In this document: piece after piece, positions 1 to 64,000 of the stretch
Numbering within the stretch: the first letter of the stretch is position 1
How the letters are laid out: each line of letters starts with the position of its first letter
DNA from: Cymodocea nodosa
Taxonomy: Eukaryota; Streptophyta; Magnoliopsida; Alismatales; Cymodoceaceae
Length of the DNA stretch: 64,000 nucleotides
Assembly: GCA_036874045.1 (NCBI GenBank)
Contig: JAZBRI010000008.1
Span: 3,301,001-3,365,000, forward strand
Direction of reading: 5' to 3'
The notes under the pieces: generated by a model
What the model was told of the DNA's origin: nothing
Seen by the model: the letters and a program-made list of their open reading frames with translations, nothing else
The model's database searches: none
Translations under genes and position numbers: made by a program

Positions 1-354
1 GTCAAATTACTTATTGGACTCTGGTGTGGTTTCTCCGGTGTCGTCCTACACAATCTAAGCTGCTAGAGCACCACATATGCTCCTAAATCTTGATCAACAT
101 CTGGAGCAACGTTGAATTAACAGATGCAACCTTGATTGCAGTCTATATTTTTCACCATTTCTTATCTTTTGTTCACCAAAGATTAATTTTCAACTCTACA
201 TGATTATTATCGGCATGTAGGCTGTTCAAGGTTTTTGGTCAAGTTTCATCTTTTATGATCTTTATTTTGATTTTGTTGTCATTTCTTCACATTTTTCTTC
301 TTGTCCTATAGATTTAGCTCTAATTTCTGAAATCCACTTACTTTATAAGTTCTA
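1..354 (+). promoter_or_regulatory. PPR gene 5' flank / leader
   Basis: No coding region is visible. A pyrimidine-rich run ending in a TATAG acceptor-like site near 312 could be the end of an intron in the 5' untranslated region. An in-frame TAA lies at 346-348, just before the ATG at 355, so the reading frame cannot extend upstream without splicing. No clear TATA box was identified. Confidence 0.4.
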
Positions 355-2118
355 ATGTCCAACTTGATGATGCGGTCTTTGCACCAAATTTTGTCTAGGT
401 TGAGCATGATAAATCACTCTGGATTCTGTAAAAATGCAGCCTTTTCTGAGCCGTCGGTACATTTTCGAGGTCTATTTAGCTCACATTTATCTTCTGTACC
501 TCACTCGTTTGAGTTGCATTGTATCTATCCTCATTTGATTCCTCCTTCCCGAAAGATGAATAAATTTCACAATGTAGGGTGTCCCTTCATCTCTGCTCCT
601 AGAACAGCAAGGTGTTTTACAAGTTCAGCCTCTTTGGCAGATCTCTCTCTAGTTCACTGTGATGGAAGTAGAGAAGATTCTTTATCTGGAGAACCCAAAA
701 AGGTGTATGAAACTGTTATGGCAAACTCTGATTCTCATCAGGACATGGAAGCTGCTCTTGATCAGCTTGGCATTAAATTGACTACTGAATTAGTTGATAT
801 TGTCATAAAAAAACTTCGGTACGAGGAGAAACTGGCTTTCAGATTCTTCGCCTGGGCTGGTCACAGAGAGGAATATACCCATGAGCATCAGGTGTTCAAT
901 GATATGATTGACATTCTATCAAGTACCAAGTACAAGGCAAAGCAGTTTGGGATAATCTGTGAGGTGTTGGACCATATGAAACGAAAGGGCAAATATTCTG
1001 TGTCTGTTGAGGCATTACTTGTGATTTTGAGAAGTTATACTGAGAAGCATCTAACCCATCTCAGTAAATTTGTGGGGAAGAAAAGAATTAGGGTGAAGTC
1101 CCAGTCAGAGATCAATGCATTCAACTTGTTTATAGATGCTCTCTGCAAGTGCAGTCTGGTTAATGAAGCTGAAGCCATGTTCCACAAAGTGAAGAAGAAG
1201 CTAATCCCCAATTCTCAGACATACAATATCTTATTTTTTGGATGGTGTAGAGTGAGAAACCCCATGAACGCAATGAAGATATTGGAGGAAATGATTCAAA
1301 TGAATCTGACCCCAGAAAATTTTACATATAATGCTGCAATAGATGCATTTTGCAGTGCTGGCATGATATCAGAAGCAAAAGAACTCTTTGAATTCATGAG
1401 AACCAAAGGTTCGACAATGTCTTCTCCTACAGCCAAGAGTTATTCCGTCATGATTGTGGCACTTGCGAAGGCTGATCAAATAGAAGAATGTTTTCAACTC
1501 TTAGCTGACATGAGAAACACTGGTTGTCTCCCTGATGTTTCAACCTACAAGAATCTTATAGAAGGGATGTGCTTGGCTGGCAAAGTTGAGAACGCCTACA
1601 AGATCTTGGATGATATGAGTAGCAGTGGTTATCCTCCAGATATCCTGACCTACAATTGCTTCTTGAAGGTTCTGTGTAACCTGAAGAAGGCTGATGAAGC
1701 ACTGAGGCTTTGCGAGAAGATGATAGAATCAGGATGTGATCCCAGTGTTCATACGTACAATATGCTGATTGCAATGTTTTATGAGATGAGGGAACCAGAC
1801 AGGGCATTTGATATGTGGCATGAGATGGACAGGAGATGCTGTCCGAGAGATGTTGAAACATATTGTGCCATGATCGATGGGCTATTTGCCTGTGGTAGAC
1901 AACACGATGCATGTTTCTTACTGGAAGAAGTGATGAATCGTGGAGTTAGATTGCCTTATCAGAAATTTGAGACTTTGCTATCAAAACTATCGGAGATGGG
2001 AAATCTCCGTGCCATACATAGACTTTCTGAACATATGGGCAGATTTTACAACCGTGCAATGGCCAGACGTTATGCAATTAGCCAGAAAAAGAAGAGCGTC
2101 AGTTTGAGACGTAGGTAG
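355..2118 (+). CDS. P-class pentatricopeptide repeat protein, probably mitochondrial
   Basis: This is an intronless gene of 587 codons. About nine tandem 35-residue PPR motifs run from residue 253 to about 563, with typical starts such as TYNILFFGW, TYNAAIDAF, TYKNLIEGM and TYNCFLKVL. The motifs are plain P-type, with no E, DYW or SMR domain. Known P-class proteins bind organellar RNA and assist its processing, stability, splicing or translation. The first 90 residues are rich in Ser, Arg and Leu and poor in acidic residues, as expected for a mitochondrial or plastid presequence. The region at 115-250 is helical and conserved-looking but without clear repeats, and the C terminus is basic. The start at 355 is chosen because an in-frame stop lies at 346. 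It resembles the Arabidopsis At1g73400-type proteins from memory, but the exact orthologue and RNA target cannot be read from the sequence. The frame is intact. Confidence 0.95.
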   Translation: MSNLMMRSLHQILSRLSMINHSGFCKNAAFSEPSVHFRGLFSSHLSSVPHSFELHCIYPHLIPPSRKMNKFHNVGCPFISAPRTARCFTSSASLADLSLVHCDGSREDSLSGEPKKVYETVMANSDSHQDMEAALDQLGIKLTTELVDIVIKKLRYEEKLAFRFFAWAGHREEYTHEHQVFNDMIDILSSTKYKAKQFGIICEVLDHMKRKGKYSVSVEALLVILRSYTEKHLTHLSKFVGKKRIRVKSQSEINAFNLFIDALCKCSLVNEAEAMFHKVKKKLIPNSQTYNILFFGWCRVRNPMNAMKILEEMIQMNLTPENFTYNAAIDAFCSAGMISEAKELFEFMRTKGSTMSSPTAKSYSVMIVALAKADQIEECFQLLADMRNTGCLPDVSTYKNLIEGMCLAGKVENAYKILDDMSSSGYPPDILTYNCFLKVLCNLKKADEALRLCEKMIESGCDPSVHTYNMLIAMFYEMREPDRAFDMWHEMDRRCCPRDVETYCAMIDGLFACGRQHDACFLLEEVMNRGVRLPYQKFETLLSKLSEMGNLRAIHRLSEHMGRFYNRAMARRYAISQKKKSVSLRRR

Positions 2119-2382
2119 CTTTGGAATACGTAACATTACAAGTTTTGGTGGCTAGCAGGTCAAGTTAGCTTCTATGATCAGATTGTACTATGATATACTA
2201 CCGTGAGGTACCATTATATGAATGAAAAGCTTGATTCTTGAGAAATACACCCCTAGTTTTCGAAATTTTACTCGTCGGTGGCAAATCCAACTTTACGTAC
2301 ATTGGATATCTGTACTTTACATTCTAGCTAGTTCAATCATCTGTTTATACAAAAAGGTTGTGGAAGTCGAAAATATCATTTA
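2119..2382 (+). other. PPR 3' flank
   Basis: This is AT-rich, non-coding sequence after the PPR stop. It probably holds the 3' untranslated region and polyadenylation signals, for example the AATGAA-like stretch near 2220. No other feature was recognised. Confidence 0.35.
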
Positions 2383-3384
2383 AGGTCTGTTTGTGCATTT
2401 AAAATTCAAATTTTAATGAAAAAGAATTTAAAATTTAGGTATTTGTGTATGTTTAAAAATTTGATGAATATTAAAATTCAAGTATTTATACACATGACAA
2501 AATTAAATGGAATTAAACAAATTTGATTTTTAAGGAAGTTAAGTAATAAAATGAAGTAATTAGTGATAATGTAATTAATTAAAGAATTAATTACTTACAT
2601 TAATTAATTAACATATTATTGAAATAAATCTTTATATTATCAAAGTCTATATTTTAGTTCAAACAACAAAAGGTAAATTTGTGTTTGATGAAATTTCAAT
2701 AAACAAATTATAATATTTATCATTATTATTATTTATCCTTTCATTTTTTTCATATATTTTTTTTCATTTTTCTTTTGTTTTCTCCTTTATTTCTCTTTTA
2801 TCCGTTATTTTTTTCCTTTTCTCTTCTTCTTCCTTAATCCTTCTCCTTCAACCTTTGAGAGATAAAGTGGTGAGCTTTGAGTTTTGCTTTCCTCCAACTT
2901 TTACTTCCATCACAACTCTCAATGCTATGAAGTAAAGGTATTGAAATATTGTTGGGTCGTTGTTGCATGCTTTTGTTGAGCGAGTTGCAAGGCAAACCTT
3001 CCTATGTGAGGTAATGGATAAAGAATGATTGAGTGGTTTCTAATGATGTGTTAGGAGAAGGAGATATCAAGCATTAAGCAACCTTAAAAAATAAAAGAGG
3101 GTTATGGAAGAGACGAGAGCCTTTGAGTGAATAATGGAAACTTATGACCAAGGAAGCACCAAGCATCAAAGTTAACTCGTAAAGACATCAAGTACTTGCT
3201 TGATATAATTGGAAAATTAAAATTTTACCTTTTAAATTGAAAATTTATTTTCTTAACTTTTACGCTATTTTAAAATTCAAATTTTTAAAAAATTTAAATT
3301 TCAAAATACACAAATACCTTATCACTTGAAATCTAATAGAAAAAAAAATTAATTCCACCAAATTCTAAGTATACAAATCCCACC
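2383..3384. mobile_element. Non-autonomous TIR DNA transposon, PIF/Harbinger-like
   Basis: The left end (AGGTCTGTTTGTGCATTT) and the reverse complement of the right end (AGGTGGGATTTGTATACTT) align as an imperfect terminal inverted repeat that continues for about 25 bases. TTA/TAA trinucleotides flank both ends, which fits the 3-bp target preference of PIF/Harbinger. The inside is about 1 kb of AT-rich sequence without a transposase frame. Its right end resembles that of the element at 48407-49384. Exact borders and family are inferred by eye. Confidence 0.5.
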
Positions 3385-3405
3385 TTATTTACAAAACAGA
3401 TGTAT

Positions 3406-4067
3406 TTAGAAATAAAAAAAGGTCTTTCATTGTTGCATGTATCTAATATTGTTGTCCTGCCACCCACAAATGTAACTACAATAATTTAATTGATTACAGT
3501 ATTACTTTCGTCAAGATTAGGATCATAGGAATTGCATAAGCTACTATCATTAAAAAAGTTGACATTCACCGATGTTCATCCAGGCTGCTTTCTCCAGACT
3601 TGTTGTCACACATGATATCAAGCAAAAAAATCCCAATAGGTATATAAACACCTACTTGAAATATGATCTAAGGAAACATATCTGTAACGTGTTCGAATAA
3701 ATAATATCACATAGACTACTATAAAAATAAAACACGCATTAATATAAAATTACATCTCTCTAATCATACTCGATTAATTTGAAATTAGATGCCTACGAAT
3801 CAACACTCGCAACTCCACCCCCACAGGATTCAGAATTCTAAGGCTTATGGGGTAGTTTGTAATAACGCCCGAAGAATGTGGTGCGGCCTCTGTTCCTTGA
3901 GCTACTAGCTCTTTTATTTTTACAAAAACTGAGACGTACCCCACGGATTTCATTTTCAAAAAACGATCTTGCATCTCAAATATATATGCACACTATTACA
4001 ATTTTTGAGATATATCGTCACGACCACTGATGTCAACTGAACGACCATCACTAAGCGCTTTCAAATT
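3406..4067 (-). other. CENP-C 3' flank / probable 3' UTR
   Basis: This lies downstream of the CENP-C stop on the minus strand. A 66-codon open frame at 3774-3974 on the same strand has no recognisable motif and more likely lies in the 3' untranslated region or in intergenic DNA. Nothing else was recognised. Confidence 0.35.
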
Positions 4068-7000
4068 TCAATGCAGGGCAGCTCTCTCCACCAACTCAGT
4101 GTAATCCGCGGGGACAAATGACTTCACCTTCAGATTGCTTTCTCCTGGAGATGAGTACTTCACTCCAATCACGGTGGCCAGGCCTACACCAAATAATCGA
4201 TCTATGAGCCACATGCATGGTCATGTGACATTATTATCAATGATGACTCGCACTAACTAATTTCTACATCTAACACGATCAACCACAATAGAACATACTC
4301 TGATGTATGCGCCCATACAGTAGTCTCTCCCCTCTCCAGTGTTCCAAAGGTCTGAATCTCTCCCTGGTGCTTCGCCTTCGGCCAGCCTCCCATTTTGTAC
4401 CATCACCTAGAAAAAGAACAATATGTTATGATAAAAGTGTCTGTTCTATTGGAATGCACATAATGTCCTAACTCCATCTTGCTTCGAGTGCATTAAAACA
4501 GAGGCGCATATGTGTGTCCTCACCTGCGAGACTCTTTCCTCTAGATTTCCGTCTTTTTGATTGTTGAGGAGCCCTTTCATTTGGAACTCTTGAAGTAGTC
4601 GGATTCTGCTAATCGTCAGTGTGCAAGTACATATGTGACGATCATTATAACTTGGTGAAAAGAGTTGTTCAAAATGTAAAGCTTAATCTTAACTCAGACA
4701 AAGAAAAAGGCAGTGAACTGAAATAATAGTATTACATGGGTAAAAAATTTCTTTAACAGAAATAAATGAGGCTACAAGGCCACGGGAAAGATGAATGGAC
4801 CAAGGGACTGACCTCATGTTAACAAATTAGAACTAACAATATGCCACTATAAAAATGGTAATAAACAAAATGACGGAAACATCAAGGTGGAAATCTACGG
4901 TATTCGGACTCAGTTCAACTACCACACATATATTATTATTTCTTCTTTAAGAACCAACATAGGCAGCATATCTCAAGGAAGACAGCACATGATATGTTCT
5001 AAACAAAATTCATGACAGGATAAACATAACAAATGTGACCCACCACATTGTGTTCTCCCATGATGCTTGAACTTTCTACATGCCCATCCACTGTAGCATC
5101 TGCCCCCATATTCAACCTTAATGGATCTGTTAAAAGAAAGTTAATCAACTTGAGAAAAAATGTGATTAAATGACTATTGATGAGAACGCTGCCAAAGAAA
5201 TGTACTAATACCAGGTAATAACAGTAAAAACATAACATGAGATGCCTTTTTAAGATTCATGTGCAAAGACAAGAATTTTTAAAATATCAACGAAAGGCAA
5301 ACCTGATGAGATAAAAAAAGAGAGGAATTCAATACCTTCCGAAAATTCTGTACGTTCATTCTCTTCATGCAATGCCTCATCCACCTAAAACAAAAAAAAT
5401 TTAAAACTTAGATTCTTATCTACAGATGCCTTTATAATTGTGTTCCCAAGTATACAATCAATAATGCTTCCGACTAGTCACTCACATTTTGTGGGTGAGC
5501 AACCATATTTGAGGTAACAACCTCGAACCTTTTAACATTATTCTAAAACTCAAACTAGTATATTACACCAACAATCTAAGCCATCATCAACCACATAAAA
5601 TTTTTCGTCCATATATTTCCATCATAAACTACATAAATTTAATTTTTTCACACAATTCCTAACCAGGTAATTTTAAGTCTTCCTCTACTTCTTTTAATTT
5701 CTTCTACATTAATTAATTCTTCTCTCCTAACCAATGCATTACTTAGCTACTTAAGGATATGATCAAGCTATCTAAAGAAGATTTTCTCTCATTTTATCCT
5801 CAACTGGTGTAACTCCTATTCTATTCCAAATAAAATTGTTTTTTAGAATATCCCTTACGGTATTACAACTCAGCCATCTAATCAACCACATTCTTAATGA
5901 CATTAATTTTTTACATATAATCATACTCTATAGCCCAACATTCTGAGTCATAAAGTATAATCAAGCAAATGACAATTTTATCACATAACACTCCAAAAGC
6001 ATTTCTACATTTTATGTATCCTGTTTTAATTCTATAAACAACATTCACTATAATTTCATCATTGCTACGTATTATAGATTCAAGTATTTAAAAGTCTTAC
6101 TTTTATGAATCTCATAACCATCTAAATGTATACTTTGACCATTATATTTTTATTGAACCTACAATCCATATATACAATCTTTGACTTCATCTAAATCCTT
6201 TGAACTTTAAAGTATCTCTCCGTAATTTTAATTTAAAATTAATTTCTAACTTACTTTATCAACTAAAACTATGTCATCAACAAATCGCATGTACAGGAGT
6301 ATTTGTCCTTGAATATCTTTAGTTATTTCATACATATTCAAAACAAATAAATATGAACTAAGGACCATTGGTATAAATTTATATCTATTAGAAAATCAAA
6401 CTAGTATATTAAAATTTAAAATTTGCTAAATAAAACAATCAATTTTAAAAAAATTTAGGAGTGAATATACAGAGAACCATGCTTTATGGTTGAGGATCTC
6501 ATGTGTACAATAAAGAAGGCATCTAATTGACCGCTTGCATTTTGTGGGCATGCATTCATATTTTGGGCGACAACCTCAAACCTTCTATCATTATCCTAAA
6601 AATCACACTAATATATTAAAATTTAAATTTTGCTAAATAAAACTTAGGTGTGCATGGACCATGCTTTACAGTTGTGTTCTCATGTATGCAACCAAGAATG
6701 TGTCTAATTGGCCACTTACATTTTGTGGGTGAAAATGCATATTTTTGGTAACAACCTTAAAATTAATCTTTTGTATTAAAATTAAAATTTTCTAGATAAG
6801 ATGAACAAAATTTAAAAAAATAAAATTTTGATGTGAATCTACAGAGGACCATGATTTATAGTTGTGTTCTCGTGTATACAATCGGGAATGCATCTGATTT
6901 GTCACTTACACTTTGTGGGTGAGCATCCATATTTTGGGTAACAACCTCAAACCTTTTATCATTATCCTGAAAATCAAAGTGGAATGTTAAAACTTAAAAT

Positions 7001-10000
7001 TAGCTAAATAAACGAAAAAAATTTTAAAAAATAAAACTTAGATGCTTATCTACAGAGGACCACACTTTATTGTTGTGTTCCCATGTATAAAATCAGGAAT
7101 GCATCTGATTGACAACTTACATTTTGCAGGTGAGCCTCCATATTTTGGGTAACAACCTCAAAACTTTTATCATTATCCTGAAAATCAAAGTAATATATTA
7201 AAATTTTCTAAATAAAACAAAAAAATTTTAAAAATAGAACTTAGGTGCATATTGACAGATGATCATGCTTTGCAGTTAAGTTTCACATATACAGTCAGGA
7301 ATGCCACTGATTTCTCACTTACATTTTGTGGGTGAGCATCCATATTTTGGGTAACAACCTCAAACCTTTTATCATTATCCTAAAAATCAAACAGGTATAT
7401 TAAAATTTAAAATTTGCTAAATGAAACAAACAAAATTTGAAAAATAAAACTTAAATGCTTATCTACAGAGGGCCATGCTTTATAGTTGTATTCCCATGCA
7501 TACAATCAGGAATGCATCTGATTGACCACTTACATTTTGTGGGTGAGCATCCATAGTTTGGGTAACAACCTCAAACCTTTTATCATTATCCTGAAAATCA
7601 AACTGATATATTAAAATTTAAAATTTTCTAAACGAAATGAACAAAATTTAAATAAATAAAACTCATATGTGGATCTACGGAGGACCATGCTTTATAGTTG
7701 TGTTCTCACGTATACAATCAGGAATACTGCTGATTTGTCACTTACATTATGTGGTTGAGCATCCATATTTTGGGTAACAACCTCAAAACTATTATCCTTA
7801 TCCTGAAAATCAAACTGACATATTAAAACTTAAAATTTGCTAAATAAAACTAACAAAATTTAAAAAGAATAAAATTTGATGCTTATTTACGGTGAACCAT
7901 CCTTTATAGTTGTGTTCTCATGTATACAATCAGGAATGCTGCTGATTTGTCACTTACATTTAGTGGGTGAGCATCCCTATTTTGGGTAACAACCTCAAAC
8001 CTTTTATCCTTATCCTGAAAATCAAAGGGGTATATTAAAATTTAAAATTTGCTAAATGAAACAAACAAAATTTGAAAAAGCTTAGATGCTTATCTACAGA
8101 GGACTACACTTTATAGTCGTGTTCCCACATATACAATCAGGAATGCATCTGATCGATCACTTACATTTTGTGGGTAAGCATCCATATTTTGGCTAACCTC
8201 AAACCTTTTTTCATTATCCTGAAAATCAAACTGGTATATTAAAATTTAAAATTAGCTAAATAGATAAGTTCACTACAGGACAGTTCTAATGAGCATGCCT
8301 TTTCATTTGAGAGGCTTTGCTTTCCAACAGAACCAGCACCACTGCCATGAACAGACCTTCCAGAGTTCTCCATTGATTCGGCAATTGAACAGTATGATGT
8401 GTTTCCAGTTGGTTTGTCACACTCTTTAATTGTTTGGGACTTTAAAATCGTACCAAGGCTTAACCTTTTTGTGCTGTTACCTGGAGGTGAAGGATTGTCA
8501 TCTCTCGAGGATGAAGTTCTAGAGGATTTCAAACCATTGGAGCTTGGCATGCTTATGTTTTTACTAAATGGAGCAAGGGTACCATTCATACTAGTAACTG
8601 GTAAGGTAGGTTGTTCAGTACTTGCATGACATTGGTTTGCATTCATAGCCTCATATTCAGTGGCAGACAAAGGTTCTCTGGCAGAAGAGTCAACAGTAGA
8701 TAATTCAGAGAATTGAGCCAGAGCACCAGTAAGTGAATCACTAGCAAGTACATCACTGCTGAAGCTAGTCAGCATCTGTGTGCTGGTCTCAACAGGAAGA
8801 TTCTTTTTGTCCTTGGCTGATTTGAGGATGGAGGTAAGGGATGTATCTGTTGGACACTCATCAACAGATATCTCACAAGAAATGTCGTCACCCCCCTCAG
8901 TGTTTGACGACACCAAAGTCCCACCAGGGTATAATTTGCTGGTTTTTTTCATAGATGGAGTGATACTATCATTTATGCTCGTATTGAGAGTGCTCTGGGA
9001 CTTCAAGATCTTATCAACACTACACTTGCTTCCACTCTTACTAGGTGGGGCACACCAATCATTCATGTTGATAGCTGGAAAACGAGCAACAGCAACACCA
9101 TTTCTCAATGAGGACAAAGGTTCCAAAAAGAGTGGTGCATCATCAGGAAGCCACGTGTAGGGATCTGTCAGTGTGTCCTTTTGGAGATTTTGTTTTTGCA
9201 AAAATGAAATTGTGGCAAGCGGTTTCCTTTGAACACTTGTTTTTGTCTGTGTATAAGGAGGGGTATCAGGAGGGGTGATGGGAAGTTGTAACTTGTCCAC
9301 AACCATTGGCTTGAACTTGAGGCACTCTTGCAGCAAAGCCGCATCTTCTTGATCATACAATGCTTCACATGAAGAGGATAATTTATCAATAATAATATCA
9401 GTCCCATTTTCTTTGGCAGCTACAAAACCTGCTGAGCAGATTATCCACTATCAAACTGATGGACAATTCCTTAGAAATGATTAATATAAACATATATTAA
9501 TAACAAATTATATAATAATATGCTGTTAACTGACTTTCCAGTTCTGTGGCAGCAGGGAATTGGGAACCAGTTGTTTCCATTAAAGAACTGTTGTATTGAA
9601 TGTGCACAGCAGATTTGGGCAGGCTCAAATTTCTATTTGCATCAACTTCTCGTGACAGTGGAAGGGCCTTTGCAGAATCAGCCAATTCCTGGGAGAAGTG
9701 ATTTAGACTAGTCCTCCTCCTGCCAACAAATGGACATCAATGTTCACATTGAATTTTCTCTGTAAGAAATGGCATTGTATGATAGAAGAAATATACAGCA
9801 AAAACAGCTGGGCAGTTATGTCAGTGGAGAGATGACAGAAGAAATAAAAACAGCAAGTTTAAGGATTGTGGTAAAGAATAGAAACAGTGTTTCACATGAT
9901 AGGCACTACAACGTGAATCCTTCACTGGTGAAGAAATGCTTTATTTAGATAAGCAAGCATACCGTAGGAGTCCTGGACGACGCTGACGCCTAGATCTTAA

Positions 10001-11008
10001 TATGTTGTCCAACACAGGTTCGGCAGTAACATCTCCCCTCAGTTTCTTTAGCTCTTTTTCAGCAACTTTCATCGAAAAAAAGAATCAACAACAAACGAAC
10101 TTGAATTGCAGACGAGAATCACATGATAAATTCAACAATGATGTATAATAATAATAATCCAATGAGGTGACTAATGAATGATCAAGTTGGCCTTACGATC
10201 ATTCCTTTCAATCGCTGCAAAATACTCGTCAGGGTCCACAATATGGTCCGCATTCAGTGTCAAATTCATACCACTAGATTCCCGACTTCTGCCAAAAAAA
10301 AGCAGTGGAAACTGTTGTTAGTTTTCGCACCAGTCAAACTCTATACACCAAGTAGAAGTATCGAAATGCAGCCAAAAAGAACGTGAAGGCTTCCTTTCTT
10401 TTGAAGATGAAAATAATGTGAAATGTGCTCATTACTTGCCAGTACAAACAAACTAATGCATAATAGCGTTGTCTCTTCTGATGTGAACATTGTCTGTGTG
10501 TGTGTGTGTGTGTGTGTGTTTTGAAAAAAAAAATACCGCTTTCACCTCGGATTTCCGCTAGACACAAAAAAACCACATTTTTAGTGTTCTTTGCAATCAC
10601 CTTTTGTTGGGTAACATGGAAAACCTGGGCCTCTTCCTCCCCAACCCGAGCCCCTGCCTCCTCTCTTTCCCGTCCCTATCCTTCCCTTCTTCCACGCCGT
10701 CATTGGCGTCCACGCTAAGTGCCTCCACAATCTGTCCGGCAACCTCCTTTTCCGACGAGTCCAACGCCTGCGAACACGCGGACAAGCAAACCAGCACATC
10801 ACATCAGCCCAATTCCGACTACGGAGGAAGGAAAAAAAACAAAAAACACATGTCCTTGGTGGCTGTGGCGGGGAGCGACCTCCAGAAAGTAGCTCACGGC
10901 CATCTCGGGGTCGAGACCAACGGTGGCTGTGGCGCAGGAGTGGGACGTGGACCGAATGGTCCGGGGGAGGAGGAAGGGCCCGTCGAGGAAGGCGAGTCCG
11001 CGGTCCAT
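4068..11008 (-). CDS. CENPC: Centromere protein C (CENP-C), 21 exons
   Basis: CENP-C links CENH3 nucleosomes to the kinetochore. Exons in transcription order: 11008-10880, 10767-10601, 10288-10197, 10065-9963, 9719-9535, 9428-8299, ten small exons between 8218 and 5486, 5384-5336, 5126-5044, 4605-4524, 4406-4299, 4183-4068. All phases agree and the sum is 2802 bp (933 codons). The N terminus has the plant pattern FLLPRTIRS (about 12-20), then RKRPRFS (87-93) and [10 protein letters not shown]. The nucleosome-binding CENP-C motif is [19 protein letters not shown] at about 869-887, followed by [15 protein letters not shown] and the conserved tail [19 protein letters not shown]. The large exon (residues about 226-602) is Ser/Thr-rich and low in conservation. 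The predicted protein is longer than the roughly 700 residues of Arabidopsis, largely because of the small-exon array. The donor of the large exon is the weakest point: only a GC donor at 8298 keeps the frame. Confidence 0.93.
5486..8218 (-). repeat. CENPC: Tandem array of ten small CENP-C exons with their introns
   Basis: Units of about 181-212 bp, each one exon plus one intron, are repeated. In transcription order the exons are 8218-8165 (54 bp), 8014-7958, 7802-7746, 7590-7534, 7379-7323, 7177-7121, 6966-6910 (57 bp each), 6767-6720 (48 bp, diverged), 6595-6539 and 5542-5486 (57 bp each). The usual protein unit is [19 protein letters not shown]. Most copies have acceptors reading TTTTCAG and donors reading GTAAGT; the copy at 6539 has a GC donor. 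Phase 0 is open in all ten copies, whereas phase 1 hits a stop at once and phase 2 hits one in the copy at 7958. Length changes are multiples of three. The array adds about 186 residues between the large exon and the C-terminal exons. Function is unknown. Confidence 0.9.
5566..6395 (-). mobile_element. RTE-type LINE 3' fragment in a CENP-C intron
   Basis: Read on the minus strand, this piece encodes a decayed reverse transcriptase end with [11 protein letters not shown] (the FxDD active-site block, about 6268-6300). Further on come scraps typical of plant RTE-like non-LTR elements, including a degenerate [12 protein letters not shown] stretch near 5790. A 16-bp direct repeat, TCAAACTAGTATATTA, flanks it at 5550-5565 and 6396-6411. 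That repeat is the target-site duplication and comes from the intron part of the exon array. It is 5'-truncated, with many stops and frameshifts, and lies in the intron between the exons at 6595-6539 and 5542-5486. Confidence 0.8.
10495..10519 (+). repeat. (TG)n microsatellite
   Basis: About twelve TG units lie in CENP-C intron 2 (10289-10600). Confidence 0.9.
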
Positions 11009-11108
11009 CGTCACCTTCCCCACCTTGAACCCTAGAGCGGAACCTGCAAGCGCGAGCGTGACCTGGAGATTTTCGAAACGGAGACGGAAGCGGGAGTGAG
11101 ATCCGCAA
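11009..11108 (-). promoter_or_regulatory. CENP-C 5' leader and promoter-proximal region
   Basis: This GC-rich stretch lies directly before the CENP-C ATG at 11008 (context GTGACGATGG) and contrasts with the AT-rich DNA beyond 11110. It probably holds the 5' untranslated region. No TATA box was identified. Confidence 0.4.
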
Positions 11109-11682
11109 TGAAATAAATAAAAAAAATGCGTGTTTTTTATAATATTTTTAAGGTTAAAATATTCTTTGAAATTTTGTATTTGAAAAATGACAGGAAAAAA
11201 AATAAATAACAACAAAAAGTGTCTTATTTTTTAAATATTTATTTATTAGATAAAATGTAAAATTTAAGTATTTACGTAAACGACTGATTTTAAAAATTAA
11301 ATATTTATATATATAATAAAAAAATAGAAAATATATAATTTATTTATTTCCATCTTCTATTTTTTCTTTTCTTATTTCATTCCTTCTTTTTTTTCTTCCA
11401 CAGGGGTGATCATGAGGGTTGGTAGGGTGATTGTAAAGATTTGAGGTTCACAAATAAAGAAAGCAATCATAAAGAAGCGAAGGTAACGTAACTATATCTT
11501 AACAATTTATTATTGACACTCACAATTGAAGGCGCCAATTTTATCTTTTTTTTAAAAAAAAATCATTCTCTTTATTTTTTTCTATTTTTTACTTCTTTTT
11601 ATTCATTCTTTTTTTTTGTTTTCTTTTTTCTGTTATTTTTTTTCTCTCCCATGTGATAAATTAAGTTTTTCTCTTTTCTTCT
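11109..11682. other. AT-rich intergenic DNA
   Basis: Mostly A/T runs and T-rich tracts. No gene, RNA gene or clear mobile element was seen. Confidence 0.5.
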
Positions 11683-12362
11683 TTGAATACATTCGATAGC
11701 ATTTGAGCTTTAACTTTTAGTACTTAAAAGTTAAAAATTTAGAATTTAGAATTGTATGTAAGTATATTCAACTTTATAGAAAGATATGAATAAATTTTTA
11801 GAAATATCCTTTAGAACATATTTAATAGGTATAAATAATTATCAACATATAATAAATAATAAATAACAAATAATTATTAACATAATTATAATAAATTTCA
11901 ATATAATAATTATAATATTAAATAAATAATAACATATTACAATTATAATAGATTAAAATAAATAATAACATTAAAGTATGATCGTAAATTATAATACATT
12001 AAAGTTTAATAACGTTGACTTAATATCAAGGAAGTATGATTATAATATGTTAAATAAATAATAATGTATTATAATTATCATATATTATAAGTTATAATTA
12101 TAATAACATATACATTTTTTAAAAATCAAAATAATGGTTTATCAACGTAGATGTTTACAAAACAACATTTATAATTGATGAGTAAAAAGATTTGACTTTT
12201 TCAATTCTCCAAAATGAATTACGCGTTATAATGAAATAATTTACATGCACATTTTTGGTGATTAAAAATGCTATGCATTTAATATATACAACTAAATTTC
12301 AACTCTTTTCTCATTTAATGTGCATTTAATGAATTAAGAGTTAAGTGTATCAAATACATCTT
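11683..12362. mobile_element. Possible TIR element, AT-rich interior
   Basis: The left edge GAATACATTCGATAGCATTT and the reverse complement of the right edge GATGTATTTGATACACTTAA are loosely similar inverted repeats. They enclose very AT-rich DNA made of TAATAAATAATAAC-like words (11820-12110). There is no transposase frame and the target-site duplication is not clear. It could be a small non-autonomous element or simple low-complexity DNA. Confidence 0.25.
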
Positions 12363-14400
12363 TTATTTTTCTTTTTCAACAATTATAGATAATTTGTCAA
12401 TTCTAACGGAGCACATGTAGGAGGTGTGGTGCACCCATACAACGATGAAAAATAATATCAAAGAAAATTTTCTATTATTTTTTAGATGTTTGTGCATCGA
12501 AAATTTTTGTGTCAAAATCCTTCATTTTCCATTAATATAAAGTCAATTTTTCCTTGATTTTCTCACCCATTACCCACTAAATTTGATAGAAAATCTCCTT
12601 CGACCCCTCACGCTCTTGTCCTAACAAAAAACCCTTGTTGCACGTGACCGACTGTTTTTCTCTATGCCTCATCTCGATGGCATCATCTACGTTGCTGAAT
12701 TCGACAAAAACCAAGGAGATTTTCCCTTCATGCACAAGCTCTTGCCAAACAAGCCTTGTCCTTTGGTAGATCTATGCCTAAGAAGATCCCCCTAAGGACA
12801 TTTTCACCTAGTCAACTTTGAATCCAATGGAAACGTCATTCTTCCTATAGAAGCTTGAAGAGTTGCTTGAGAAGCTCACAACTATCGCTCCACATCGATC
12901 AATCTTCAATTCTAGGTTGATCTATAATATCAAAGAAGGTCCCCCTTTTTTTTGAATATATGATCACACATTTCATGAATTAAAGTTTTGGGTTCACATA
13001 TCTCTCTATTTGTAGTTAATTAGTTTCTTTCCTATAAATAGTTTTGGGTTCACTCATTTGTATCTCTCTATTTTGGGTTATTTTACTTAGCATTGTAGTA
13101 ACTCTATAAGTAGTTTAAGTTATGTCTGTCTAATTGTCTTACTTGTGTTGATGGACCATTTGAAAGTTGAATGTTAGAACATTGTGCCTTGTTAGCAACT
13201 AATGTAGGGCTAACAAAATTATGTCAAATATTAAAAAAGATGGTATAATAAAGTTTCAAATTTTATTATAGCAAATATTACCTTTACAAAGTATTCTCAA
13301 ACTTTATTACTAGTATTTGTTTGACCATTCACATAATCTCAAATTTAACTACTTTGATTTGTAATTTTCAAATAATTATTGTACATCAAATGCTAAGTTT
13401 TCATTTGATTGTCTACTTTTTTTGTAATATTTGCTTTTGTATGATCATTGTATTTAACTATTATCTTTACTTCCATTTAAACTTTCCTATCATAAGTTCT
13501 TGTATTTACTTCGTTAACAACTTCAACCAAAATATTTAAAATTTCTTCATCTACCTTTGCATTCTAAGTGAAATAACTTCTTTTTGAACTAACCATTATA
13601 TTAAAATATCTACATAAATATTAAAATACTACATACACGATGTAAGTTATGTCCAGCAACTTATATCTATTTCAAATTATTTAAAAAGTTGTATTATTTA
13701 GCAACTCATGGATTACAAATTTTTTAAGAAGTCATATTGTTTAGCAACTCATATGTGCCAACAAATTTGAAAATAGCATGCAAGCAAAAATGTACAAACA
13801 ATGCTTTGCATCTTATTTTCAAATATATAGACAACTAGCCTTTTATTTTTTGAATTACCAGTAGCCCCAAATATGTGAAAATAAAAGCACTTTACAACCA
13901 TTTGTAACCAAAATTCAAACAACAGAGAACTTCATCTAAACAAGACCAATAAATTTGTTATAAGTGTTAAGCAAGCTCCCTCTTTTGGGATCCTATAAAT
14001 TCTTCACATTGGTAGGAGGTATATAGAAAACATAAGTTTCATGTAACATAAGCTTTAAGTTGGGGGTGTGTACTATAATCTAACAAATTATTATGGTTGA
14101 ACTTAATTGATCATCTTCTTTATAGACAGTTTTTCACCATTAGCCATAAAAATACATTATTTTCCTAAATAAGGTTGAAATATTGAAAAGCAGCTAACTC
14201 TACAATCTGACAATGATGGATACGAAATGTGCATTACAATATTTTTTTTTTCTCAAAAACTCCATTGCAAAGTCTAATTTTATGTCAGAATGGAATCAGG
14301 TCAGTACCTTGTTTAATGAAAAACATGATGTAGAATACAATCATACAATGAAGTGAACAGAAATCAACAAAATTAACATCTCATTGATAGACATAACTTA
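12363..14400. other. Intergenic DNA, one gene-like patch
   Basis: The stretch around 12600-12920 has more balanced base composition and looks like decayed coding DNA in the plus direction, with pieces such as HLDGIIYVAEFDKNQGDFPF followed by stops. I do not recognise the family. The rest is AT-rich and without recognised features. Confidence 0.25.
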
Positions 14401-14900
14401 TCAAGTTTTATTTTTTATCCAAATAATTTTTACTACCAACATATTTTGTCTATTTACTACAAAACTGCCTTTATTCATGTGCCTATTAAGGTATGCATGG
14501 CCATGGATTTTTTTTATTATCTCGCTCATATCCAAACTCTCGATGTAAAAGCAACAATGCTTGAAATGGAGACTAGTTCTCATGAGTCTCCTTACGCAGT
14601 ATATCTTGCCTAGCAATTGTTTATTGCATTGTTGGAAATGATGAGCATGGCAATGTAAATAAGATCAGGAAATCCACTCGATAAATCATTATATGGAAGA
14701 ATTAAATGGGATAAACATGTACATGAGGAAAATCGTGATCATGTCCAATACACTCACCAAATTCATAAAAAGCCAGAAACCAAATGTCCAACGAACTGAA
14801 CTCCTGGAATTCTTCATCTACAATCAGTCCCCAATAATGAAAAATATATGTAACTAACAGAAACATATGAGACAACATAAGCAAGCACTGGATATATCAC
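14401..14900 (-). pseudogene. Unrecognised gene-like fragments
   Basis: On the minus strand a patch near 14725-14830 reads EEFQEFSSLDIWFLAFYEFG and is bounded by acceptor-like and donor-like sites. A second open stretch of 71 codons (14401-14616) follows. Neither matches a family I recognise and no start-to-stop gene can be assembled. These may be exons of a decayed gene, of a long-intron gene, or chance. Confidence 0.25.
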
Positions 14901-15064
14901 ATTATCGAACATATTAGATTATAAAAGGATAAACATTCCTATTAGGTTTAAGCCAGTCGAAAAAACACAATAACAAATAAAGAATCGCAAGAACCTAATG
15001 AAGGATGTTAGGCCAGAAGTTCGCGTGCTCGTCCCCGCATAGAATTTGCTCTTTCTACAAACCA

Positions 15065-15195
15065 CCCCTAGACACATCGGGAGCAGGCGAGTGGGAGCGG
15101 GAGTAGGCAAGCGAAAGCAGGCGATTGGGAGTAGGCGAGTGGGAGCGAGAGCAGATGAGCGGGGGAGCAAGAGCAGGTGAGGTGGAGCGGGAGAA
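15065..15195. repeat. GC-rich minisatellite
   Basis: Imperfect units of 10-20 bp built on GGGAGCGGGAGTAGGCGAG-like words are repeated about eight times in otherwise AT-rich DNA. On the minus strand they read as pyrimidine-rich GCTCCCGCTC words and give a repetitive SRSPTRLLP-like frame that is probably not a real protein. Confidence 0.7.
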
Positions 15196-15249
15196 AATTT
15201 TCCCCAACTTTCAGACCTCCGACGTGGAGAAAATCTAGAAAATGCCGCT

Positions 15250-16049
15250 TTTATAGAGCATGTTTGTGCACATGTTTCAACAATAAAAGAAATTGAAAAA
15301 AAAAGAGACGGTGGGAAATGATAATAATTTTTTAAAAAATAATTAAATTTACTTTTATAATATAATAAAAATATATTAATAATTTTTAACATATTAACTT
15401 AAAATAATTATATAAAATATACATATGAAATAACATTTTCATCAAAAGTAAAATTCATTACAATTACATTTCAATAATTATTTTACATATTATTTCTCTC
15501 ATACATAAAATATATAATTCTTTCACATATTACATCAACTACTCTTTTTACTTATTCCACTCATATCATCAATACAATTTACATTATTTTCTTCAATATT
15601 GTTAACAAATTTCTCATGCAATACAATATTTTCTTCAACTAATTTATGTTATAGATATTCAAGTAAGTTTTTTCGATCTATTCTTCTAATAAAATTGTGG
15701 ATAATTTAAACATCTATCATAATGGATATTTCAATAATAGTCAATAATTGATAAAGCTATGTAAGTAAAAAAAAAAAATTTCAATAGCATAATAAGTAGG
15801 ATATAAGAAAAGTCCATATATAGCAGCAATAGTCCAACAATAAATTTGTTTGATCAAGAAAAGAAAATTCAGTGGTGCATCTAACATTTTCTTAATATTT
15901 TTATAACATAAACTATTGTTGATGAACAAGCCAACAATGCATATCCATAGCTTCGTCTTGAAAGTATCAAAATATTTTGAAAACTTCCCAACGATTTTCA
16001 CTCAATGAAAACATTCTCAAAGGTATCATTTTTATTCATGCAATTAGAT
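15250..16049. other. AT-rich intergenic DNA
   Basis: A/T-rich sequence with only short spurious frames. No feature was recognised. Confidence 0.45.
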
Positions 16050-16245
16050 ACATATATCATTTATAAGCAAAAGAAGTAATTTTTAATCATCCATAAATGA
16101 TACTTAATTAATTATTAATTCTTTTAAATTATACACGTTCTTTAATTAAGTCTTATAATTATATAAATATAATATAATAGTTTAATTATCATATGATAAA
16201 TTTAATACTATATAATTAACATATTATGTATAATTTTATTCTAAA
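16050..16245 (-). mobile_element. LTR-end remnant, Athila-like family
   Basis: This stretch runs through TTAATTAAGTCTTATAATT to an ATTCTAAACA end. It matches the 37290-37495 stretch and, more loosely, the LTR end at 36290. It is an old, diverged fossil of the gypsy LTR family that fills 16-37.5 kb. Confidence 0.5.
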
Positions 16246-17330
16246 CAATGGGCTTGAAATCGACATAGATGAGCAGGTTTGAAATCAACGTAATATATGA
16301 TGAGTAGATGACTTGATAGTGAATGAGGTCAAGCAAAAGAAACATCAATTTTCGATTGTTACAGAGGGGGCAGGACAAAAAAGAAGAAGCGGCTTTTATT
16401 AGTGGAGATAGAAAGAGATCTAGTCAAACCATTTCTTAACCACACCAACACTCTCTTTTACGACCTTAGACATTTGAAAATTTTTTTACTCCCCCTATAA
16501 ATACTCAGAAACCTGAGGAAAATAATTCCACAAGTTTCCCACTAACAACTATTTAGAGTAAAAAAATGCATAATATTAAAGTTTAATGACATTATTTAGC
16601 TTATAATATATAAATTAGGTTAGTATGTTACGTCTACTCAAATCTAAGGCTTAATTGAACAATATGCATAATTTAAAGGAATTAACGTTAACTAAGTATT
16701 GTACAATGTCAATTTGTGCTATTTTATATGTCATTATTCATGTATATTATGATTATAATGTGAAAATGTTGAAGATATTATGAGAAATTACATGTAATGC
16801 ACTTTTAAGGTTTATGCATGTTATTTAAGTTTAAATACATTTAAATGCACAAATTAAATCACATGTTTTATACTTAATGTCTGGAAACACATTTTGGTTA
16901 TGCATTAGATGGTTATTGATTTAGTTTATTTAGATAATTTTTAGTATGTCTAATATTTGATTATTAATGTGATTTAATTTATTTGGTTGCAAAATAAAAT
17001 CAAAAGGGATGACATGTACATTTTGGGAATTTAGGAAATGACCAACTTCCAACGCCATCACCGTAGATCTCCTTTCTTCCACCTCAGCTACATTCTCTAA
17101 CCACTCCTATCAAGAAACCATCAGTCATCTCTCCCTCCTAACAAAAGCATAACCTATGATAGCCAAAACTCTCTCTCTTGATCTTGTTGTTCCTCCTAGC
17201 TATAGCACAAAGAAAAAAACCTCCATGGTTGCAGTTTAAGTTTCCCACTGTCCTCCCATCTTTAGTGACATCCTTGGTGCAAGGCAACGACACGGAGAAG
17301 GCACTCTTGTTGTAGATTCGTAGAGTACTG

Positions 17331-19200
17331 TTTAAAATGAAAAAGTACATAATATTAATAGTTAAATAATGGTTAATTACATAATATTTAGCTTATCATA
17401 TGAGAATTAAGCTATTATGTTAGAATTACACGATTACATGCCTTAATGAAAGAATTTGCATAATTTCATGAAAATGTCTATTGTTTTAGAAAGTTTTATT
17501 TTATATATCGGACTATTGCATTTTAAATGCTTAAAGAGTATTTTGTTATTGTTTCAAGTAGGACACGTGTTGTAACATTAATACATAACTTAAGATGTCT
17601 TTTGAAAAGTTAGATGGTAATTATCTGAAATGCATCTAAGTATCGGATAGTTACATTTTCAAAGTATCCAAAATACCCTTTTACCATAAAAACTAGTGAG
17701 ACATGTGTCGTGACCTAGAAACATGACTTAAGTTATTTTTCGGAAGATTAGAGGCTAATTATCCAAAATGCATATAAGCATACTTACAGTTCGTAAGTAT
17801 CTGAAAAATCATTTTTCCATCGAAAAGTTGTTTTAAATTATTTATTGCACATGTTTTATATTATTATTAAGTCCATTGAGTTAAGCTTTACTCAACGAGG
17901 GAAGTCTGTTGAGCTAACAGTTAAGTCAACAGAGTAAGTCTATTGAGTTACATTGACTCTATGGACCAGCTATTTTCTAATATGCCACTGTGAAGTAGTT
18001 GTAGAAACAAGAAATTTGAAAAAAAACCATGTCGCATGTATTACGCAGGATTTAACTTATGGAATGAAGAAGAAATTACCATCAATGATATAAATGAAGG
18101 AAATCTAATTGATCATTTAGGCAAAAGTAGTTACTACTGAAAGAAATATAAAAAGAAGAGGAGAAAAATGAAAAAAAAGTGGTGGAAAACCACACTAACT
18201 GTAGGTAGCATTGGAGGTTCTCTGAAGCTTCACAACACCACCACAATCACCAACTATTAGAGGTCTATGAGGATATTTTCTGGATGTCGAGTCAATTCTA
18301 AGTCAAACATGGTGATTGACAATCACTGTAATGAGTGATCATGTCGTAGAAAGGAAAGTCATTTTCACTAAGCACCGACTCATATCTCAGGAGATCGTAA
18401 AACTTCTAACTTTGGTTTCGGGTTGATGCCAATATACCAAAGTGGAGATCAACTTACAAGTCTCGATTCACGATTCTATAAGGAGAGGAGGTGTGCATGT
18501 AAGTGATTAAGTTTTCAATGGTGTAATTGCGTTGTATGTAGTGATAGAAGTTCTTACTGTTGATAGAGAATTTTTACATTTCACATTTCGTTCATCTTCA
18601 GAAACATATCAAAACAAAAATACCAAAAACAAAACTAATTATTTATGTTTGTAGTTAGAATTTATGTGTTGTATTGTTTGTTTTGTATCGTGATTAATGT
18701 TATTATTGTCAGTATTGTGAATGTTTTATGTTTAGTTGATTCAAAAAATAGAAAATAGTTTTATTAATTATTGAAATTGATTCACACAAAATACCCAAAA
18801 TCTTAATGGGTAATATTCGAAATATCTAAATGTTAGTGTTAATTAATGATAAACACCGTATAAACTAACATTAAAAGCTTAATTGATGTTATTTACATTT
18901 TGTGGAACTGCCTAATGGATGACCAAATTCCTTTGTAAATAACAACATTTAATTGAAAGTTACTAAGTAGGCTCGTGGAGTTAACTTAAGTCCACGAGGA
19001 TAGTCCATTGAGTTAACTGTAACTCTACGAATTAAGTCTATTGAGTTAGCAGTAAACGAATGGAGTGCTTAATTTAACACAAACTTGTGGCCGTAAAAAT
19101 CAAAAATAATATAAAAATGTTTAACTCAGTCTTTGTGGGATCGACTTATACTTGCACACAAATATAATAGACACTGTGCACTTATAGTTAAAATCAAATT
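17331..19200 (+). mobile_element. Near-complete LTR of the Athila-like family, inverted
   Basis: It starts with TGTTTA and AATGAAAAAGTAC and is colinear, in reverse, with the LTR at 34315-36290. It has hairpin arrays near 17630-17960, an ATTTTCTAATATGCCACTGT block, a second hairpin array (18972-19050) and the GTGGGATCGAC...GCACTT block near 19137-19190. At about 1.87 kb it is an older, more diverged copy. No coding region adjoins it in the same orientation, so it is probably a solo LTR. Confidence 0.65.
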
Positions 19201-19609
19201 AGACTTAAAATATAATTTGTGTGAAAATTGTTTGTTTACAATTGAATGAAAATTTATGCATAGAAGTGAACAAAGCAAACCACCAAACAAGCACCATTTT
19301 AGCCGAGCTTCCTCTTCTCTCATGAAGAGCTTCTATCTTCGGTGATATTCTTGGTGCAAGACAACGACGTGGAGAAGACTTGCATACCCGTAGGAAGAGA
19401 AGCACCATTGTAGTTGCTCCTTTCTTGTAAGGAATGGACTACAGTTGGAAGTCATGTGTCACCAACATTTCATTTTCAGATTCATGTGAAGCCTCTCTAC
19501 TTTGGTGACGATCATTAGTGGTGACAACCCAAGAGTAGCACATGGAGAAGGCTTGGACAACATCTTTAGTGAATTTTAGGTGTTTGTTGGCTGAGCTTTA
19601 GGTATTAAT

Positions 19610-20037
19610 ATGAGGATAGTTATAGATAACTCACCGAAAGTTCACTTAAGTCATTCATTATGGTTTCGACATGTGTACTTCAGGAAATAATAAAATATTC
19701 TCTCAAAACATAACTATTCGGCAATTTAAACATAACTATTTGATACATATTCGGTCTGTTAAACATAGCTATTCGAATTTGTTTGGTATGTTAAACATAA
19801 CTGTCTGAAATATCAGAAAATTCGGATACTTAAGAATTTCACAGCCTGTAACTTACCGACAGTTCATAAATGTACTAAATTAACATTAATTTCCCCAAAT
19901 TAAGCAAATTCTTCAATTAAAGCATATAACAGTGCAATTATAACATAATGGCTTAATTCTTATATGATAAGCTAAATATTATGCAATTAACCATCATTTA
20001 ATCGTTAATAATATGCACTTTTTCATTCTAAACACTT
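19610..20037 (-). mobile_element. Partial LTR, Athila-like, with polypurine tract beside it
   Basis: Nearly identical in content to 33900-34314 and 35880-36290, and ends in ATTCTAAACA. On the minus strand the LTR start TGTTTAGAATG is preceded by a polypurine tract, GGTATGGGGGAAG, at about 20038-20052. This is how a 3' LTR begins in this family. It is a fossil and partial. Confidence 0.7.
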
Positions 20038-20055
20038 CCCCCATACCTAAATTTT

Positions 20056-22058
20056 GCTAGTCCCTTAGCAAACTAAGATCTAATTAATTGATCTTTAAAA
20101 GTGCTAGAATTAATTCTTCCCCTTTTGTTTTTCTTCTGTTTAGCATAAAAATATATTCTATATGTTTCAATAATCAACCTGCAAATATACTTAGAATATA
20201 TGTAAATTACATACCAAGTATATCATCATCATATAGGTGTTAATTATATTATCGTTTGTTCTTCTTTTCATCATCTGTCATCCTGAATTTTTCAATAAGA
20301 TTTCTAAAAGAAATTTCAACAACATACGAATCAGAGTACAATCCAATTCAATCTAATTAAGACAAGTAGAATAAAGAATTGTATCTCCATTAAACAACTT
20401 CAAAAGTCAATTCCAGATTCATATTTTAGCAATTCTAGATAACAGAAAATATACTCGATTCATAACATAACTGTATTTCATAAAACACTTGTATCTTTTT
20501 AGAACAGTATATGTATATTTTTTTATTTTTTTTCGTACTTTAAAAGTTAATTTGACAAGCTTAAATCATACAAGAGCTTTCTAATGTACCCATGTAACGA
20601 GCTTTCAGTCAACAATCCCAGATCTGATCAGGATCTTAGGTTGCCAGATTTTAAGAATCATTTTTCAGGTCAACAATCCTTACATACCTATCTACTCAAG
20701 TACAAAAGTTTCGTGATCAAACAAGTCAATAACTCTGAAATTTTTCTTTTTTTTTTCTTTTTATTTTTTTTGTTTTTTTTTTCCAATCAAAACTACAAAC
20801 ACAAAACAAAACATTAATCACATACTATATATGTATGTATTTCATTAATACAGATGTAGTAAAACGCCAATCTCATATAGTCATACTTCTATGAGTTACT
20901 GAAAATATGAATCCATAACAATAAGCTCATACTTTTTTTGTAGTTTAATAAGATCTACACATAAATCATTCTACAAGTTCAATCAGTCAAATTAAATGTA
21001 TCTTTAATCATATGTGTTTCATTTAATCTAGAATTCACATTTCAGCTCTTTTATGACTTTAGATAACTTACTAATTTTTTTCATTAAGCATTATGATTTC
21101 ATTTTAAAATCGTGAAACTGTTAAACTCATGAAATTCAGAAAAACATAATATACTATATCTAGACTTGCATAAATAGTAAATTCAATAGCATCTTATATA
21201 GCCTTCTAAATATAACAGTCAAGCAGTTTATAAAAATTTTACAGTCTCATTTATCGGATAGTTACAGCAAGTTCATAAAAATTTTCAATTTCCACAACTT
21301 TGCAGTACCATTTTAATTTCTTTAATTAACAAACTTACATGGCTGTTACTTCAATTATCTCCCCCCCATACCAACATTTTGCATTGTCCTCAATGTAAAA
21401 AGATTTCACAATAAGTACAGTAATTGTAGCAGGCATGAATACAGTTTTGCTTGATTTAAAATTGAGGATGAGTAATTAGTTACATACCTTGTTTCATTTG
21501 TATCTCCTTCTACATATTTCGATTTTTGATTCTGAAAAACTTTTCATTCATAGATAAAAGCAAAATATAAAACAAAATAACATTTAACAGATATTAATAA
21601 ATCAGTGTCTTGTGTAGAACCCAAACTCCTATGCCTTTGGTGGCTCACAAGCAAGCCAGTTGGTTTCCCAAAACAGATACCAACAAACTGGATTGATATT
21701 TTATTTTATTTTTCTTTTATAAAATAAAAATGAAAACTATAAAAGAAATTTCTCTTTTTTTTCTTCTAACAATAAATGCAGAATACACACAACATTAAAC
21801 ACACAAAATTAAGCTTAAGAACATGATTGAAAAGTAGAAACAAATGGAATAAATGTATCAGTTCAAGCAAACTTTTTAGGCATAGTTCTTCTTGCTATTA
21901 ATTCTGTTTTAATGCAGTTCTTGTTCTTTATTAATTTGTAAACATGTAATATATTATAAATTTCAAATACGAGTGTATTACCATTAATGATATGTAATGC
22001 AAAAAGGGATCATTTTTGGCTCTAAGGTAATGTAGCAGTTTCTATTTCTACATCTATT
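20056..22058 (-). mobile_element. Non-coding internal part of an Athila-like element
   Basis: AT-rich sequence between the polypurine tract and the small ORF at 22059. It begins with CTAGTCCCTTAGCAAA, shared in diverged form with 37520-37540. No coding region is visible. It probably corresponds to the long untranslated 3' region common in Athila-type elements. Confidence 0.5.
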
Positions 22059-22352
22059 TCAATATACTCCTCTTCCCATAATATGATTTATTCCTTCTAA
22101 TGCATTGGGTGGAATTCCAGTAGTTTCTTCCATAGCCAGATATTCATGGGTATTTAAACTACGATTAAATGACCTCCATATGAATCCATCTCTAATCTTA
22201 GTCATTTTTGCAGCTTGTAGTCTCTGAAAATATTTTTCTTCAATACAATCTTTAATTTTCTTTGATACACAACACAGCCTGCACAGATTTTTAGCTGACA
22301 AGTTACTTAGTACTTTCCTTAGTGCATCCAACGTTAAGTACATCAATTCCAT
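22059..22352 (-). mobile_element. Small ORF with F-box-like motif inside an Athila-like element
   Basis: This 97-codon open frame has, at about residues 6-40, the pattern LTLDALRKVLSNLSAKNL followed by CRLCCVSKKIKDCIEEKYF. That is the spacing of an F-box (L..D.L..+L..L..K.L....VSK). The usual Trp after VSK+ is replaced by Ile. F-box proteins bind SKP1 in ubiquitin ligases; whether this ORF does so is unknown. It lies downstream of the gag piece and within the element's body on the same strand, so it may be an extra ORF of the element or a captured host piece. Confidence 0.45.
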
Positions 22353-22676
22353 TTGTCGATTCTATAAAACACAAACAAAAATTTACTAGAGACAAATTAA
22401 CATGATACTGCACACCCTCGTGGAGTTAAGGCATAACTCAATGGACTAAGTTCGTTGAGTTAAAAATTAACTCTACGATACTATAAAAAAAAACATATAT
22501 ACATACAGATAGTTGCTTCAGAAATGCTGCTTCATTCAGCTGCCCTCCCAGAAGAGGTATCAATTTCATTAATCGTTCTATTGGCAGGATTAGTTATAGC
22601 TTGTATTGGCAATCCTCTAGTAGGTCTAACTTCCATTGGTTCCTTCTGTCTAAGTGATATATTTCTATTATGATTT

Positions 22677-23789
22677 TCAATTACACCATTTCCAAAATAT
22701 AAATTCTAGATGATTGTTTACTTGTTGGATTATCTTTTCTAATTTCTCTATTCTAGCTACTTGTTCAATTAATACTTCATAACTTATGTTTTTCTCATTT
22801 ATATTTTCTCCTCCTTGGAAATTGTTGTTTCTCCAAGATAAATTCGGGTGATTTCTCCAATTAGGATGATAAGAATTTCCCAAGTCTTCTCTTTGGTTTC
22901 TAGCATAAATAATATCTAAGTCATTTATGTTTGCATTCTTTTCTGCTAACTTTTGATTTAATGATAACTCTTCTATTTTATTTGTTAATTCATTTAATTT
23001 CACCTCAAGCATAGTATTGGAATCTATTTCATGCATTCCTCTTGGCAATTTTCTTTTATCTACAATAACTTCAGCCAAATTTTCCCACTGTGCAGTTCTT
23101 TTTGCAAAATTCTCTAAATATGTCAATGCTTCTTAACTACATAATTTTAAAAATCCATTTTGACAAGTAGATTCTAATAAAGATTTTGTTGAAACATCTA
23201 TGCCTTCATAAATTATACCTATTAGTTGTGCTCTACTCATTGCATTATGTGGGCATTGAGTCAATAAATCTTTAAATCTTTCACCCTGTTTTTGGCTACA
23301 AATTAATATTTCTTTCTTCTTTTTAATTATTTGATGTGTTGGATAGTATTTTTCCAGAAAAACAAAGTAAAATTCAGTCCATGTAGAAATTGAATCAGGC
23401 GACATAGTATATAACCATCTCTTAGCTCTATCTTTTAAAGCAAAAGGGATATATCTAAGTTTAATAGCATCTATACTCATGTTCGGCATTCTCATCATTT
23501 GACAAACTTCGTTAAATTCTCTAAGGAAATAATAGGCATCCTCTCTTTCTAATCCATGAAAATGTGGCAATTGACTAATATAATTAGATTTCAGTTCAAA
23601 CCTATCTCCCTCAAAGTTTGGCAATCGAATACATGAAGGTTCATCAATTAATTCAGGATACAGAATCTCTCCTAATGGTTTTTCTACTAGAGCAGTCATC
23701 TCTACGTTCTTTTTTAAAGAAAGGTTAGCTACACCCCAAAGAATTTCGTTAAAGTTTAGTTCAGAAAATTTTTTAGTACCCCTTTGCAA
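22677..23789 (-). mobile_element. gag fossil, Athila-like Ty3/gypsy
   Basis: The minus strand carries a retrotransposon gag domain (RYIPFALKDRAKRWLYTMSP, typical of the Athila/Tat group) and then a region with YHPNWRNHPNLSWRNNNFQ, the gag C-terminal signature of this group. It is a fossil and is broken. The protease, RT and integrase pieces at 27.8-33 kb lie upstream on the same strand, so more than one element copy must be represented. Confidence 0.85.
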
Positions 23790-23823
23790 TGAAAATTCCT
23801 AGATAGGTGTTCTTACTAATCGT

Positions 23824-24129
23824 TTAATGCTTAGAGAACGAGTCCATGTGCTCATAAATAAATAACAGAAGATTAATTACATACCAGTCTGAAGCTTTCC
23901 ATTCTATAAATATTTGCTGTCGGATGAAGGTTGAATCAGCTGCTTCTCCTTCCAGTTCCTCCAACGCTTTCTCCTTTCTCTTAAAAGTGCTGGTAACTCG
24001 TAAATAACATTCTGTTTCATATATATACTGTGCATCCATCAAGTGAATAAATCTCATTGCAAGAACGTATCTTGCAACGTGCATCGTGGTTCCTGTTTTA
24101 ATGGGTACGTATACCACTACTAATTTCAA
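23824..24129 (-). mobile_element. Unrecognised ORF in the Athila-like nest
   Basis: A 101-codon frame just upstream (in transcription) of the gag piece. It contains ARYVLAMRFIHLMDAQYIYE and a charged KRKEKALEELEGEA stretch. It could be the end of the extra ORF seen at 24.8-27.0 kb in another copy, or part of the gag leader. No domain was recognised with confidence. Confidence 0.3.
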
Positions 24130-24179
24130 ATTTTGGTAACCGCTAAACCAACGAAGTTTTGTTTGTGGTTAAAAGAATA

Positions 24180-24375
24180 ACTGTTCTGCTTAATCCACGA
24201 ACTAACCTCATTGAGTTACAGATTACTCAACAGAATACAGTCGGTTACTATTGCTAACTCCACGGACTAACTTCGTTGATTTATAGATAACTCAACGGAG
24301 TGACCTTATATTATATTACTGACCTCGTGGAGTTACGGTTAACTCAACGGAATTACTTCGTTGAGTTAACACTTG
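24180..24375. repeat. Array of TAACTCAACGG-type hairpins
   Basis: Three or four successive short inverted repeats, for example CTCGTGGAGTTA-CGGT-TAACTCAACGGA near 24336-24363 and TTCGTTGATTTATAG-ATAACTCAACGGA near 24270-24298. The same class recurs at 17.9, 19.0, 22.4, 27.2, 30.2, 34.5, 36.8 and 37.2 kb. Confidence 0.7.
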
Positions 24376-24789
24376 GCAACTTCTAATTTTCACTCTCGTA
24401 AGTTTTCTATTCTGTTTTTTTTTTTTTTCTTTGTCATTCTGCTAACTGTAATAAAGTTAAATCTATGTCATTAATGCCTCATTTTGATTAAAATACATTT
24501 AAATCTGAACATTATATAAAGATTTAAATTGCATGTCATTTTATGTTATGCAGAATTTACATTTTACCTTATAACATGCAGAAATTTTTAAGCAGTTATT
24601 CTGTCATTCAGCAAATTGTAAATCTGTTACATATTCATAAAGTTCCACAAATTACATAATATTCAATAAATTCTATTCATTTCACATTCAAATAAGTATG
24701 AAAATTACATCTGAAAAATTATATTCATTAATATGAATCAATTACATTACAAGTACATCATACAATTTCATACAATTTTACACAAGTAG

Positions 24790-27035
24790 ACGAACAATAC
24801 AATTTAATCTCTATGCCTAAGTTCATCTACTTCCTTTTGGAGTTTTTCTAATTACTGCTCTAATTGATTTATCCTCTCTACTGCTCCTGCAATTTCTCCA
24901 GAAGGTACAGCTAATTCTGCAGCTACAAAATTTCTGTATTCTTTCACTGAAATGGTTCTAGATCTTATCCTTTTTGATGTCCATTTAGTGAAATCAATAC
25001 TATCCACCATCAATAGTGGAATCAAATCTCTATAAAATAATTTCTTCTTTACTGTTTTCAGCTTGGAGATAAAAACTGCAGACTAATTTATTTGGATCTT
25101 ATTTACAACTGCATACGTGGCTCATTTGACAAATTGACTTAATTCTATGTCATGGCCTTATCGTTGATAGACATTCTTAATCAAAATGTTAGCTACCATG
25201 TGTGCTTTATCATTTAAATGCTTCAATCTGTTTAATAATGGCACACCAGGATTGATAGCTAAACAATCCTTAATTTGCTGCTCAGTCTATTCAACTGCAG
25301 TTGTATCGTCCAAAATTTTTGTTCCTTCATTCTTTAAACCAAATATGTTGTGGAGAAGCTCTAGTGTTATCTGTACATCAGCTTCCTCCACGTTTGAAAT
25401 TAATTCTCCTTCTCTTAAATTTGCATAGAAACAGGGTACTAAATTCTCATATACTGCATGCCCTCTATCTTGAGATATAAATTGCAGTAGACTTTGGAAT
25501 TCAAATAGATCTTTGATTTCTTGCATTCCATCCCAATTTACTGGTCTACTGTAAATAATATCGTAACCCCTTATTTCTTGGTATTTGATATAAGCTTCCT
25601 GACTACAAAAATGTACTTCATTCAAAATTGTTGTTTCAGTCGGGTCAGGAAGGTGACTTTGTTGCTCCAGAGTGGTTTGCTCTTGCTCTTCCTCTAGCAT
25701 AGGCTGCATTTGGACATTCTCTTCAGATTCCTGAATTTTTGCTTTTGCTTCTGTCTGTAGTGGTGAGCCAGTAGAACTCTCCACTCTGTCTTGAATTCTT
25801 TCCATAATTTGCTGAAGAGTTTCTTGCTCTTCAGTGGAATCTGTGAAATTATTTTTGTCCAAATGGTTTCTTTCAGCCTCTTCATTTTCTACTCTTTCTT
25901 CTTCCTCCTGACTACCAATCTGTTCTGTTACTGTTCTTTCTAATTCTGTAACAGATTGGAATGGAGTCACGGGCAATTCAGTTTCTACCCTAATTTCTAT
26001 TTCTTCTTGTACAGGCTGCAAACTAATTTTAGCCTGATTTTTTTCTTTTCTTTGCTCCTCCTGCTCCTCCTTAGATTCGGATAGTAGGTTAATAAAAATC
26101 TGCTACATAGGCCCTGTAAAAATTGGTAATTCAGGTTTAATTTCTTTATAATCAGGCACTTTTTCTTTTTCTTTCTTTTTTCTGATTAGTTGTGTCTGTT
26201 CTTCCTCTTCATCTTCTGAAATTAAATCTACAAAAATAGGCTCTGCAGGCTTTCGAACCACAGGTACTGGCTCTTCCTGTTTAATTCTTCCAATAATTGC
26301 TGGTCTCAAAGGACTAGCTTCAGCTTCTTTTGCAGCAGTTCTGGCAGTAGCTTCTTGATGTTGTTCTACTTTAATTTTATATTGGGTTTTCAACTTTTCT
26401 GCATCCCTCTTTTTGTACAGTGCATCAAACACCAGATGTGCTTTAGCCACTACCAAATCTTCTGATTCTCCTTGATTTTTTCCAACTTGAACCAGTTCTG
26501 CAAATTCTCTTATTTCTTCTTCAGTTGAAGGCCCCATCATTTCTGCTCGTGTCAATGGCTTAAATGGTGGAACTGAAGGTCCAAACTACTGCTCTTCAGG
26601 ATCAGGTCTTTCAGTAGTTGGTTCCTCCCGTTCTTCAGTTGCCTCTTCATTTGCTTTCCTTTCTTGCTCCCAGATCACCCGTTTAGCTTGTCTATAGATT
26701 CGTCTTTTGAACTAGAGTCGGGACTTATGCTGGATTAATTCTAGGGCAACTTCATTATTTGGCCTTATTTGTCTTTCCATACTGACAGCTATTTCTGTTG
26801 CTATTCTGATTCGTGTTTCCATTATTTGAGGTATTCGTATATCCATATCTACTAAATCTCTTCTCAACTTGAAAAGCTCTGATTCTACCTTCTGTAGCTC
26901 TTTCTCTCTTGTCGTATTTCTGATCTTCTGCCGCATGTGCCACTCTTCTGATTCCTTCAAAAATTCTAATGTATCAACAACATTTTCCCAGAATTCAGGC
27001 GTCATCTTCATCATCGTGGAGTTACACAACAACAC
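24790..27035 (-). mobile_element. Extra ORF, copy A, of the Athila-like element
   Basis: On the minus strand, in order, come: a coiled-coil start (MTPEFWENVVDTLEFLK), an acidic Glu-rich middle, then a globular part with FCSQEAYIKYQEIRGYD and LVPCFYANLREGE, and a coiled-coil end. The globular part resembles the putative plant transposon protein domain (Pfam Transposase_32 type) found in extra ORFs of plant LTR elements. It sits after the hairpin region, in the place where Athila elements carry a non-gag-pol ORF. It is a fossil with a few breaks. A second copy lies at 28.76-30.04 kb. Confidence 0.6.
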
Positions 27036-27192
27036 GTAATCACTCTGATTTCTACTGTTCTAGATTCTAAATGATTTATCGGATAATGCCCCCAAAACCC
27101 TAGGTTTTAGTTTAAGTAAGCACTAAGTTTAGGCAGGTAATCGGGTCATTTCCCGAACCAACTATTACTATTTTATCTGCGGTCTTAGCTAC

Positions 27193-27293
27193 AGTACTCA
27201 GTTGTGTTACAGGTAACTCAACAGAATAAGCTCGTTGACTAACTCAAGACTTAACGGAGTAAGCTCGTTGAGTTAAACGTAACTCAACGGACT
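27193..27293. repeat. TAACTCAACGG-type hairpins
   Basis: Contains CGTTGAGTTA-AACG-TAACTCAACG at 27266-27289, a perfect 10-bp stem, and a weaker hairpin before it. It lies just upstream (minus strand) of extra ORF copy A and matches 30193-30293 upstream of copy B. Confidence 0.75.
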
Positions 27294-27349
27294 CCCCGTA
27301 CAAGCACATATAATAATAAAAATATTACAGAGAATAGTTTTTCTGTTTT

Positions 27350-27640
27350 TTTTTTTTTACAAGTTTAACCGATAATATGCTTCGGTCAGACCTAAATATT
27401 TTTTTATTTTTTTATCTATCTTTCGGTTGAACCGATACTATGTTTCGGTAAAACAAAATTTTTTTTTTCTGAAAATTAATATACAATTTTTTTCCGGTTT
27501 AACCGATACAATGCTTCGGTAAAACCAATTTTTTTTAATGTTCTGGTCATACCGATGCTACGCTACGGTCAGACCTAAATATTTTTTAATTTTTCGGCCA
27601 AACCGATGGATCCAGTCAGTTGAACCGCAACTATTTTTAT
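27350..27640. repeat. ACCGAT...TTCGGT hairpin array
   Basis: Four or five successive short inverted repeats of the form ACCGATACTATGTTTCGGT are separated by T-rich spacers. The same array in shorter form is at 30355-30520. Both lie between pol-type coding pieces and the extra ORF. Confidence 0.75.
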
Positions 27641-27830
27641 GTTTTATATATATTTTTAATGTTTTTATTTTTAATTTTTTTCCGATGGTCATACCATTTA
27701 TCTTCCAGAAATATATAGGTTAATTCAGGAGGTAAATGTTTTAATTCTAAATGATGCCCATCAGAAGCTAGAGCTCCTAATTGAACATCATCATTTTTTA
27801 AATTATTTTCTTCCTGATCTCTTTCTATAT

Positions 27831-28283
27831 TTATGCTTTCAATTTTTCTAAAGTTTCAAAATTGATTTGCCTATTTAATTCTTCTTGAATCACATCATCT
27901 AACATATCTCTTTCATCCTCTAAAAAGTCTATGGTATGTAAGGACATTTCTAACTCCTCAAACCTTTCTGGTTTGAAAGTATTTAATTGAGTATCCTCCT
28001 TACCATATGCTAATTTCATTACTCTAGTTTTACAATTTATAACAGCCCCTGATGTTGCTAAAAATGGACTTCCCAAAATTAAAAATGTATCACTTTTTTT
28101 ATGTTTAATTTGTTGGGAATCCAAAATTACAATATCAATAGGATATATAAAATTCTTGATTTTAATTAAGACATCCTCTATTTTTCCTCTAGGGTATCTT
28201 ATACTTCTATCAGCCAATTGAATAACCGTACTAGTAGGAGTTAAGTCTTCTAATCCTAAGGATGCAAATATATCACTTGGCAT
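27831..28283 (-). mobile_element. Aspartic protease fossil, Athila-like
   Basis: Carries the clan features of the Athila/Tat protease region: LADRSIRYPRGKIEDVLIK, the hydrophobic IDIVILD strand and the ILGSPFLATSGAVI block. On one side it abuts an LTR-derived stretch and on the other the hairpin array, without gag, RT or integrase between. This copy is therefore a shortened element, and the fossil is incomplete. Confidence 0.8.
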
Positions 28284-28494
28284 AACAGATAACTCAACGG
28301 ACTTCCTTCATTGATTTAACTATAAAACACGTGCAAAAATAACAACTTAAGTTTATAACGCTAACCTAACGCGTTGCCTTAGTGTATTTTCATGTAATTC
28401 AACGCGTGCAGTTATACTAACTTAACGAGTTATAACGTAAGTAAATCTACTAGCTCTCAACACGTGTCAACAGTAATTTAAACATAAAATAACA

Positions 28495-28755
28495 TTCTGG
28501 AGAGTTACAGGTATAACTATCTGATACTCAGATGCATTTTAGGATACTTAAGAATTTCACAGCTTGCAATTTACCGATAGTTCATAAATGTACTAAATTA
28601 ACATTAATTCCCCAAAATTAAGTAGATTCTTCAATTAAAGCATATAATAGTGCAATTATAACATAATGGCTTAATTCTCATATGATAAGCTAAATATTAT
28701 GCAATTAACCATCATTTAACCGTTAATAATATGCACTTTTTCATTCTAAACAGCC
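28495..28755 (-). mobile_element. LTR-end piece, Athila-like
   Basis: It runs from a class 2 hairpin stretch to the ATTCTAAACA end and matches 34065-34314. It directly adjoins extra ORF copy B at 28756, which marks a junction between two element copies. Confidence 0.7.
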
Positions 28756-30043
28756 GGCAGAACTCTCCACTCTGTCTGGAATTCTCTCCATAAATTGCTG
28801 AAGAGTTTCTTGTTCTTCAATGGAATCTATGAAATTATTTTTGTCTAAATGGATTCTTTCAGCCTCTTCATTTTCTACTCTTTCTTTTTCCTCCTGACTA
28901 CCAATCTGTTTTGTTACTATTCTTTTTGATTTTGTAACAGATTGGGATGGAGTCATAGGCAATTCAGTTTCTGCCCTAATTTTTGTTTCTTCTTATACAG
29001 GCTGTAGACTAATTTCAGCCTGATTTTCTTCTTTTCTTTGCTCCTCCTACTCCTCCTCAGAATCGGATAGTAGGTTAATAAAAATCTGCTCCACAGGCCC
29101 TATAAAAATTGGTACTTCAGATTTAATTTCCTTATATGCAGACACTTTTTCTTTTCCTTTCTTTTTTGTGATTAGTTGTGCCTATTCTTCATCTTCTAAA
29201 ATTAAATTTACAAAAATAGGCTCTATAGTCCTTCGAGCCACAAGTACTGGCTCTTCCTGTTTAACTTTTCCTATAATTACTAGTCTCAAAGGACCAGCTT
29301 CATCTCCTTTTGCAGCAGGTTTGGCAGCAGTTCTGGCAGTAGCTTCGTGATGCTGTTCCAATTTGATTTTATATTGGGCTTTCAACTTTTCTGTAGCATT
29401 CTTTTTGTAAAGTGCATCAAACACTAGGTGTGCTTTGGCCACTATCAAATCTTCTGATTCTCCTTGGTTCTTCCCAACTTGAACCAGTTTTGCAAATTCT
29501 CTTATCTCTTCTTCAGTCGAAGGCCCCATCATTTCTACTCGTGCCAATGGCTTAAATGGTGGAACTGAAGGTCCAAGCTACTGCTCCTTAGGAACAGGTC
29601 TTTCAGCAGTTGGCTCCTCTTGTCCTTCAGTTGCCTCTTCTTCATTTTCTTTCCTTTCTTACTCCCAGATCACCCATTTAGCTCGTCTACAGATTCGTCT
29701 CTTGAACCAAAGTCGGGACTTACGTTGGATTAATTCTAGGGCTACTTCATTGTTTGGCTGTATCTTTCTTTCTTTACTTAATGCAATTTCAGTTGCCACT
29801 CTAATTCATGTCTCCATTATTTGTGGTATCTGTATTTCTAATTCAACCAAAATTCTTCTCAAGTTAAAGAGTTTTGATTCTACCTTTTGTAGCTCTTTCT
29901 CTCTTGTTGTATTTCTGATCTTCTACCTCGTGTGTCATTCTTTAGATTCCTTCAGAAACTGTGCAGTGTCCATTGCCTCTTCCCAGAATTCAGGCGTCAT
30001 CTTCCTCATCGTGGAGTTACACAACAACACAGAATCACTCTGA
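28756..30043 (-). mobile_element. Extra ORF, copy B, partial
   Basis: Close relative of copy A (shared block MMGPSTEEEIREFA, then VFDALYKK and a Glu-rich region). It is truncated at the LTR junction at 28755, so the Transposase_32-like part is absent here. It is a fossil with several breaks. Confidence 0.65.
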
Positions 30044-30192
30044 TTTCTACTGTTCTAGATTCTAAATGATTTGTCGGATAATGCCCCTAAAACCCTAGGT
30101 TTTAGTTTAAATAAGCCCTAAGTTTAGGCGAGTAATCGGGTCATTTCCCGAACCAACTATTACTATTATATCCGAGGTCTTAGCTACAGTAC

Positions 30193-30220
30193 TCCGTTGA
30201 GTTAACTGTAACTCAACGGA
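30193..30220. repeat. Perfect 12-bp-stem hairpin
   Basis: TCCGTTGAGTTA-ACTG-TAACTCAACGGA: the two arms are exact inverted repeats with a 4-base loop. It is the best single example of the class 1 hairpins, and further copies follow up to 30293. Confidence 0.9.
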
Positions 30221-30354
30221 ATAAGCTCGTTGACTAACTCAAGACTCAACGAAGTAAGCTCGTTGAGTTAAGCGTAAGTCAACGGACTCCCCATACAAGC
30301 AAATATAACAATAAAAATATTACAGAGAATAGTTTTTCTATTTTTTTTACTGGT

Positions 30355-30520
30355 TTAACCGATACTATGTTTCGGTCAGACCTAAATATTTTTTATTATT
30401 TTTCTTTCGGTTGAACCGATACTATGTTTTGGTAAAACTAACATTTTTTTTTCTGAAAATTAATATACAATTTTTATGTTCCGGTCATACCGATAGATCC
30501 AGTCAGTTGAACCGCAACGA
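30355..30520. repeat. ACCGAT...TTCGGT hairpin array, second copy
   Basis: Shorter version of 27350-27640, located between the integrase piece (30712) and extra ORF copy B. This position suggests that the array is the normal spacer after pol in this family. Confidence 0.7.
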
Positions 30521-30711
30521 TTTTTATGTTTTATATATATTTTTAATGTTTTTTTTTATATATAAACATAAAAACTGATTTCTCACTAAGTAAAGCTCGA
30601 GTAGTCCTCTACTCTGACTTCTTCTATAATTCCAAAGGAGCTTTTTGGTGTTTTCATAATAGGTTTAAGTCTTTGTCCATTTACTTTAAAGATATTCTGA
30701 TTTTTAGGATT

Positions 30712-31704
30712 TTAAATTTCAATAGCTCCATAAGGATAAACTTTTCGCACTATGTAAGGTTCTACCCATCTAGATTTCAATTTTCCTAGATGGTTATGGA
30801 GTCTAGCCATATAAAGATATACTTCTTGCCCCATTTCAAAGCTTTCAGGAATAATTTTTCTATCACGCCAGAATTTAATTTTTTCTTTTTCTCTTACAGT
30901 ATTCGAATAAGCTTCATTTCTAAATTCTTCTAATTCAATTAGTTGCATTTTCATATTTTCTGCAGCTTGATTTAAATTAGTGTTCAGAGTTTTTAATGCC
31001 CAATAAGCTTTATGTTCTATTTCAACAAGTAAATGACAACTTTTTCCATATACTAGCCTAAAAGGTGACATACCTAAGCTTGTTTTATAAGCAGTTTTGT
31101 AAGCCCAAAGTGCATCTATCAATCTATTAGCCCAATCTGTTCTAGTAGGATTTACTACTTTTTCCAAGATTAATTTAATTTGTTTGTTTGCACTTTCTAC
31201 TTGTCCACTTGTTTGCGGATGATATGATGTTGCAATTTTGTGGTTTACTCCATATTTTTTCATTAAGGCTTCAAAACTTCTATTACAGAAATGAGTTTCT
31301 CTATCACTGGTAATAGCTTTAGGTATTCCAAATCTTGCAAAAATATTTGTTCTTATAAATTGTATTACCACTTTATTATCATTAGTTTTTGTAGGAATAG
31401 CTTCTATCCATTTAGAGACGTAATCCACCCCCAACAATATGTAATTAAATTGATTAGACATAGGAAATGGACCCATAAAATCTATTCCCCACACATCAAA
31501 GATTTCAACCTCAACAATAAGATTAAGAGGCAACATATTCCTCTTTGATATTCTTCCTATTTGTTGACATCTTAAACAACTTAAGCAATATTTATGAGCA
31601 TCTTTGAATAGTGTTGGCCAATAAAACCCACATTGCAGAATTTTTGCAGCAGTTTTCCCTGAACCAAAATGTCCTCCACAAGCTTGGTCATGACAGAAAG
31701 ACAA
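30712..31704 (-). mobile_element. Integrase fossil, Athila-like
   Basis: A zinc-binding start (H..ACGGHFG...CLSCLRCQ), the integrase core with [10 protein letters not shown] and YVSKWIEAI, the HPQTSGQVE block and a C-terminal region ending before the hairpin array. There is no chromodomain, as expected for Athila. It is a fossil; this part looks nearly whole. Confidence 0.9.
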
Positions 31705-31884
31705 TATGCTCGGATATTCAGTTTCTGGAACACACCTCCTTAAAACCAGATCAAGACATTTCTTAAATAAGTATGGGTCTTCCTAATAGTAATATTTGAC
31801 TCTTGAGAAAAACAATTTCTTATCCTGTCTATTCCAATCCTTAGGTGTTAAACCAATAACTTAGTAATTAACTATGTCTGCATA

Positions 31885-33029
31885 TCAAGGCATTGTGTTA
31901 ATGGTCATTAATTGTTCATTAGGAAAATTATCCTTAATTTCAATATTTGATTTTTCTATTTTTAATCTTGATAAATGATTTGCTACTACATTCTCACAAC
32001 CTTTTTTATCTTTAATTTCTAGATCAAATTCTTGTAATAATAATATCCATCGGATCAATCTAGGTTTAGTTTCTTTTCTCTTTATTAGATGTTTTAGAGC
32101 TGAATGATCCGTGTATACTATTACTTTAGCCTCAATCAGATATAATCTAAACTTTTCTAAAGCAAACACAACAGCTAATAATTCTTTTTCAGTAGTTGTG
32201 TAATTAACTTGAGCATCATTTAAGATTTTGCTTGCATAATGAATTACTCTAGGAGATTTTTCTATCTTCTGTCCTAACATTGCTCCTACAGCAAAATCAA
32301 AAGCATCGCATATTAATTCAAATGGATGGTTCCAATCAGGTGCTTGAATTATATGAGTTGAAATTAAGCTAGTCTTAAGTTTGAAAAATGCTTCATTGCA
32401 ATTTTTATCAAAGTTAAATGAGACATCTTTTAATAGATTAGTTAAAGGTCTAGCTATCTTGCTAAAGTCTTTAATAAATCTTCTATAAAAACCAGCATGT
32501 CTTATGAATGATTTAATATCTTTTACCGATTTAGGTTCTGGTAGATTAGATATTACTTCTATTTTAGCTTTATCTACTTCCAACCCTTTTTTAGAAACAA
32601 CATGCCTTAAGACTATTCCTTGTTTAACCATGAAGTGACATTTTTCCCAATTTAAAATCAGATTTTTTTCCACACGACATTCTAATATTTGGTCTAAATT
32701 GCTTAAACACACTTCATATGAGTTTCCATATACAATAAAATCATCCATAAATATTTCTAAAAATCTTCAGTCATTCTAGTAAATATGCCCTGCACACACC
32801 TTTGAAAGGTAGTTGGCGTATTGCATAATCTGAATGGCATTCTTTTAAAAGCATAAGTTCCATTAGGACAGGTGAAAGTTGTTTTCTCTTGATCCTCTAA
32901 TGCTACTGGAATTTGATTATATCCTGAATACCCATCTAGGAAACAAAAATATTCTTGCCCTGCTAATCTTTCCAGCATTTGATCTATAAAAGGTAAGAGA
33001 AAATGATCTTTCCTAGAAGTTTGATCCAA
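31885..33029 (-). mobile_element. Reverse transcriptase / RNase H fossil, Athila-like
   Basis: Shows FLDGYSGYNQIPVALEDQEK and KRMPFRLCNTPTTFQRC of the RT fingers and palm, [10 protein letters not shown] of the active-site region, [19 protein letters not shown], and an RNase H part with [17 protein letters not shown] and [12 protein letters not shown]. It lies upstream of the integrase on the same strand. The end next to 33030 is interrupted by a foreign LTR. Broken, with a small number of breaks. Confidence 0.9.
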
Positions 33030-33039
33030 GAAGGATCAT

Positions 33040-33474
33040 TTGGTTCAAGAAGGATCATTTGGTTCGTGACTTCAACCTGAAAGCTACATTCAGTTGTTGG
33101 TTTAAGTTTCGACCTAAAAACTCAAGAGGTTGGTTTTCTGGAGTTTATACCTGAAAACTTCTAAGTGTTGGTTTTCTGGATTTTATACCTGAAAACTTCT
33201 ATGTGGTTGGTTCTAGCTTCGACCTGAAAGCAAATGTATAAGTGTTGAGACACTTAGTGAAGCCCAAGTGACCCTTGGGGGTGGACTAGCCGAGTTGGTG
33301 AACCACCTAAAATTCTCTTGTGTTTCTTACCTTTATTTCCGTTGTGCATGATATTTTTATCTGATTGTTATTTGTGCAAACTGATTAATCAAATTAGTTA
33401 GTAAAGTGAAAAATAGGCATAAATTCACACTATTCTCCATTCACCCCCCTCTAGTGAAGTCATTCGTTCCTAAC
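33040..33474 (+). mobile_element. LTR remnant, Sirevirus-like copia
   Basis: The right end TTCACCCCCCTCTAGTGAAG followed by CCTAACA, and the stretch GTGAACCACCTAAAATTCTC, are typical of LTR ends of Sirevirus (Maximus/SIRE) copia elements. The left part shows internal repeats (GGTTGGTTTTCTGGA and ACCTGAAAAC words). It sits between the gypsy RT piece and a gypsy LTR piece, so it is a truncated fossil insertion. Confidence 0.55.
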
Positions 33475-34314
33475 AGTATTTCCTTCATTCATATCAACGG
33501 CGATGCTTTCTTCTCCCTACGCGATTGAATTCCTACGTGATACGTGCAAACGTGATTTGTCTCTTCCAACTGTCTGTTCCTGCAACTGCTACAGTGGCAT
33601 ATTAGAAAATATATAGTCCGTGGATTTACAGATAACTCAATGAACTTTCTTCGTTGATTTAACTATAAAACATGTGCATAAATTTAACTATCCGATGCTC
33701 GGGTGCATTTCAGATACTTATAAACTTTACTATCTGATGCTCAGGTGCATTTCGGATAGTTATAAATAACTCACCGATATATAACTTAAATAAATCTACT
33801 AGATCTCAACACGTGTCAGCACCAGTTTAATCATAAAATAACATTTCGGAGAGTTACAGGTCTAACTATCCGATGCCTAGCTGCAATTTCGGATAGTTAC
33901 AAATAACTCACCGAAAGTTCACTTAAGTCATTCATTATGGTTTTGACATGTGTACTTCAGGAAATAATAAAATATTCTCTCAAAACATAACTATTCGACA
34001 ATTTAAATATAACTATCCGATACATATTTGGTCTGTTAAACATAACTGTTCGAATTTGTTCGATATGTTAAACATAACTGTCTGAAATATCAGAAAATTC
34101 GGATACTTAAGAATTTCACAGCCTACAACTTACCGACATTTCATAAATGTACTAAATTAACATTAATTCCCCCAAATTAAGCAAATTCTTCAATTAAAGC
34201 ATATAAAAGTGCAATTATAACATAATGGCTTAATTCTTATATGATAAGCTAAAAATTATGCAATTAACCATCATTTAACCATTAATAATATGCACTTTTT
34301 CATTCTAAACACCT
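33475..34314 (-). mobile_element. Partial LTR, Athila-like
   Basis: Closely similar (by eye above 90 percent) to 35452-36290, and ends in ATTCTAAACA at 34314. Contains class 2 hairpins at 33680-33760 and 33860-33910. It is cut at the low-coordinate side by the copia LTR remnant and directly abuts the complete LTR at 34315. Confidence 0.75.
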
Positions 34315-36290
34315 ATTATTTCTTTTAGAAGTAAACAAACAACTTTTAATACAATTTAGATATTAATTCCAATTTGTACTTTAACTGCAAGTGCATAGTG
34401 TCTATTGTATCAGTGTGCAATTATAGGTCGATCCCACAGGGAATTGCCGACGAACTTGAGAACTGTTTGCTTGTTAAAAATCAAATTTATATATTCAATA
34501 AGCTCTCTGTTGAATTACACTTAACTCAATGGACTAAGTTCGTTGAATTATGGATAACTCAACGGACTAACCTCGTGGACTTAAGTTAACTCCACGAGCC
34601 TGTCGTTTCTTTTTAATACTGCTATTTATAGAGGAATTCGGACAACCATTAGGCAATTCCACAGATTGTAAATAATATCAATTAAGCTCTTTAATGTTAG
34701 TTAACATTGAATTTATCATTAAGCAATACTAACATTCAGATAATTCAAATAGTAACCATTAAAATCTTTAAGTCTTTTGAACGAACCAATTTCAGTAAAC
34801 TGTAAAACTAAAATAAATATAAAACAATCACAACACTAACAAAGATAACATTAATCATGATACAACACTCAAATACAACATACAAACATAGATAAATTGT
34901 TTTTGGTATTTTTGTTTTAATATGAACATGAAAATGGGCGACAAGTGAAATGTAAAGTAATCTCACTGGACAGTAAATACTTCCGACACTACTTGCAACG
35001 CGATTACACCACTGAAAATTAAACCACTTACAATTCTGTCTCCTCTCCCTATAGAATCACGAGTCCAGAATTGCAAGATGATCTCCTCTTCAGCATACAT
35101 GTATTAACCTGAAGCCAAGGCTAAAATCTTTACGATCTCCTGAAATATGAGTCGGCGCTTGGTGAAAATGGCTTCTCTTCCCGCGACGCGATCACTCCTC
35201 ACAGTGGTTGTCAAGCATTGTATTTGGCTCGGAATCGACCCGATATTAGGCAAGTATCCTCACATACCTCCGATGGTTGGTGATTATGGTGTGGTGATGG
35301 TGATGATGATGGTTGGTGTGGTACTTCAGAGAATTGCGACGTCGATCCTCCTCTGCACACACTGTCCGTCCATCGATCACACCCCTCTTCTTTTTTTTCT
35401 TCTTTTCTTTTATATTTCTTCAGTAGTAACTGCTTCTGCTTGAATGGTCGGTTGTATTTCTTTCATTCATATCAACGGCGATGCTTTCTTCTCCTTGCGC
35501 GATTGAATTCCTACGTGATACGTGCAAATGTGATTTTTCTCTTCCAACTGTCTGTTCCTACAACCGCTACAGTGGCATATTAGAAAATATATAGTCCGTG
35601 GAGTTACATATAACTCAACAGACTTTCTTCGTTGATTTAACTATAAAACACGTGCATAAATTTAACTATCCGATGCTCGGGTGCATTTCGGATACTTATA
35701 AACTTAACTATCCAATGCTCAGGTGCATTTCGGATAGTTATAAATAACTCACGGATATATAACTTAAGTAAATCTACCATATCTCAACAGATGTCAGCAG
35801 TAGTTTAATCATAAAATAACATTTCGGAGAGTTACAAGTCTAACTATCCGATGTCTAGCTGCAATTTCGGATAGTTATAGATAACTTACCGAAAGTTCAC
35901 TTAAGTCATTCATTATGGTTTCGACATGTGTACTTTAGGAAATAATAAAATATTCTCTCAAAACATAACTATTCGGCAATTTAAACATAACTATCCAATA
36001 CATATTCGGTCTGTTAAACATAACTATCCGAATTTGTTCGATATGTTAAACATAATTGTCCGAAATATCAGAAAATTCGGATACTTAAGAATTTCACAGC
36101 CTGCAACTTACCAACAGTTCATAAATGTACTAAATTAACATTAATTCCCCTAAATTAAGTAAATTCTTCAATTAAAGCATATAACAATGCAATTATAACA
36201 TAATGGCTTAATTATTATATGATAAGCTAAATATTATGAAATTAACCATCATTTAACCGTTAATAATATGTACTTTTTCATTCTAAACAA
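34315..36290 (-). mobile_element. Complete-looking LTR, Athila-like
   Basis: Minus-strand LTR starting TGTTTAGAATG at 36290. Its parts in transcription order are the AT-rich start, class 2 hairpins (35650-35890), a GC-richer zone (35100-35450), class 1 hairpins (34505-34600) and the CCCTGTGGGATCGACCTATA block (about 34419-34443) common to Athila-type LTRs. It is about 1.97 kb. The close match to 33475-34314 implies recent duplication of the family. Confidence 0.7.
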
Positions 36291-37495
36291 TAGTTTTAGT
36301 AATGCTTTTGTTTTCTTTGATCTCTCCTTATATTAATTGAATGATTTAAGTTTACTTCACCTCTATTAATGGTTTTTAATTGATAAAGACATGTTAAATT
36401 ACGAAAATGATTAGAATGTATATTTGGATGACATTGAATTTTGCTTTGCATTTCTTTGAATATATCTTAGAAAATCTTAAAGTCTTAAGAACATTTAACT
36501 TTATAATGTTTCAAGTTTTACTTTAGATAAGTTTCTTATAAATCGACCTATATTCGCATGCTATTTATGATAGGCACTGTGCACTTGCAATTATAAATTT
36601 TAAAACTAGGTTTTTATAATGTGATTATTACAAATACCTTGAAGCTCGTACAAGTATCATTTTGAAATTATTGCAAAAATCTCCCTTATACATATTATTA
36701 AATGTTGTTTACACCTAGGTAATAGTTACATAAATCATTCTATTTCATGTTTATCGTATTGAACTGTAGGAACAAATTGAATCTGTGGAGTTATTGCGTA
36801 ACTTAATGGATCCAATTAATTCATCGGAATTAGTCAATTGAGTTATGTTAACTCCACATATTAGTTATTATATCTAATGTGCGATGATGAACAATTACAA
36901 GAATTACATCAGAAAATCACATTGCATAATTCATGTTCATGATCTTTGTCGTGGAATGAAAAAGCAATTACAACCATTGATGTATAGGAAAGAATAATCT
37001 AGCTAGTCATCTTTGCGTTAGTAATTGTTATTGAAAAAAATATAAAATGATTGAAAAAAATCGAGATCATAGCATGGTTTGTGCAACATGATTTCCTTAT
37101 GCATTTCTTGTAAACTACTCATAATCAAATATTAGAAAATAATTAGTCCATAGAGTTAGTGTAATTCAACATATTTCATTGACTTAACTATTAACTCAAT
37201 AAACTAACCTCATTGAGCGTAACTCAATGAATTCATTAAGTTCTGTAGTTTAATAAAATAAATACATATAACATTATATAACATTTAACAATTTATATGC
37301 AAAAGAAGTAATTTCTAATAATTCATAAATGATAATTAATTAGCCATTGATTCCTTTAAATTATGTATATTTTTAATTAAGTCTTATAATTGTATAAATG
37401 TAGTATAATAACTTAATTCTCATATAATAAGCTAAATACAATGTAATTAATTATTCATTAACCACTAATATTATACATAATTTCATTTTAAACAC
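36291..37495 (-). mobile_element. Older LTR remnants, Athila-like
   Basis: A GATCGAC...GCACTTGCA-like block near 36545-36590 in inverted orientation, class 1 hairpins near 36790-36860 and 37150-37230, and a minus-oriented LTR end at 37290-37495 followed by a polypurine-tract-like complement. These are diverged, mixed-orientation fossils. Confidence 0.5.
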
Positions 37496-38080
37496 TTTCC
37501 CGTACCTAAGTTTTACTAATCCCTTAGCAAACCTACTATGATCTTACTAAAATGTTTCTTTTCCTAAAGTGCCAGGACTACGTTACTTATCTTTTTTAAA
37601 TTTGCACCTTCATACAAAAATCCAATATTAGAAAGTTATTTAATCTCACACATATATCAATTCAAATAGAGATTTATGTACATGTTTTTCACTATCCTAG
37701 TCTAATTTCAAACCATATGTACTTTATATAGATGATGATATTAATCAAGACTTTAATGTATATATTCTCATCCTTTGAAAATATTGATGTATTTTGGTAA
37801 CAAGTGTACTCATCATATTTATTGAAAATCATTGCTTACTTGTTGATTGTAAAAATTTCTTGCCTTGACTTTAAAATAATGGAATTACATAAATGGTGCA
37901 AATGTATTTTTTGTTGAGATCGATAGCTAATGCTTGTATTCTTTAAGATGTATTTTTTCGATGTAATACTTTAAGGTTCTATCAAGTATGCTATTAATAA
38001 AAATAATTGAAATATTTGTGAATATTAGAAATTATAGAATTAATGTTTCTAACATTATATTAAAATTTTTTGTATAAATT
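37496..38080. other. AT-rich intergenic DNA
   Basis: The beginning matches internal Athila-like sequence (CTAATCCCTTAGCAAA). The part from about 37930 may already belong to the decayed transposase that follows. No gene is present. Confidence 0.35.
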
Positions 38081-38560
38081 ACAAGTAAATATTACTTAGT
38101 AGATGTTAGTTATCTTAATAGGTTAGATTTATTACATCATTTTGGGGTGTAATATATTACTTAAATGACTATAATTTTTATAAATTTCTAATAAATGTAA
38201 TTGAAAATTTAAATTACAGGCATTTATAATTAAGTACAGTAATTAAACGTATATTTGGAATAATTAAACATCTATTTTCAACTTTACAAGGTTATATACC
38301 ATTTCCTTTTGAAACATAGAGAAATATTGTTTTAGTATGTTTTTTAATTTACAATTTTATTTGGAAATCAAACAAAGTAGATTTACTTGAATATCTTTAA
38401 GAAGAATTATAATAAATGCTAGTTGATGATGTTAGACAAGCTTTTTCAAAAGAATATGCATAGTTACTTTTGGATCAAGTTAAGATTATATAAAAAAGTT
38501 GTTGATATAATGAGTGACAATACATGAAAAATACTTGAGACAACATTTGTGAAATGTATA
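38081..38560 (+). pseudogene. PIF/Harbinger transposase relic (DDE_Tnp_4 type)
   Basis: Three plus-strand frames carry the C-terminal landmarks of PIF/Harbinger transposases in the right order. KYYLVDVSYLNR (38088-38123) holds the second catalytic Asp and corresponds to the usual KYYLVDAGYPN. NLNYRHL then VIKRIFGIIKHLFSTLQGY (38200-38298) corresponds to RH..LRNVIERTFGVLK. RNIVLVCFLIYNFIWK (38322-38370) corresponds to the QRKIVLACCALHNFI end. Several in-frame stops and at least one frameshift (between 38130 and 38200) show that it is dead. The N-terminal half is missing or unrecognisable. Confidence 0.8.
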
Positions 38561-39236
38561 TTATATTATAAATATTATCACATATAACTTTTTGTATTAT
38601 TAATTAATTTTGTTAGATACAAAAAATCTTTAATTTATCATTTTTATCATTTTTTATTTTATGAAAAAACACACATATTTTACATTCTTTAACTTTTTGA
38701 CATTTTATTTTCTATAAAAAACACATATATTTTAAATTATGTTATTTTTTATTTTATACACAAATATCTATATTTTCTACTTAATTTTTGTTATTTTCTT
38801 TTCATTATTTTCTAATTACACAAATACCTATATTCATTTAAAGACGTAGTATAATGTATATTTTAAGAATGCAAAAGATGTCAAAAAATATAGTTCTTCT
38901 ATGATAACAATATATAATATTTTTGTGGTGACAATTGTTTGTTTATTTTTATATCATAAAAAAATATTAAAATTAAAAATTTAACATTTGTTGATAATTT
39001 AAATATATCAACTTAAAATCGAAGATTGCATTTGAAATAAATAGGTAAATTTTGTTAATATTTATCTTAGATGAATCTTTATTATCCATAATATTTAATC
39101 TAGTATATCTAAATCATATATAAGTACTTAACTTTAATATTTTTTTCTTTGATATATATATTTTAAAAAGTTAAATACAGACTAATCTGTGATCTAACGA
39201 GTAATACGTATGGATTAAAAAAAAATCTAATTTTTC
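38561..39236. other. AT-rich DNA before NAA15
   Basis: Repeated ACACATAT and CAAATACCTATAT words in A/T-rich DNA. No feature was recognised. The NAA15 core promoter should lie near the right end. Confidence 0.4.
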
Positions 39237-39406
39237 AGTGACGAGACGAGCAGACCGAAGTGGAGCGGCGGTGGACGAGAGTGAGAGAGAGAAAGTGCCC
39301 GGAGCATCTCTTGCGTCTCTAATCTCTTCTCTACTTTTTGCCCTAGAGAAGCAGAAAACTACTCTGTTCGCCGCAATTCCACCACATCCTCCCCTCGGCG
39401 TGGGAC
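39237..39406 (+). promoter_or_regulatory. NAA15 5' leader
   Basis: A GC-rich stretch that starts abruptly after AT-rich DNA and leads to the ATG at 39407 (context GGGACATGG). It probably contains the transcription start and 5' untranslated region. Open frames across this stretch do not match any protein. Confidence 0.45.
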
Positions 39407-42400
39407 ATGGCGCCGCCGCTCCCTCCCAAGGAGGCCAACCTCTTCAAAGTCATCGTCGTAAGCTCCCAAAGTCCCTTCCTATCATCGTCCATTCGTCTGA
39501 TGCGGGGACCCGACCGGTGTTTCTTCCAATCCCGGATTGTGTATTTGCGAATTTTCTCGAGCCTATAAAAGGCTGTGCTTTTATGTGATGGTTTACCACC
39601 GGTGGTCGACTCCTGCGCCGCCACGGCTGCACTTCGTCTACGTTGGGGATTCACGCCATTTGAGTAGAGAGGAGAAGTATCATTTCTCTTGTTTTTCCTT
39701 CTTCTCCTTGTTATGGTGTGGCCTAGAAGCGGGTCAAGAGAGAGGTGGTTATGTTATTATAGGCTTCTCCTTTGTCAGAGCTGTTACTCATGCACTAGCT
39801 CTTGACTCGAAAAACACTCGGTTCATTCCCGTTATTGTCCCTTCACTCAGAATTCGCTGTTTAGTGTGATTGATTCGTTAATGGTCTGTCATTCAGATTG
39901 CATGCCAAACACCTTACTTGAGTGTTTTCCATTGCTTTTCCCATTCATTAGTACATAAAGAATAATTACCTAATTTGAATTTCACGCTTCTCGGTCTTTT
40001 TCTTTTGCTGAAATGATATAGTGGAAATGTTTCTTCTTATTCTAAGATGGACATGAATGATATTTCAGCAGAACACATTGCCTTTTTTTAAATAATCGTA
40101 CATGCTTTATTCTAAGGCGTTTCTTTGGGTGCAGAAATGTTATGAAACCAAACAATACAAAAGAGGCATGAAGTCTGCAGACACCATACTGAAGAAATTC
40201 CCTGAGCATGGAGGTACGATTGCATTTTGAGGTTGTGAATAACTAACAGAGGAATAGAATGATGGGATTAGTATCGCAAGCATCATAGTATTACTATGAT
40301 GGGATTTGTTTCACACTAATACTTGGAATTAACTAATGATGGGATTCGTTTCACACTAATACTACGAGGTCATGAATAACTAATAAAAAAATTTCCTGAG
40401 TTGCATTTTCTTTTTAAATTTATGAGGGCATATACTGCATTAGCTATTGCATACAATAACAATAATCTAAGCTATAATCCTAATACGTGGGATCAGCCAT
40501 ATGAATCCTTTTTTTTCATGTATTTCTATTCATAGTAAAATCTTCATTTAAATTACATAAATTTAAATCTTTTTTCAAAATTCCTAATCAATTAATTTTA
40601 GGCCTTCTTCTACTTCTTTTAGTTTTTTCTACATCAATTATTCTCTTATTCTAATTGGTACATGTTTAGATCTCCTAAGGATATGACTAAATCACTTAAG
40701 TTGATTTTCTTTCATCTTATCTTTAATTGGTGCAGCTTCTACTTTATTCTTAATAAAATTTTTAGACAAAGCCCCCAATGAAAAGTAAAGGAACCGAAAA
40801 GAAATCCATGCTCCTTGAGTACTATTAGAAACCCCATTTTGACATCACAACTCTAGTAGAGGAAGAAGGGGTTGCAAAGGAGAGGGAAGCCAAACATTGT
40901 GCCTCAAAGGATACCTAAGGAGGAGTTGCAGTGGGATTGGAGTTTGGATGCTTAGGAAAAGTTTGTTGTAATATCTCATATATTGTGGTATTTATAGTTG
41001 GTGGTGATGAGTAGATGATAGTTGGGGATTGGTGAATTTTGCTCAACCACGTGGTTTTGTGGTAACAAACTCATAGGCAACAGTTCAACATCTGTATTAC
41101 TGTTGGTTATTGCATTAGCTCCACATGCTGATTGTACCATATGGGGAGGGCTCCATGTTACACTATGTAATGAAGTTGAATTGTTTGTTAGGCATGTTTG
41201 GCCCAGCCTGCCTTGTCAGTTTGTCCCTTTAGGAGTGGCCAAAAACTCATTGTGCGAATAGGACAAGTGTGACAATTGCTCTGGTTAGGTCAATCACACC
41301 ATGGAAATAAAGGAAGTATGGGTCATGCAAATGATTGATGTGACCTGAGTGGTTGACCGGCTTTGTTGGCCAATTGGTGTGAGTGTGGCCTATTTGGTCG
41401 GGCCATTTTGTATATGTGAGGGGACCAATCTGACCAACCACCCATCATAGGGCTTTTTTTGTTTCATAGAGTTACAATTTTTTATCAATAAAAAATAAGT
41501 AAATATAAATATATTTATGTATAACAAGTATCACAATCATCATAATAATTGAGTAAAATAAGTTATAATTCAATTACATCTAATACAATTTCAAAAGCAT
41601 ATTTTTATCATGTGCAAGTGTCACTCATGAATAAATGCTTAAATTTCAAGAAAAAATGAATTTGTAAAACGTACAATTGAAGTTATAAATGCAAAAAAGT
41701 AACAAAATAGTGAAATTATATTAATGAAAATAACTCAAAAGTTGAATTTAAAAAAATTAAAAATGGTCATTTAAACAACCAAAAATGGAAAAAACGACTG
41801 TTTTTTCTCAGAAGTATAGGAAAAAACCCATTTAATTCGAAAATAGCCCTTTTCCAAACCAATTTTCCTTCTTTCCAAAAAACAAAATGGATTGAGGAGA
41901 AGAACATTAGGATTTAGGGATTCAAAAATGGCCATTCTTTCCTTTTTTACAATAATTATTCAAATAGAAGTTTTTTGACATTGGTTTGGTTCTTAAATTC
42001 CAAGCTTCAAAATTTCCCAAGCAATGCAAATTTTGACACCTTTTGGTAAGTTATATACTCTGGACCTGCTCATACTTCAGCTTTTGACAGTGTCAATGTG
42101 GAAGCTGTTATTGATTTTTAACACTATTTTGACATGCGTTCTTGCATTCATTCTTTCATAATATTTTAGCTTTTTGGTTTTTATTTGAATACCTACTTAA
42201 ATTTTTACAAATGAATTCATCTATTATGATAATTGACCTTTTTTGTTTTCTTCTAGAAACATTGTCGATGAAAGGACTAACCTTGAATTGCATGGGTCGT
42301 AAAACTGAAGCATATGAACTTGTCCGGCTTGGTTTAAAGGTTTGTACTTGTGGGGATTCTAATGATCATTAAATATCTTACAGAAAATCACATCTGCTGA

Positions 42401-45400
42401 GCACTTATGTCTTTACATTGGGATCTGCAGAATGACCTTAAAAGTCACATTTGTTGGCATGTTTATGGACTTCTTTATCGGTCAGATAGGGAATACAGAG
42501 AAGCTATCAAGTGCTACCTCAATGCTTTGAGGATTGATCCTGACAACATTGAAATTTTGCGGGATTTGTCTCTGTTGCAGGTTTGTGTTGGTTTCAATTT
42601 CAAAAGCACAAGTCTTATCAATCATGCCTTGTTGTCACAGTTTACTCTCTATGGATGAAATTACTGTGTTGAACTTCTATTGTTTGTTGGCATTTCTACT
42701 TATGTTCATTTGAAAGGAATCTCTCTCTTCTATTTGATGGTTTATGGTTTGTTTTTGTTGAGGGGGAGCCCTGTTGTAGTGATAATATCACTATATTGTG
42801 ATCTAGAGGTCATAAGTTCAAATCCTAGGTAACAACTTCTCCATTTATGGAGGTAAGAAGGCAGACAATTGGATCCTCACTAGACCTCAAATTTGCGTGA
42901 GATTTGACCACTAGTCTACCCTTTGTCATGCTACTACTACTATCAAATCTCACATTACCCAGAGGAATATATAATCAATTAAATTGTTTCCCTTTTTTCA
43001 GTTTGACATCTACTTCTCCTTTTTATGAGAAAAAGTGGGTTGAGACCCTTACTACTAATTAATCAAGTGAAAACAAAACAGAGGGATCGAACAAGGAGTA
43101 CTTTCTCTATAGTGAGTCTTCAAAAAAATCTCTGTGGTGAGTCAAATGAATAGCTAGGCCTTTTGAATATGATCTTTTTTTCAAAAGGGTAAGGAAGAAT
43201 CTCAGTAGATAAGATTAACGTAGGTAAAATTACAATAAGAATGATCAAAGTGATATTTCAAAATGAACAAAAAACAAACTTCCTGATATAAAGAAAGAGA
43301 AAGCCTATAGAAAAAACACTTAGAATAATCCCTTAGCTCTGGATTAAAGTCAGGGCCCAAGTAGAAAAGAAACAAATAGCTCTGTCAATATGTCCCTTTC
43401 TGATATAATCTTGCAGGTACAAATGAGGGACTTGACAGGGTTCGTTGAAACCAGGCAACAACTTCTCACTTTGAAATCCAACCACCGCATGAATTGGATA
43501 GGCTTTGCTGTTGCTCATCATTTGAATTCCAAGTACGTCTTCACCTGCAATGCATTTATGCCTACAATTAGTTCTAAGTTGTACCCCTTTTTATATTTTC
43601 TGTATGCTATCATCAACATTTTAAGCATTACTACATTTACCAGTATTTCTACATAACATCAATAGGGCTTCCAATCATAGTAATTTAGCAAGAGTAGCAA
43701 TACCCTGCCCACATGCTAATTTAATTTTGAGATTCTACCATATAAACTGTTACTCACGTCCATAACCTTTCATTTTTCTCAAGAAAATAATACCTTTACA
43801 TTTGTTTGTGGGATTAAATTTACAATTTGTTTCCTTTCTTATCCAATGGTTATCTTCTTTAAATTATATTACCTCATCAACTTCATGCCCGGTTGACTGA
43901 CCATCATCTTATTCTTCCTAATCATGTTAGTTGAAGGATATATGTTTGTAAAATATTTGATACTTTCCCCAATATGCTGTTATTAATTAACTTAAGAAAA
44001 TCTTAAATACTGATGCAATATTCTATCGATTCCTGATTATAGACACATGATGATGGCTTGGGATTTACAGAATCAGTAAACTTTATGACCCATTGCTTGC
44101 TGAATTTTATAAGTGACGACAGTTTGTTTTAGAAACATTATATCATCATAATGGGCATGATTTCTTTCAATAAAGGATTCATGACAGACATGATGGTCCT
44201 CCATGGATTGATTCCAAATGTACATTTAAATATGGCAAGGATGAAACACTGTAGTAGAATTGTTACTTTTGTTGTTGTGCATTTGTCATATTGTGGCTTA
44301 GACAGCCACATGAGGAAACCAAAGAGAAACATAAACCATACGAGCAGTGACAACTTCAATTTGGTAGTTACAGATTAATTTAGGTGACTTTTTCTTTTTT
44401 GAGCTGTTAGGAAGCATAATATTCAACTTGAAAAGTACAACATAACATACAAGCCTATCAACATGATAGGAGAAGACAAAGGAAAAACCAAAGAAATATA
44501 GAATGACAAGAACTAAGAATTGATTGGAATTGACTGATTTTTTTAATGGTTTGGTTTGATTAGGTTCTTCAGAAAAGGTGTTTTGGTTTAGTTGCAGAAT
44601 TTCTAGATATGTATGGTTTGGTTCATGTTCCTACCATAACTGTACCAAATTGAACCATGTACAGTCTCTTACCATTGGGGTAGGATGATGCTACCACATG
44701 CTATCTATTTTTTTTTGCCATGGATTGATTTAGGGATTAACAAATTGATCTGGATTAGCGAAATATCATCGATTTGAATTGATTTTTTAGATGACTGACA
44801 TCGATACTAGTTGTATTTCTAGTATTGAAAGGGATTGATCGATCTATCCTGTAGGATCGTTAAAGTTGGAGAACTTTTTGAATGATAGAAGGTTAGATCA
44901 ATCAATCCATGCAAAAGATTAATTGATTTAGCGAAGGCTTCTTCATTGAAGTGTTGCATCTTTGCCTTTGTTGTTTGACTGCCAAAGCTTTTGTTGTTGA
45001 TCACCAAATCTTCCATTGCTTTGTAGATCATGAGAATTCATTGGGGTTTTTAGTGGGTGGAACGGTGGAAGAAGAAGAAAGGAAGGAGGGAGTGACTTGC
45101 ACAGATGAGAAGAAAAGAAAAAAAAAGTGAAGGGGAAGGAGAGAAAGAGAAAGAAGAAAAGAAAAAAGAGAGAAAAAATGAGTAAAAAAGAAAAGAGAAG
45201 AGAGAAAGAAAAATAAAAATATTATTTAAAAATCATATTTAGAAAATGGTGAAAGTATTAAAAAATCATAAATTTTTTTGATATTTTTTAAATTTTTAAA
45301 AAAAATTATGTTTACTTATAACAATTTTCTTCTACCTATCTCTTATATTTTCACAAACTTCATTTTCTATTTTTTAAAATTATTCATGTGAGATTTGAAA

Positions 45401-48400
45401 AAAGATATTAAGTACATTACAGGAATAAAAATTTATAATTTACTTTAAAATCTTGTAATCGATAAAATTTTTAATTATGGAGATTATAGAGAAGGGAAAG
45501 AAAGAAAGAAAAAAAGAGAAGTGAAGAGAGAAGAAAAATTGCAAAAAAATTATTAGATAAAAAATGATGGAAGTATTAAAAAGATCACAAAAAATCTTGA
45601 TATTTTTTAATTGTTTTTCAAAATTATGTTTTCTTATGAATAACGTTCCTCTTTCACCTATCTATTATATTCTCACAAATGTTATTTTATATTTTTTTAA
45701 TTAACTCATGTAAGATGTTTTTAAAAGATATTAGCAACATTATAGGAATAAAAATTTATAGTTTACTCTAAAATCTTATAGTCAATAAAATTTTTAATTA
45801 TGGAGATTATGGAAATTCTCTAGTACTGTGCATAATCTTATTAATTTATGTTTCATGTATGAATTGTAACTTAAATTCTATTTAAATGTAACTTAATAAA
45901 TATTGAACTATAATCTAGATTCTATTGAAATTTACTCTAATATATATTAAAATGTAACTTGGTTTTTATTAAAATATAATCTGAAATATATTGAATTGTA
46001 ACTTATATTATATTCAATTGTAACTTAGATTTTTGACATATAATTGGAATTTTTAATCATTTGTCATTATGAGTTTTATCTATTTATTTATATATGATCT
46101 AAAAATTTTCTCATGTATGCAACTACTATATCTTTATCTAATTGATATTTTATACATGATAATTGCCTAGAAAATTTATCTAGGTGTTTTTATATCCTAA
46201 TTATAGGTTGTTTTATCTTATCCTTGAGTTTCAAGTTAAAATTGAGAGTTTTTTGCCGTTTTTAAAAAAATATTGTGTTTCCACTGATATGATCCTTGAT
46301 CCTTGATACACTTTCTTTTTTTAAAGGACCGATCCTTGATATGATACTGATATTTGAATCTTTGGATTGATTGTGTTCAACAACTATTCCATGGTTTGAG
46401 AAGCAATCTTAGAAAATGAAAGGCCTTGGTTTTATCAAATGGTTTTAGTTTGGTCATTGGCTCATGATGATGAGTTGGCCAAGACACATTCCAGTTATGC
46501 ATGGATTGATATCTTTATTAATTTTCAAGTTGATGTTATAGTGTGGATGTAGAACTAGTTCTCTTCAGCTTTTCTGTTATTTTCATTGTTTTCTTGGGTT
46601 CTCTCTTCTTTGTAAGGGTCAACTTTGGTGCAACAGTAAGGTTGCTTCATTATGATCTTTAGATCATGAGTTCAACTATAGTAAACAATTTCACCATTTG
46701 TTAAGATAAGGTTGCATATAATTAGATTCTCAAACCCCATGTTGGTGGAAGCCTTGTGTATTGAGTTTGCCCTTTATATTTGCTTCATTTTTTAAACTTA
46801 TTTTGGTATAATATTTTTTTGTTAGACAAAAAATTCATATGTTCAAATTGAAGATCTTCCATGTATTACTTTCCGAAGGATGGATGGTATTCTGACTTTG
46901 TTATTTTTGCTTTGGAACCAATATGCTCATTTAAGTACACCTCTATATTGTTGGGTATCTTTTGTATTTGAAAATTCTCAATATCTGGCATTGCAATGGT
47001 GTTGATTTGATATGTATTTTGCAAATATTTCTTGTTTTCAATGTATTATGATTACTATTAATGTGACATCTTGTCAGTTTGTTTTGCAATAAAATTTCTT
47101 TCTTCATTATTTCATTGTTTGGAATAGAAGAATTTTTTGATAAATTTTGTCTATGTTATCTATCTTCTAGTTGCTCAAAGGCTGTTGAGATTTTGGAGGC
47201 TTTCGAGGGGACACTAGATGATGATTATCCACCTGAAAATGAACGTTTTGAACATGGTGAAATGCTTCTATATAAGGTGCTAAATGCTGATTTTGCTAGT
47301 TATACTTGGATCTTTTTTTATTGGAGGATGGGATTTATTTCAGAGGTTGGATTGTTGGACTTCTGGTTTGCCATGGACCTTCAAATATTCTGATTCTTTT
47401 CTGCATTAGAATTAAGTAGAATGCTGCTGTTCTAAATCGAGCACTCTATAGCTCCATTTTTATATATTCTTGTGCTTATGTACTTGATATCATCATTTTC
47501 AGCAGTTTCTCTTGCTACTTGAAATGCTTGGTTTAATGGTTAGGATTTGCAAACCTGGTCCATGCAAAATATTTTGTGGACTGTGTTGTTAGTGCATTTA
47601 TTCAAGCTTGATGTCAAAATATAATTGTTTCTTCATCTTCATGGATTAGTAACCTTATCAAGAATATTATTTCCCGTGGACATGTGTCAACTGTAAACAA
47701 AGAGAGAACTCTTGTCCTGGAATCTTCTGATTTATATAAATGATACAAGATTCTCGTATGAGCATCTTCAGAAAATATACATTATATTGTAGTAGGGGAT
47801 CTTCTAATAGAAATTAAATTTTATTGCAGATTTCCTTATTAGAGGAATGTGGGCTTTTTGAGCGTGCACTTGAGGAATTGCATAAAAAGGAGAATAAAAT
47901 AGTAATAGTTACATCTCTTGCAAAAATTTGAAGAATATTTATATTTTTTTGAATACCTCTGACTGAAGGTTCCATTGTAACATTTACCAGGTAGATAAAT
48001 TAGCTTTTAAGGAACAGCAAGTCTCATTATTTGTGAAGCTTGGTCGACTTGAAGAAGGAGAGAAGATTTATAGATCGTTGCTCTTTCTGAATCCTGATAA
48101 TTACAAGTAAGAAACTGGTTATGTCGTGGATCTGTGTTTATCTGTTTAAGCTCCTTAAGTTCATTTAAACAACTGTTTTTTTCCTGTTTTTGAAACATTG
48201 AATTTTCTTTCATTCAGGTACTACATTGGCTTGCAGAAATGCTTAGGTCTCTATGTTGAAAATGGTCAATATACTTCTAATGAAATTGACCAGTTATATT
48301 CATTCTACAGTTCACTTAGGGAGCAATATGGCTTGTCTTCTGCAGCTAAGGTAAAGTAATCCTTTCATGAATTCAACCTACAGTATCAACAATTTTCAAG

Positions 48401-51400
48401 ATATAAGGAGTGTTCGTGTACTTAGAATCTGTCAGAAAGAAGTCTAGTAGAAAGTGAATTCTAGTAGGAAATGGAAAGTGATAGAAATTTGCATATTTAT
48501 GCACATCCAAGAAAGTGATGGTATTCAAATCAATTAGTTTTGATTTTTAACTTGTATATTAACATGATTAACTTGAACTATAATACAAGTAATTAAAATT
48601 TAACATTTCCATTCATTGAAATTAATAATGAAACATCAATTAAAGTCATTAACCTTATAATGAAACATTAATTATCATAAATGAAAAATTTACATACATA
48701 AAGTTCAAATACAACTTCTTAGCAAACATTAATAAAATAAAACTTTATAAGTTTCAATACAAGTGCATAAAAGTTGAAATACAAGTTGTTGAAAATGAGT
48801 CAATCTTTGAGCATCCCACATGGATTTCATGATTTTTTCATGCATTTTATTTATCATTTATTTTCTTCATTCCTGAGTGCTGACAATAGTATTACTTGGG
48901 AAACTTGTAATTTGTTGGCAATCAGAAGGGGGACCGCTATGAGAGAGGAAGACAGTCAGGGGCTGGTGCTGATGGGAACGCTACAAGAGAGGAAGGTGGT
49001 TGGGGGTTGGTGTGGGCAAGATAGGGAGTGGGGACTGACATGGAGAGGAAGGCAATAGGGTTTCCCATGTGAGTTGATCGCAGGCCAGAGGGAGTGGAGA
49101 CCAGTGTGGAGAGGTGCGATGAGAGTTCATTGGGAGTTGGCATAGGCACAAGAGGGAGTAGAGAGAGTTTTGCAAGGGTTTAGGGTTGCACAAAGGACAA
49201 TGTGCAGGGGAAATTGAATTCAAAGGGTTTGGGAGTGGAAATAAAATCCCATGAGAGAAGATATCTGGGTCTTTATATCTAGAATTCAGAGAAAATCAAA
49301 TTCTGGGAAATGATGTGCACAAGCACTCTACCTCCAGAAATTTCAATTTTTTTCTATTGGATTTCGAGTGCACAAACACTCATGTAAAATTCATTGTTGA
49401 ATTCAATCCCCATCTTTATTGATAACTTCCTGCAAGATAAAAACTATCAATATAAAGGGTATTTTGTTTAGTTGGCCTCTGCTCTGTTTCCATAGTCTAC
49501 ACCCTCCACCATGCTTGCTAGCTTTTGTGATCCTTTTATCTTGTGCAATCTGCACCTTTTTTGGCTGCCAGTTTTCATTTCTGCTCCATGCAATTTTTGA
49601 AGTTGCATCATTTTCATTTCACTCAGCGACTTATTTTGAATGTTGACTCAAACTCCATATTGTCAAATTTTCTATTAATATTGAGCTAAAATGTTCTATG
49701 CTTATTATTTTTATGAAAAATGGATAAATTTGTTTCTGAGACATGGTTCTTTTCACTTATGCTCAGAGAATTCCACTGGATTTTCTAGAAGGTGAAAGGT
49801 TTCGTGAAGCAGCTGATTCTTACATCAGGCCTCTCTTAACCAAGGTACCACTAACATTATTCAGCTCATGCTCCATTCTTTAGCATATTAAGTGTTTAAT
49901 ACTTGGTTACTACAAGTAAAAAAGCCTTCTAATGCAAGAGAAATCTTGTTGAATACTGTGATTCTCATCTGTGGGATAATGATGACACTCTTTCAGGAAT
50001 CTAACTCAAATTGCTCAAAACACCAAGTATTAGTTCTTGTAATTTGTCCTAGTGCTAGGAAATATTTCAGTCCATCTTTTTTTTTTAGTGCTCTGTAGCT
50101 ATGCACTTTAGTGACTGATAAAAGAAAAGTTTACTTTATTTGTGATATATGAATTAGGGCATGATTCTCTTTATACATAGTTATCAAATTACCATGACTA
50201 ATCTCCAATTTTATCCATTTAGGGGGTTCCATCATTGTTCTCTGATCTCAGTCCATTGTGTGATCTCCCTTGTAAGGTTTGCTTGCTTGCTTTTTTGTTG
50301 GCCAATGGTCTATATTTTTTGGATCATCTCTTTGTGGAATTCATTACCTTTCTCTATACAGGCTGACATACTAGAAGGTTTGTTTATTGAGCTGGAAAAT
50401 TCAATTAGAACCACTGGTGGATTTCCACAAAGGTAGCTAAATAGACTGTAGGTGGCAATTGGCAACAGTCTTATATTGAAATTTGTTTTGATGCAATATG
50501 AACCCTTTTACTGCAGTCAACAGAAGGAGCCTCCATCGACACTAATGTGGTTGTTGTTTCTGTTGGGCCAGGTTCTCGATAAACCTTTCCATCTCCCACT
50601 TTGCCCTGCACTCTTTTTTATAGTGTCACAGTTGATAAATTGTGCTTATGCAGCATTTTGACAGACGGGGTCAGCTTGATGTTGCTCTTACCAAAATTAA
50701 TGAGGCTATTATGCACACCCCAACAGTGATTGACTTGTACTCAGTAAAGGTTTGTTGACACTTGCCTTATTCTATCTTTCGTGATTCTGTAAAGTGAAGA
50801 GATGTTTCTTGATTTTTTAGGTTGCATAAATGTTAGATCTCTCATCTGTCTAATGGTTCCTCTCGTGGCTTCTATTTCTTGGTTTGCTTTCATCCCTTTT
50901 GACCATTTTTGGATGTTCAAAATTCTTAGTTTCTGGTCCCACCTATTATCTGTCAAACATTTTCCTTGTTTCAGTTAATAAATCATATTATTTTTTATTC
51001 CTACATCTATTATCTCGATTTTTTCTGTCACCTAGTTTTATACTGTGATTGCTCTTTTTATTTTGAATTTATGATACATGATATATCCTTGAGGTGATGA
51101 TTTGTAAAATTCATTTATTTGCATCATAGCAACCTCCAAATTTTCTTGAATCCTTTTTGGTCTTGATTACAGGGAAGGATACTGAAACATGCTGGAGACT
51201 TACCAGCTGCTGCTGCCTTTGCAGATGAAGCAAGATCTATGGATCTTGCAGATCGTTATTTAAATAGTGAGTGTGTGAAACAAATGCTTCGGGCTGATCA
51301 GGTATCTGCATGCTCCTTTTATTTGTTTGTGGGAAGCTTATGTTGAGTACTCATTATACTTCATCATTTGTCTGTTAAAAGGTGGAAAAGGCTGAGAGAA

Positions 51401-53387
51401 CTGCTATTTTGTTCACTAAGGATGGAGATCAACATGATAATCTGCATGACATGCAGTGCATGTGGTCTGTTTTTTGTAGCATTTTTTGCTTATATATGTG
51501 AAAGACTATTGGTTCTGGCTAATCTATTTCTTATTTATCATGTGAAGGTATGAATTAGCTTCTGGTGAAAGCCACTTCCGTCAGGGTGATCTTGGTCGGG
51601 CTTTGAAAAATTTTTTGGCAGTTGAGAAGCACTATGCAGATATGACCGAAGATCAGTTTGATTTCCATTCTTATTGTTTGCACAAAATGACATTGCGTGC
51701 TTATGTGGAGATGCTGAAATTTGAAGATCGACTGCATTCCCACTCGTACTTCCACAAAGCTGCAGCAGGAACCATCAGGTTAATTTTGGCTTTTAATATG
51801 TATATGTTATTCATGGTATGACTTTGATTTTGGATTCAATGGGCTGTATTCTTACATCCTAGTGAAAGCTTCTTTAGTACCCACAATAAAAAGTTGTATG
51901 ATTGGAATAAAATATGCTTTTTAATGCAAGATAAGAGAAAAACAGTTTGCCACAGTAGAACTGTTTGTCTCAAAATTTAATTGTGTTGTTGATCCTTGGA
52001 TTTAGTGTTCATAATGGAGATCATGGTGTTGAACAGCATGGCCCATCTCTCTATACTCCATAGTCGATATTTCTACTTTCTTTCTAAACCTAGATTCTCC
52101 AGTTTCTTTACCACTTTCCTTCATTAAGTTTTATCATGTAATCAGTTGATTATTCCATTCCATTCAGCACGAATGCATCATTCATTGCCATATTCTGCAA
52201 TCACACTGCTGTTATGTGCAGTCTTATGGTTGCTATTTGCATATCAATGTCCGATGGGGTTTATTCATATTTATCTGGAAATAAGTGGTCTCATATTGGG
52301 TGATATTAGATACACTAATTTCCTATCAACTGGGCACTGATCAAAGTGAGCCTAAATCAACATGGATCTCTGTTGTGCTATTTTCTGTGGCATTTATGTT
52401 GTAGAAATGACCTGCAATTCTTGTTAAGAAACACAATCAGTTTTTTAATTCATTTTTGATGCAGATGTTACATGAAGTTGTTTGATTCTCCTAAAAAATC
52501 TGAAGCTGCAGAGGAGGAAGAATTGTCAAAATTGCCTCATTATCAGAAAAAGAAACTAAAACAAAAGCAGAGAAAGAAAGAAGCTCGTGCAAAGAAAGTA
52601 AGTTGATATGATATCAAGTGCCATTATATATATATTTTTTCTGAGTAGCACCATTTTATATTATTTATTGTATTATTCTTATCCAACATTGAAATTGTAT
52701 ACAGGAGGCTGAAGAGAAAAACGAGGAATCAATTAGCACCAGTGCATCAAAATCCGGTAAAAAGCAGCATGCAAGATCCATTGATCTGGATCCTTATGGG
52801 GAGAAACTCTTGCAGGTCTGCTTTGTATTTGCTAGGGGTGCATTTTTAAACATTTATATTTTCACAAGGTTGATGATGAAATATCTTTATGTACTTACAG
52901 GTGGAAAATCCACTGTTGGAAGCAACAAAGTACTTAAATTTGCTCCAGAAGAACTCATCCAAGTCCTTAGAAACCCATGTTCTTTCATTTGAATTAAACA
53001 TGCGAAAGAAGAAGACTTTGCTTGCCTTTCAGGTAATGCTATTGATGTTTTTGATATTGAGTTTTACTTGAAATTTCTTTTGAGAAGTACTTTGAGAATT
53101 TTGTACTATTATAGAAAGTGTCCAATTGATTAGAATGGCAGTTTTGGTTGGTGTCAGACAGTTACAGTTTGCTTTGGCTGATTTTGTCTACACCAAACTT
53201 GTATTGAAGGAAATCGTATGTGATGGTATCGATTTTTTTAGAAACTAGGATTCTAATTTTCATTGATGATTGATTCTCCTAGTTCTCTTAAATATATGAC
53301 TTTATTAATATAATAGCATTATGTTAGGAAGGAGTATTAAAATCATAATACTCTTTCCCAAGTGTTGTAGATGTACTTGGAAAAGTG

Positions 53388-53445
<58 letters not shown>

Positions 53446-56400
53446 TTCAAATCCAATCCCTAATTCAATCCTTAATTCTTCATCATGCAAAAAATGATGA
53501 TTACAACACCTTATATAGGAATCCATAAATGGATCCTTACATGGATCTCAACAAGAATACATAGAGTACCATGCTTTTCCTCAAGCTGGAATGTATATGT
53601 TTTTCATTTCAAGCTTGTTACAAATAATTTCAAAAACATTACAACTCAACCCTTTTGTAAGAATATCTGCGAGCTCTTGTGATGATGGAACATATGAGGT
53701 GAAGATGATCCCTTTGGTAACTAAATCATGAACATGGTGATAGTTAATCTTAATATGTTTTGTTTGCTCATGAAAAGTTTCATTCTTGTCTATATGAATT
53801 ACTACTTGGTTGTCACAATATGTGGGTATTGATTCTTGAACCTTTATGCCTATCTCCTGCAGTAGAGATTTAACCAAGATATTTCTCTACTAGTCTGAAC
53901 CATCAATCTATACTCTGCTTCTACACTTGAGCAAGAAACAACATTTTGCTTCTTGTTTCTCTAGGTTACTAGATTACCCTTTACAAAGGTAAGGTAGCTT
54001 GAAGTAGACTTTCTGTCTTCTTTGTCACCAGGGTAGTTTAAGTTAGAGAAGGCTTCAACCCTGAAGTGACCATGAGCTTGATAAAGAAGACCTTTACCAA
54101 GTCAACCTTTGATATTGATGAGTACCCGTTGAACTCTAGCCTAATGAACAAGTTCAGGCTAATGCATAAATTGACTTAGTAGTCCAACAAGGTGAGTTAT
54201 GTTAGGCCTGGTGACTATAAGATAGATAAGCTTTCCTATTAGACAGTGATATCTGTCTGGATTGTCTAGAAGTTTTGATGACTTATCCTAAAAGGGAGGA
54301 TTTTGTTCAATAGGAGTGTGCTCAGGTTTGCATCCAAGATTGCTAGTCTCCTTTAGTAGATTTAAGACATATTTCCATTGAGATAGAACTAGTTTTTCCT
54401 TTAAGTTGGTAAACTCAATGCCCAAAAAGTAACTAGGTCGTTCCATGTCTTTGGTATTAAAGACTTGCGAAAGATGTGCTTTAGTCTTGACAATCTCAAC
54501 ACTATCATTGCTTGTGAGAATAATGTCATTAACATAGACTGTCAAGATAATGCATCTACGGAAAGTGTGTCGAATAAAGATAGAGTGATCCATTGTACAC
54601 CGTCAAAAACCATCAGAGAACATCACTTAGCTAAACTTGTCAAACTAGGCTCATAGACTTTGTTTGAGGCTGTAGATAACCTTCTTTAATCTACATACTT
54701 GGTTTTCTTCTTGAGTGTTGGAATAGGATTGTCTATATTTTTGTATATTGATACAAGGAAAAGAAATACATATATATATAGGGAGAAGGATCTATATATG
54801 GATTCGTATACTCGATTACATCTAATATAACACTCCCCCTCAAGTTGGAGAATATATATCTATCATTCCCAGCTTATTACAAAGGTAATTAAAAGAGCTA
54901 CGACATAACGCCTTGGTGAAAATGTCCACTCGCTCTTCAAAAGATGAGACATGAGGAGTGTGAATAATACCCTTTGCTACCAAATCTCGGATATAGTGGC
55001 AATCAATTTCTATGTGTTAGGTTCGTTCATGGAAGATTTCATGTTGTGCAATATAAATCGTAGCTTGGTTGTCACAGTGCATAGTAATGAGTTCTTCTAC
55101 AGTCATCCTAAGTTCCTCTAAGAGGGAGTGGAGCCATATTAACTCACAACTAGTGAGTCGTATAGATCTGTATTCGACTTCAGCACTTGAACAAGACACC
55201 ACATTTTGTTTCTTACTCCACCACGTAACCAGATTCCCTCTTACATTGGTAAGATATCTAGAGGTAGATTTTCTCTCTTTTGTCCTCTGCAAAATCAGTA
55301 TTAGAGAACACTTCAATCTTCAAGTGCCCATTTTCTTGATATAACAACCCATTTCCTAGTGTTCCCTTGATGTAGGCTAATACTCTTTGGGCTCCTACCT
55401 AATGCACTAGTTGAGGCTTATGCATAAATTGACTTAGTAATCCCACAGTATAAGAAATATCGGGTTTAGTGACAGTGAGGTAAATCAACTTCCCAACTAA
55501 CTTCCTGTAGCTACTTGAATCTGTCAATTCCCTAGAAGACGAGTCCCAAAAAGGGGGATTCTGTTTGATAGGTATAGTTTCAGATTTGCAACTCAAACTT
55601 CTTGTCTTTACAATCAAATCAAGAGTGTATTTCCATTGGGATAGTATCATTTTTCCCTTGGAGTAAGCAAACTCAATCTCAAGAAAATATCTTGATTTTT
55701 CAAGATCCTTTGTTTCAAAGATCTTGGTAAGATGTTCTTTGGTCCTGGTAATGCCCTCACTATCATTACCTGTACGTAGAATATCATCAATATATATAGC
55801 TAGAACAGTATAGTTACAATTAGAATGACGAATGAATACAGAGTGATCAACAATGCATCTTTTGAATCCTCCAGCAACTAGTACTCCACTCAATCTGTTA
55901 AACCATGCTTGGGGGCTTTGTTTCAACCTGTAGATAGCTTTTCTCAATCTGCAAACTAGTTGTCCTTTTTGGGTGACATACTCAAAGGGTTGTGCCATGT
56001 AAACCTCTTTTGCCTGATCACCATAGAGAAAGACATTCTTTATATCAAGTTGATGGAGTTCCCACTGTTGGTTGACTGCTATAGACAGTAGAACTTTGAT
56101 AGAATTAAGATGGGTAACATGTGAGAATGTTTCAGCATAGTCAACTTCATATTCTTGTGTAAATCCCCTTACCATCAAACGAGCCTTGTGTCTCTCTACT
56201 GAGCCATCTGGTTTGTATTTCATTGTAAAGACCTACTTGCAAAAGACAATGTTTGCATCAGTTGGACAAGGAATCAGCTCTCATGTGCCACGTGACCATA
56301 GTGCTTCTATCTCTTGATCTATGGCAAGCTTCCATGTAGGATTCTTTAAGGTTTCTTGGTATGTCTTTGGTATATTCTCAGACATGACAGTTAAAATAAA

Positions 56401-59400
56401 GGTATAGTAGGAAGGACTTAGGTGGTCATAGGAAACAAAGTTAGCAATGGGGTGTTGGGTGCAAGTGTGAGTACATTTTTAGAGAGCAATAGGAAGATCA
56501 TTAGACTCTGTTGAAGAATGTTGAAAATGGTTAGTGTAAGGATTTGCATTCGAGGGGGTCCTTGGAGGGACCAAAGAATTAACTTGGAGGCGTCGTCTCC
56601 TGTGATACACTTGTAGTGGCTTTGCCTCACCCAAGTTGTCATTCCTAGCAGTACTAGAAGGCTGTACACCACTATCTCCTTGGGAATCCTCAACTAAAAT
56701 GCTCTCATCTTGACTGGCAGGAGTCAAACTAGGCAAAGGTAGATTAAAGTAACCAATATCTTCGAGGAAATAGGGTTGATCTTCAGAGAAGGTAATATCA
56801 GCAGAGATGTAGTAACATTTTGTGGGAGGATAATAGCACCTGTAACTTTTCTAGGTTCTAGAGTATCTCATAAACACACCCTTGATGGGTATCAAGTTTA
56901 TCTCGACCAAGAGTAAGATCATGAACATATGCAGTGTACTCAAACACTCTAGGAGTAAGACCAAATAATTTCTCAACAAGGTAAAGACAATGAATAAGAA
57001 TCTCTCCCTATAACGGAGAGGACGACATCCTATTAATAATATATGCAGTAGTAAGAACGACATCAGACCATAGGTACTTTGGAACTTTCATGAAGAAGAA
57101 TCCTAGTAATATCTAGTAAATGACAATGCTTTCTCTCAGTAACTTTATTCTGTTGAGAGGTGTGAGGGCATGTCATTTGGTGAATAATTCCTTGGGACGA
57201 ACAAAAATTCTGAAATATATTACTAACAAATTCTAACACATTATCAATACGAAGACACTTAGGAGTAATCAAAAATTGAGTTTTGATTTCACTAACAAAG
57301 TTTTCAATAGAAGTTATAATATTCTGCCTATCTTTCAATAGATACACCTAGCACACTCTTGAGAAGTTATCTACAAGAACAAGATAATAACGATAACCAT
57401 TTGGTGAGGTAACATGACTAAGACCCCACACATCACAATGAACTAAGTTAAAACATAATACCACTTTTAGGAAGAGAGATACATGAGGATTGGTAGATCG
57501 ACAATGTTTTCCTAATTGACAAAATTCACAATCAAAATCCAGTATAGTAACCCAAGGTAATACTTGTCGAAGCTTGTGAGTTGAAGGATGCTCTAACTGA
57601 TGATGTCAAAGAAGAGAGGACACAATAATAGATGACAACAGGGTTGCAAGACTACGAGAAGGAGTATCATGAATGAAAACATACTCCTCAGAGCTTCTTT
57701 TGTGTCCCAAACCAATTCTCTTCTTCATTTGTAGGTCTTGAAAAGTACAATGAAATGAGAAGAAAGTCACAAAATAGGATAATTGGACTATAATGGAGCT
57801 AATAGATAAAATGTTAACAGATAGTTTAGGAACATATAAGGTGTTTTCAAGTCAAATATCAGAGGTGACATCAATGGTGCCACATCTTGGTATTTGACAT
57901 GAACGTTTGTCGATAATGGTGATACTTTGTAGGTTTGGAATTTTTTTTAAGCGTGAAAAAAGGGTAGGACATTTTGTCATATGTTGAGATGCACCTGAGT
58001 CGACAATCCAGGGTTGAGTCTCATTGGTGGACATGGCCATGCCTGAAGTGGAAGCGTAGGACACGACAGTTGGGAGGTTGAAGCCTTGTGCTTGCTTCAG
58101 GTTCTCATACTCCTATTGAGTGATGGTTATAGTTGATGCCTCAGAAGTAGCACTAGGTGTATCCTTAGTTTCTGTCATTGCCCAAGCTTAAGTTGGCTTC
58201 CCAAACTTCTCCTAGCACTTCTCTGATCTATGATTTATTTTCCTATAGTGAGAATAAGGAATTCTATGCCTTCCAGTCTCAGGGTTGAGACGATTATCCT
58301 GCTTGTTCTAAGTGTTTCTGATAGCTAAGGTTGAAGCCTCTTGTGTTTCTGCACTTATCATATTGCTTGCTTTGGAAATGCGTAGAACTCTAGTAAAGGT
58401 AGTCTCCAAATCTGGTGTAGTATCTCTTCCTAGAAGGTGCCCTCAGACCTGAGACACTAAGTTCAGTGGGAGATCAGCTAGAAAGACAACCACCTAGAGA
58501 TCATTCCGATACCTCTGTAGTGTTACAAGATCAATGGTAGGTGGTTGAAGAATGTTCAGTTCTTTAAATAAAGTTCTCATTGTCTCATAATACTCTTGTA
58601 TTGATTGCCTCGACATTCGAAGAGTAAATATCTTCTCATAGATATCATAAACTCTTAAAATGTTTCTCTTAGCATACATTTGCTTTAGGATGTCTCATAT
58701 AAGTTTTGTAGGGCGAAACATCATCACAACTTTAGCAACAGACGACTCTATACTATTTTCAAGCTAAGTAATAACAGCATTATCATCTGCAAACCAGTCA
58801 TCATACGCACCATCCTTAACATTTGACGGTGGTTGAGTAAGGTGTCGACTATTCCTTTGTGCTACTACAAAGGTGAGAAAGCTCAGTGACTATGTATGAT
58901 AGTTGAGTTCATTGAGCTTGACTATTCTAGACAGTTGTCGGATTGCAGTTTCTCTGAAATCCATCAGGACCTATCGAGACAACCAACACCAATAGATTCA
59001 GTAGCCATCGTTTGCAGCATCGGTAGATTTAGTAGCCATCGTATGCACAAAGGTCAGTAACCATCGCTGACTTAGTTGCCTTCGCTCTTCAACATTCGTG
59101 GAGGAGACCTAAGAGGCTAGATGCGTGTCCCTGGAAAGTCCTACACCCACACTCAGAATTGTGGAAAAACCCACAGCCGCAGCCCTCGTGTCACCTGAAA
59201 TGTGGAAACACGGAATCTCACAACTGTCCACTTGGAACTGCAAAGTCTCGTAGCCGCACTCGTGAAAATTTGCCTAGAAATGTCTATGAAAATCCACCTG
59301 CGAAAAACCAGAGTCTCGCAGTCGCAACACGATGGATAGACGTTAGCCTGGAAACTCGTCGCTGGTCACTTGGTCGTACTTGGAAAACACATTGCCGGTC

Positions 59401-62400
59401 TTGCAACCACTTGGGAACGCAGCTGTAGCCGCAGACGTCTAAACTGGAAACACCCGTGTCGGTCTTGTAGTCGCTTGGAAGCACCCTAGCTCGATACCAT
59501 GTTGGAATAGGATTGTCTATATTTTTGTATATTGATACAAGGAAAAGAAATACATATATATATAGGGAGAATGATCCATATATGGATCTGTATACCTGAT
59601 TACATCTAATATAACACTGAGCAACATACTTATAAGGTTACTTCATATAAACTTCTTTAACAAGGTCTCTATAGAGGAAGGTGTTTTTGACATCTAGTTG
59701 ATGTAGTTCCCACTATTCGTTCATAGCCATGGATAGGAGTATATAGATTGAGTTTAGCCTGGAAATCGGCAAAAATGTTTTAGCATAATCTACTCTATAA
59801 TCTCGAGAGAAACTTTGAGCAATCAAACGAGTTTTGTATTGTGTGACTGTGCTATTTGGTTTGTATTTAACGGTAAAGACTCACTTGCAAGAAATAATGT
59901 TCACATCTACAGGATAAGTAATGAGATCCCAAGTACTATGAGACTGTAAAACATCCACTTTCTTATCCATCGCAACTTTCCGATGAGGTATCTGTAAGTT
60001 TCTTGGAATTGACTTAGAGCAAAATTTCAGCAAGAAGGCGTCAAATAATCATAGGAAATATAAAAGGTAATGAGGTGTAGAGTGTAAGAGCAGATACCTT
60101 CGTGTAGGACAATAAGTTGGAAATCTTGGTTAGATTCACCTTCCTCAGAAGTGAGTGGTGAATCAGCTAGGGGTGGAGGATCCACATCTAGGAAAGAAGT
60201 TGGTGTTACTGGAAGCATAGTTGGAGTGCAAGATTGGTGATGATACACCTATGAGGGGTGCTTAGAGGCATGAATGTCAACATTAGGAACACTTATGCCA
60301 GACACAAGTTTAGGAAAAGGAACAAGCACAGGGTCATCATTTGTTTGATGATCCTTGGAGAAATATGACTAATTCTCAAAAAAGGTAACATTTACAGAGA
60401 TGTAGTAGAGTTTTGTAGGAAGGTAATAGCAACGATAACCTTTCTAAGTTTTAGAGTAGCCAACAAAGGTACATTTAATAGAGTAGATAGACAATTTTTC
60501 TTGGTTTGGAGACAGATCCTAGATAAAAGTAACACATCTAAAAACACAAGGTGGAAGACCAAAGAGCTCCTTGTCAAGATATATACAATGAAGAGGAACC
60601 TCCCCACCAAGAGGTGTAAAAGGCAATCGATTTACCAAGTAAGATGCAGTAAGAATGACATCACCTTAGAGATACTTTGGTACATTCATTTGGATAAGTA
60701 AGGTATAGGTAATGTCAAGAAGATGACAGTGTTTTCTCTTGGCCACTCTATTTTGTTGAGACTTGTGAGTACAAGAAGTTTTGTGGATAATCTCCCAAGA
60801 AGAACACAATTGATGAAACTTGGTGCTAGTAAATTCCAAGGCATTATCAATATGCAAATATTTTGGAATAGTTGGAAACTGATTTTTTACTTTATTAAGA
60901 AAATGTTGAATGATAGATACACTAATTATATTAACTATCTTGTTTCCTATTACAAGTTCAATCATTATAATTCTATCTTCTATCTTCATTACCTTTTATA
61001 TTATTCCAATACCATTCCTTCACTTATCCTTTCTTGTGTAGCACAATTTAAAATCACTATCCTTATTTAACTTAATTTTTTCTCTTACCTATTTAGTTTC
61101 TTACTAGTATAAAATGTTGATTTTCCTTCTTATGTTTATATTTACTAATTCCATACTCTTACTAATCAAGATTCCTATATTTTAAGTTGCTAGCTATATT
61201 TTGTTGTTTTGGACTAACTTCTTTACTTACATCTATCCATTAAGATGTGAGAATTATTGTTTATTTTTATTTGCATACAGGCATTCATATAGAGTCCCTA
61301 GCTCAAGAACATTACATTTGAGGTGTGCAATGCTTTTTGCTGTTTATTTTTATTGCATTTAAGCTATAGTGCAATATATTGTTTGAAGGGTTACACCCTA
61401 ACAAATTATCTTCATGGTAACATCTCAAATAATTAAAAAGATTTAAAATTATATATTTTAACAGGGATTTAGTTATGGATAGAAATAAATGAAGGAAAAG
61501 AATTCATGTGATCAACCTCACATTAGTGAGATTAATGCATGATTTTTCTCTTTAGCTAGTGCTAGTGCATATAAGTTGCTCATGCCTTGTTCTTTTTTTT
61601 GTTGGACTATTCATAAGTATTAGACTTATTTTTGATCCGAAAAATGTGATGCACCATAAAGTATGTTGTTTAAAGTATATTCTTTAATGGATTTTTAATT
61701 TTGTATTGTTACTGCTAACTATAGTGACCTAAGAGTTTGTTTGTCATCCCTCATGGTATGCACCCATGCCCTTGTATTTGTTATAAATAAAAAATGAAAA
61801 TTTAATAATGGGAAAAAAACCTATTTAAAATGAATAATAACTTTCAGAAGGATAAGTTTTTAAAACAGAAAAAGGAAAAAAATAAATTTGTGAAAGAAGG
61901 AAAAAATTTTAAAACAGGAAAGAAGACTTAAATAGTTCCATCTGTACATGAAAACTCCCCTATTGTTTGATTTGTCACGTGGCTCATGAACATTCTGAAT
62001 CGGAAGTATTAATCGGCTTATCTTTTAATGACTGCTATTTTTGTTTCAATATGATATCAAATACTTATGCTTCTCCAAAATTCTTTTGATTTGGTGCTGC
62101 ACTCAAAAACGTCTTTGTTCATTGGTGTTCATTGGTGTCAATATGCTAACCTGCTTTTACATATTTTATCCATGGTAGGCATGATGTTGATCATTTTTAT
62201 GTATAGAAATGCATAAATAAATATTTTTTCTTTTTAACATGCCATTATTTTTAATAAGTACAATATTTTATTTCTTCTTTTTTCTCGTTCAGGCTGTCAA
62301 AAAGATGCTCATTCTTGATGAGAATAACCCTGACTCCCATCGATGTCTGGTAGGCATTCTGCAGGATCTATATGGCTTCTTTGCTTTCTAGTTCATTTTT

Positions 62401-64000
62401 GCAATCAAAATCAATTTTCAAATTGATTTCAGCAAGGTCAAGGAGGGTCCCTTTTTTTTTTGAGTTTTAAGGAAGCAGATAAGAAATATTTCAAATATCC
62501 TTCAAATATCGTTCTACATAAACATAAAATATTTGTAAGAGTTGATGCTTGCAACTACATTTTGGAATTCGAATATCCTTCAAATATCATCCAAGTTATC
62601 CTTGTTCGTGCATAGATTTTTTGATAAGAAATAATTTTTCCATTCTTTGTAAATCAAGATTAAGAAAATAAGGCGTGAGTGTGCAATCCCTTTGTTTCCT
62701 GGTCTTGGACGTCCGGGAACTTGCTGGACTGTTAAAGTTTCAACTGCATTATAGAAATGTTGTAATATTTTAGTGGGTGTTATAGCTACCAGTCTATCTA
62801 ATTTTTTTTGAGCGGGAAAAAGTATCAACTCTTAATATATTTTCTAGAGTCATTTAGAATTTATCAACTATCCTGCACATTTTTGCCGAGTCATCTCATG
62901 CATCCATGTAATGAAATATGTGGGGTAATTGGTTCCTAGGAATGGAACTGGTTATTCAGTTATTCAAAAAGAAATTCTTAACTCTTAACATATTTGCTAG
63001 AGTCATTTAGAATTTATCAACCATCCTGCACATTTTTGCTGAGTCATGCATCCGTGTAATGAAATATGTGGGTAATTGCTTCCTAGGAATGGAACTGGTT
63101 ATTCAGTTATTCACATCACAGAATGTAAAATGATGCATTCGTATATTGGTTATAAATTCCATGAGTTCTGCAATTGCGATAGGATTCTTCTGTTTTATTT
63201 GATGAACTTCTTTTCTTTTGTCATGCAATATTTTGTTTGCTTGACTGTAAAAGTGGTCATTTTTGTTATTGCAGATTAGATTTTTCCATAAATTGGACAG
63301 CTTTGCAGACCCAACAAGTGACCTAGAGAAACTTATTTGGAATGTCATGGAAGCAGAACGTGCTAGCATAAGGTGGTGTGCTACAACTTTCCCAAATTGG
63401 CTTGCTATTTTGTTCAACAACTGCCTAATTTTGTTTGAGTTCTTGACTTCTTTCACAGCCTGTTGCATGAGAAGTCTCTTTCTGAAGCTAATCAGTCTTT
63501 TCTTGACAAGCATAAAGGTCTTTCTAGTTGTTTTTCTCGATGTAGAAATTTTTAATGTTGAATTCATGCTAATGTATTTCTTATTGCTTGTCAGATTCAT
63601 TGATGCCTAGGGCAGCAGTTGCTGAAATGATTTATCTACTAGAACCCGATAAGAAAATTGAAGCAGTAAAGTTGATTGAAGATTCAACAAACAATATAAT
63701 TCAGACGTAAGTCCCGTTACTTGTAATTTTTCTCTATTCAACTGGCATGGAAGATTTCAAATGTGAAGTCTTTAAAAAGAGCAGAATATCAGAATTATTT
63801 TTTTGAATCAGGAATGGAGCTGTTGGATCAGTCCGGGAATGGAAACTTAAAGATTGTATTGCTGTCCACAAGCTACTTAAAACAGTGTTTGATGATTCCG
63901 ATGCTGCTTTGAGTAAGGACCATCAATTTACCACAACAAATAGAAGCAACAAAATCAACACAAACTTGATTTCTCTTACTCTTGAATGTGAAACATGTGG
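39407..64000 (+). CDS. NAA15: NatA auxiliary subunit NAA15 (partial at window end), 25 exons seen
   Basis: NAA15 anchors the catalytic subunit NAA10 to the ribosome for N-terminal acetylation in the cytosol. Exons: 39407-39457, 40135-40213, 42257-42339, 42431-42580, 43417-43532, 47171-47276, 47830-47901, 47991-48106, 48218-48350, 49767-49844, 50223-50276, 50362-50432, 50517-50571, 50654-50749, 51173-51301, 51382-51464, 51548-51778, 52465-52597, 52705-52815, 52901-53032, 62293-62349, 63275-63372, 63459-63517, 63595-63706, 63812-63912. Phases agree throughout (835 codons). Family landmarks are [10 protein letters not shown] at the start, the TPR pair [20 protein letters not shown] and [64 protein letters not shown], the Lys-rich [17 protein letters not shown] (about 596-612) and [15 protein letters not shown]. 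Plant orthologues are about 900 residues, so only the last exons lie outside. The frame is intact despite large insertions in introns 2, 5, 9 and 20. Confidence 0.97.
40453..40765 (-). mobile_element. RTE-type LINE 3' tail in NAA15 intron 2
   Basis: On the plus strand it begins with AATAACAATAAT-like repeats and GCTATAATCCTAATACGTGG plus GATCAGCCATATGAATCC. This is the antisense form of the well-known plant RTE 3' end. It continues with sequence similar to 5660-5830 in the CENP-C intron. It is 5'-truncated and decayed. Confidence 0.7.
40776..42256 (+). other. Rest of NAA15 intron 2
   Basis: About 1.5 kb. The part at 41160-41450 is richer in G/C with GGTCAATC and TTGACCGG words but is not recognised. 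The remainder is AT-rich. No coding evidence was seen. Confidence 0.4.
42762..42925 (+). mobile_element. Au-type SINE in NAA15 intron 4
   Basis: A tRNA-derived start (GGGGAGCCCTGTTGTAGTGA) is followed by a box B-like AAGTTCAAATCCTAG, a GGAGGTAAGAAGGCAGACAA core and a CTACCCTTTGT end. The order matches the Au SINE family of flowering plants. The copy is diverged. Confidence 0.6.
45070..45240 (+). repeat. Purine-rich low-complexity tract in NAA15 intron 5
   Basis: Long run of GAAGAAAGGAAGGAGGG-like and GAAAAGAAAAAAGAG-like words, almost free of pyrimidines on the plus strand. Confidence 0.7.
45243..45815 (+). repeat. Two-copy tandem duplication in NAA15 intron 5
   Basis: The segment from about 45243 to 45490 is repeated from about 45563 to 45815, a period near 320 bp. 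Shared words include AATTTTTAATTATGGAGATTA and CTATCT.TTATATT.TCACAAA. Identity is moderate by eye. Confidence 0.65.
46613..46776 (+). mobile_element. Au-type SINE in NAA15 intron 5
   Basis: Starts AAGGGTCAACTTTGGTGCAACAG (box A region), then ATCATGAGTTCAACTAT (box B region), TAAGATAAGGTTGCATATAAT, and GCCTTGTGTATTGAGTTTGC with CCCTTT at the end. This is the characteristic order of Au SINEs. It is diverged but full-length. Confidence 0.75.
48407..49384. mobile_element. Non-autonomous PIF/Harbinger-like element in NAA15 intron 9
   Basis: Left end GGAGTGTTCGTGTACTTAGAATC and reverse-complemented right end TGAGTGTTTGTGCACTCGAAATC form imperfect inverted repeats. TAA lies directly outside both ends. 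A GC-richer block at 48925-49230 contains internal GGGAGTGG-type repeats. There is no transposase frame. The right end resembles that of the element at 2383-3384. Confidence 0.6.
53033..53330 (+). other. Start of NAA15 intron 20
   Basis: Ordinary intron sequence after the donor GTAATG at 53033. This intron is about 9.26 kb because of nested copia elements. No other feature is visible. Confidence 0.6.
53330..54715 (-). mobile_element. Outer copia fossil, 3' part
   Basis: Minus-strand copia pieces: an LTR-like stretch (about 53330-53575) with a polypurine-like CTTGAGGAAAAGC beside it, an RNase H end ([29 protein letters not shown]) at 53581-53877, and an RT piece with [15 protein letters not shown] at 54288-54593. 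It is interrupted at 54715 by the inner copia element and continues at 59617. It is a broken fossil, older than its guest. Confidence 0.8.
53390..53444 (+). repeat. (TAA)n microsatellite
   Basis: About 18 TAA units within the LTR-like part of the outer copia fossil. Confidence 0.9.
54716..59616 (-). mobile_element. Inner copia element with both LTRs
   Basis: About 4.9 kb. Two 117-bp LTRs (54716-54832 and 59500-59616) start TGTTGGAATAGG and end TAATATAACA; they differ at about six sites, suggesting an age of a few million years. Minus-strand landmarks from 5' to 3' are: a primer-binding site TGGTATCGAGC at about 59489-59499 (initiator Met tRNA type), gag (58494-58679), protease region with [13 protein letters not shown] (57852-58064), integrase with [18 protein letters not shown] (57063-57347), RT with [10 protein letters not shown] and YIDDIL (55399-56223), RNase H (55017-55316), and a polypurine tract TTGAGGGGGAG at 54833-54843. 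The flanking 5-mers TTGAG and CTGAG look like a target-site duplication. Coding parts are broken in several places. Confidence 0.9.
59617..61000 (-). mobile_element. Outer copia fossil, upstream part
   Basis: The same element as 53330-54715, on the other side of the inner insertion: the RT start region (59640-59900), a Ser/Pro-rich linker (60027-60248) and an integrase piece ([18 protein letters not shown] region, 60666-60989). No gag, protease or 5' LTR was seen beyond about 61000, so this fossil is truncated at its 5' end as well as broken. Confidence 0.75.
61001..62292 (+). other. End of NAA15 intron 20
   Basis: AT-rich intron DNA that leads to the acceptor TCTCGTTCAG before exon 21 at 62293. 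No further feature was recognised. Confidence 0.5.
62827..63113 (+). repeat. Two-copy tandem duplication in NAA15 intron 21
   Basis: About 140 bp (from CTCTTAATATATTTTCTAGAG through GGAATGGAACTGGTTATTC) is repeated in direct orientation at about 62827-62966 and 62973-63113, with high similarity. Confidence 0.8.

Follow-up and report, generated by a model that had tools for sequence, protein, structure and literature searches.

CENP-C is needed at every cell division and yet evolves fast, for which the usual evidence is positive selection on substitutions. Arrays of many tandem exons of similar size are known from animal genes with alternative exons, such as Dscam. In plants, a small-exon duplication within CENP-C has been described for the grasses. 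According to the available sections of Talbert et al. 2004 (PMC549713), plant CENP-C genes conserve their exon structure in two parts, one running from exon 1 up to the start of exon 6 and the other made up of the final two exons, and among the plants compared there duplication was found in grasses only. The duplicated grass unit is a pair of an acidic and a basic exon (25-28 and 30-38 residues), of which rice has tripled the pair 9-10, besides an older homologous pair 11-12, and positive selection was reported for wheat and barley within this duplicated part (same sections of PMC549713). The available part of PMC6514446 describes a sugarcane case in which a copy of the last seven CENP-C exons was placed elsewhere and became fused to a different gene.

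The CENP-C gene of the seagrass Cymodocea nodosa is similar to the grass genes in having a tandem duplication of small exons in a poorly conserved region before the CENPC motif, with repeated gains and losses. However, the grass unit in the available sections of PMC549713 is an acidic plus basic pair in few copies, while here a single acidic exon of 18-19 residues is present ten times; a difference from the grass case had already been claimed in an earlier note on this DNA and holds on this ground. The seagrass gene has no duplicated acidic/basic unit of the grass type; its downstream acidic and basic exons are single copy. The sugarcane gene, as far as the available part of PMC6514446 goes, is likewise a case in which part of a plant CENP-C gene was copied, but the copy lies at another place and is without a small-exon array. 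In the available parts of the literature, no many-copy exon array was found in plant CENP-C, and nothing close was found among the papers listed on tandem exons generally.

Results

The gene model and its identity

The window, i.e., the whole stretch of 64,000 nucleotides analysed, is part of a 374.6-Mb, 28-contig assembly (contig 8, positions 3301001-3365000). The gene model comprises five small exons, a large exon, the ten-copy array and five further exons, the final ones coding for the CENPC motif and the conserved C terminus of plants (Table 1). With all ten array units it is open over 933 codons, and without them it encodes 747 residues; exon 1 ends at either 10898 or 10880, depending on which of two donors (10897, 10879) is used. 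By this one gene model, the sixth exon is the large one, five small exons precede it and the last two exons are conserved. A pentatricopeptide repeat gene with a single open frame lies nearby (355-2118 (+), PPR_2 E 6.8e-70).

We confirmed the earlier assignment to CENP-C. The CENPC motif of the predicted protein is matched by a pair of PDB peptides from CENP-C (E 0.016, to residues 870-890, and E 0.065; marginal values for short peptides), and the C-terminal half matches 185 proteins at E <= 0.001, with many of the 120 listed named centromere protein C. By its C-terminal CENPC motif and plant-type conserved end, the predicted product is that of a CENP-C gene, which is apparently intact. With the C-terminal half as query, the best local alignments among the matches listed were to Zingiber, which ranked first (72% over 19% of the query), and Magnolia (56% over 27%); in another search Magnolia and Asparagus were among the best-scoring. 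The model protein aligns through to the end of 16 relatives, of which three grasses are the lowest (24-26% identity versus 28-38% for the 13 others). The precomputed family PF28563.1 is carried by all 18 homologues of one search and by 120 of the 120 listed of the other; an hmmscan of the model protein against Pfam returned 0 families. No protein or transcript from the host species was found among the matches listed in three database searches, none of which exceeded 72% identity (candidates of about 101-1633 residues; 18 of 18 matches listed with 8,000 candidates scored, 120 of 185 listed, and 1 of 1).

A small exon in ten tandem copies

A unit of about 200 bp, made of one small exon and one intron and repeated ten times between the fast-evolving middle of the protein and the CENPC motif, had been proposed from the sequence at 5486-8218, and unit, placement and span were all borne out, the span to the exact nucleotide. 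A scan with a 57-nt consensus, in which at least 36 of 57 positions had to agree, gave ten matches, all on the (-) strand, and zero on the plus strand. The repeated unit is an exon of 54-57 bp in phase 0-0 together with its own intron, in ten tandem copies from 8218 to 5486 (-), so that every array exon begins and ends between codons. TRF reported a period of 212 with 7.1 copies (score 1950) at 6774-8261, with a two-unit period of 413 bp as an alternative fit. A search of the genome with the unit peptide returned at least four matches, all four inside the array.

Table 1 Features of the CENP-C gene and its exon array (positions in the window).
Feature	Position	Strand	Basis or remark
CENP-C gene, ATG to stop	4068..11008	(-)	exon model without internal stop; CENPC motif
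Large exon upstream of array	8299..9428	(-)	frame closes at 8239; exact 3' end uncertain, candidates include an in-frame GC donor at 8298
Array exon copy 1	8165..8218	(-)	54 nt, one codon shorter; start corrected
Array exon copy 2	7958..8014	(-)	consensus scan and exon model
Array exon copy 3	7746..7802	(-)	consensus scan and exon model
Array exon copy 4	7534..7590	(-)	consensus scan and exon model
Array exon copy 5	7323..7379	(-)	identical to consensus
Array exon copy 6	7121..7177	(-)	consensus scan and exon model
Array exon copy 7	6910..6966	(-)	consensus scan and exon model
Array exon copy 8, damaged	6720..6776	(-)	canonical acceptor lost; cryptic AG would give 6767-6720 (48 nt)
Array exon copy 9	6539..6595	(-)	GC donor
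Decayed LINE remnant, intron between copies 9 and 10	5563..6390	(-)	borders by eye; flanking duplication of about 20 bp, one mismatch
Array exon copy 10	5486..5542	(-)	consensus scan and exon model
First post-array exon (VDEALHEE...)	5336..5384	(-)	entered in phase 0
Acidic single-copy exon	5047..5126	(-)	alternative end 5044; donor at 5046 weak
Basic single-copy exon directly upstream of CENPC motif	4524..4608	(-)	exon model, charge
CENPC-motif exon	4299..4406	(-)	exon model; PDB peptide match
Last exon, conserved C terminus and stop	4068..4183	(-)	exon model; alignment to relatives

The distance from one exon start to the next is 181-212 bp in eight cases and about 1050 bp from copy 9 to copy 10; correspondingly, the introns between copies 1 and 9 measure 124-155 nt and the last one 996 nt. 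The wide spacing is caused by a LINE remnant, which we take to be RTE-like and which holds a reverse-transcriptase-like piece, FVDDIVLVD; its RVT_1 match is weak (E 0.002, below the Pfam cut-off). Elsewhere, the window contains retrotransposon pieces at 23133-32748 (-), with gag at 23133-23789, an integrase at 30712-31704 and an RNase H with a weak reverse transcriptase match at 31885-32748 (-), as well as an RVT_2 reverse transcriptase piece at 55399-56223 (-) (E 9.6e-50) and a tandem pair of a 153-bp unit with 91% matches at 62827-63113.

Frame 0 is open in all ten copies, which sum to 186 residues. The other frames do not fit, since frame 1 meets stops in copies 2 and 9 and frame 2 in all ten. 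The array carries a net charge of -12 and the basic exon adjoining the CENPC motif one of +7.

Splice signals

Eight of the ten copies (1-8) have the donor GTAAGT, copy 9 has GCAAGC and copy 10 has GTGAGT; a canonical AG acceptor is present in nine, that of copy 8 being deleted. Judged by these signals, copies 1-7 and 10 look good for splicing, copy 8 is probably skipped and the inclusion of copy 9 is doubtful. The earlier figure of about 186 added residues is therefore an upper limit, because copy 8 has lost its acceptor, so that the full length requires a cryptic AAAAG acceptor there, and copy 9 has a GC donor. For the same two copies, the earlier reading that all ten exons are spliced in is doubtful as a whole; it would fit the eight copies with good splice sites.

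The most probable alternative is that the array is an old tandem repeat within an intron, mostly or wholly skipped, whose open frame would be inherited from a single ancestral exon. We consider this unlikely. One dead and one weak copy speak for such a relic, as does the LINE inserted within the array; on the other hand, GTAAGT has been kept in eight of ten copies despite an intron difference of about 22%. The relic would also fit the weak donor before the array. A scan with a rough weight matrix found no strong in-frame GT donor ending the large exon upstream of copy 1. The best in-frame donor near the end of this exon is the GC at 8298 (score -1.43), giving an 80-nt intron; in-frame GT sites near the end score below -5, a GT farther upstream at 8751 scores -1.48, and better GT donors at 8480 and 8356 lie in phases 1 and 2. 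The same matrix gave low scores to other donors of the model too (-2.46 at 5046 and -0.56 at 10879). Yet this problem would exist even if the whole array were skipped, since the exon at 5384 is likewise entered in phase 0 and needs the same upstream donor; the doubt is therefore neutral with respect to the array.

Constraint on exon and intron

Against an intronic relic, the exon columns of the array are conserved relative to the introns. With copy 8 excluded, the difference is 0.115 across exon columns compared to 0.22 across intron columns, a contrast reached in 1 of 20,000 column permutations; using only ungapped proximal intron columns, the values were 0.120 and 0.244 (2 of 20,000). Purifying selection on the repeat protein is not indicated, because synonymous and replacement changes are both reduced (4 versus 13.5 expected and 25 versus 50.9 expected, respectively, under the intron mutation spectrum, with each site counted separately). 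Copy 10 has a further change that alone would create a stop, but a second change in the same codon turns it into serine. The array exon is thus conserved, but the pattern is not that of protein constraint and could equally be explained by splicing signals or gene conversion. The lack of an excess of synonymous over replacement change is also what the relic would leave behind.

A low difference alone does not mark coding sequence, because an AT-rich stretch near the 3' end of the intron is more conserved (0.047) than the exon. The 20 intron columns directly preceding the exon (0.174) are no better conserved than the intron. Frame retention was too weak to be taken as proof of coding and, in favour of the relic, is hardly above chance: in simulations, zero stops in nine copies had a probability of 0.07 at the intron rate and 0.29 at the exon rate, or 0.03 and 0.11, respectively, with an assumed indel rate. 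Codons 6-9 (FEVV) are free of replacement in nine copies, copy 1 being without one V codon; a run of at least four untouched codons anywhere had a probability of 0.036 in random draws, a weak and after-the-fact result.

Similar to animal arrays of the Dscam type, the seagrass gene has many tandem exons of similar size, and one or few of the ten could be chosen per transcript, as in animal exclusive exon clusters. The intact exons are indeed symmetric and nearly equal in size, and their introns are similar. We regard such a cassette as quite improbable, because the Cymodocea nodosa copies are so alike that the choice would change little and nothing here points to exclusive choice; moreover, we know of no exclusive exon cluster in a plant.

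Age and origin of the array

The array copies are old. Their introns differ pairwise at about 22% of sites (mean 0.22), which makes the array neither recent nor a product of assembly. An assembly artefact or a non-functional CENP-C duplicate is very improbable, since intron differences of around 20% go beyond what mis-assembly creates, every exon of the model has an open frame and the C-terminal end shows good conservation. Kinship among the introns is mosaic, with copies 1, 4 and 6 at 86-89% identity and copies 3 and 7 at 85%, and support values in the tree were 0.08-0.86. The mosaic introns and the two-unit TRF period would fit repeated unequal exchange of one or more units. In the part upstream of the array no repeats were found (best self-score 44, shuffles up to 45).

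Internal duplication in other plant CENP-C proteins

The search for the 19-residue unit in other CENP-C proteins that the earlier note had proposed was run as a profile against 130 other homologues and did not detect the unit; nothing was significant (best 4.1 bits, E 0.37). Attempts to align the unit with one particular exon in other species gave an ambiguous result, which was set aside.

Internal duplication was surveyed in 56 representatives, obtained by clustering at 60% identity the 131 proteins fetched, a set of the best relatives listed rather than of all plants. A self-match cut-off of 45, positive in 109 of 131 proteins, was dropped because shuffles reach 54; the cut-off of 59 used instead lies above every shuffle (maximum 54). 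At this cut-off, 37 of the 56 representatives have an internal duplication, at the protein level only. Among these 37, 33 are tandem-like and most are not grasses; both copies lie between residue 200 and the CENPC motif in 35, in 11 the duplication ends at most 80 residues from the motif, and the copy spacing is 25-110 residues in most. Units of at least 12 residues at exact spacing number seven in Cymodocea nodosa (ten in all) versus at most four elsewhere (P0037 and P0053). Segment lengths point to about eight copies in P0037, with a shorter unit of 8 residues, and to about four 59-residue copies in P0017 (Cephalotus); P0035 (Dioscorea) has two 66-residue copies.

The other flowering plants are thus similar in that the same protein is duplicated, nearly always in the same middle region, with units that differ between lineages. 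Their duplications are known from proteins alone, in contrast to the exon array of Cymodocea nodosa, which is known from gene structure. These protein data suggest that internal duplication upstream of the CENPC motif is widespread in flowering plants, compared to the grasses only in the available sections of Talbert et al. 2004 (PMC549713). The novelty claimed earlier has to be narrowed accordingly: the copy number and the single small exon stand out, but internal duplication as such is less isolated than it seemed, given the 37 of 56 representatives. The array is an extreme case of an internal duplication frequent in plant CENP-C, in which the single-small-exon unit and the copy number are the distinctive parts.

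Discussion

We favour the reading, with a probability of roughly 0.6, that one small phase 0-0 exon was multiplied together with its intron in an apparently intact CENP-C gene, and that most units are spliced and expand an acidic spacer. Repeated unequal exchange would have expanded the number of units. Because a unit that is gained, lost or skipped leaves the frame unchanged, the number of units could drift freely. With most units spliced in, the product would carry 151-170 added residues of acidic repeat, which, if disordered as we assume, would lengthen the linker leading up to the basic stretch and CENPC motif. Such a linker may act through its reach or, more speculatively, through weak multivalent binding by the FEVV core; the earlier note had suggested that the array could be an interaction region or a spacer. 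The repeat itself would probably not bind DNA, given its acidic charge (-12) and its place ahead of the basic stretch (+7). A further step would be that copy number, changed by unequal exchange without a cost to the frame, sets the length or the number of FEVV motifs and in this way tunes kinetochore strength against driving centromeres, an extension that we consider improbable.

A frame-neutral exon, free to be gained or lost, would give CENP-C a second, faster route to change, and the copy number of the array could be compared between populations and related species.
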